Assembly: GCA_025057275.1 (NCBI GenBank) | Contig: JANWXQ010000061.1 | Coordinates: 1 to 36,682 of the forward strand | DNA length: 36,682 bases | DNA from: Chitinophagales bacterium | Lineage (GTDB): Bacteria > Bacteroidota > Bacteroidia > Chitinophagales > UBA10324 | Direction of reading: 5' to 3' | Shown here: positions 1 through 36,682 of the stretch, in pieces | Position numbering within the stretch: position 1 is the stretch's first letter | Layout: each line of letters begins with the position of its first letter | Position numbers and translations under genes: made by a program | The notes under the pieces: generated by a model | The model's database searches: none | What the model was told of the DNA's origin: nothing | Seen by the model: the letters and a program-made list of their open reading frames with translations, nothing else

Positions 1-1353
1 CGTATTGCTTTCTGTGAGCTTTACGACCCAGAAATCAATAGTTCCCTGATTGCCCGACACATCGCCGTCGCTTGACGATGCATTACCTGTCACCACAAAC
101 CAACCATCAACGGTTTGCTGAATGGAGGTAGCCCGATCATCATCTGTTCCACCCAGGCATTTCTGCCACTGGAGGGTTCCTGATCCATCCAGTTTTACGA
201 CCCAGTAATCGTAATTCCCCTGATTGCCCGACACATCACCATTGTTTGACTGTGAATACCCTGCCACCACATACCCCCCGTCAGCGGTTTGGCGAATGGA
301 GCTGGCCCAATCATCATCGGATCCGCCAAGGCACTTCTGCCACTGGAGGGTTCCTAATCCATCCAGTTTTACGACCCAGTAATCAAAATCGCCGTGATTT
401 CCTGATACATCGCCATTGTTTGAGTTGGCATAGCCTGCCACCACATACCCTCCGTCAGCGGTTTGCACAATGGTGTAAGCCATTTCAATACCTGTTCCGC
501 CCAGGCATTTCTGCCATTGGAGGGTTCCTGAGCCGTCCAGTTTTACGACCCAGAAATCATTAGATCCATGATTGCCCGACACATCACCATTATTTGACTC
601 CGAATACCCTGCCACCACATAACCCCCGTCAGTGGTTTGCTGAATGGAGAAAGCAGCGTCATAAAGCGTTCCACCCAGGCATTTCTGCCATTGGAGGGTT
701 CCTGACCCATCGAGTTTTACGACCCAGCAATCAGGTGATCCATGATTGCCAGACACATCGCCATTGTATGACCATGTATAGCCTGCCACCACATAGCCCC
801 CGTCAGTAGTCTGTTGAATGGACAAAGCATCATCCTCGAATGTTCCGCCCAGGCATTTTTGCCATTGGATATTTCCTGTGCCGTCCAGTTTTACGACCCA
901 GAAATCATTAGATCCATGATTGCCCGATACATCGCCATTGTTGGAGTATGTATAACCCGCCACCACATACCCCCCATCAGCGGTCTGCTGAATGGAGCGG
1001 GCAACATCATCACCTGTTCCGCCCAGGCATTTCTGCCACTGGATATTTCCTGACCCGTCCAGTTTTACGACCCAGAAATCATTAGATCCATGATTGCCCG
1101 ACACATCGCCGTTGTTGGAGTTGGTATATCCTGCCACCACATAACCCCCGTCAGCGGTTTGCTGAATGGAGTGAGCGAAATCTTGTTTTGATCCACCAAG
1201 ACATTGCTGCCACTGGATGGCTACCTGAGCATGAAGGGGCAGAAAGAAAAACCAGATGATCCACGAAGAAAGGAAAATTCCCCGCCGCAGATATGTTGCT
1301 GACAATAAAAACATGTTTCGGTAATTAGCCGGAGCTACTTGACGTGTTTTCAT
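1..1353 (-). CDS. Secreted 58-residue-repeat protein, partial (C-terminus outside window)
   Basis: Unrecognised specific function; an exported repeat protein. The frame stays open from the start at 1353 to the window edge (451 codons), so the C-terminus is missing; by analogy with its neighbours it should end in a T9SS sorting domain. The N-terminus has a basic stretch and then a hydrophobic segment ending in LPLHAQ, a plausible signal peptide; ATG 1314 is an alternative start that keeps only the hydrophobic part. The rest is at least seven copies of a 58-residue unit with the core WQKCLGGT, then QTADGGYVVAGY, then NNGDVSGNHG and WVVKLDG. Each unit carries one Cys. Such repeats are common in secreted Bacteroidota proteins and are probably beta-propeller-like (SBBP/delta-60 style); that fold is inferred. 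Only 37 bases separate its start from the restored end of the decayed paralogue upstream, so it may lack its own promoter. Confidence 0.85.
   Translation of the reverse strand, partial: MKTRQVAPANYRNMFLLSATYLRRGIFLSSWIIWFFFLPLHAQVAIQWQQCLGGSKQDFAHSIQQTADGGYVVAGYTNSNNGDVSGNHGSNDFWVVKLDGSGNIQWQKCLGGTGDDVARSIQQTADGGYVVAGYTYSNNGDVSGNHGSNDFWVVKLDGTGNIQWQKCLGGTFEDDALSIQQTTDGGYVVAGYTWSYNGDVSGNHGSPDCWVVKLDGSGTLQWQKCLGGTLYDAAFSIQQTTDGGYVVAGYSESNNGDVSGNHGSNDFWVVKLDGSGTLQWQKCLGGTGIEMAYTIVQTADGGYVVAGYANSNNGDVSGNHGDFDYWVVKLDGLGTLQWQKCLGGSDDDWASSIRQTADGGYVVAGYSQSNNGDVSGNQGNYDYWVVKLDGSGTLQWQKCLGGTDDDRATSIQQTVDGWFVVTGNASSSDGDVSGNQGTIDFWVVKLTESNT
70..1250 (-). repeat. Tandem 174-base repeat array inside the coding region
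   Basis: The string TGCCACCAC (plus strand) or a one-base variant recurs at about 88, 262, 436, 610, 784, 958 and 1132, an exact 174-base period (58 codons) with no length change between units. Neighbouring copies are very similar at DNA level, so unequal recombination could change copy number without breaking the frame. Confidence 0.92.
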
Positions 1354-1390
1354 TTTTATTCTTTTTTATTGACTGAACATACTCCATTCT

Positions 1391-1915
1391 TTACATCTTC
1401 TTCACAAATCTGCCTCTCTGTTTTCCCCGTTTATTTCCATCTCTACTATGTACATCCCTTGGCTAAGCGCAGCAAGGCTGAGGGTGGTGGCATTTTTTCC
1501 GGATGGAGTCATTTCTTTTTCAAAGATCACTTTTCCGGTCAGGTCAAACAGGCGGAGCCTGATGGGCGCATCTGAGGGAATTGAATTGCCATAAGTGATG
1601 GTGATTTCATCGGTGGCGGGATTGGGCCACAGTTGCATGTTTTTATTTTCCCTGGTAGAGAAGTCGGGAACGAAGGTGCTGTTCCCGGTCGGCTTTTCGA
1701 CCCAACACTCCGAATCTCCACGATGGCCAGACAGCCTGCGATCGTTGGATTTTGGATAGCCGGCTAACAAATGGCTACCGCCAACGGTTGGATAAACAGA
1801 GTCATCACGATTGCCACCTGTTCCGCCTAAGTATTTCTGCAAGAGCATCGTTGGTAGTCGCAGCGGAGAAATAATAAAAAGAAAATACCATGAGCAGGGG
1901 AATGATCGTTGACAT
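1391..1915 (-). pseudogene. Decayed short paralogue: signal peptide, one repeat, T9SS domain
   Basis: This is a broken relative of the two neighbouring repeat genes. ATG 1915 opens a signal-peptide-like segment (MSTIIPLLMVFSFYYFSAA) that reads into a stop near 1808. The repeat continues one base out of phase, from about 1848, as LQKYLGGT followed by a worn repeat (SNDRRLSGHRG where intact copies have NNGDVSGNHG). It then enters a T9SS sorting domain beginning LWPNPATDEI. A second frame change near 1425, at a run of four G, replaces the normal end; with one base added, the end reads GRFVKKM and stops at 1391, typical of T9SS cargo. Two frame lesions plus eroded consensus residues argue for real decay. 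A sequencing error could explain either indel but not the eroded motif. Confidence 0.8.
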
Positions 1916-2042
1916 AAGAAACAGGTTTAATTCATTAAATATAGGCAAAAAATTCAAAAGCAATCCGCAAGCAGTTACTCTGTAGGACGAATTTGTCCGT
2001 TGGCTTTCTTCATCCGATAAATAATGCTGACATCCGGCAGCC
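1916..2042 (-). promoter_or_regulatory. Upstream region shared with the next paralogue
   Basis: From GGCTG to the start codon this region is 130 bases, exactly as long as the region upstream of the pseudogene at 2298-3844. The two align without obvious gaps: GGATGAAGAA is shared, and so is TTTTGAA followed by TATATTTA here or TATCTTTA there. The last element resembles the Bacteroidota -7 box TAnnTTTG. It is probably a duplicated promoter region; the exact start site is not clear. Confidence 0.5.
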
Positions 2043-2297
2043 AGCAAATCCCCCGACGGGAAAGCAAAACGCTTTACTCCGCCGCCACGATACTCCGCCG
2101 CTTGCTTCCGCTGGAAGAGTGCAACCGCTTATTGAGGCCATTCAATCGCTGGCAGTCACGATGAGCACCCTGTGGATGAGCGGTATCTTCCACGCCGGGC
2201 GACCTCGCTTGCTTCTATACCGTCGCTAGCAGGGAACAGAAAGCCAACTCAGCCCCGACCGTAACCCTGCCGGGCGAGCAATCGCCGATCACGCTGT
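2043..2297. other. Intergenic stretch without a recognisable gene
   Basis: Lies between two decayed paralogues; together with the shared upstream region the gene-free gap is about 380 bases. It is richer in GC than the promoter-like part. Short open frames here have no recognisable content. I see no RNA gene and no convincing terminator; it may be residue of deleted sequence. Confidence 0.5.
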
Positions 2298-3844
2298 TTA
2301 CTGTTTGGTGAATTTGGCCAGGAAGCGACTGCGATTATTCCGAGCTTTGAGGAAGTAAACACCCGACGCCAGCGAGGAAACATCCAGGGTAATGTTTTGT
2401 TCAACTTGAAGTAGATAACGTGTCAGGCATTTTTGCCCCAGCATATCGTACACCGTCAGGTTTTCCACTAACTGTTCTTTGAGCTCAACCATCAGAAGGT
2501 TCGTAACAGGATTGGGGAATACAGAGAGGAACGGTTGGTGATGAGGCACTTCATCCACGCCCACAGGAAAAGAAAAATTAGCGACCCACACATCAATCAG
2601 TCCATGATTTCCGCTGACATCACCATTATTCGAATAAGTATGCCCTACCAAAGCAAAACTGCCGGCTGCTGTCTGAATAATGGACTTGCCCTGATCATCA
2701 GAAGTTCCGCCCAGGCAGAGCTGCGCTTGCAAAATGCCGGCACTATTCAATTTTGTGGCCCAGATTTCCAGGTTGCCGTGATTTCCGCTCACGTCACCGT
2801 TATCGGAATAGGTTATCCCCGTCGCTATGTAGCCACCATCAGCTGTCTCAATCACGGAATAGCCGTAATCTATTTCTGAGCCGCCCAGGCACTTTTGCCA
2901 CTGCAAATCACCAGATGTGTTGGTTTTCATTATCCAGAAGTCACTTGCTCCGTGGTTGCCGCTTACATCACCATCATTGGAACTGGTTGAACCCAATAGC
3001 ACGTAGTTTCCGTCAGTGGTTTGAATAACGGAAGAAGATTTGTCGTTAACAGATCCACCGAAACATTTCTGCCACTGCATTGCACCCGTGGAATCCAGTT
3101 TTACCAACCAGATATCATACCAACATGATGACCACTGACGTCGCCGTCATTGGAATAGGCCGAACAGGCCAGCAGATAGCCGCCGTCAGCAGTTTGAATG
3201 ACGGAGTTGGCCTCATCCCAGTTGGTTCCGCCATAACATTTCTGCCACTGGATGTTGCCGTTCATGTCCAGCTTGACCACCCAGGCATCGGCGGAGCCAT
3301 GGTTGCCGCTTACATTGCCGTTGTTTGACAGGGTCAGGCCAGCGATCATGTGTCCGCCATCCGATGTCATAATGAGGGAATAGGGGGTTTCCTGGTTTGA
3401 ACCTCCAAGGCATTTTTGCCACTGAATACCTTTGGCGCTATTCAGTTTTACCACCCATATATCGCCACCACCATGGTTGCCGCTGACATCGCCATCAATA
3501 GAAACGGATGTTCCCAGAAAGATATACCCGCTGTCTGCCGTTTGAAGGGCCATTGTAGCGCCATCGCCGAGCGATCCGCCCAGACACTTCTGTGACTGAA
3601 CGACTCCGCTGCGGCTTAGCTAAACCAGCCAGCCATCGCTTTGGCCGTGGTTACCGCTGACATCGCCGTCGCTGGACTGTACCTCGCCAGCTACCAGATA
3701 GCCGCCATCAAGGGTTTTAACAATAGAAGCGCCATAATCGTTATCCGATCCGCCGAGGCAGTTCTGCCATGCGATCGTTTGCGATCGTGCAAGATAACTT
3801 GTAAAAAAGACAAACGCTGTGATGAAAGAAATGATTGTTTTCAT
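2298..3844 (-). pseudogene. Decayed seven-repeat paralogue with T9SS sorting domain
   Basis: Starts at ATG 3844 with a clean signal peptide (MKTIISFITAFVFF, ending near ARSQ), then seven diverged copies of the 58-residue repeat, then a T9SS sorting domain (SVFPNPVTNLL to FLAKFTKQ). Two lesions break it. A TAG at 3620-3622 lies in frame inside the first repeat, exactly where all other repeats have the Lys of W-(V/L)-V-K-L; AAG to TAG would explain it. Near 3110-3125 the frame shifts by one base: GHHV runs into a stop, while YDIWLVKLDST continues in the next phase. Everything else still follows the consensus, so inactivation looks fairly recent. Readthrough or a sequencing error at one site cannot be excluded. 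Confidence 0.85.
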
Positions 3845-3971
3845 AACAAAGAATTTTAATCTACTAAAGATAGACAAAATGTTCAAAATTCATCCACACG
3901 ATGTTCCACTGCCAAAGAAATTTATCTATGGGACTTCTTCATCCAATAATAAATACTGACACCCATCAGCC
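3845..3971 (-). promoter_or_regulatory. Upstream region, second copy of the shared 130-base segment
   Basis: Colinear with the segment upstream of the pseudogene at 1391-1915 (same distance to the start codon). It carries TATCTTTA close to the start, a near match to the Bacteroidota -7 box. No good TTTG at the usual 20-base distance was found, so the promoter call is tentative. Confidence 0.45.
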
Positions 3972-4152
3972 GATAGGTGCTACAACGCAAAGGCAGCGCA
4001 CTTTGCATATGCCGTCGCGGTGACGCACTGCCGGTAGCTGGCCCCGGGTTATTGCATCAAAACCTGCTGCCGATCAAACGCAAAAAACCACATCTTGCTT
4101 ACGGGCTGGGGTTAAACCCGTCATGCATGCCGCAACAAAAAAATAGCTTGTT
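3972..4152. other. Intergenic stretch, nothing recognised
   Basis: Gap between the end of the acyl-CoA dehydrogenase gene and the repeat-gene upstream region (about 308 gene-free bases when that region is included). It contains an 11-base inverted repeat, GGGTTAAACCC, near 4113, without a following T-run on the relevant strand. No gene or RNA recognised. Confidence 0.5.
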
Positions 4153-5331
4153 CTACTTAAACGCATTGATTCCCGTAATATCCATGCCCGTAATGAGCAG
4201 ATGAATTTCGTGGGTGCCTTCGTAGGTGATCACGGATTCCAGGTTCATCATGTGTCGCATGATGGGATATTCGCCGGTAATACCCATGCCGCCGTGAATC
4301 TGCCGGGCTTCGCGCGCTATGTTCAGGGCCATTTCCACGGAATTGCGTTTGGCCATGGACACCTGGGCGGGAGTTGCGCGGTTTTCATTCATCAGCGTGC
4401 CGAGCCGCCAGACCATGAGCTGAGCCTTGGTGATTTCGGTGATCATTTCAGCCAGCTTTTTCTGAATCAGCTGGAATGAAGCAATGGGTTTACCGAACTG
4501 AATGCGCTGTTTGCTGTAACGTAAGGCGGAGTCGTAGCAGTCCATAGCAGCGCCCAGGGCGCCCCAGGCGATGCCATAGCGGGCTTTGGTCAGGCAGCCC
4601 AGCGGCCCTTTGAGGCCTTTGATATTGGGAAAAATGTTATGCTTGGGTACGCGCACGTTATCGAAGACCAGTTCGCCGGTGGCTGAAGCGCGCAGGCTCC
4701 ACTTGCCATGCGTTTCGGGAGTGGAAAAACCTTCCATGCCGCGTTCCACAATAAGACCGCGTATTTCGCCTTCAGGGTCTTTGGCCCAGACCACGGCAAT
4801 GTCGGCAAAGGGAGCGTTGCTGATCCACATTTTTGCCCCGTTCAGCACGACGTGGTCGCCGGCATCGTCAAAGCGCGTGATCATGTCGGCCGGATTGCTG
4901 CCGTAATCGGGTTCGGTGAGCCCAAAGCAACCCATGATCTGTCCTTTGGCCAGTCGGGGCAGATACCGTTGCTTTTGTTCTTCACTGCCATAGGCATAGA
5001 TGGGATACATGACCAGGCTGCCCTGTACGCTGGCGGTGGATCGAATTCCGCTGTCGCCGCGTTCCAGTTCCTGCATCATCAGCCCGTAAGTGATGTAGTC
5101 CAGGCCGGCGCCGCCATATTTTTCCGGGACGGTAGGGCCGAAGCAGCCCAGCTCTGCCAGCCCTTGAATGAGATGGGCGGGAAATGCGGATCGCTGGGCA
5201 TAATCTTCAATGATGGGGGAAAGCTCTTTTTTCACCCAGGCGCGTACGGTGTCGCGAATGAGCTTCTGTTCGTCGGTAAGCAGTTCGTCAACGAGGTAAT
5301 AGTCAGGATGCTGAAACGGGTCGTCGCGCAT
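4153..5331 (-). CDS. gcdH: Glutaryl-CoA dehydrogenase (acyl-CoA dehydrogenase family)
   Basis: Predicted FAD enzyme that oxidises and decarboxylates glutaryl-CoA to crotonyl-CoA in lysine and tryptophan breakdown; cytoplasmic. At 392 residues it has normal family length. Glutaryl-CoA-specific signs: Arg97 in GIRSTASVQGSLVMYP (the residue that binds the glutarate carboxylate in this family) and the catalytic Glu371 in TYEGTHEIH, followed by ITGMDITGINAF, the characteristic C-terminus. The acyl-CoA dehydrogenase signature GCFGLTEPDYGSNP is at about 134-147 and QIHGGMGITGEYP near 344. The start at ATG 5331 follows a TACCTTTG box closely. No other lysine-degradation gene is visible nearby. A general short-chain acyl-CoA dehydrogenase is the alternative, but Arg97 makes it less likely. 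Confidence 0.93.
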   Translation of the reverse strand: MRDDPFQHPDYYLVDELLTDEQKLIRDTVRAWVKKELSPIIEDYAQRSAFPAHLIQGLAELGCFGPTVPEKYGGAGLDYITYGLMMQELERGDSGIRSTASVQGSLVMYPIYAYGSEEQKQRYLPRLAKGQIMGCFGLTEPDYGSNPADMITRFDDAGDHVVLNGAKMWISNAPFADIAVVWAKDPEGEIRGLIVERGMEGFSTPETHGKWSLRASATGELVFDNVRVPKHNIFPNIKGLKGPLGCLTKARYGIAWGALGAAMDCYDSALRYSKQRIQFGKPIASFQLIQKKLAEMITEITKAQLMVWRLGTLMNENRATPAQVSMAKRNSVEMALNIAREARQIHGGMGITGEYPIMRHMMNLESVITYEGTHEIHLLITGMDITGINAFK

Positions 5332-5344
5332 AGGAAATTTTGCG

Positions 5345-5352
5345 CAAAGGTA
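5345..5352 (-). promoter_or_regulatory. Candidate -7 box (TACCTTTG) for the glutaryl-CoA dehydrogenase gene
   Basis: Exact match to the Bacteroidota -7 consensus TAnnTTTG, 13 bases upstream of the ATG. No clear TTTG lies at the usual distance upstream, so only half of the promoter is supported. Confidence 0.45.
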
Positions 5353-5379
5353 GGTAGCCAGGGGTGAGGAAACAGCGGT

Positions 5380-7311
5380 TTACTGAACGACCAGTTTGGC
5401 GATCTGGTGCCGACTGCCTGACGTGTCGGTCAGCTGCAATAAATAGATGCCCGGTTGCAGGGAAGCCGCAGACAGCGTGGTGGTGCCAGTGAGCCCATGT
5501 TGCTGAAGAAGCCGACCGTCCAGGTTGCGGACCAGCAGCCATGCAGGCGCCGGTTGGGCCAGTTGAACAGTAAAGCTGCCTGTGGCAGGATTGGGATGGA
5601 TGCGGAACCCGACATGGGTAGGTTCATTGGTGCCTACGCTATTCAGGGGTACGCTGAGCCTGACGGCAGCCAGGTTGTTGTTTGCAGCGATGTTGCGGGA
5701 AGTCAGCGGCCCCTCGGGTACGGACATGCCATAGGGTGCTGAAGTGTCGGTTTCAATCCGGGCCAGCAAAAGCAGATGCAGGGTGTCGGGGTGTGAAGAA
5801 GGCACAGCCATCAGGTCGGGCACATGCCAGGGATAAGCCATGACAACCGATTCACCGGGTTGCAGGGGAGGAATCGTGAGCGGCGCCACATCGTACGTAA
5901 CCGGAATAACGACGGAGGGGTCAAAGGCATTTTTAACCTGCAGACAGGCACCGGAAGTCAACCAGGGGGAAATCGGAGCACTGATGACCGAGCCGCCATC
6001 CCACGGATGCATGGGTTCATGCAGATAAATGTTATTCGAAAGGTTGCCATAGATTGCTGCGGGGTCCAGCCGGTGCAGAAAATCCGGCTTTCGCTGCCAG
6101 CAGGCCCACAGCTTATCCACATTGGCATGCAGCAGGTAGGTGAACGGATCCTGAAACGCTGTGTGTTTGCAGTTCATGGTCTTGCCCAGGTAGGTATGGG
6201 CAAGCCGGTGGTTCTGTTCCAGGGAATAAAAGAGATTTTTCAGATAGCCGCCCCAGAACCAGAGGAACTGATCGCCGCTGGGTGCCGCTTCGCTGGAGGT
6301 GATGACAGCCGCATCGGCATCAATGCTGTCTGGGGGGCCGGCAGCCACGGCACGCTCGATAACGTAGTTGGGTCGGCGGAAGTCGTCGGGCTGGTCGGGG
6401 CAAAACAAGCTATTCAGGCAGCTGAAATCCAGTCCGGAACGGGCAACAGAGCAATCGTAGTTGGCATCAAAACGGTGAAAGGGAGGGCCGCAACGGCCCT
6501 GGGCAGAACCCATAAAATCCGGGCTAAACAAGTTGATCCCATAGCTGTTTCGGGGGTCGGTGGTCCAATCCCAGTACGGCAGACGCAGCGTCGGATCGTA
6601 GGAGCGCAGCAACAGTTCAAAACGCATGACCAGCTCGCGATGCCAGGGCAGAAAGTTGGCCGTGTTGTGCACATGCGTGACGCGGTGAATCTGGTCCTGT
6701 TTGTCCCATAGGGAAACGGAATCAGGGTAGAACAGAGAGTCCAGACGTACCCATGCCTCAATCAGTGCAGCCCGCTGGGAATCGGTGAGTAAGGCGGCAT
6801 TGCAGCGGGGTTTGGTTAGTTCTTCCCCCAGCAGGATATATTTTTTCTCCGGGTTTCCGGAGGGCATAACGGAGTCATTCCAGGCCGAAGGCCAATACGG
6901 CTTTGCGGTAGAGGATGTCCAGTACAGGCGCAGGCGTTCCGTTCCTGAAGAGGGCGCATCGCCTCGGTTGGTAACCAGCACATAAATCCAGCCCGGTCGG
7001 TTGAACAGTAGCCAGTCGTGGTATTGGGGTGTTGACGTTGCGGGCGGAGACCAGGGAAGGCTGCCGGTAAAGGGAAACGGCTGCCAGTGTGGGTCGGGAT
7101 CAGTGGTAAACCAGATGGAAGGCGAGGCAAACGTATCCACCAGGGTCGAGGGTTCTGTGCCATGGTCTGCGGGAGCATCCGCAATAAACAGATCGGCCTG
7201 TGCCATACCCTGCGAGGCCATTAGGCAGAGAAGTGCTAAAGCAAGAATGGCTTTACGTGCAAAAACATTATCGGGGCGAGAAGCAGCAAAAGCCAGTCGT
7301 TGGCGGACCAT
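5380..7311 (-). CDS. Secreted tyrosinase-like copper protein with T9SS sorting domain
   Basis: Probable type-3 (binuclear) copper oxidase of the tyrosinase/polyphenol oxidase family, about 643 residues, exported. Start chosen at ATG 7311 because it gives a signal peptide (AILALALLCLMASQGMAQ) and leaves the divergent folB promoter free; an earlier in-frame start at 7497 would overlap folB. The CuA site is seen as HVHNTANFLPWHRE (residues about 213-225) followed by LPYWDWTTDP. The CuB site is seen as NHRLAH (about 367-372) and DPFTYLLHANVDKLW (about 389-403); here LLH replaces the usual LHH, but the His next to Ala-Asn-Val-Asp, the usual ligand, is kept. The last 75 residues are a T9SS domain (HPNPATGSF to IAKLVVQ). 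Substrate (phenols or tyrosine residues) cannot be read from sequence. Confidence 0.9.
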   Translation of the reverse strand: MVRQRLAFAASRPDNVFARKAILALALLCLMASQGMAQADLFIADAPADHGTEPSTLVDTFASPSIWFTTDPDPHWQPFPFTGSLPWSPPATSTPQYHDWLLFNRPGWIYVLVTNRGDAPSSGTERLRLYWTSSTAKPYWPSAWNDSVMPSGNPEKKYILLGEELTKPRCNAALLTDSQRAALIEAWVRLDSLFYPDSVSLWDKQDQIHRVTHVHNTANFLPWHRELVMRFELLLRSYDPTLRLPYWDWTTDPRNSYGINLFSPDFMGSAQGRCGPPFHRFDANYDCSVARSGLDFSCLNSLFCPDQPDDFRRPNYVIERAVAAGPPDSIDADAAVITSSEAAPSGDQFLWFWGGYLKNLFYSLEQNHRLAHTYLGKTMNCKHTAFQDPFTYLLHANVDKLWACWQRKPDFLHRLDPAAIYGNLSNNIYLHEPMHPWDGGSVISAPISPWLTSGACLQVKNAFDPSVVIPVTYDVAPLTIPPLQPGESVVMAYPWHVPDLMAVPSSHPDTLHLLLLARIETDTSAPYGMSVPEGPLTSRNIAANNNLAAVRLSVPLNSVGTNEPTHVGFRIHPNPATGSFTVQLAQPAPAWLLVRNLDGRLLQQHGLTGTTTLSAASLQPGIYLLQLTDTSGSRHQIAKLVVQ

Positions 7312-7354
7312 AGCGGTAAAGGCAAAGCTGATCAAATTTGAGCATCTTGCAGCT

Positions 7355-7720
7355 ATGTTGACCATCTCGCTTTGGGATGTCCGCTTGTTGGCTCCGGTGG
7401 GCGTAAGCGCAGAAGAGCAGCACCTGATGGCCGAATTATCTCTTGATGTGGAAGTGACGGTGCAAGCGCATGATGAAGTGCATTCCCTTGGTGACACGTT
7501 GGATTATCAGCGATTGGCGGAGGTGGTGCGGCAAGCGGTCAGCCGGCCGACCCCTTTGCTGGAGCAGGTTTGCCGGCAACTGATTGCAGCGGTAAGCGAA
7601 ATGGACGAGCGCATTGCCGCAATAACCGTTACGGTGCGCAAGCTGCATCCGGTGACCATGAAGGGCGTGGGCAGTGCCGGCGTTCGGCAACAGTGGCGCC
7701 GCGGGCAACAGGACGTTTAG
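7355..7720 (+). CDS. folB: Dihydroneopterin aldolase
   Basis: Converts 7,8-dihydroneopterin to 6-hydroxymethyl-7,8-dihydropterin and glycolaldehyde in folate synthesis; cytoplasmic, normally an octamer. At 121 residues it has the usual length. The family pattern is visible: ISLWDVRLLAPVGVSAEEQ at the N-terminus, then TLDYQRLAEVV with the conserved Tyr51, Glu70 in LLEQVC, and Lys96 in VRKLHP. ATG 7355 is the first start after the divergent tyrosinase-like gene (43 bases apart) and gives the standard N-terminus. The C-terminal tail (about residue 105 on) is more basic and less conserved. It is followed closely by the M3 peptidase gene. Confidence 0.9.
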   Translation: MLTISLWDVRLLAPVGVSAEEQHLMAELSLDVEVTVQAHDEVHSLGDTLDYQRLAEVVRQAVSRPTPLLEQVCRQLIAAVSEMDERIAAITVTVRKLHPVTMKGVGSAGVRQQWRRGQQDV

Positions 7721-7725
7721 CTTTG
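7718..7725 (+). promoter_or_regulatory. Candidate -7 box (TAGCTTTG) for the M3 peptidase gene
   Basis: Exact TAnnTTTG match overlapping the folB stop codon and 18 bases before the peptidase ATG. No good upstream TTTG element was found. Confidence 0.35.
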
Positions 7726-7743
7726 CCCCTTTACACCACTCGA

Positions 7744-9441
7744 ATGAAATTTTCCGATTTCGTTTATAAGCGTCCTGATTTTGAGCTGTTGAGGCAGGAA
7801 TCGGAGCGGCTTTTCCGTCAGATGGAACAGGCTGCCTCAGCCGGTGCACAGTTAGAAGCCATAAGGGCTTTCTATGGTTTGCGTAGCCGTTTTGAAACCA
7901 TGAGCAATGTGGCGCAAATCCGGTTCACTGCCAACACCGCAGACCAATTTTATGAGCAGGAGCAATCCTGGTTTGACCAGCAGGGGCCGCATTATCAGGA
8001 CCTGGTGCATCGGTTTTACGGGTTGCTGGTTCGCACCCCTTTTCGGGATGAGTTGGAAAGCGTACTGGGCCGGCAGTTGTTTCGCCTGGCCGAAATGACG
8101 TTAAAAAGTTTTTCTCCCGAAATCATTCCGGATTTGCAGCGGGAAAACGAATTGTCCACGCGCTATACCAACCTGATTGCTTCCGCGGAAATTTCGTTTC
8201 ATGGCGGCCGCTACAACCTGTCGGGGATGGTGCCGTTTAAGATGAATCCGGACCGGTCCGTTCGCAAGGCTGCGCATGAAGCCGCCGACGGATGGCTGGA
8301 AGGGCAGGAGGCTGAACTGGATGCATTGTTTGATGAGTTGGTCAAGGTGCGGCATGCACTGGCGCGCAAACTGGGCTATGAAAATTTTATACCTGTCGGC
8401 TATTTGCGCATGTGTCGCAGCGATTACGGCGAAGCACAGGTGGCGGCTTTCCGGGAGGCCATTGCACGGGAAGTGGTGCCATTAGCCAGTCGGTTGCGCA
8501 GCCTGCAGCAGCGGCGGCTGGGGCTGAACGAGCTGATGTACTACGATGAGCCGCTGGATTTTCCAGAAGGCAATCCCAAGCCTGACGGCACGCCACAGCA
8601 AATAATCAGCCGGGCGCAGCAGATGTACGATGAATTGTCGGAGGAGACCGGAAGTTTTTTCCGCATGATGCAGGAGCGTGAGCTGATGGATCTGCTGACC
8701 CGGCCCAACAAAGCCGGAGGCGGCTACTGTACGTATTTGAGTGACCTGCAGGCGCCCTACATCTTTGCCAACTTCAACGGCACTTCAGGCGACATTGATG
8801 TGCTCACCCATGAGGCTGGTCATGCTTTTCAGACCTGGTGCAGCCGGCACCTGGAAGTGCTGGAGTACAGCTTCCCGACTTCCGAGGCAGCGGAAATTCA
8901 TAGCATGGGAATGGAACTGCTGACCTGGCCGTGGATGCATGTGTTTTTTGGTCAGCGCGCAGGGCAATACCGCTTTTCCCATCTGAGCCACAGCCTGATG
9001 TTTCTGCCTTACGGGGCAGCCGTGGATGAATTGCAGCACTGGGTGTACGGGCATCCGGAAGCGGATGCCATGCAAAGGAAAGGTTGCTGGCGCGAGCTGG
9101 AAAAAAAATACTGGCCGCATCGCAGGTACAACGGATCGGCTTATCTGGAACGGGGCACTTACTGGCACCGGCAGGCTCATGTGTTCAAGTATCCGTTTTA
9201 TTATATTGATTATGCCCTGGCGCAGATTTGCGCTTTCCAGTTGTGGGAGCTCGCAAGGCAAGACCTGTCCACAGCCATGAAACATTACTTAGTCCTCTGC
9301 AGGCTCGGAGGCAGCCGACCTTTTTTAGAGCTGGTGGCAGCGGGTTCATTGCAAAATCCGTTTGAGGCTGATGTTCTAAGCAGGCAAGCTACCTCTGTTA
9401 GTGAATGGCTGGATGCTTATATGGAATTGGCTACATTTTGA
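7744..9441 (+). CDS. M3 family oligoendopeptidase (PepF-like)
   Basis: Zinc metallopeptidase that cleaves short peptides; cytoplasmic, as no signal peptide is visible. At 565 residues it matches Bacteroidota M3 oligoendopeptidase F homologues. The zinc motif HEAGH is at 356-360 in DVLTHEAGHAFQTW, and the downstream ligand Glu is probably in SEAAEIHSMGMELL about 25 residues later. The C-terminal region has the usual aromatic-rich M3 segment (FKYPFYYIDYALAQICAFQLW). Start chosen at ATG 7744 (MKFSDFVYKRPDFE), the standard N-terminus of this subgroup; the frame is open upstream but runs antisense-like through folB. The gene is followed by a long AT-rich gap. Confidence 0.93.
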   Translation: MKFSDFVYKRPDFELLRQESERLFRQMEQAASAGAQLEAIRAFYGLRSRFETMSNVAQIRFTANTADQFYEQEQSWFDQQGPHYQDLVHRFYGLLVRTPFRDELESVLGRQLFRLAEMTLKSFSPEIIPDLQRENELSTRYTNLIASAEISFHGGRYNLSGMVPFKMNPDRSVRKAAHEAADGWLEGQEAELDALFDELVKVRHALARKLGYENFIPVGYLRMCRSDYGEAQVAAFREAIAREVVPLASRLRSLQQRRLGLNELMYYDEPLDFPEGNPKPDGTPQQIISRAQQMYDELSEETGSFFRMMQERELMDLLTRPNKAGGGYCTYLSDLQAPYIFANFNGTSGDIDVLTHEAGHAFQTWCSRHLEVLEYSFPTSEAAEIHSMGMELLTWPWMHVFFGQRAGQYRFSHLSHSLMFLPYGAAVDELQHWVYGHPEADAMQRKGCWRELEKKYWPHRRYNGSAYLERGTYWHRQAHVFKYPFYYIDYALAQICAFQLWELARQDLSTAMKHYLVLCRLGGSRPFLELVAAGSLQNPFEADVLSRQATSVSEWLDAYMELATF

Positions 9442-9777
9442 GCTCCCTCGCGCGCCACAAAGGTGTTTTCAAATCTGTCCTGATGGTCAGAGTCGGCAAC
9501 AGCTCCATGTCTGTTATGAATTTGATTTTGATTTTTCTGTATTGTACCTGTCTTTGAAAGTGCTATGTTTTGTTGAAGGTTTATCGTCCAATAAGGTAAT
9601 CATGCAAGATTTTTAATGATCGGCCAATGGATTTCTAAAGGCTAACCTTTTATGTTTTTTAAAGCATTTTTGCATGTAATTCTTAGTGCCCCGATATGAT
9701 TCAGCTTTCCACAGCTTAGGAAAAATTAATTGGCCTTTATATGGCAACTATTTTGTTGAAAAAAAGAGGATAAAGAA
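9442..9777. other. AT-rich intergenic region
   Basis: About 390 bases, up to the next start codon, without a supported gene; clearly more AT-rich than the flanking peptidase and GlmU genes. A weak hairpin (AAAGG-CTAA-CCTTT, near 9637-9650) precedes TATGTTTTTT and could be a poor terminator, but it lies about 200 bases after the peptidase stop. The promoter for the next gene lies at its right end. Confidence 0.5.
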
Positions 9778-9809
9778 TTTGTAGGATATTATTTATTTAG
9801 TTACTTTAG
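9778..9809 (+). promoter_or_regulatory. Candidate promoter TTTG-N20-TACTTTAG
   Basis: TTTG at 9778-9781 and TACTTTAG at 9802-9809 are 20 bases apart, as in Bacteroidota sigma-70 promoters; the -7 box has one mismatch to TAnnTTTG. It lies 19 bases upstream of the ATG of the small barrel gene. Confidence 0.55.
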
Positions 9810-9828
9810 TCTAACTTAAACAAAACCT

Positions 9829-10316
9829 ATGAAAAAGATACTTTTTCTTGCCTTTATACTTTTATTCAGCTTTAAAATTGATGCACAAACAGAGAAAGCT
9901 TCGATCGTACAATACGCGCCAAGCATTTATGTCGAATTATTTGGACCCAGCATCTTGTATGCTGTAAATTACGATCAGCGAATCGCCCCCAGGCGCGACG
10001 GATTGGGTATTCGCGGCGGTATTGGTTACGTTAACTTAGATGATTTTAGGATGCTGGTAGTTCCAATAGGGATGAATTACCTAATTGGGAAGGAAAACCG
10101 TTATTTGGAATTAGGCTTGGGCGCTACATTTATGGATTTATCTGATGAATATCTTTTTATGAACCTGCAGACAATTTTGCCGGCACCCTGTATTTTGGAT
10201 ATCGCATACAGCCTGAGGATGGCGGCATTAATTTCCGATTCGGTATTTCGCCGTTGTTTACTGGGCTCAATTTCTTCCCGTTTTGGGGCGGTATCGGCTT
10301 CGGATATAGTTGGTAG
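9829..10316 (+). pseudogene. Frameshifted small outer-membrane beta-barrel gene
   Basis: Encodes a signal peptide (MKKILFLAFILLFSFKIDAQ) and alternating strands typical of a small 8-stranded Bacteroidota outer-membrane barrel (YAVNYDQRIA, RDGLGIRGGIGYVNL, YLELGLGATFMDL). At about 10172 the reading frame breaks. The ATG frame continues with a non-barrel tail to 10323, whereas the other frame reads FAGTLYFGYRIQPEDGGINF, then FRFGISPLFTGLNFFP and finally GGIGFGYSW, with the stop at 10314-10316. That is a perfect barrel end with the expected terminal aromatic, so one base seems to be missing near 10172. It could be a recent mutation or a sequencing error. The gene is more AT-rich than its neighbours, and its restored stop is 3 bases from the end of the convergent gene. 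Confidence 0.8.
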
Positions 10317-10319
10317 TTC

Positions 10320-10796
10320 TTAGATCACTTTATTGGCGCAGCACGTGCTGGCGAAGGCCTCGGGTTTGGCTTTAAAGGCAAAACCCATGGAAAGAATGTA
10401 GCCCATTGCTTCGTGCAGGGCGGCATTGGATTGGAAGTGGGGGTTGGTGTTGATGTCGGCATGCACTTCCAGGTCCACGTCATAAGCGTCCAGAAGGTCG
10501 CAGAGGCTATAGGCAATTTCCACCGATTTACTCACTTCCAGCAACATGCGTTCTTTAACGGAGTGGCGGCCCGGAATTTTCTCGTTGTGAATGAACATGA
10601 AACCGCCATGCTTCTCGCGCAGAAAAACAATGACGGTGGCAAATTCGGTTACCTTGCCGTTGACCTGAGAGTCGGTTCCGATGCACACTTTCAGGCGATA
10701 CCCCTGGCTGCGTTCGCGGCGAATGACATCTTCCACCGCTTCGTGAAGCGAACTGGTCAGGCGCTCGCCGTTAAACCGCCGCCAGGTCCCATTCAT
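10320..10796 (-). CDS. YkuK-like RNase H-fold protein (DUF458 family)
   Basis: Belongs to the small YkuK/DUF458 family, thought from fold to be RNase H-like; no established function. About 158 residues. Family-like segments are KVCIGTDSQVNGKVTEFATV (acidic Asp in an RNase H-like first strand), a charged middle part FIHNEKIPGRHSVKERMLLEV, and EVHADINTNPHFQSN near the C-terminus, ending CCANKVI. ATG 10796 (MNGTWRRFNGERL) is preferred to TTG 10817, because a TACTTTTG box overlaps the upstream start and would leave it outside the transcript. The gene is divergent from the L31 gene and converges on the broken barrel gene. Confidence 0.75.
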   Translation of the reverse strand: MNGTWRRFNGERLTSSLHEAVEDVIRRERSQGYRLKVCIGTDSQVNGKVTEFATVIVFLREKHGGFMFIHNEKIPGRHSVKERMLLEVSKSVEIAYSLCDLLDAYDVDLEVHADINTNPHFQSNAALHEAMGYILSMGFAFKAKPEAFASTCCANKVI

Positions 10797-10814
10797 GACT
10801 ACTGCATCGTGTTT

Positions 10815-10822
10815 CAAAAGTA
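10815..10822 (-). promoter_or_regulatory. Candidate -7 box (TACTTTTG) for the YkuK-like gene
   Basis: Exact TAnnTTTG match 18 bases upstream of ATG 10796 on the minus strand; this is the reason for choosing that start. No clear -33 element. Confidence 0.4.
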
Positions 10823-10879
10823 AAGCAGCCTCGGCGACGACATGTTTCCGAAGCTTTAATTTTTACACAGTTACTACAG

Positions 10880-10911
10880 TTTGGGCAGCAGGCAGCAGCA
10901 TGCTATCTTTG
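10880..10911 (+). promoter_or_regulatory. Bacteroidota promoter TTTG-N20-TATCTTTG before L31
   Basis: TTTG at 10880-10883 and TATCTTTG at 10904-10911, separated by 20 bases: both elements match the Bacteroidota primary sigma factor consensus exactly. The ATG of the ribosomal protein gene is 20 bases after the -7 box, which fits a short leader. It may also drive the following genes to prmA. Confidence 0.8.
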
Positions 10912-10931
10912 CCGGCTCAATCGCACACATC

Positions 10932-11213
10932 ATGAAGAAGGACATCCACCCCAAGGATTACCGGCTGGTTGTGTTCAAGGATATGTCCAACGGAACTGCA
11001 TTTCTTACGCGCAGTACGGCAACGAGCAAGGAAACCATCGTTTGGGAGGATGGAAAAGAATATCCGCTGGTGAAGCTGGAGATATCCAGTACGTCACATC
11101 CATTTTATACCGGTAAGATGCAGTTCGTGGATACTGCCGGTCGCATTGACAAGTTTCGTAAAAAATATGCCCGAAAAGGTGCTGCTGAAGATAAAGGCAG
11201 TGCCGGGGCCTGA
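10932..11213 (+). CDS. rpmE2: 50S ribosomal protein L31 type B
   Basis: Large-subunit ribosomal protein, 93 residues. [20 protein letters not shown] is the standard N-terminus, followed by [28 protein letters not shown] and [14 protein letters not shown]. It lacks the Cys residues of the zinc-binding form, so it is the zinc-independent type B, the usual form in Bacteroidota. The start sits 20 bases after a consensus promoter. The C-terminal tail ([12 protein letters not shown]) is low-complexity. The GlmU-like gene follows after 53 bases. Confidence 0.96.
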
Positions 11214-11266
11214 GGTGGCCTGAAGCACTGCAGCCGGCAGGCTCAAGGCAGTCAGGGGCTGGAGTT

Positions 11267-12457
11267 ATGGAAGACCGGAACTACGTTCTGTTTGATGATG
11301 ACTGCCGCCATCACCTTTTGCCGATTACCTTCACACGTCCGGTTAGTGAGCTGCGCGTAGGCATATTGACCCTGCGCGAAAAATGGCAACGCTCCCTCAA
11401 TGCCCAGCTTTCTTACCTGACCGAAGATTACCTATCACTAAAATATCCCCGGGTAGTCAGGGAGCTCAATTGGCTGATCAATGGCTCGGTGCTGCCCAAT
11501 CCGCGGCTCGTAGCCCAGGTAGCCGCGCTGAAATGCGGCGAAGCCTTGCTGGATGGAAGTTTGTTGATAGCAGCCTGTGTGCCGGCCGAGCAGGTCAGTT
11601 ATCCGTTGAATCTGAGCCGGTTGGCCGAGCAATGCAGCCTGATAGCTCCGGTCAGTTCACCCCGAACGGTTCGCAAGCTGACCGACGTCATCACGCTCAA
11701 TGAAGAAGCCTTGCGTGATGATTACAAAATGATTACCTATCGCCGCCGCTCGGCAACGATTTATGAATCCAACAAGGTGTTGAACCGCAACGATGTGTTT
11801 ATTGAGGAAGGGGCCCGTGTGGAGTTTGCATTTTTGAATGCTTCCCAAGGACCTATATATATCGGAAAAGATGCCGAAATCATGGAAGGGGCTATGATTC
11901 GCGGACCAGTAGCCTTCGGTGCCGGCAGTGTAGTGAAGATGGGAGCTAAAATTTACGGGCCCACGAGCATCGGTCCGCGTTGTGTGGTAGGAGGCGAAGT
12001 GAACAGCTCGGTGATGATCGGTTACAGCAACAAAGCTCACGACGGATTTCTGGGGCATGCTATAATAGGCGAATGGTGCAATCTGGGTGCGGACTCAAAC
12101 AATTCCAATCTCAAGAACGATTATGGTGAAGTGAAGCTGTGGAATTACGCCACGCAGTCGTTTGAGCGCACCGGATTGCAGTTTTTCGGCCTGGTGATGG
12201 GTGACCATTCCAAGTGCGGCATCAACACCATGTTCAACACAGGCACAGTGGTGGGCGTGTTTGTGAACGTTTTCGGAGCCGCATTTCCGCGCAACTTTAT
12301 CCCTTCGTTTTCCTGGGGCGGGGCATCCGGTTTCACGGAATACAAGATCGAAAAGGCATTGGAAGTGGCCCGGAGGGTCATGGCTCGCCGGCAGGTGGAA
12401 CTCAGCGCTGCCGACGAAGCCATTCTGCGGCACATTGCCGGCCTGCAGGTAAAGTGA
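11267..12457 (+). CDS. GlmU-like nucleotidyltransferase/acetyltransferase (alternative Bacteroidota family)
   Basis: Member of the Bacteroidota 'alternative GlmU' family (TIGR03991 type), thought to supply UDP-N-acetylglucosamine for peptidoglycan and LPS; 396 residues. The N-terminus MEDRNYVLFDDDCRHHLLPITFTRPVSEL followed by LRVGILTLREKW is diagnostic and replaces the usual GGxGTR nucleotidyltransferase loop. From about residue 175 to 340 there is a left-handed beta-helix of hexapeptide repeats (IGKDAEIMEGAMIRGPVAFG, MIGYSNKAHDGFLGHAIIGE), as in acyltransferases, ending near FIPSFSWGG. It lies directly upstream of tpiA (25-base gap), so the two are probably co-transcribed. Activity of each half is inferred from the family only. 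Confidence 0.9.
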   Translation: MEDRNYVLFDDDCRHHLLPITFTRPVSELRVGILTLREKWQRSLNAQLSYLTEDYLSLKYPRVVRELNWLINGSVLPNPRLVAQVAALKCGEALLDGSLLIAACVPAEQVSYPLNLSRLAEQCSLIAPVSSPRTVRKLTDVITLNEEALRDDYKMITYRRRSATIYESNKVLNRNDVFIEEGARVEFAFLNASQGPIYIGKDAEIMEGAMIRGPVAFGAGSVVKMGAKIYGPTSIGPRCVVGGEVNSSVMIGYSNKAHDGFLGHAIIGEWCNLGADSNNSNLKNDYGEVKLWNYATQSFERTGLQFFGLVMGDHSKCGINTMFNTGTVVGVFVNVFGAAFPRNFIPSFSWGGASGFTEYKIEKALEVARRVMARRQVELSAADEAILRHIAGLQVK

Positions 12458-12482
12458 ACATGATGCATTAAAATGTTTGTTA

Positions 12483-13244
12483 ATGAGAAAAAAAATTGTG
12501 GCCGGAAACTGGAAGATGCACAAGACCTGTGGTGAAGCAAGGGAACTTGTATTGGCTGTTCTGGCGGGCCTGTCGGAGTCTTTGCGCCAGCGGGCAGATG
12601 TGATCTTTTGCCCGCCCTTTACGGCACTGGATACAGTGAGCGAGCTGGTCAAGGGACAACCGACCGTTTTTTCCGGAGCCCAGAACTGTCATTGGGCAGC
12701 AAGCGGAGCCTATACAGGCGAGGTATCGGCACCCATGCTTCGCGCCTGCGGGGCATCGTACGTCATTATCGGGCACAGTGAACGAAGGCAATATTTTCAT
12801 GAAGATGATGCGCTGCTGGCCCAAAAGGTCGAGGTGGCCTTACAACATGGCCTGCGGCCGATTTTTTGCGTCGGAGAACCACTGGACGTGCGGGAGGCGT
12901 CCGGCCACCTGAAATGGGTGGAGCAGCAGCTGCAGCTCGGACTGTTTGACCTGAATGCTGACCAGTTTGCTCAGGTGGTGATTGCCTATGAGCCGGTTTG
13001 GGCCATTGGCACGGGTCGGGTAGCTACCGACGGACAGGCGCAGGAAATGCATGCACATATCCGTTCTTTGGTGGCACATCGTTATGGAACAGCAGTTGCC
13101 CAACGGCTGCATATCCTTTATGGAGGCAGTTGCAAGCCTTCTAATGCGGCTGGACTTTTTTCCCAGCCCGATGTGGACGGAGGCCTGATCGGCGGCGCCT
13201 CACTGGCAGCAGAGGAATTTCTGGGTATTATTCATGCCTGCTGA
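12483..13244 (+). CDS. tpiA: Triosephosphate isomerase
   Basis: Interconverts dihydroxyacetone phosphate and glyceraldehyde 3-phosphate in glycolysis and gluconeogenesis; cytoplasmic dimer, TIM barrel. At 253 residues it has normal length. All catalytic parts are present: Lys11 in VAGNWKMHK, His98 in IIGHSERRQYF, Glu170 in VIAYEPVWAIGTG, and the phosphate-binding YGGSCKPSNA and GGLIGGASL. ATG 12483 gives the canonical N-terminus MRKKIVAGNW; a TTG six bases upstream is not needed. The end overlaps prmA by 11 bases, indicating translational coupling. Confidence 0.97.
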   Translation: MRKKIVAGNWKMHKTCGEARELVLAVLAGLSESLRQRADVIFCPPFTALDTVSELVKGQPTVFSGAQNCHWAASGAYTGEVSAPMLRACGASYVIIGHSERRQYFHEDDALLAQKVEVALQHGLRPIFCVGEPLDVREASGHLKWVEQQLQLGLFDLNADQFAQVVIAYEPVWAIGTGRVATDGQAQEMHAHIRSLVAHRYGTAVAQRLHILYGGSCKPSNAAGLFSQPDVDGGLIGGASLAAEEFLGIIHAC

Positions 13245-14055
13245 ATGGATATCCTGCCGCATTGAAGTTACCGAAGACCAGCAGGAGCAATTGATGGTTT
13301 TGCTTCTGGCTTGCGGTTTTGTGGGATTTGAACAACGGCCGGATTGCCTTATCGCCTATGGACAGCCCGATGACTTGAAAGCATTTCCTCCCCAAAAGCT
13401 ATCGGAATATTGCGTACAGGTGGAACGCATTCCGGATCGCAACTGGAATGGGGAGTGGGAAAAGCAGTATCAGCCGGTTTATGCAGGCAAAGTGTACTTG
13501 CGGGCGCCGCATCATCCGCCTGATCCCAAGGCGGCCATGGAACTCATTATTGAACCATCCATGGCCTTTGGCACAGGCCACCATGCCACAACGCGGCTGT
13601 GTCTGTTGGTTATGGAACATATGGACCTTTCTGGCAAGGCGGTCCTGGATTTCGGTTGCGGCACCGGGGTTTTGGCCATTTATGCGGCTTTGCGAGGGGC
13701 TCAAGTCACCGCCGTGGATTCCGACGCTAATGCGGTAGCCTGCGCGCTGGAAAATTGCAGGCGTAACCGGGTGGAGCATCAGATAACCGTGCTGCAGGGA
13801 AACACCGTTCCCGGTGATTTGCTGGTTGACGTGGTTTTGGCTAATATTGACTTGCAGACCCTGCTGTTGCAACTTGAGAGTATGGTCTGCGTATTAAAGC
13901 CGGAGGGGATTTTGATTTTAAGTGGTTTTCTTCCGTCAGACGCAGAACGTCTGGAAGCGAAAGCAGCCGAAACCGGAGCAAAACTGACGCATTGGGCTTT
14001 AGAAGAAAACTGGATGGTGATAGTTTTTACCCGGAATCAAAAAGATAAAAATTAA
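13234..14055 (+). CDS. prmA: Ribosomal protein L11 methyltransferase
   Basis: SAM-dependent enzyme that trimethylates ribosomal protein L11; cytoplasmic, 273 residues. An N-terminal substrate-binding domain (about 1-85, ending WNGEWEKQYQPVYAGKVYLR) precedes the Rossmann methyltransferase domain. The PrmA signature PSMAFGTGHHATTRLC is at 108-123, the SAM loop VLDFGCGTGVLAIYAA at 137-152, and VLANID (motif IV) further on. Its start lies inside tpiA, with an 11-base overlap. The next gene, for the first esterase-like protein, begins 28 bases after the stop. Confidence 0.95.
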   Translation: MPAEWISCRIEVTEDQQEQLMVLLLACGFVGFEQRPDCLIAYGQPDDLKAFPPQKLSEYCVQVERIPDRNWNGEWEKQYQPVYAGKVYLRAPHHPPDPKAAMELIIEPSMAFGTGHHATTRLCLLVMEHMDLSGKAVLDFGCGTGVLAIYAALRGAQVTAVDSDANAVACALENCRRNRVEHQITVLQGNTVPGDLLVDVVLANIDLQTLLLQLESMVCVLKPEGILILSGFLPSDAERLEAKAAETGAKLTHWALEENWMVIVFTRNQKDKN

Positions 14056-14083
14056 TTAACTAATCATAGACTTCATCCTTGCC

Positions 14084-16801
14084 ATGAAAAGCTTTTTCAT
14101 TACCTTATTGCTGTTCTTTTTCTGCTTTCGGCCATCGCTGGCGCTTACCGTAACCAATTTTACCGGTTTTTACAAAAACGGTCAGGTGTTTTTTACCTGG
14201 ACAACAGTAAACCACAATAGCCCAACGTATAAGCTGTATCGTTCAACTGCGCCAATAACTTCCGGTTCGCAAATAGCCAGTTGCGAATATCTGGGAGCAA
14301 CGGATAAGAATTCTTCAGTCAATCACAACTTAACTACAGCCGACGGCGTTACCCGCTATTGGGTTATTCAGAACGGTGGCTCGCCCCTGAATGCGCAGAC
14401 CGGATTGTTTGTTACCACCTCGGTAGCTAACGGCGCATTTTATTATGCCTTGCTGGTAACTACCGGTGGGGTAGAAGATCAGACCATTATTCCCGGTGCC
14501 AACTCCCTGACCGCACCCATCAACGAAACCGTAAGCCCCCGGGTGCCGGTATTACAGGAAATACGGCAGATTGATGGAAAGCCGGTGGAGATTTACGGTC
14601 ACTTTATCACCAGCAGGGAAACTCTGAACGGACCGCTGCGCTTCAAAGCAGGATGGCTCGGATACAGTTTTGCCGTATACCGGAATAACGCCACCACCCC
14701 CCAGGGCCTGCATGTACGATATCACGCCGGTGGCGGCACCTTTCTGACCAATATTACCAATGTCAAGTCCACAGAGCTAAACCTGGGGGTAGAAGATTAC
14801 TTTCCCAGCGGAGAATCCAGCGGCTGGATTGGCAGCAATGAGCAATACGATGCATTCAAGAAAAGCAGTAACTCCGAATGGACCACCGGAACGAATTATT
14901 TCTACACCGTGGATCGGGTGGCCTATGAAATCCAGTGGGTGATCAACAACTTTCCTGTTGATCCCAACAAGGTGTGGGCCGATGGTAATTCCTTCGGAGC
15001 TACCGGAGCTTTTTTTCTGTGGCTGTATTATCCTCAACTGCTGGCTGCTGTAGAGCTGACCAGCGGCATGTTCAATTTTGGTTTTGAAAACGATGCCAAT
15101 CCCAACTGCACCATGAATCCCGGTGGCGTCAACCGTAAGGACGGGAACAAGTTATTGGGCACCACTGCTGCCAATCTGTGGGAGGGAAGCGGGCAACGCA
15201 CCTATGACCGACTGAACGGGCCCAAACAAATACACCTCAACAAACTCACCGATTACCCGGTGCTGTACAGCATTAACGGCCGCATGGATGACAAGCTGGG
15301 CTGGACGGAAAAAACCATCTGGTACGATTCCGTTAACCGCAACCGAACCGGAGGATATTACTTCTTTGACAACCGCGATCATGGCGGAAATAACAAGACA
15401 TGGGTTTCTACCAATTTTGATTTGTATCGTTATGCACGAAATGTGGCTTATCCGGCCTTTTCATTCTGTTCCATCAACAGCAATCCAGGCAACGGACAAC
15501 CGGCTAACGGCGATATAGCCGGAACCATCAATGGTCACTTGAATTGGTTAAATCCGGAAGCCGATTTACCCAATGAATTTCGCATGAAACTTTTTGTACG
15601 CGACCTGCAGCAGGCGAACAACGTAGTGGTGGTAGCACCGGCTTCTTGCACGGCTGATGTTACCCTGCGAAGGCGCCAGCAGTTTCTGCCCCCTACCGGA
15701 AGCCTCATTTCCTGGAATGTGAAAAATCTGGGACAGCAGATTCAGTCGGGCAGTTTTGTTTATGATGGCCAACTGCTGACCATCCCGGGCGTCATTATCA
15801 GGAAAGACACTTCGTTGCTCACGGTTACCTGGTCGGCCGCCGTGGATACGTTTTATCTGGATGCCGATGGCGATGGATATGGTTTGACCAACAGTTTCGT
15901 CATAGCGGCCACCAAGCCTTCAGGCTATGCGGATTTGCCCGGCGATTGCAACGACGGCAATTCGGCTGTTTATCCGGGTGCAACGGAAAGCTGCAATAGC
16001 ATAGATGACGACTGCGATGGTGTGGTGGATGAGCAAACGTTCACGGCATCCATTACTCCGGCCAATTCGTTTTCGCAATGCGAAGGCACCAAGGTCACCT
16101 TCACGGCCAATGAAAGCGGCATGAGCTATCAATGGTTCCGGAATGAGGTGGCCATTTCGGGGGCTACCAAAAAGAAATACGATTCCAAGGGCTCGGAAGC
16201 CGGCACCTACAAGGTGCGTGAGACCAACAGCAGCGGCTGCACGGCTTTTTCGAATGAGGTAACGTTGACGCGGGTAGCAAAACCCAAGGCCAGCATTAAG
16301 GCCGAAGGAAGCCTGAACATTTGCAGCACCGGATCGGTTACGCTGAAAGCCAAGAACGGCACGGGCACGCAGTGGCAATGGTACAAGAACGATGTAGCCA
16401 TAGCAGGAGCCACGCAGAAAACATACGTAGCGACGTCGGTGGGGCAGTACAAGGTAAAAGTTACCGAGCCGGTGCTGGGCTGTAACAAGACCTCCAAGCC
16501 GGTTACGGTTACTTCCTCCTGCCGGCAGACAGAGACCTCTTCAGAGGCGGTGCTGGTCACCGCTTATCCGGTGCCGGCAACGGATTTGCTACACATCCGT
16601 TGGCAGTCCACTTCATCCGGAGAGATGTCGCTTTACCTGAGAAATTCTATAGGCCAAGTGGTTTGGAGCGTTGAAGGGCTTGCGGAAGGCATGCAGCAGG
16701 AACACGTTGTGGATGTAAGCCGCCTTCCTGCAGGATTTTATTTGTTGGAATACGGTAACTCGTATGGCACAAACAGGCAGCAGGTTGTGATAGTAAAATA
16801 A
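14084..16801 (+). CDS. Secreted serine-hydrolase-like protein 1, MopE motif, Ig-like domains, T9SS domain
   Basis: First of four tandem paralogues; 905 residues, exported. Order: signal peptide (1-20, MKSFFITLLLFFFCF), Fn3-like domain (22-125, FTGFYKNGQVFFTW), alpha/beta-hydrolase-like domain (about 150-520), one MopE-type putative metal-binding motif (590-650, YLDADGDGYG, DCNDGNSAVYPGATESCN and DDDCDGVVDE), two Ig-like domains (about 655-730 and 733-813), and a T9SS domain (825-905, AYPVPATDLL). The probable catalytic triad is Ser303 in the nucleophile elbow GNSFG, Asp402 in NGRMDDKLGWTEK, and His433 in NRDHGG; YHAGGG (213-218) may form the oxyanion hole. All three triad positions are conserved in the four paralogues. 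The substrate is unknown; polyester or carbohydrate-ester cleavage at the cell surface is a guess. Likely co-transcribed with prmA or read from an unrecognised promoter. Confidence 0.85.
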   Translation: MKSFFITLLLFFFCFRPSLALTVTNFTGFYKNGQVFFTWTTVNHNSPTYKLYRSTAPITSGSQIASCEYLGATDKNSSVNHNLTTADGVTRYWVIQNGGSPLNAQTGLFVTTSVANGAFYYALLVTTGGVEDQTIIPGANSLTAPINETVSPRVPVLQEIRQIDGKPVEIYGHFITSRETLNGPLRFKAGWLGYSFAVYRNNATTPQGLHVRYHAGGGTFLTNITNVKSTELNLGVEDYFPSGESSGWIGSNEQYDAFKKSSNSEWTTGTNYFYTVDRVAYEIQWVINNFPVDPNKVWADGNSFGATGAFFLWLYYPQLLAAVELTSGMFNFGFENDANPNCTMNPGGVNRKDGNKLLGTTAANLWEGSGQRTYDRLNGPKQIHLNKLTDYPVLYSINGRMDDKLGWTEKTIWYDSVNRNRTGGYYFFDNRDHGGNNKTWVSTNFDLYRYARNVAYPAFSFCSINSNPGNGQPANGDIAGTINGHLNWLNPEADLPNEFRMKLFVRDLQQANNVVVVAPASCTADVTLRRRQQFLPPTGSLISWNVKNLGQQIQSGSFVYDGQLLTIPGVIIRKDTSLLTVTWSAAVDTFYLDADGDGYGLTNSFVIAATKPSGYADLPGDCNDGNSAVYPGATESCNSIDDDCDGVVDEQTFTASITPANSFSQCEGTKVTFTANESGMSYQWFRNEVAISGATKKKYDSKGSEAGTYKVRETNSSGCTAFSNEVTLTRVAKPKASIKAEGSLNICSTGSVTLKAKNGTGTQWQWYKNDVAIAGATQKTYVATSVGQYKVKVTEPVLGCNKTSKPVTVTSSCRQTETSSEAVLVTAYPVPATDLLHIRWQSTSSGEMSLYLRNSIGQVVWSVEGLAEGMQQEHVVDVSRLPAGFYLLEYGNSYGTNRQQVVIVK
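15944..16528 (+). repeat. 585-base module nearly identical to 18708-19292 (copy A)
   Basis: Covers the end of the MopE motif and both Ig-like domains of paralogue 1. Aligned by eye without gaps to copy B in paralogue 2, I count about 14 differences in 585 bases, while the catalytic regions of the two genes are far more diverged. This indicates recent gene conversion or module exchange. Confidence 0.9.
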
Positions 16802-16838
16802 ATTTCATTAGCTTTCATTAACCACCAAAACCCATTTC

Positions 16839-19562
16839 GTGTCGAGACGAATCGGACTACTGGTTTTTGTTTCTTATTCCTTCTGTGCCCAGGGGCAGGT
16901 AGTTACCCAACTGGAGGCTACGTACCGCTACGGTCAGGTATTCATTACGTTCCAGCATAATGGAACTTCCGGGACCTATTTTTTGCTTTACCGTTCGGAA
17001 CAACCCATAACAGCGCCTTCCCAACTGGCCGCCTGCGAATATCTGGGCATGGTAAACCATGAATCGTCGAAAAATCACACGCTGTCGTCCGTAGATGGCA
17101 TGACGCGCTATTTCGTTACGGCCGACCTGGCAACTCCCCTTACAGCCAGCAAAGGTTTGATGGTAACTACCTGCGTGGCCAACAAAGCTTATTACTATGC
17201 TGTAACCCGCCTGAGTGGCGGTTCGGAAGACCTAACCATTGTTCCGGGATCGAATGCGCTGACCAGTCCGGTAAACGAAACGGTAGCCACGCCCAGGCCG
17301 GTGCTTCAGGAAAAGCGCACCATGAGCCAGCAAACCATCATAGACATCTATGTTCAGTTCTTATCGTCGCGAGTTACGCCGAATGGTCCGTTGCGGTTTA
17401 AGGCCGTGAGTCTGGGCTTTTGTTTTGCCGTAAATCCGGGGCAGCTGGCTACAAAACCTGCTCCGCTGTATGTCAATTTTCATGGTGGGGGAGGAAATTT
17501 TATGTCCAACATTACTTCCGGAGGAAAGAAGAAAATTCTACTTAACGTTTCGCATCATTTGCCCAGCGGCGATGTAACGGCCTGGCTGGGCTCCAACCAG
17601 AATTACGATGTCTGGATTCCCACCAACAACACAGTGCCGCCCACATCCGGCTTTAACTTTTTTTACACGCAGACAGCCATTCTGGAAGCCATTCGTTTTG
17701 TGGTGGCCACGTATCAGGCCGATTCCAACCGGGTGCACCTGATTGGCAATTCCAACGGGTCTAACGGTGCCTTCATGCTGGCGCTGGTTTATCCGGAAAA
17801 AATTGCTTCCTGCGAAGTAACCGGAGGCATGTACAACTTCGGTTTTTTGAACGATTACAATCCGGATTGCTCAATGAATTCAGGAAAATACAATCGGGTA
17901 GATGGAGATAACCGCTTTGGCACGGTAGCCGCAAACCTGACTGAGGGCGTGCACATGAAAGGCACGTACGACCTGATCAATGGTCCGGTGCAAGTGCATT
18001 TGCGGCGGGAAACAGATTTTCCGGTATTCAAAGGTTTGAATGGAAAAAACGACAAGCTTATGGGCTGGACGGAAAAGGTGATCTGGTATGATTCGGTAAA
18101 CCGCAACCGCATTGGGGGATACTTTTATTTTGACATGCGCCAGCATGGGGGGGAAGGGCGGTCGTGGAATGCCCTGCCATTTGAGCCGGAACGCTATGCT
18201 ACCAACATTTCGTATCCGGCTTTCAGCTATTGCTCTGCCAATGAAAATCCCGGCGTTGGCAATAACGTCAGCGGCGACTCGGTGGGAAGCATCAATGGTT
18301 ACCTGAACTGGGCAGATCCTGATGCCGATCTGCCGGACAATTGGAAAATACGACTGTTCATGCGCAACCTGGCCACGCTTAATGGGGTGAAGGTTGCTCC
18401 CGACTCCTGCACGGTTGACGTTACTCCGCGTCGAAGACAGCAATTCAAACCGGCACCGGGCACCCCGTTGCTCTGGGAAGTGCGACGTTACGGTCAATTG
18501 GTGCAAAGCGGTTTTCTGGTGTACGAGGGGGGCCTCTTGACCATTCCGGCAGTGAAAGTGTTTAAGGATACCAGCACGCTCAGCATCAGCATAGCGACCG
18601 GTATGCTGAAAACGTATTACCAGGATGCCGATGGGGATGGCTTTGGAAATGCTGCGATCTGGCAACAAGCCTTCTCTGCTCCCAGCGGTTATGTGGAAAA
18701 TGATCAGGATTGCAACGACGGCAATTCGGCTGTTTATCCGGGTGCAACAGAAAGCTGCAACGGCATGGATGACGACTGCGATGGTGTGGTGGATGAGCAA
18801 ACGTTCACGGCGTCCATTACTCCGGCCAATTCGTTTTCGCAATGCGAAGGCACCAAGGTCACCTTTACGGCCAATGAAAGCGGCATGAGCTATCAATGGT
18901 TCCGGAATGAGGTGGCCATTTCGGGGGCTACCAAAAAGAAATACGATTCCAAGGGCTCGGAAGCCGGCACCTACAAGGTGCGTGAGACCAACAGCAGCGG
19001 TTGCACGGCTTTTTCGAATGAGGTAACGTTGACGCGGGTAGAAAAACCCAAGGCCAGCATCAAGGCTGAAGGAAGCCTGAACATTTGCAGCACCGGATCG
19101 GTTACGCTGAAAGCCAAGAACGGCACGGGCACGCAGTGGCAATGGTACAAGAACGATGTAGCCATAGCAGGAGCCACCCAGAAGACCTACGTAGCGACAT
19201 CGGTGGGGCAGTACAAGGTAAAAGTTACCGAGCCGGTGCTGGGCTGTAACAAGACCTCCAAGCCGGTTACGGTTACTTCCTCCTGCCGGCAGCTTGAGAA
19301 CGTGCCTTTTGATGTAAGGGTGGGGCCAAATCCGGCCAACACGGTATTGCAGGTGTACATCAGGTCTGATGTGGAGGAGTGTAGCGGGTTGATGGAATTG
19401 CATACTGTGTCGGGCCATCGGGTAAGACAACAGGCACTTCCCATTCATGGTTGCACCGCTGCGTTAGATTTGCCGGTTCATGATCTGCCCGCAGGGCTCT
19501 ATTGGTTGCAGATCCGCCTCATCGGTTTTTCAAGGGTTATTCCGGTAGAGATAGTCCGTTAA
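16839..19562 (+). CDS. Secreted serine-hydrolase-like protein 2, MopE motif, Ig-like domains, T9SS domain
   Basis: Second tandem paralogue, 907 residues, same architecture as protein 1. Start is GTG 16839 (MSRRIGLLVFVSYSFCAQGQ), a short but acceptable signal peptide; no better ATG lies between it and the conserved Fn3-like domain. Triad: Ser305 in GNSNG, Asp405 in NGKNDKLMGWTEK, His436 in MRQHGG. The oxyanion motif FHGGGG (214-219) is the clearest of the four and resembles the HGGG of carboxylesterases. One MopE-type motif lies at about 599-655 (YYQDADGDGFGN, DDDCDGVVDE), then two Ig-like domains almost identical to those of protein 1, then a T9SS domain (VGPNPANTVL to IPVEIVR). It starts 37 bases after protein 1, suggesting one transcript. 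Confidence 0.84.
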   Translation: MSRRIGLLVFVSYSFCAQGQVVTQLEATYRYGQVFITFQHNGTSGTYFLLYRSEQPITAPSQLAACEYLGMVNHESSKNHTLSSVDGMTRYFVTADLATPLTASKGLMVTTCVANKAYYYAVTRLSGGSEDLTIVPGSNALTSPVNETVATPRPVLQEKRTMSQQTIIDIYVQFLSSRVTPNGPLRFKAVSLGFCFAVNPGQLATKPAPLYVNFHGGGGNFMSNITSGGKKKILLNVSHHLPSGDVTAWLGSNQNYDVWIPTNNTVPPTSGFNFFYTQTAILEAIRFVVATYQADSNRVHLIGNSNGSNGAFMLALVYPEKIASCEVTGGMYNFGFLNDYNPDCSMNSGKYNRVDGDNRFGTVAANLTEGVHMKGTYDLINGPVQVHLRRETDFPVFKGLNGKNDKLMGWTEKVIWYDSVNRNRIGGYFYFDMRQHGGEGRSWNALPFEPERYATNISYPAFSYCSANENPGVGNNVSGDSVGSINGYLNWADPDADLPDNWKIRLFMRNLATLNGVKVAPDSCTVDVTPRRRQQFKPAPGTPLLWEVRRYGQLVQSGFLVYEGGLLTIPAVKVFKDTSTLSISIATGMLKTYYQDADGDGFGNAAIWQQAFSAPSGYVENDQDCNDGNSAVYPGATESCNGMDDDCDGVVDEQTFTASITPANSFSQCEGTKVTFTANESGMSYQWFRNEVAISGATKKKYDSKGSEAGTYKVRETNSSGCTAFSNEVTLTRVEKPKASIKAEGSLNICSTGSVTLKAKNGTGTQWQWYKNDVAIAGATQKTYVATSVGQYKVKVTEPVLGCNKTSKPVTVTSSCRQLENVPFDVRVGPNPANTVLQVYIRSDVEECSGLMELHTVSGHRVRQQALPIHGCTAALDLPVHDLPAGLYWLQIRLIGFSRVIPVEIVR
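18708..19292 (+). repeat. 585-base module nearly identical to 15944-16528 (copy B)
   Basis: Second copy, offset exactly 2764 bases from copy A with no insertions or deletions. Identity ends abruptly at the C-terminal sorting domain (after TGCCGGCAG) and at the start of the CNDGNS part of the MopE motif. Confidence 0.9.
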
Positions 19563-19609
19563 AAATTTTTAGGGAGAAAAATATCCTTCCAGAAGCAACG
19601 AGTAGGATG

Positions 19610-19617
19610 TATATTTG
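19610..19617 (+). promoter_or_regulatory. Candidate -7 box (TATATTTG) inside the esterase array
   Basis: Exact TAnnTTTG match between paralogues 2 and 3. If used, transcription would begin near 19624, which favours ATG 19648 over ATG 19621 as the start of gene 3. No clear -33 TTTG was found. Confidence 0.45.
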
Positions 19618-19647
19618 GTAATGTTCTTATTTTTTTATGTGCAAAAG

Positions 19648-22587
19648 ATGAAACAGCATATGAATCGTATCCTTCTATGGGCGCACCTCTCGTTGATCGC
19701 CGGTTCGGTATGCAAAGGAGCCACCGTAACCGGATTTACCGGATTTTACAGAGACGGACAGGTGTTTTTTACCTGGAACAACACCACGGAAAGTAAGCCG
19801 ACCTACAAATTGTACCGTTCCGTTTCACCCATAACGGCAGGCAGCCAACTCAGCAGTTGCGAATTTCTCGGTATCGTCAAGGAAAATTCTTCGAAGAACT
19901 TTCCCTTATCCAAAGCAGATGGAGTAGACCGGTACTGGGTCATTTCGCCCGGAGGAGCTCCGCTGTCGCCGAACACAGGACTGTTTGTGACCACCTGTGT
20001 GGGCAACGGATATTTTTATTATGCACTGACCGTCGAGCGAAACAGCAACGAAGACAAAAACATCATTCCCGGACAGAATTCCCTGACCGTTCCTATCCTC
20101 GAAACCATTGCACCGCCAAAACCTGTTTTGCAGGAAGTGCGCATCATCAACGGTAAGCCTATTGATATATACGGAGAATTTATCACCAGTCAGACCCAGG
20201 CTGGGGGAGCGCTGGAGATGATGGCCGGCTGGAACGGCGGCTGTTTTGCCGTTAATCCGAACAGTGCCTCTGCTCCGGTGCCTCTGTATGTGTATTTCCG
20301 CCCGGGGGGCACTTCCTTTCTCAACAAAGTTTCGGAGACAGACCAAAACGAAATCCGCCTCAACCTGGATGACCTGTTTCCCAGTGGCGAATCCAGTGTT
20401 TGGCTGGGTACCCACCCCTCATACGATCCCTTTGTAAAAAAGAACAACAGCATTTTTCCGACCTCAGGCTATGTGTATTTGTACACATTGCAACGTGTGC
20501 GTCGCATCATCCAGTTTGTCAGGCAACAGTATCCGGTGGACAGCACGCGAATCATGCTGGAAGGCATTTCGTTCGGTGCAGTGGGGGCCTTGTTTTATGC
20601 ATTGGCTTATCCGCAGGAAGTGGCTGCCGTTAGTTTGACCGGTGGCATCTTCAATTTCGGATTTCAGAACGATTACCAGCCGGAGTGTACCATGAATTCA
20701 GGTAAGAAAAACCGGCTGGACGGTAGCCGAAAGCTGGGCGCCGTAGAAACGAACCTCATGGAATGGTATAGCCAGATGTCGATTTACGATTACCTGAACG
20801 CCTGTTTGCGCATTCATCAGCTCCGAGAAACAGATGGGCCTTTTTTTAACAGTATAAACGGCAAAAGAGATGAAATGCTGGGATGGACAGAGAAAGTAAC
20901 CTGGTATGATTCGGCTAATGCCAACCGGTTGGGAGGATTTTTCTATTTCGATATGCGGGAACACAACGGCGACGGTTCGGGTTGGACTCAAACCAAGCTG
21001 GATATGTTCCGTTTCCGTACCAATCTGTCGTATCCGGCTTTTTCGTATTGCTCCATTAACGACAATCCGGGCAATGGCAATGGCTACCACGGCGACACCA
21101 TAGGGACTATAAACGGGCACTTGGATTGGAAAGACAACCTTACCGATCAGCCCGACCTCTGGGCAATCAAGTTATATGTTCGTAATCGCAATACGGTTTA
21201 CGGCACAAAAACTGCCCCCGACTCCTGCACGGTGGATGTTACTGCCCGGCGTCGCCAGCAGTTCAAGCCGCCGGCCGGCGCAACGCTGCAATGGGAAGTG
21301 CGTCGTAACGGTCAGGTGGTTCAATCCGGCACCATGGTGTACACCGGCGGCTTGTTAACCGTTCCGGGAGTAAAGGTGTATAAGGACACCAGCCGGCTCA
21401 GCATCAGCATCGTTCAGGCCGCACAGGTGAATTTTTATCAGGATAACGATGGCGATGGATTCGGAAATATTTTCATGCGAATCAAAGCCACTAACCAGCC
21501 TGCAGGGTATGTAGCCGACAGCAGCGACTGCAACGACAATAACGCCCTGATTTATCCTTCAGCCCCAGAATGGTGTAACGGCATGGACGACAACTGCAAC
21601 GGCATCATAGATGAAGGGGTTCAGCAACGGTTTTATGCCGATGCGGATGGCGATGGATTCGGGAATCTTTCTGTCCGCATTTGGTCCTGTGCCCCGCCTG
21701 CAGGGTATGTAGCTGACAGCAGCGACTGCAACGACAACAATACAGCCATTCACCCTTTAGCCGCTGAAGTGTGCAACGGTACTGACGATAACTGCAACGC
21801 TATGGTTGACGAAGGGGTTCCCCCGGCTTCCATTACGCCGGCAGGAACAGTTCTGGCCTGCTCAGGCAGCAGCGTTACCCTTACGGCCAATGCCGGAAGC
21901 GGCCTGTTATACCAATGGTTTAAGGATGGCGTGGCTCAGGCTGGAAAGACCAAGCAGACGCTCAAAGTCAGTGGCAGTAATGCCGGAAGCTATCAGGTGC
22001 GCGTACATACCGCTCAGGGATGTACCACCCTTTCGGAAGCTACACTAATCCAACGGGTGGAAAAACCTAAAGCTTCCATCAAGGTGGAAGGCGATTTGAA
22101 CATTTGCGCAACAGGTTCAGTGACCTTAAAGGCCAGGGACGGCAGCGGAACCCAATGGCAGTGGTACAAAAACGATGTGGCCATAGCCGGTGCCACACAA
22201 CAGTCCTACACAGCCACATCGGTGGGGCAATACAAGGTCAAGGTTACCGAACCGGTTTTGGGATGCCATAAAACTTCTTCGCCGGTGACTGTTACGTCCA
22301 GTTGCCGGCTGATCAGCGAACAAAAGCCTTTTGTGGTTTCCGTAATGCCGAATCCGGCCACAACCCATCTCTTGCTGACCGTGCAAAGTCAGCCGGTGCC
22401 GGAAGCATTGGCATCCGTTGGGCTGTTTTCGCTGACAGGGGTCAGGATTTTGCAGCAACAGCATCTGATTGGTGCACCTACCGAAGTCATCCGGCTTTTA
22501 CTGCCTGAACTGCCGCCAGGAATGTATTTTCTGGAAGTTCGCTTCAACGATTACAGCCAAAGGCTTGCCGTGGAAATTCATCGCTAA
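19648..22587 (+). CDS. Secreted serine-hydrolase-like protein 3, two MopE motifs, Ig-like domains, T9SS domain
   Basis: Third tandem paralogue, about 979 residues. ATG 19648 (MKQHMNRILLWAHLSLIAGS) gives a normal signal peptide and lies after a TATATTTG box; ATG 19621 is possible and would add nine residues. Architecture as in proteins 1 and 2, but with two consecutive MopE-type motifs (FYQDNDGDGFGN with DDNCNGIIDE, then FYADADGDGFGN with DDNCNAMVDE). Triad: Ser308 in GISFG, Asp408 in NGKRDEMLGWTEK, His439 in MREHNG. The oxyanion segment reads YFRPGGTSF instead of HxGG, a possible loss or change of activity. The T9SS domain starts at MPNPATTHLL and ends LAVEIHR. Catalytic-domain sequence is closest to protein 4 (both have FNFGFQNDYQP). 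Confidence 0.83.
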   Translation: MKQHMNRILLWAHLSLIAGSVCKGATVTGFTGFYRDGQVFFTWNNTTESKPTYKLYRSVSPITAGSQLSSCEFLGIVKENSSKNFPLSKADGVDRYWVISPGGAPLSPNTGLFVTTCVGNGYFYYALTVERNSNEDKNIIPGQNSLTVPILETIAPPKPVLQEVRIINGKPIDIYGEFITSQTQAGGALEMMAGWNGGCFAVNPNSASAPVPLYVYFRPGGTSFLNKVSETDQNEIRLNLDDLFPSGESSVWLGTHPSYDPFVKKNNSIFPTSGYVYLYTLQRVRRIIQFVRQQYPVDSTRIMLEGISFGAVGALFYALAYPQEVAAVSLTGGIFNFGFQNDYQPECTMNSGKKNRLDGSRKLGAVETNLMEWYSQMSIYDYLNACLRIHQLRETDGPFFNSINGKRDEMLGWTEKVTWYDSANANRLGGFFYFDMREHNGDGSGWTQTKLDMFRFRTNLSYPAFSYCSINDNPGNGNGYHGDTIGTINGHLDWKDNLTDQPDLWAIKLYVRNRNTVYGTKTAPDSCTVDVTARRRQQFKPPAGATLQWEVRRNGQVVQSGTMVYTGGLLTVPGVKVYKDTSRLSISIVQAAQVNFYQDNDGDGFGNIFMRIKATNQPAGYVADSSDCNDNNALIYPSAPEWCNGMDDNCNGIIDEGVQQRFYADADGDGFGNLSVRIWSCAPPAGYVADSSDCNDNNTAIHPLAAEVCNGTDDNCNAMVDEGVPPASITPAGTVLACSGSSVTLTANAGSGLLYQWFKDGVAQAGKTKQTLKVSGSNAGSYQVRVHTAQGCTTLSEATLIQRVEKPKASIKVEGDLNICATGSVTLKARDGSGTQWQWYKNDVAIAGATQQSYTATSVGQYKVKVTEPVLGCHKTSSPVTVTSSCRLISEQKPFVVSVMPNPATTHLLLTVQSQPVPEALASVGLFSLTGVRILQQQHLIGAPTEVIRLLLPELPPGMYFLEVRFNDYSQRLAVEIHR

Positions 22588-22651
22588 GTCTGTTTCCCTT
22601 TCTTTTATTGGAATTGCGGAAATTTACCAGAGCAACCAAAATGCTTTAGGC

Positions 22652-25576
22652 TTGCCCTCTTCTTTCTCCAAAAGAATTGTTGCCTGGGTAGTCGCTTGGT
22701 TGATGGCCTGCTCATGGGTCCAGGCCGGCATTGTAACCGGGCTTTCGGCAACTTACCGAAACGGTCAGGTGTTTTTTACCTGGAACAACACCAACGACAA
22801 CAAGCCGATTTACAAATTATATCGTTCCACAAGCCCCATTACCTCTGGCAGTCAGCTCAGCAGCTGCGAATTTCTGGGAATAACCAATGAAACGTCTGCA
22901 AAAAATTATAATTTATCAGCAGCCGACGGAACCGATCGGTATTGGGTAATTGAACCCAACGGCAATCCGCTTCCTTCCAGCAAAGGTTTGTTCGTAACCA
23001 CCTCGGTGCTCAACGGATATTTTTATTATGCGGTCACGGTAACGGTAAACAATGTGGAAGATCAGACCATCGTTCCGGGCAGCAATTCGTTGGTGGTGCC
23101 GGTTTACGAAACCGTTGAGCAGCCGCAGCCGTTTTTGTTAGAAACGCGACTGATTAACGGTAAACAGGTGGACGTGTACGGAGATTTTCTGACCAGTCAG
23201 TTTGCGGCTTACGGACCTTTACAGATGAAAGCCGGCTGGATGGGTTATTGTTTTGCTGTCTTTCGTAACAATGCCACTCAGCCCGTTCCCCTGTACGTTT
23301 TCTTTCATGCCGGAGGCTCGAATTTTATGGATCGAATCACAGAGGTTTCGGGTAACGAAATCCGGCTGAATGTTGAAGATTACTTCCCCAGCAATGAGAA
23401 CAGCGGCTGGCTGGGCACCCATCCTTCATATGACCCATTTAAAAAGAAGAACAACACCGTAGCCCCGACCAGTGGCTATAACTACTTCTACTCCATGCTG
23501 CGCATCCGGCGCACTATTGATTTTGTGGTCCGAAATTACCCGGTAGATACCACCTGCATCAGTCTGGAGGGCACTTCCTTTGGCTCCAATGGCGCCCTAT
23601 TTTTTGCTTTGACGTATCCGGAATTGGTGGCTTCCGTTCGGGTGAGTGGCGGCATTTTCAACTTCGGGTTCCAGAATGATTATCAGCCCAACTGCACGAT
23701 GAATACCGGAAAGAAAAACCGGCTGGATGGTGATAAGAAACTGGGCACTGCAGCTTCCAATCTCACCGAATGGTATTTTCAGCAGCCCACTTACGATTTG
23801 CTGAATGCCTGTCTGCAGGTGCACTTGCGGCGGCACACCGACTGGCCGGTGATCTTCAGTATCAACGGGAAGCGCGACGATCTGATCGGATGGACCGAAA
23901 AAATTGCCTGGTATGACTCCGTCAATTCCAATGCCGTGGGCGGCTACTATTTTTTTGACCTGCGTAAACACAGCGGAGAAGGAAAAACCTGGCACCAGCT
24001 GCCGTTTGATGCATTTCGCTATCGAACCAATGTCTCATATCCGGCCTTTTCCAACTGTTCCGCCAATGAAGATCCGGGCCAGGGCAACGACGTGACCGGC
24101 GACAGCGTAGGTTCGGTAAATGGCTACCTGGATTGGAGCAATCCCCTGTCCGATGATTCGCTGCAATGGCAGATCAAGATTTTCATGCGCGATTTGCCTA
24201 CCATCAACGGCAGCAAGGTTGCTCCGGATTCCTGCACCGTTGACCTGACGCCGCGGCGCAGACAGGGCTTTCGGCCTGCGCCGGGGTCTTGGGTGCGCTG
24301 GCAGGTACATCATCACGGGAACCTCGTGCAGGATGACACTTTGATTTATGAGCAGGGGTTGCTTACGTTCCGTGGAGTAAAAATTTTTAAGGATACCGTT
24401 CTCTTTACTGCTATGTTGTTGCCCGTTGGTTCAGCACAACGCTACTACCAGGATAACGATGGCGATGGATTCGGAAATGTGAATTCCTGGGTATTGGCAG
24501 CAAGTCAACCGCTCGGCTATGTGGCCGATAGCTCTGATTGTAACGACACCAATGCAGCCATTCATCCGCAGGCCGGCGAATTATGTAACGGAGTTGACGA
24601 TAACTGCAACGGCACAGCAGATGAAGGCCTGTTGACCCGATTCTATGCTGATGCAGATGGTGATGGCTACGGCAATGTCAGCGTGTATCTGGTTTCCTGT
24701 ACGTTGCCATCCGGTTATGTGACCGATAGCAGCGACTGCAACGACGGGAACGCAGCCATTCATCCGCAGGCCGGCGAACTATGCAACGGAGTTGACGACA
24801 ACTGCAACGGCACAGCAGATGACGGAATTCCTCCGGCCACCGTCACGCCGTCGGGTACTGTACAGGCCTGCAACGGCGTATCGGTTACGCTTACAGCCAA
24901 TGCCGGAAGCGGGTTGTTCTACCAATGGTATAAAGACGGAGCAACCCTGACGGGCAAAACCAAACAGACCTATAAGGTACCGGGCAAAAATGCGGGCAGT
25001 TATCAGGTGCGGGTACACACGGCACAGGGGTGCACCACCTGGTCGGCAGCCACTGTTCTGCAGCGCATTGACAAACCCAAAGCAAGCATAAAAGCCGAAG
25101 GCAGCCTGGACATTTGCGCCGCAGGATCCGTTACTCTAAGAGCTAAAGACGGCACCGGCACGCAGTGGCAATGGTACCGCAACAACGAAGCTATAGCTGG
25201 TGCAACGCAAAAGACGTATGTGGCCACAACTATCGGTCAGTATAAAGTACAGGTTACAGAACCGGTTTTGGGGTGCACCAACACATCGTCGCCGGTAACG
25301 GTTTCTTCTTCCTGCCGATGGAGTACAGGTAGTGAACTGGTACAGTTGGCCGTTTATCCACAACCTGCTGATGAGGTGTTGTATTTGAATGTAACGGGTG
25401 CCCCAGTCCAACATTGGCATATGGAACTGCTTAATGCGCATGCTCAAACATTAATGCAACTGGCTGGTGATGGTACACGTTTTGCCTTGGACATCAGCAA
25501 CCTGCCGGCCGGCTATTACATTGTAATAATGCGCAGCAAAGAGCACCTGCTGGTGAAGCCATTGGTCATACATTGA
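22652..25576 (+). CDS. Secreted serine-hydrolase-like protein 4, two MopE motifs, Ig-like domains, T9SS domain
   Basis: Fourth tandem paralogue, about 974 residues with the start used here. The start is unclear: no in-frame ATG lies between the stop of gene 3 and the middle of the signal peptide. TTG 22652 gives LPSSFSKRIVAWVVAWLMA, a proper signal peptide; the in-frame ATG 22703 would be too short, and an ATG at 22641 is out of frame. Triad: Ser309 in GTSFG, Asp409 in NGKRDDLIGWTEK, His440 in LRKHSG; FHAGGS is the oxyanion candidate. Two MopE-type motifs (YYQDNDGDGFGN and FYADADGDGYGN) share an almost identical CNGVDDNCNGTAD part, so the second may be a recent copy. Two Ig-like domains and a T9SS domain (VYPQPADEVL to VKPLVIH) follow. 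Confidence 0.82.
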   Translation: MPSSFSKRIVAWVVAWLMACSWVQAGIVTGLSATYRNGQVFFTWNNTNDNKPIYKLYRSTSPITSGSQLSSCEFLGITNETSAKNYNLSAADGTDRYWVIEPNGNPLPSSKGLFVTTSVLNGYFYYAVTVTVNNVEDQTIVPGSNSLVVPVYETVEQPQPFLLETRLINGKQVDVYGDFLTSQFAAYGPLQMKAGWMGYCFAVFRNNATQPVPLYVFFHAGGSNFMDRITEVSGNEIRLNVEDYFPSNENSGWLGTHPSYDPFKKKNNTVAPTSGYNYFYSMLRIRRTIDFVVRNYPVDTTCISLEGTSFGSNGALFFALTYPELVASVRVSGGIFNFGFQNDYQPNCTMNTGKKNRLDGDKKLGTAASNLTEWYFQQPTYDLLNACLQVHLRRHTDWPVIFSINGKRDDLIGWTEKIAWYDSVNSNAVGGYYFFDLRKHSGEGKTWHQLPFDAFRYRTNVSYPAFSNCSANEDPGQGNDVTGDSVGSVNGYLDWSNPLSDDSLQWQIKIFMRDLPTINGSKVAPDSCTVDLTPRRRQGFRPAPGSWVRWQVHHHGNLVQDDTLIYEQGLLTFRGVKIFKDTVLFTAMLLPVGSAQRYYQDNDGDGFGNVNSWVLAASQPLGYVADSSDCNDTNAAIHPQAGELCNGVDDNCNGTADEGLLTRFYADADGDGYGNVSVYLVSCTLPSGYVTDSSDCNDGNAAIHPQAGELCNGVDDNCNGTADDGIPPATVTPSGTVQACNGVSVTLTANAGSGLFYQWYKDGATLTGKTKQTYKVPGKNAGSYQVRVHTAQGCTTWSAATVLQRIDKPKASIKAEGSLDICAAGSVTLRAKDGTGTQWQWYRNNEAIAGATQKTYVATTIGQYKVQVTEPVLGCTNTSSPVTVSSSCRWSTGSELVQLAVYPQPADEVLYLNVTGAPVQHWHMELLNAHAQTLMQLAGDGTRFALDISNLPAGYYIVIMRSKEHLLVKPLVIH
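24551..24624 (+). repeat. 74-base near-identical internal repeat, copy 1
   Basis: Encodes NAAIHPQAGELCNGVDDNCNGTADE. The second copy begins 198 bases downstream (66 codons) with only a few base differences (such as TTATGTAAC against CTATGCAAC), so the MopE-type motif was duplicated in tandem. Confidence 0.85.
24749..24822 (+). repeat. 74-base near-identical internal repeat, copy 2
   Basis: Second copy of the MopE-motif segment in protein 4, in the same frame, 198 bases after the first; its last acidic residue is Asp instead of Glu. Confidence 0.85.
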
Positions 25577-25681
25577 CCCTTATAAGCAGCCAACCGTTGG
25601 CAGGTGTATGAAAAATGCGCCAACGGCCAGCGCCGTACGAATTCGCCGCTAATTTCGTTGCCCAATGCAGCAAGAGGATTT

Positions 25682-28600
25682 ATGCGGTGGATGCTGGTGG
25701 TGATCGGGTGTATGCTTACGGCTTCGTTATGCGCCCAGTCTGGGGGCTTTTCCCAATCGCGGGATCAGTTCATCAAAGAGCTTGCCCAATTGCTCACTGA
25801 CACCAAGCGGGACGATTGCCGGCAGGCCGCCCAGCAACTCCAGCAGGCCTGGCCGTCTTTGGGAACGACCGTTCAGGGCGATGTGTTGGAAGTGGCGCAA
25901 CGCATGCAGGGCCGGCGCATGTTGGCCCATCCGTATTTCTGCAAACTGGCGTTGGTGGCCATTGCCTATCATGAGGGTAAACCCGGAAGCGAAAGCTGGA
26001 GCTCCTGGTATGAAGTAGCCATGGAAGTGCTGGCCAATCTTCGTCAGGGGAACAACAAACAGTTTGATGAATTTCTGGATTTTTCTGTTGGATTGTTTTC
26101 CGGACAAACGCTTTACGGAACAGCTTCCAAGCAATGGCGGTTTCGCGGAGGAACCTATGAGCTGCGGATGCAGGATAAGCAACCGGTGCTGTTTGTTTCC
26201 GACTGCGACCTGGTTGGCCTCTCGCCTGCCGATTCCACCATCATCTATGCGACGGAAGGCACGTACTTTCCCATGGAGGAAAAGTGGGTGGGTCGGGGAG
26301 GCCGGGCCGACTGGCGACGGGCCGGATTTGATCCCGATGCCGTTTACGTGCTGCTGCAGCAGTATCAGATTGATGTGCGCAAAAGCGAATATGCCGCTGA
26401 TTCGGTTCGGTTGTTTTATGAAAATTATCCTAAAGCATCGTTGTGGGGCACGTTTCGCGATAAGATTCTCAGCACCAGCGATACGGACCGGATCAGCTAC
26501 CCGCGCTTTCAGTCGCTGCGCACCGACCTGACGTTCGATGAGCTCATTCCACATGCACGCCTGCGGGGCGGGCTGGAACTGGCAGGAAACCGTATGGCTG
26601 TTTATGGAAGTGCGGGAGCAGAAGCCTCCCTTCGCATTTTCCGTTTCGACGACCAGCTGGGCGTGCTTTCCCGCTCCCAGCGGTTTGCCATTCGCAAAGA
26701 CAGGGAAGTTCATGCCTCTCAGGCTTATGTCAAAATCTTCTATGGAAAAGATTCGCTGGTTCACCTGGGCATCAGCCTTCGTTACAATGCCGAGAAGCGG
26801 GAACTGGTCCTCACGCGCGGGCGTTACGGCATCTTCAAATCGCCGTTTTATGATTACTACCGCAGTCTGGAGCTTTCCCCTGAGCTGATTTACTGGGACA
26901 TGAATGAACCTGAGCTGATCATGCGCCAGGTGGCCGTCACCGGCAACAGCACCATGACCATGGAGTCGTTCGATTATTACCGTGCCGGCCGTATGGATAA
27001 ATATCAGGGACTTGCCGATTACAATCTGGTGGATCGCCTCAAGCAGATCGTGGACCGCACCGGTCAGCGCACGTTCTATGCCGATGATCTGGCCAAACGC
27101 ATTGACCCGAACTATTCATTAGACATCATAGAGCCCATGTTATACAAGCTGGTGGAAGACGGCTTTATTGATTACGACGACCGCAACAAAGAAGTAACCA
27201 TTCGCGCCAAAACGTTCCGTTACGTTGCCGCCAAACAAAAGAAAATTGATTACGACAACATCCGCATAGAATCCGTAACCAATGGCGTGAACGCAACGGT
27301 GGATATGCGCAGCTACGAAATGAAGGTGGATGGAGTGAAAAGTGTGTCGCTGAGCGACTCCAGCTTTGTGGTGGTCTTTCCCCGGGAAGGAAAAATCACG
27401 TTGCGCGACAACCGCAACATGGATTTCAGTGGGTCGCTTTTTGCCGGCCGGGTGGATCTGAGCGGTGATGGGTTTTCGTTTGACTACGGCCAGTTTCGGC
27501 TAAACCTGAGCCATGTGGATAGTATGGTCATCAACATTCCTACCGGACGCCGCGATGCTTCGGGAATACCAACGGTGGGGCCCATCCGCAGTGTGGTGAG
27601 TGACCTGACCGGCCACCTTCAGATTGACAGCCGGGAAAACCGCGGCGGCATCAAGCCGCTCAAGCAATATCCTGTACTCACCACCACCCAGCCGTCGTAT
27701 GTTTATTACGATCATCATTCCATCCTGAATGGCGTTTACGAGCGGGACAAGTTTTATTTTCAGGTTGACCCGTTTGTTTTTGACTCCCTGCAAAAGCTGC
27801 AGCCCGATCAGGTGGCTTTTACCGGCAAACTGGTGTCCGACGGCATTCTGCCGGAGCTCAAGGAAACCTTACGCATTCAGCCGGATTTGTCACTCGGATT
27901 CAGGACGCGCCTGCAGAACACTGCTGTGTACGGAGGTCGCGGTACGTTCAGCAATGAGCTGACCCTAAGCAATGCAGGGCTGCGTGGACACGGCGACATT
28001 CGTTTTGTGACAGCCCGATTGAAGGCTTCCCAACTCATTTTTTTCCCTGACTCGCTATTAGGAAGAGCTGATTCGGTGCGCATGGATGCCACGGTTTTCA
28101 ACGGAACGGAATTTCCTACTGTTCGGGGCCTGAACAGCCGCCTGCGCTGGTTGCCTTATCAGGATTCGCTTATTCTTCGTTCGGATACCAACGCTTTTCG
28201 ACTGTTTGACCTGAAAACCACACTGGCCGGTTCCCTGGTGTTGCAGTCTTCCGGTCTTCGCGGTCGCGGTCATGTGGACTGGGCTGAAGCCTCTTTGTCC
28301 AGCAACGATATAGGCTTTGGTAAGCATACCCTGAAGGCCGATAGTTGTGATTTCCTGATTAAATCGCTGGATGTAAAAAAAGCAGCGTTAAAAACCACCG
28401 ATGTCAATGCACGCATCGATTTTGAAAAACGCATCGGCGATTTCCGACTTAACGATGAGGAAAGCAGCACCGTCTTTCCGTACAACCAGTATGCCACCAC
28501 CATCAGCGAGTTCCGTTGGAATATGGACCGCAAGCAGTTGACTTTCCGGGCACCGAAAGGCAGTCTGGCCGACTTTACTTCCCTGCATCCGCAGCAGGAC

Positions 28601-30145
28601 GGTCTGGCTTTTCAGGGTTCTTCCGCCATTTATGACCTGAACGACTACGTTCTGCGCATTTCGGGTGTTCCTTCCATTGACGTGGTGGATTCGCGATTCA
28701 TTCCTGACAGCCTCAAAGTGGTAGTGGAAGCCAATGCCCGGTTGCGCACGCTCCAACGGGCCCGCTTACTGATGGACTCCGTCAGTCAATATCATGTGTT
28801 CGACAGCGTGACGGCCACCATCAGCGGACGCTATGCGGTAAAAGCATCGGGCCGGTATGCTTTTGAAAACCTTACCGGAAAAAAGCAATACTTCTTCTGC
28901 GAAGACATCGGTGTTTTTACCGATACGGCCGATGGACAGCGGCGCCTGTATGCCCGTGCCCGCATCGACAGCGCTCAAAGGCTGATGTTGCTGCCCCGCA
29001 TTGCCTTCAAGGGATCAGCACAAATCACGTCATCGCGCGAGCCGGTAGTATTCAAAGGGTTTGCGCGGCTTCAGCTCAACCATCCCAAAGTGATTTCGGA
29101 ATGGTTTTCCGTAAACCATGCGCTGACGCCGGATTCGTCCCACCTCTATTTCCGCGATCCGGTCAATGAAGCCCGAAGGCCCATGTTGTGCGGATTGGTG
29201 TTTGACGCCGATTCCAATGATTTATATGTTTCTTTTTTTAATGCTAAAAAATCGTCTCGCGACCGCAGTCTCTTTCATGTGGAAGGCATTGTGTATTACG
29301 ACAGCACGATGTCGGAATTCATCGCCGGCGACCGGGCCAAGCTGCTGCACGGCAGCAGCCGCGGCAATATCCTGAGGTTTAACGAGAAGCGCAGCCGGGT
29401 GTACGGCGAAGGACTGATGAACTTTGGTTTCAATTTTGGCATGGTCAACCTGATCAGTGCGGGTAGTTTTTCCTACGACGTCAATAAGGAAGAGCCCACT
29501 TTCCGGGTGGCCCTGGGATTGGGCTTTCCCATGGACGAAGCCTTGCTGACCTATATGGCCAATTCCGTACTCAAAGGCAACAGCGATGCCGAATATGCCG
29601 ATTATGCCTCGGATCATTTTACCCGAACCTTTTCGGAACTGCTCAAACCCGAGCAGGAAAAAAAATGGAAAGAGCAGCTGAACAAAACCGGTTTTTTTGT
29701 GCAAAGCGATGAACTGCCGTACACAATTCTGATTTCGGAAGTGGAGTTGAAATGGGACAAGGCTACGCGTTCGTTTTACAATACCGGACCGTTTGCGCTG
29801 GCGTTTATCGGAAAAAATTCCGTGGCTACTGTGGTGCCCGGCTATCTGGAAATGGGATTCAAACGGGGAGGTGATTATTTCAACCTGTTCCTCCCTGCCG
29901 GCGACGAAGAGGATTATTATTTTTTTCTTTCCTATGCAACCAACAACCTGCAGGTGATCAGCGGCGAAAGGGCGTTTAATCAGATGCTGATGGACATTAA
30001 ACCCGAAAAGCGGCGGTTTGAAGAAGACGGCAAATTGTTTATGTACAATCCCGGTTCCGAAAACAAAAAGAACACCTTCGTCAACCGGATGAAATTTTTG
30101 CAGGAAGAAGCTGCTAAAGCCAAAAAGCAACAACAGAAAAAATGA
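25682..30145 (+). CDS. Giant conserved Bacteroidota protein of unknown function, probably periplasmic or surface
   Basis: About 1487 residues; I do not know its function. It resembles a family of roughly 1500-residue hypothetical proteins in Bacteroidota, recognised from recurring phrases such as QTLYGTASKQWRFRGGTYEL, SYPRFQSLR and PSYVYYDHHSILNGVYERDK. ATG 25682 is chosen because it gives a signal peptide (MRWMLVVIGCMLTASLCAQ); GTG 25604 would add 26 unneeded residues. No transmembrane segment is evident after the signal peptide. Most of the chain has short amphipathic strands like large beta-helix or beta-sandwich proteins. Residues about 448-516 (LVDRLKQIVDRTGQRTFYAD to EEVTIRAKTF-like end) look like a winged-helix fold, which is unexpected in an exported protein. 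The C-terminus is coiled and Lys/Gln-rich (KAKKQQQKK). It starts 105 bases after the esterase array and ends 19 bases before plsY. Confidence 0.8.
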   Translation: MRWMLVVIGCMLTASLCAQSGGFSQSRDQFIKELAQLLTDTKRDDCRQAAQQLQQAWPSLGTTVQGDVLEVAQRMQGRRMLAHPYFCKLALVAIAYHEGKPGSESWSSWYEVAMEVLANLRQGNNKQFDEFLDFSVGLFSGQTLYGTASKQWRFRGGTYELRMQDKQPVLFVSDCDLVGLSPADSTIIYATEGTYFPMEEKWVGRGGRADWRRAGFDPDAVYVLLQQYQIDVRKSEYAADSVRLFYENYPKASLWGTFRDKILSTSDTDRISYPRFQSLRTDLTFDELIPHARLRGGLELAGNRMAVYGSAGAEASLRIFRFDDQLGVLSRSQRFAIRKDREVHASQAYVKIFYGKDSLVHLGISLRYNAEKRELVLTRGRYGIFKSPFYDYYRSLELSPELIYWDMNEPELIMRQVAVTGNSTMTMESFDYYRAGRMDKYQGLADYNLVDRLKQIVDRTGQRTFYADDLAKRIDPNYSLDIIEPMLYKLVEDGFIDYDDRNKEVTIRAKTFRYVAAKQKKIDYDNIRIESVTNGVNATVDMRSYEMKVDGVKSVSLSDSSFVVVFPREGKITLRDNRNMDFSGSLFAGRVDLSGDGFSFDYGQFRLNLSHVDSMVINIPTGRRDASGIPTVGPIRSVVSDLTGHLQIDSRENRGGIKPLKQYPVLTTTQPSYVYYDHHSILNGVYERDKFYFQVDPFVFDSLQKLQPDQVAFTGKLVSDGILPELKETLRIQPDLSLGFRTRLQNTAVYGGRGTFSNELTLSNAGLRGHGDIRFVTARLKASQLIFFPDSLLGRADSVRMDATVFNGTEFPTVRGLNSRLRWLPYQDSLILRSDTNAFRLFDLKTTLAGSLVLQSSGLRGRGHVDWAEASLSSNDIGFGKHTLKADSCDFLIKSLDVKKAALKTTDVNARIDFEKRIGDFRLNDEESSTVFPYNQYATTISEFRWNMDRKQLTFRAPKGSLADFTSLHPQQDGLAFQGSSAIYDLNDYVLRISGVPSIDVVDSRFIPDSLKVVVEANARLRTLQRARLLMDSVSQYHVFDSVTATISGRYAVKASGRYAFENLTGKKQYFFCEDIGVFTDTADGQRRLYARARIDSAQRLMLLPRIAFKGSAQITSSREPVVFKGFARLQLNHPKVISEWFSVNHALTPDSSHLYFRDPVNEARRPMLCGLVFDADSNDLYVSFFNAKKSSRDRSLFHVEGIVYYDSTMSEFIAGDRAKLLHGSSRGNILRFNEKRSRVYGEGLMNFGFNFGMVNLISAGSFSYDVNKEEPTFRVALGLGFPMDEALLTYMANSVLKGNSDAEYADYASDHFTRTFSELLKPEQEKKWKEQLNKTGFFVQSDELPYTILISEVELKWDKATRSFYNTGPFALAFIGKNSVATVVPGYLEMGFKRGGDYFNLFLPAGDEEDYYFFLSYATNNLQVISGERAFNQMLMDIKPEKRRFEEDGKLFMYNPGSENKKNTFVNRMKFLQEEAAKAKKQQQKK

Positions 30146-30164
30146 ACTTGTTGAATACGTGCTT

Positions 30165-30806
30165 ATGACGTTTGGCTGGATAGCGGCTTTGGCGACGGCC
30201 TATTTTATTGGCAGCATTCCCTCTGCCGTATGGTTGGGTCGCTGGCTTTATGGTACCGATGTGCGACAGTCCGGCAGCGGTAATGCCGGAGCCACCAATA
30301 CGTTCCGTGTGCTGGGCGCGCGGGCTGCTGCCGCCGTGCTGCTTGTAGATGTGGTCAAAGGGATGCTGGCCATCGTGCAGGGACAGTGGTGGCTGCCAGA
30401 TGAGCTGTCTGACCATCAGCGTCAATGGATTCAGTTGGCGCTGGGCTTCGTTGCCGGTTTGGGGCATGTGTTTCCGGTGTACACGCAATTTCGCGGCGGC
30501 AAAGGCGTGGCTACCTTTTTCGGCGTGCTGATCTATCTGTTTCCTTATGCCGCTTTGCTGGTGGCTGTGGTTTTTGTCGTGGTGTTGTGGATTACCCGAA
30601 TCGTTTCTGCGGCCAGCTTATCGGCAGCGCTGTTATTGCCTTTGGCCATGTGGCTTACCGTTTCGCCGCCCCGAACTGCACCGTTGGTTTTTTCGCTGGT
30701 GATGTTGGCTACTGTGGTGTTTACGCATCGTCAAAATATTGTCAGACTTCTCAACGGCAAGGAGCCGCAACTTAACTTTGCCGGCAAGAATCGTCCTGCT
30801 CGTTGA
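30165..30806 (+). CDS. plsY: Glycerol-3-phosphate acyltransferase PlsY
   Basis: Inner-membrane enzyme that transfers an acyl group from acyl-phosphate to glycerol 3-phosphate, the first step of phospholipid synthesis. 213 residues, with about five hydrophobic segments. All three PlsY motifs are present: GSIPSAVWLGRW near residue 16, GSGNAGATNTFRVLG near 38, and GHVFPVYTQFRGGKGVATFFG near 104. ATG 30165 is preferred over GTG 30159 upstream; the two differ by two residues. Its stop overlaps the TTG start of the next gene (TTGA), so the two are probably translationally coupled. Confidence 0.95.
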   Translation: MTFGWIAALATAYFIGSIPSAVWLGRWLYGTDVRQSGSGNAGATNTFRVLGARAAAAVLLVDVVKGMLAIVQGQWWLPDELSDHQRQWIQLALGFVAGLGHVFPVYTQFRGGKGVATFFGVLIYLFPYAALLVAVVFVVVLWITRIVSAASLSAALLLPLAMWLTVSPPRTAPLVFSLVMLATVVFTHRQNIVRLLNGKEPQLNFAGKNRPAR

Positions 30807-31606
30807 ACCGGTATCACCTTCTTTCTGTTTTGGCTGGAGTGGTACTGCTGTTTGCCTGTACCAAGGTGCCAATTACCAATCGCAAGCAGATGAATCTGCT
30901 GCCGGAGTCGGAGTTAACCAGCATGGCGCTGACGCAATATCAGGACGTGCTCAAATCCAGCAAGGTTATTACGGGAACTGCCGATGCACAAATGGTGCAG
31001 CGTGTTGGGGTAAACATTAGTAATGCGGCCAAAACACTGATGGAAAAAATCGGCCAGAGCAAAAGCATTGCAGGGTACAAATGGGAATATGCCTTGATTG
31101 AAAGCAAGGAACCCAATGCCTGGTGCCTGCCCGGAGGAAAAATTGCTGTTTACACCGGCATTCTTCCCATTACCAAAGATGAGACCGGACTGGCCGTGGT
31201 GATGGGTCATGAAGTGGGTCATGCTTTGGCCCGCCATGGCAATGAGCGGATGAGCCATGGGCTGCTGGCACAGATGGGAGGTATTGCTTTGGCTGTGGCC
31301 CTGGCCGAACAGCCTCAGGCAACACAGGAACTTTTTTCCCAAGCCTATGGATTAGGGGTTTCGGTAGGGGCTTTGTTGCCCTACTCCCGGCTGCAGGAAT
31401 CCGAAGCCGACAAGATCGGCCTGGTGCTGATGGCAGCTGCCGGTTACGATCCCAACAAAGCCATAGACTTCTGGCAACGAATGAAACAGGCCACCGGCAG
31501 TTCCGAAGTCCCTGCATTCTTCAGCACCCATCCCAGCGATGACCAACGCATAGCAGAAATCAAGAAGTTTTTGCCGGAAGCGATGAAATACTACACCAAA
31601 AAATAA
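30803..31606 (+). CDS. M48 family metallopeptidase lipoprotein (LoiP/BepA-like)
   Basis: Zinc peptidase, 267 residues, predicted to be a lipoprotein in the envelope. The signal peptide ends in the lipobox LLFAC (Cys19). The zinc motif HEVGH is at 136-140 (MGHEVGHALARH), and the third ligand Glu is in ESEADKIG near 199-203. Members of this class (LoiP, BepA, YcaL in E. coli) work in outer-membrane protein quality control, which is the likely role here. The start is TTG 30803, overlapping the plsY stop; no in-frame ATG precedes the lipobox region closely enough. The C-terminus, FFSTHPSDDQRIAEIKKFLP, is typical of the family. Confidence 0.92.
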   Translation: MNRYHLLSVLAGVVLLFACTKVPITNRKQMNLLPESELTSMALTQYQDVLKSSKVITGTADAQMVQRVGVNISNAAKTLMEKIGQSKSIAGYKWEYALIESKEPNAWCLPGGKIAVYTGILPITKDETGLAVVMGHEVGHALARHGNERMSHGLLAQMGGIALAVALAEQPQATQELFSQAYGLGVSVGALLPYSRLQESEADKIGLVLMAAAGYDPNKAIDFWQRMKQATGSSEVPAFFSTHPSDDQRIAEIKKFLPEAMKYYTKK

Positions 31607-31632
31607 ACAGCTAACTTTTGAATGACAACTGA

Positions 31633-31785
31633 ATGACAACACCATCTGGTACCAAAAGCAAACTGATCCTTTGGTTCAAACGCCTGGGACTAGCCGGGTT
31701 TCTGTTTTTCTTTATTAAAGGGCTGGTATGGCTGGCCGTTATCTGGCTCGGGGTGGATTTTCTGGAGGGATGCGGCAGTAAATAA
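31633..31785 (+). CDS. 50-residue single-pass membrane protein
   Basis: Short open frame starting at ATG 31633: a basic N-terminus (TKSKLILWFKRLG), then a hydrophobic helix (LAGFLFFFIKGLVWLAVIWL) and a short tail ending GCGSK. Similar 45-50-residue proteins occur widely in Bacteroidota, often mislabelled 'alanyl-tRNA synthetase'; they have no known function. The strong hydrophobic segment and family resemblance support it as a real gene. It starts 26 bases after the M48 peptidase and ends 19 bases before the convergent carboxylase gene. Confidence 0.7.
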   Translation: MTTPSGTKSKLILWFKRLGLAGFLFFFIKGLVWLAVIWLGVDFLEGCGSK

Positions 31786-31804
31786 AATTTCATTGCCCTT
31801 TGCT

Positions 31805-33442
31805 TCAGGTCTGAATGACTCCCGTTCGAAAGGAGCGGTCAATGGGCGCATGATTGGCTGCAGACAAAGCCAGCGATATGGCTTTGCGTGTTTCTAAGGG
31901 ATCCAGGATGGCATCAATCCACAGCCGTGCAGCAGCATAGTAGGCGGTGGTCTGCTGTTCGTAACGTTGACGGATTTCTTCCAAAAGGGCTTTTTCTTGC
32001 TTTTCGTCAAGGGTTTGTCCGCGTGCTTTGAGTGCCGTTTCCTGAATCTGCAGCAAGGTTCGTGCTGCCTGATCACCGCCCATAACGGCAATGCGGGCGG
32101 TAGGCCACCCAAAAATGAAGCGGGGGTCGTAAGCTTTGCCACACATGGCATAGTTGCCGGCGCCGTAGCTGTTGCCCGTAATCACGGTGATTTTGGGTAC
32201 CACTGAATTGGCAACGGCATTTACCAGCTTCGCTCCGTCCTTGATGATGCCGCCATGCTCACTGCGCGTACCCACCATAAAGCCGGTAACATCCTGAACG
32301 AACACCAACGGAATGCGCTTCTGGTTGCAGTTCATAACGAAGCGGGCGGCCTTATCTGCCGAATCGGAATAGATGACGCCGCCAAACTGCATTTCGCCTT
32401 TCCGGCTTTTCACCACCTTGCGCTGGTTAGCCACAATGCCTACAGCCCAGCCATCAATTCGGGCGTAGGCGCAGATGATCGTTTTGCCGTAACCGGGTTT
32501 GTATTCGTCCAGTTCGGAACGATCGGTCAGGCGACGGAGGATTTCATAGGTATCATAGGGCTGGGCATTGTCAGTAGGAAAGAAGCCGAGCAGTTCATGC
32601 TCAGCCAGGGCAGGGGGTTGCGGTGCTGAACGGTTCAGGCCGGCCAGCGGAGCAGGACCCAGCTTATCCACGATACTGCGGATGCGGTCCAGGCATTCCC
32701 GGTCATCCGCACAGGCATAGTCGGTAACGCCGCTGATTTCACAATGGGTAGTGGCTCCTCCCAGGGTTTCTATATCAGTGTCTTCCCCAATGGCAGCCTT
32801 TACCAGATAGGGACCAGCCAGAAACACACTGCCGGTTCCCTTTACGATGAGGGCCTCATCGCTCATGATGGGCAGATAGGCGCCACCAGCCACGCAACTG
32901 CCCATGATGGCAGCAATCTGGGGAATGCCTTCGGCACTCATCACTGCATTGTTGCGGAAGATGCGTCCGAAATGCTCCTTGTCGGGAAAAATTTCATCCT
33001 GCATGGGAAGAAACACGCCGGCGCTGTCCACCAGATAAATGATGGGCAGGCGGTTTTCCATGGCCAGTTCCTGCGCCCGCAGGTTCTTTTTGGTGGTCAA
33101 CGGAAACCAGGCTCCGGCTTTTACAGTAGCATCATTGGCTACAACGATGCACAGCCTGCCGCTGACATAGCCCAAAACCACAATGACGCCGGCTGCAGGG
33201 CATCCGCCATGTTCGGCATACATATCGTAAGCAGCAAAGGCTCCGATTTCCAGGTAAGGTTGGTCACGATCCAATAAGTAAGCTATTCGTTCTCGCGCAG
33301 TCATTTTGCCGCGTTCGTGCTGGCGGTCAATATTTTTCTTGCCACCGCCCTGGCGGATCAAGTCCAGTCGGCGACGCATTTCGCTAAGCAGCAGCCGATA
33401 GGCATCGTCGTTTTTATTGAACTGCAGGTCGTTGTTTTTCAT
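31805..33442 (-). CDS. Acyl-CoA carboxylase carboxyltransferase (beta) subunit, methylcrotonyl-CoA carboxylase-like
   Basis: Carboxyltransferase subunit of a biotin-dependent acyl-CoA carboxylase; 545 residues, normal length. It transfers carboxyl groups from biotin to acyl-CoA. The sequence is closest to the methylcrotonyl-CoA (MCC-beta) branch: LVDSAGVFLPMQDEIFPDKE near 145, then GSCVAGGAYLPIMSDEALIV, GPYLVKAAIGE and GGATTHCEISGV, and in the C-terminal half FVQDVTGFMVGTRSEHGGII and NSYGAGNYAMCGKAYDP. The substrate is inferred, since propionyl-CoA forms differ in the first motif. The biotin-carboxylase partner is not in the window. ATG 33442 (MKNNDLQFNKNDDAY) is preferred to TTG 33472. It diverges from yebC with an 84-base gap. 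Confidence 0.92.
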   Translation of the reverse strand: MKNNDLQFNKNDDAYRLLLSEMRRRLDLIRQGGGKKNIDRQHERGKMTARERIAYLLDRDQPYLEIGAFAAYDMYAEHGGCPAAGVIVVLGYVSGRLCIVVANDATVKAGAWFPLTTKKNLRAQELAMENRLPIIYLVDSAGVFLPMQDEIFPDKEHFGRIFRNNAVMSAEGIPQIAAIMGSCVAGGAYLPIMSDEALIVKGTGSVFLAGPYLVKAAIGEDTDIETLGGATTHCEISGVTDYACADDRECLDRIRSIVDKLGPAPLAGLNRSAPQPPALAEHELLGFFPTDNAQPYDTYEILRRLTDRSELDEYKPGYGKTIICAYARIDGWAVGIVANQRKVVKSRKGEMQFGGVIYSDSADKAARFVMNCNQKRIPLVFVQDVTGFMVGTRSEHGGIIKDGAKLVNAVANSVVPKITVITGNSYGAGNYAMCGKAYDPRFIFGWPTARIAVMGGDQAARTLLQIQETALKARGQTLDEKQEKALLEEIRQRYEQQTTAYYAAARLWIDAILDPLETRKAISLALSAANHAPIDRSFRTGVIQT

Positions 33443-33526
33443 TGCGGTAAAAATAGAAAGGTCGGCCGGCAAGGCCGGTAAAGACGCCGGCTGTACGCTA
33501 ACTTAGCGGCCGCGGCAAGTGTGGTT
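33443..33526. other. Divergent intergenic region between carboxylase and yebC genes
   Basis: 84 bases must hold promoters for both strands. A small hairpin CCGGC-AAG-GCCGG is present near 33466-33478. No exact TAnnTTTG box with a proper -33 element was found; TATTTTTA (minus) and TAACTTAG (plus) are weak candidates. Confidence 0.4.
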
Positions 33527-34234
33527 ATGGGAAGGATTTTTGAAAAGCGGAAACACAAAATTTTCGCCCGCAATGCACGCATCTCCAAAATTTTTTCCCG
33601 CATCGGAAAAGAAATAGCCATTGCCGTTAAAGCCGGCGGGCCGAATCCCGATGCCAATCCCAGACTGCGGGCAGCCATCAACAATGCGCGCGGCGCCAAT
33701 ATGCCCAAGGACAAAATTGAAGCCGCCATCAAACGGGCCTCATCGCGTGATGCAGCCAACTACGAAGAGGTTACCTACGAGGGCATTGCACCCGGCGGTG
33801 TGGCGCTGATGGTGGACTGCGCCACCGACAACACCACGCGTACGGTAGCCAACCTGCGCATGCTCTTTTCCAAGGGCAACGGCACGCTGGGCACCAGCGG
33901 TTCGGTAGCGTTCAATTTTGAACGGCGCGGCGTATTTAAGCTCAGTAAGGAAGGCATTGACCTGCCGGCCATTGAGCTGGATCTGATTGATCTGGGGGCA
34001 GAGGAAATTGTTGAGGAAGACGACGCTATTTACATCTACACCCGCTTTGCCGACTTTGGTGCCATGCAAAAAGGCTTGGAAGCCAGAAACATTCAGCCGT
34101 TGAGCTCCGAAAAGCAGTGGATTGCCCTGAGCCATACGGAAGTGCCCGAAGACCAACAGGAAAAGGTGATCCGCCTCATTGAGCTGTTGGAAGAAGATGA
34201 CGATGTTCAGGCTGTTTACCACAACATGGCCTGA
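33527..34234 (+). CDS. YebC/PmpR family protein
   Basis: Member of the YebC/PmpR family, 235 residues. Members are described as transcriptional regulators (PmpR) and more recently as translation factors that relieve ribosome stalling; which applies here cannot be told. The N-terminus MGRIFEKRKHKIFARNARIS is the Bacteroidota form, followed by KIFSRIGKEIAIAVKAGGPN and AAINNARGANMPKDKIEAAI, the core family block. The remaining domains have YEGIAPGGVALMVDCATDN and GTLGTSGSVAFNF. ATG 33527 is chosen because it gives the conserved N-terminus; a GTG two codons upstream is not needed. Cytoplasmic. Confidence 0.95.
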   Translation: MGRIFEKRKHKIFARNARISKIFSRIGKEIAIAVKAGGPNPDANPRLRAAINNARGANMPKDKIEAAIKRASSRDAANYEEVTYEGIAPGGVALMVDCATDNTTRTVANLRMLFSKGNGTLGTSGSVAFNFERRGVFKLSKEGIDLPAIELDLIDLGAEEIVEEDDAIYIYTRFADFGAMQKGLEARNIQPLSSEKQWIALSHTEVPEDQQEKVIRLIELLEEDDDVQAVYHNMA

Positions 34235-34278
34235 TACGCCACTGGCAGGGTGGAGTTGAAGCCATAACGAACCTTTTC

Positions 34279-35334
34279 ATGAAAAAAGCATCGCCGATTC
34301 TGCAGCAGGCTGAAACTCATGTTTTTGCCCTGCTGCGTGACCGGCTTCCGTCTCATTTTGTTTTTCATAATTTTTCGTTTACGGCTGCTGTGGCCGGTGC
34401 TGTTGGCGAGCTGGCCGAAGCAGAACACCTGGACCGGGAATCCACTGAACAGCTTTTGCTGGCGGCCTGGTTTCTGTACACCGGTTACACCGAAGGAACA
34501 GCAGATTTTGCCGGCCACAGCGCCCGTTTGGCCTCTGCCTTTTTGCGTGATCAAATGGCACCGGAGCCGTTCACCGATCGGGTTGCGTCGCTGATTACCG
34601 GCGCTTTAGCCCCTACGGCGCCAGCGACGGTAGCTGAAGCCATCCTGCGCGATGCCAGGCGCTTTTGGCTGGCAAAAAAGTCAGTAGGGGAAAGGCTGCA
34701 TTTGCTGTTCAGGGAGCAGGCGCCAGAAGGGGTTGATGAAACTGGCTGGATACTTCAGCACATTCTGCAGTACAGTCAGGAGCGATATCACACCCTGACG
34801 GCAGCCCAATGGTGGGAGCACAGGAAAACCTTAAACTTACTTCGCCTCAGTCGGCAGTTGAAGGAGCGTCGAGGCCAGGAAGATGCCAGCAGCGATCAAC
34901 CCGTCGGAATAGGCGAACAGGCGGAACCAAACGATAACCAGGAACGGCGCATCCTGCAGAACACTGCCTTGGTCCTTTTGGTGTTGTCTGTTGTTGTCGC
35001 AGGGGGGGCAATGTGGTTATTCTTTTTTGCCGAAGGACTATCCAAGGCTGCGGGAGGCATTTTACTGGCCAGTGGGGGAGTTATTTGCCTGATGCTTTCG
35101 GTTGCAGCGCTTTGGCCGTTGTCGTTTAGTGGTTTACACGACCGTGCAACGAGGGAACGTTTCGCCAACAGACCAACAGGCCGTCACGAGAACATGATGT
35201 TGCGCCGGCAGCGACACTTAACATGGCAGCGCAGGATGGTGCGCATGTGCCTTGTGACTTTGCTTTTTACCCTTGTGCTATTTCTGCTGATGGCTTCGGG
35301 GGCGGCACTGCTTTCGCAAGCCGGGCAGTGGTGA
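34279..35334 (+). CDS. Degenerate HD-like domain fused to Pycsar-effector-like membrane region
   Basis: 351 residues in two parts. The N-terminal half (about 5-200) resembles HD phosphohydrolases found in Bacteroidota next to a membrane domain, but every expected metal ligand seems replaced: FHNFSFT where the family has YHNxxHT, WFLYTGY where it has WFHDTGY, and LRDARRFWL where it has RDAD. It therefore should not be an active HD enzyme. The C-terminal half has two hydrophobic helices (LVLLVLSVVVAGGAMWLFFF and the following GGILLASGGVICLMLSVAAL), a charged loop of about 50 residues with a basic stretch (RRQRHLTWQRRMVRM), and a last helix (CLVTLLFTLVLFLLMA). This matches the plan of the DUF5706/Pycsar effector membrane region. 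No nucleotide cyclase lies nearby, so it is not a standard Pycsar operon. Assignment rests on memory of the family. Confidence 0.7.
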   Translation: MKKASPILQQAETHVFALLRDRLPSHFVFHNFSFTAAVAGAVGELAEAEHLDRESTEQLLLAAWFLYTGYTEGTADFAGHSARLASAFLRDQMAPEPFTDRVASLITGALAPTAPATVAEAILRDARRFWLAKKSVGERLHLLFREQAPEGVDETGWILQHILQYSQERYHTLTAAQWWEHRKTLNLLRLSRQLKERRGQEDASSDQPVGIGEQAEPNDNQERRILQNTALVLLVLSVVVAGGAMWLFFFAEGLSKAAGGILLASGGVICLMLSVAALWPLSFSGLHDRATRERFANRPTGRHENMMLRRQRHLTWQRRMVRMCLVTLLFTLVLFLLMASGAALLSQAGQW

Positions 35335-35356
35335 AAATGGTGCAACTTCATCTGCC

Positions 35357-35863
35357 ATGAAGACTTTGGTTTTGGTGCGGCATGCCAAATCGAGCTGGAG
35401 CGATCCGGAGCTGGCCGACATAGAGCGCCCGTTGAACGAGCGGGGGCAGCGCGATGCACCCCGAATGGCTCAGGTGTTCCGGCAGCAGCTGTTGCAGCCC
35501 GATTTGATGGTCAGCAGTACGGCTGCGCGTGCATTGGCTACGGCTGAAATTTTTGCGCATGAGCTGAAGTATGATCAGGCAAAGCTTCTTCGCATTGCCG
35601 AGTTGTATCTGGCCGAAGCCGATGCACTGATGGATTTTGTGCGCGGAGTGGATGATGCATTTTCTGTGCTTATGCTTTTTGGCCACAACGATGGTCTGAG
35701 CCATTTCGCCAATCGCCTGTTGGACCATCAGGATCTGGGAAGTCTGCCTACATGCGCTGTTGCAGCTATGGATTTTACGCAGGATCAGTGGAGCCGGCTG
35801 CAGTGGCACAGCGGTCGCATTCGATTTTTTTTCTATCCTAAGCTACTTGGTTTAAAAAGCTGA
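35357..35863 (+). CDS. SixA-like phosphohistidine phosphatase (histidine phosphatase superfamily)
   Basis: 168 residues; predicted small cytoplasmic phosphatase that removes phosphate from phosphohistidine in signalling or phosphotransfer proteins. The catalytic motif LVLVRHAKSSW (His at position 9) is of the SixA type, followed by RPLNERGQRDAPRM. The second half of the active site is SSTAARALATAEIF and, later, LMLFGHNDGLSHFAN with the second catalytic His. Substrate is not known. It starts 22 bases after the HD-like gene and its stop is 9 bases from the convergent PorG-like gene. Confidence 0.92.
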   Translation: MKTLVLVRHAKSSWSDPELADIERPLNERGQRDAPRMAQVFRQQLLQPDLMVSSTAARALATAEIFAHELKYDQAKLLRIAELYLAEADALMDFVRGVDDAFSVLMLFGHNDGLSHFANRLLDHQDLGSLPTCAVAAMDFTQDQWSRLQWHSGRIRFFFYPKLLGLKS

Positions 35864-35872
35864 AACCGAGTC

Positions 35873-36682
35873 TTACCGGCGGTAGCGGTAGTTGCCTCCC
35901 TTGGCGCCCGGTCCTTCTTCGCCGCCCCACTTCATACACTTGAGCTGGCTTTTAGGCTTGATTTTTTTCTGATTGGGAACAAAAGCAAAGTAGAACTGGG
36001 CAAAGATGTAATGATCCAGATTTTTGGGATCGCCGCGCTGTTGGCCGGGAGCTGTTACATGGGCATAAACGCCATCGGGGTCGATTTCATCCGATCGCAT
36101 GGAAAGCTCATAAGCCAGTGCGGCCTTGGCCGGGTCGTTGGCAAAGAAGTTGTCAAAATCGGCTTGGGAAACATATTCCGTGCTGACGTCATCCATATAA
36201 TCGGTGAATGTCTTGCGATCGACATATTCAAAACCGATGGTGAAGTCGGTGGTTACGTTATAGCGGATGCCTGCTCCAATGAGCACGGTAGGCTGGTACA
36301 AGGAATACACTTTTCTTCCTGTTCCCGGGAACCCCTGTCCTTCGGTGCGGAGGGGCTGTAAGGCTACGAGGGAACCGTTGTACAATGCCTTGGGATTCAT
36401 GTGAAAGACCCCGCCACCCCCTACCAGATAGGGGCCGGTGCGCCAGCGCATGCTGCCTGGCATGTAGCGGGTAACGTAGAGTTCCATCTGACCCGAAATT
36501 TCCCAAAGTTTGCTCTGAAAATTCAGGTTGCGGTACCAGCGAAACCATTCGGCAGCGTACAGATCGCTGGGGGTAATGAGCTTGTCGTCACCGCTAATAG
36601 CCGTGTAACATCCCTGCAGACGAAATGCCAGACGCCGGCTGTACTGGTAATGATAAAACAGGGTGCCCACCGGCTTGATCAG
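35873..36682 (-). CDS. PorG-like outer-membrane protein (DUF6089), N-terminus outside window
   Basis: Outer-membrane beta-barrel related to PorG, a component of the type IX secretion system. The frame is open to the right edge (LIKPVGTLFYHYQYSRRLAF), so the signal peptide and first strands are missing. Family signs: YSRRLAFRLQGCYTAISGDDK, RNLNFQSKLWEISGQMELYV, YLVGGGGVFHMNPKALYNG, and RKTFTDYMDDVSTEYV. The C-terminus does not end at the last strand (FAQFYFAFVPNQ) but continues with a basic Lys/Arg-rich tail and one Cys (KKIKPKSQLKCMKWGG to YRYRR). It fits the many T9SS cargo genes in the window. Other barrels cannot be excluded, but the RKTFTDYMDDVS block is distinctive. Confidence 0.85.
   Translation of the reverse strand: MIKPVGTLFYHYQYSRRLAFRLQGCYTAISGDDKLITPSDLYAAEWFRWYRNLNFQSKLWEISGQMELYVTRYMPGSMRWRTGPYLVGGGGVFHMNPKALYNGSLVALQPLRTEGQGFPGTGRKVYSLYQPTVLIGAGIRYNVTTDFTIGFEYVDRKTFTDYMDDVSTEYVSQADFDNFFANDPAKAALAYELSMRSDEIDPDGVYAHVTAPGQQRGDPKNLDHYIFAQFYFAFVPNQKKIKPKSQLKCMKWGGEEGPGAKGGNYRYRR

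Follow-up and report, generated by a model that had tools for sequence, protein, structure and literature searches.

The window, i.e. the whole 36,682-nucleotide stretch of contig JANWXQ010000061.1 (Chitinophagales bacterium, assembly GCA_025057275.1) analysed here, carries a 4.5 kb gene for a putatively exported protein of 1487 residues. The flanking genes, taken from the neighbourhood survey, and the parts of the protein are listed below in order of position.

12477-13244, + strand: tpiA, conserved upstream neighbour (neighbourhood survey)
13234-14055, + strand: prmA, conserved upstream neighbour, abutting the 1487-residue protein gene in most relatives (neighbourhood survey)
25682..30145, + strand: whole gene, exported protein of 1487 residues plus stop (open reading frame)
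25682..25738, + strand: putative signal peptide, residues 1-19, MRWMLVVIGCMLTASLCAQ (sequence, by eye; similar N-termini in homologues)
25760..26104, + strand: predicted N-terminal helical domain, residues 27-141, six helices, weakly helical-repeat-like (AlphaFold2 model)
26108..26971, + strand: predicted first beta region, residues 143-430 (AlphaFold2 model)
27017..27235, + strand: predicted winged helix, residues 446-518, H1-S1-H2-H3-S2-S3 plus a trailing helix (AlphaFold2, structural and sequence matches)
27254..27901, + strand: predicted second beta region, residues 525-740, part of it repeated at 980-1177 (AlphaFold2 model, profile comparison, local score)
27284..27421, + strand: internal repeat, copy 1, residues 535-580 (local score 62)
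27905..29038, + strand: predicted Lpt-type extended beta-jellyroll, residues about 742-1119 (Foldseek and VIA matches)
28616..28744, + strand: internal repeat, copy 2, residues 979-1021 (local score 62; profile comparison)
29537..29689, + strand: predicted three-helix segment, residues 1286-1336 (AlphaFold2 model)
29726..30142, + strand: predicted C-terminal beta-rich domain and final helix, residues 1349-1487 (AlphaFold2 model)
30159-30806, + strand: plsY, 13 nt downstream of the 1487-residue protein gene (neighbourhood survey)
30803-31606, + strand: M48 BepA/LoiP-like lipoprotein (protease), overlapping plsY by 4 nt (neighbourhood survey)

The reading frame starts with an ATG at 25682 and stops with a TGA at 30143-30145. 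An in-frame GTG at 25604 is an alternative start, which would give 1513 residues; the ATG product, however, begins with the signal peptide. By eye, the first 19 residues are signal-peptide-like and end in CAQ, with a probable SPase I site near AQ/S, and the N-terminus looks like a cleavable signal peptide, though it may instead be an inner-membrane anchor such as TamB/AsmA-like proteins have. A hydrophobic start ending in AQ or a variant was likewise seen by eye in nearly all complete homologues, in line with the signal peptide proposed in a preliminary description of this DNA, which had also considered the protein to be exported rather than cytoplasmic; from the recurrence of this export signal we infer the same localisation. 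No trans-membrane window was found past the N-terminus, and the Pfam and NCBIfam searches gave no match to the T9SS C-terminal sorting domain (TIGR04183/PF18962). Since a trans-membrane helix after the signal peptide and a T9SS tail are both lacking, the periplasm is, from sequence, the most likely site of the protein.

Concerning known families, searches of the single sequence against Pfam, NCBIfam and PDB sequences retrieved none, even at E 10, the one PDB sequence match (E 1.5) being judged a chance hit, and the family profile found nothing among PDB sequences. The protein thus remains, as first described, without a known function, and no description of it was found in the open-access literature searched.

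Within the family, the gene is found in the context tpiA-prmA-X-plsY, X being the gene of the 1487-residue protein. Immediately upstream lies prmA, often overlapping, in 20 of the 24 loci having an upstream gene, preceded by tpiA and a sugar nucleotidyltransferase, and plsY, an M48 protease or a spermidine-synthase-like gene follows. An M48 protease is encoded nearby downstream in 8 loci, and the one present in the window is BepA/LoiP-like. Many distant relatives also have tpiA, prmA or plsY flanking the family gene. Eight genomes of family f21, all without the gene, were tested: prmA and plsY are immediate neighbours in six (G060, G146, G181, G205, G307 and G346) and lie on separate contigs in G048, while in G035 prmA was matched only weakly. 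In the six genomes, the prmA and plsY matches lie ~80-120 nt apart, at the place where the 4.5 kb gene sits elsewhere. The simplest reading of this site is a clean loss, or an insertion, of the gene. A functional tie to plsY, considered on the basis of synteny, is weakened by the existence of the prmA-plsY cluster without the gene, so that having plsY as a neighbour does not specifically point to a role in lipids.

Between prmA and the gene, the window holds four tandem paralogous genes (14084-25576, + strand) of 905, 907, 990 and 1035 codons. A Pfam scan of one of them showed a MopE-like metal-binding motif; three were tested for T9SS sorting tails, which score around or slightly under the cut-off, and two contain a weak PHA-depolymerase-like stretch. 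The first two share blocks of 255-300 nt that are 97-98 percent identical, which suggests a recent duplication or gene conversion. Further upstream are a gene for a tyrosinase (5380-7497, - strand; PF00264, E 1.7e-25) that bears a T9SS sorting tail and, at 1-3553 (- strand), several repeat-rich ORFs with a GGYVVAGYT...GDVSGNHG unit, split between adjacent frames, one of them with a T9SS tail; these ORFs are possibly frame-shifted or degraded. The link to the T9SS suggested initially was not borne out: the 1487-residue protein has no sorting tail, its conserved neighbours are housekeeping genes, and the T9SS-tailed tandem upstream is a local insertion.

The distribution of the family was analysed in several genome samples, which are non-random, so that no count is a rate. 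With the broader profile, it was found in 316 of 396 genomes of the class sample; 118 of 199 genomes in the order sample and 55 of 61 close relatives carry it. The conservation in Bacteroidota that had been proposed held for the class and order samples and was limited in the phylum sample, differently composed and searched with a narrower profile, where only 11 of 296 genomes were positive. That first phylum sample had suggested a rare gene, a view overturned by the broader profile and the other sample, in which the gene is common. Members are mostly full length, with one copy per genome; genomes G371 and G825 each have two full-length copies, in tandem in the former. Among the named loci are Chitinophagales, Saprospiraceae and other Bacteroidota MAGs. 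Several lineages are without the family: it is missing from the f21 genomes listed and from part of those of f18. As a whole, the family is kept by many uncultured Bacteroidota families.

Two AlphaFold2 models were obtained, with a mean pLDDT of 86.7 for the first and 89.5 for the second; the first was predicted from an alignment over residues 21-980 of 23 sequences, the window's protein together with 22 homologues taken from genome contigs that carry names. As to the two models, their pTM values are only 0.57 and 0.64, and the arrangement of the domains is consequently uncertain. Beta structure predominates in both. The N-terminal helical domain was matched to designed helical proteins by VIA (Z 8.0 and 5.8), which is not significant. 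A weak profile similarity relates the first beta region (143-430) to residues 735-1000. The internal repeat (535-580 and 979-1021) reached a local score of 62 against a shuffle maximum of 53 (0 of 500 shuffles reached 62) and profile comparison recovered it too, across a longer stretch, with 60 percent probability.

The winged helix is a fold usually met on DNA inside cells. The preliminary description had placed one at about residues 448-516, with a helix-rich part from LVDRLKQIV to YKLVEDGFIDYDDR and a wing-like strand; it was recovered at about 446-518 by AlphaFold2, Foldseek, VIA and Pfam searches on homologues, LVDRLKQIV lying within residues 446-457 and YKLVEDGFIDYDDR within residues 478-501. 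In the model, the order of elements is helix 449-460, strand 464-466, helix 467-474, helix 480-492, strand 496-499 and strand 504-507, with a pLDDT of about 78-90. Foldseek matched this stretch to Z-alpha 3eyi (probability 0.99, TM 0.73 by target) and to the cullin WHB domain of Cdc53 (probability 0.94), both with weak E-values, and VIA gave a modest match to the LRRK2 COR region (Z about 5). When 17 homologous fragments of ~91 residues were searched against Pfam, TFIIE_alpha was found in 6 of them (best E 7.9e-5), together with several further winged-helix families; the window's own fragment scored 14.9 bits against TFIIE_alpha, under the curated cut-off of 22.9 bits. The same search on the N-terminal helical stretch, used as a control, yielded no repeated family (25 families, once each) and no comparable winged-helix signal. 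Residues 487-506 rank with the best-conserved 20-residue windows in the protein, and the motif is retained, though weaker, in relatives at about 24 percent identity. Taken together, the modelled topology, the structural matches and the sequence matches make the prediction of a winged helix at residues about 446-518 well supported.

This segment has the same H1-S1-H2-H3-S2-S3 topology as the winged helices of TFIIE alpha, MecI, Z-alpha and cullin WHB; it differs from them in being part of an exported protein, in lying between two beta regions and in its helix 3. Among 20 homologues, the net charge of helix 3 ranges from 0 to -3 (mean -1.35) and is never positive, and that of the whole winged helix is -0.4. 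The basic recognition helix that marks winged-helix DNA-binding proteins is thus absent, and DNA binding by this segment is unlikely because helix 3 is neutral to acidic.

Much of the 1487-residue protein corresponds to a second predicted fold, which had gone unrecognised at first. LptA, LptC and the N-terminal domain of LptD are lipopolysaccharide-transport proteins with lipid-carrying jellyrolls. LptD was the top Foldseek match of both models (E 5e-6 and 7.8e-6), and LptA and LptC were matched with probabilities up to 0.99. In VIA, LptD aligned over 159 residues at about 776-954 (Z 11.6, rmsd 3.4), followed by LptA (Z 9.9) and LptC (Z 8.9), the best non-Lpt beta match in the list having a Z of 7.2; such matches would also arise from a closed beta sandwich. 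In the second model, the Lpt matches begin at about 750, and the aligned positions shift from one Lpt chain to another, reaching about 1053, a sliding that fits a jellyroll longer than LptA. An extended Lpt-type beta-jellyroll at residues about 742-1119 is therefore a well-supported prediction of the models. At the sequence level, comparison of the family profile with OstA, LptD and TamB alignments from the same genomes revealed no significant link (best P about 0.02), so that the fold resembles Lpt and common descent is not established. From the modelled fold, we infer that the jellyroll may bind lipid or lipopolysaccharide.

The source genome encodes OstA (contig C78, a 540-codon frame), LptD (also on C78) and TamB (contig C40, a 1598-codon frame) as separate genes, which makes the 1487-residue protein, encoded on contig C3, an additional protein. 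It shares with the jellyrolls of LptA, LptC and the LptD N-terminus (OstA superfamily) a predicted beta-jellyroll (Z up to 11.6) and a probable periplasmic location, to which it adds a helical N-terminus, a winged helix and a C-terminal domain, and it has no significant sequence similarity to them. The periplasmic and outer-membrane Lpt components of the same genomes, OstA-like LptA (PF13100) and LptD_2 (PF19838), are also distinct from it: no OstA, LptA or LptD sequence family of Pfam matched it at E 10, and OstA-like proteins have about 480-700 residues. TamB and AsmA-like proteins, like it, are large, exported and beta-rich, and are proposed lipid carriers (TamB has about 1600 residues here); in contrast to them, it gave no Pfam match to the TamB domain (PF04357) or an AsmA domain and no profile match to TamB, and its structural matches point to Lpt proteins. 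TAM and AsmA-like proteins of Bacteroidota have been described, including the AsmA-like proteins of Flavobacterium johnsoniae (PMC12045153), in a text where the word 'winged' does not occur. Neither a 'periplasmic winged helix' nor an OstA-type winged-helix protein was found described in the open-access literature searched.

The favoured reading, a tentative one to which we give somewhat less than an even chance, is that of a periplasmic Lpt-type lipid-binding or bridging protein whose winged helix serves as a docking or structural joint. The protein would be soluble or signal-anchored in the periplasm, of about 167 kDa and mainly beta, with the extended jellyroll in its second half. The groove of this jellyroll would hold acyl chains of a phospholipid or of lipopolysaccharide, and would carry or guide the lipid across the periplasm in the manner of LptA, in parallel with Lpt and TAM, which are separate systems. 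The winged helix, flanked by a beta region on either side and having a neutral to acidic helix 3, would most likely dock a partner protein or play a structural part, as opposed to reading DNA. Counting against this reading are the missing significant sequence link to the OstA, LptD and TamB alignments, the uncertain domain arrangement, the prmA-plsY cluster found without the gene and the lineages that do without it. A bolder version, which we regard as unlikely, would have many uncultured Bacteroidota families use the protein as a periplasmic lipid conduit made in one piece and running parallel to Lpt and TAM, its repurposed winged helix joining two beta tubes and serving for docking or gating.

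The main rival, somewhat unlikely in our judgement, is a periplasmic scaffold or outer-membrane assembly factor in which the jellyroll would be structural, the winged helix and the helical N-terminus would dock partners, and no lipid would be carried. Winged helices often mediate protein contacts, and the cullin WHB and LRRK2 COR matches, the modelled helical N-terminal domain and the M48 protease genes downstream agree with such a role; the best structural matches are, however, specifically the Lpt jellyrolls that carry lipid, which score well above other beta proteins. The fold class shared with LptA, LptC and the LptD N-terminus could also point to an accessory component of lipopolysaccharide or lipo-oligosaccharide export that works in direct contact with LptA/OstA or LptD. 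This appears quite improbable: OstA and LptD are kept in genomes without the gene, so that the protein is not a core Lpt part, and in the source genome its gene is not near theirs. Least credible, and very improbable, is a secreted or periplasmic nucleic-acid-binding protein, for instance in DNA uptake, with the winged helix used in its usual way. The fold itself and the sequence similarity of the fragments to TFIIE alpha, MecI and further families that bind DNA speak for it, whereas a helix 3 that is neutral to acidic throughout the 20 homologues, the small share of the winged helix in a beta protein and the lack of competence genes among the neighbours speak against it.

In diderm bacteria, the passage of lipids across the periplasm is still an open question, and one little studied in Bacteroidota. 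This widely conserved, unannotated, large and exported protein with the predicted fold of a lipopolysaccharide bridge is a concrete candidate for deletion and assay. Its winged helix would, if true, represent a DNA-binding fold reused outside the cytoplasm.
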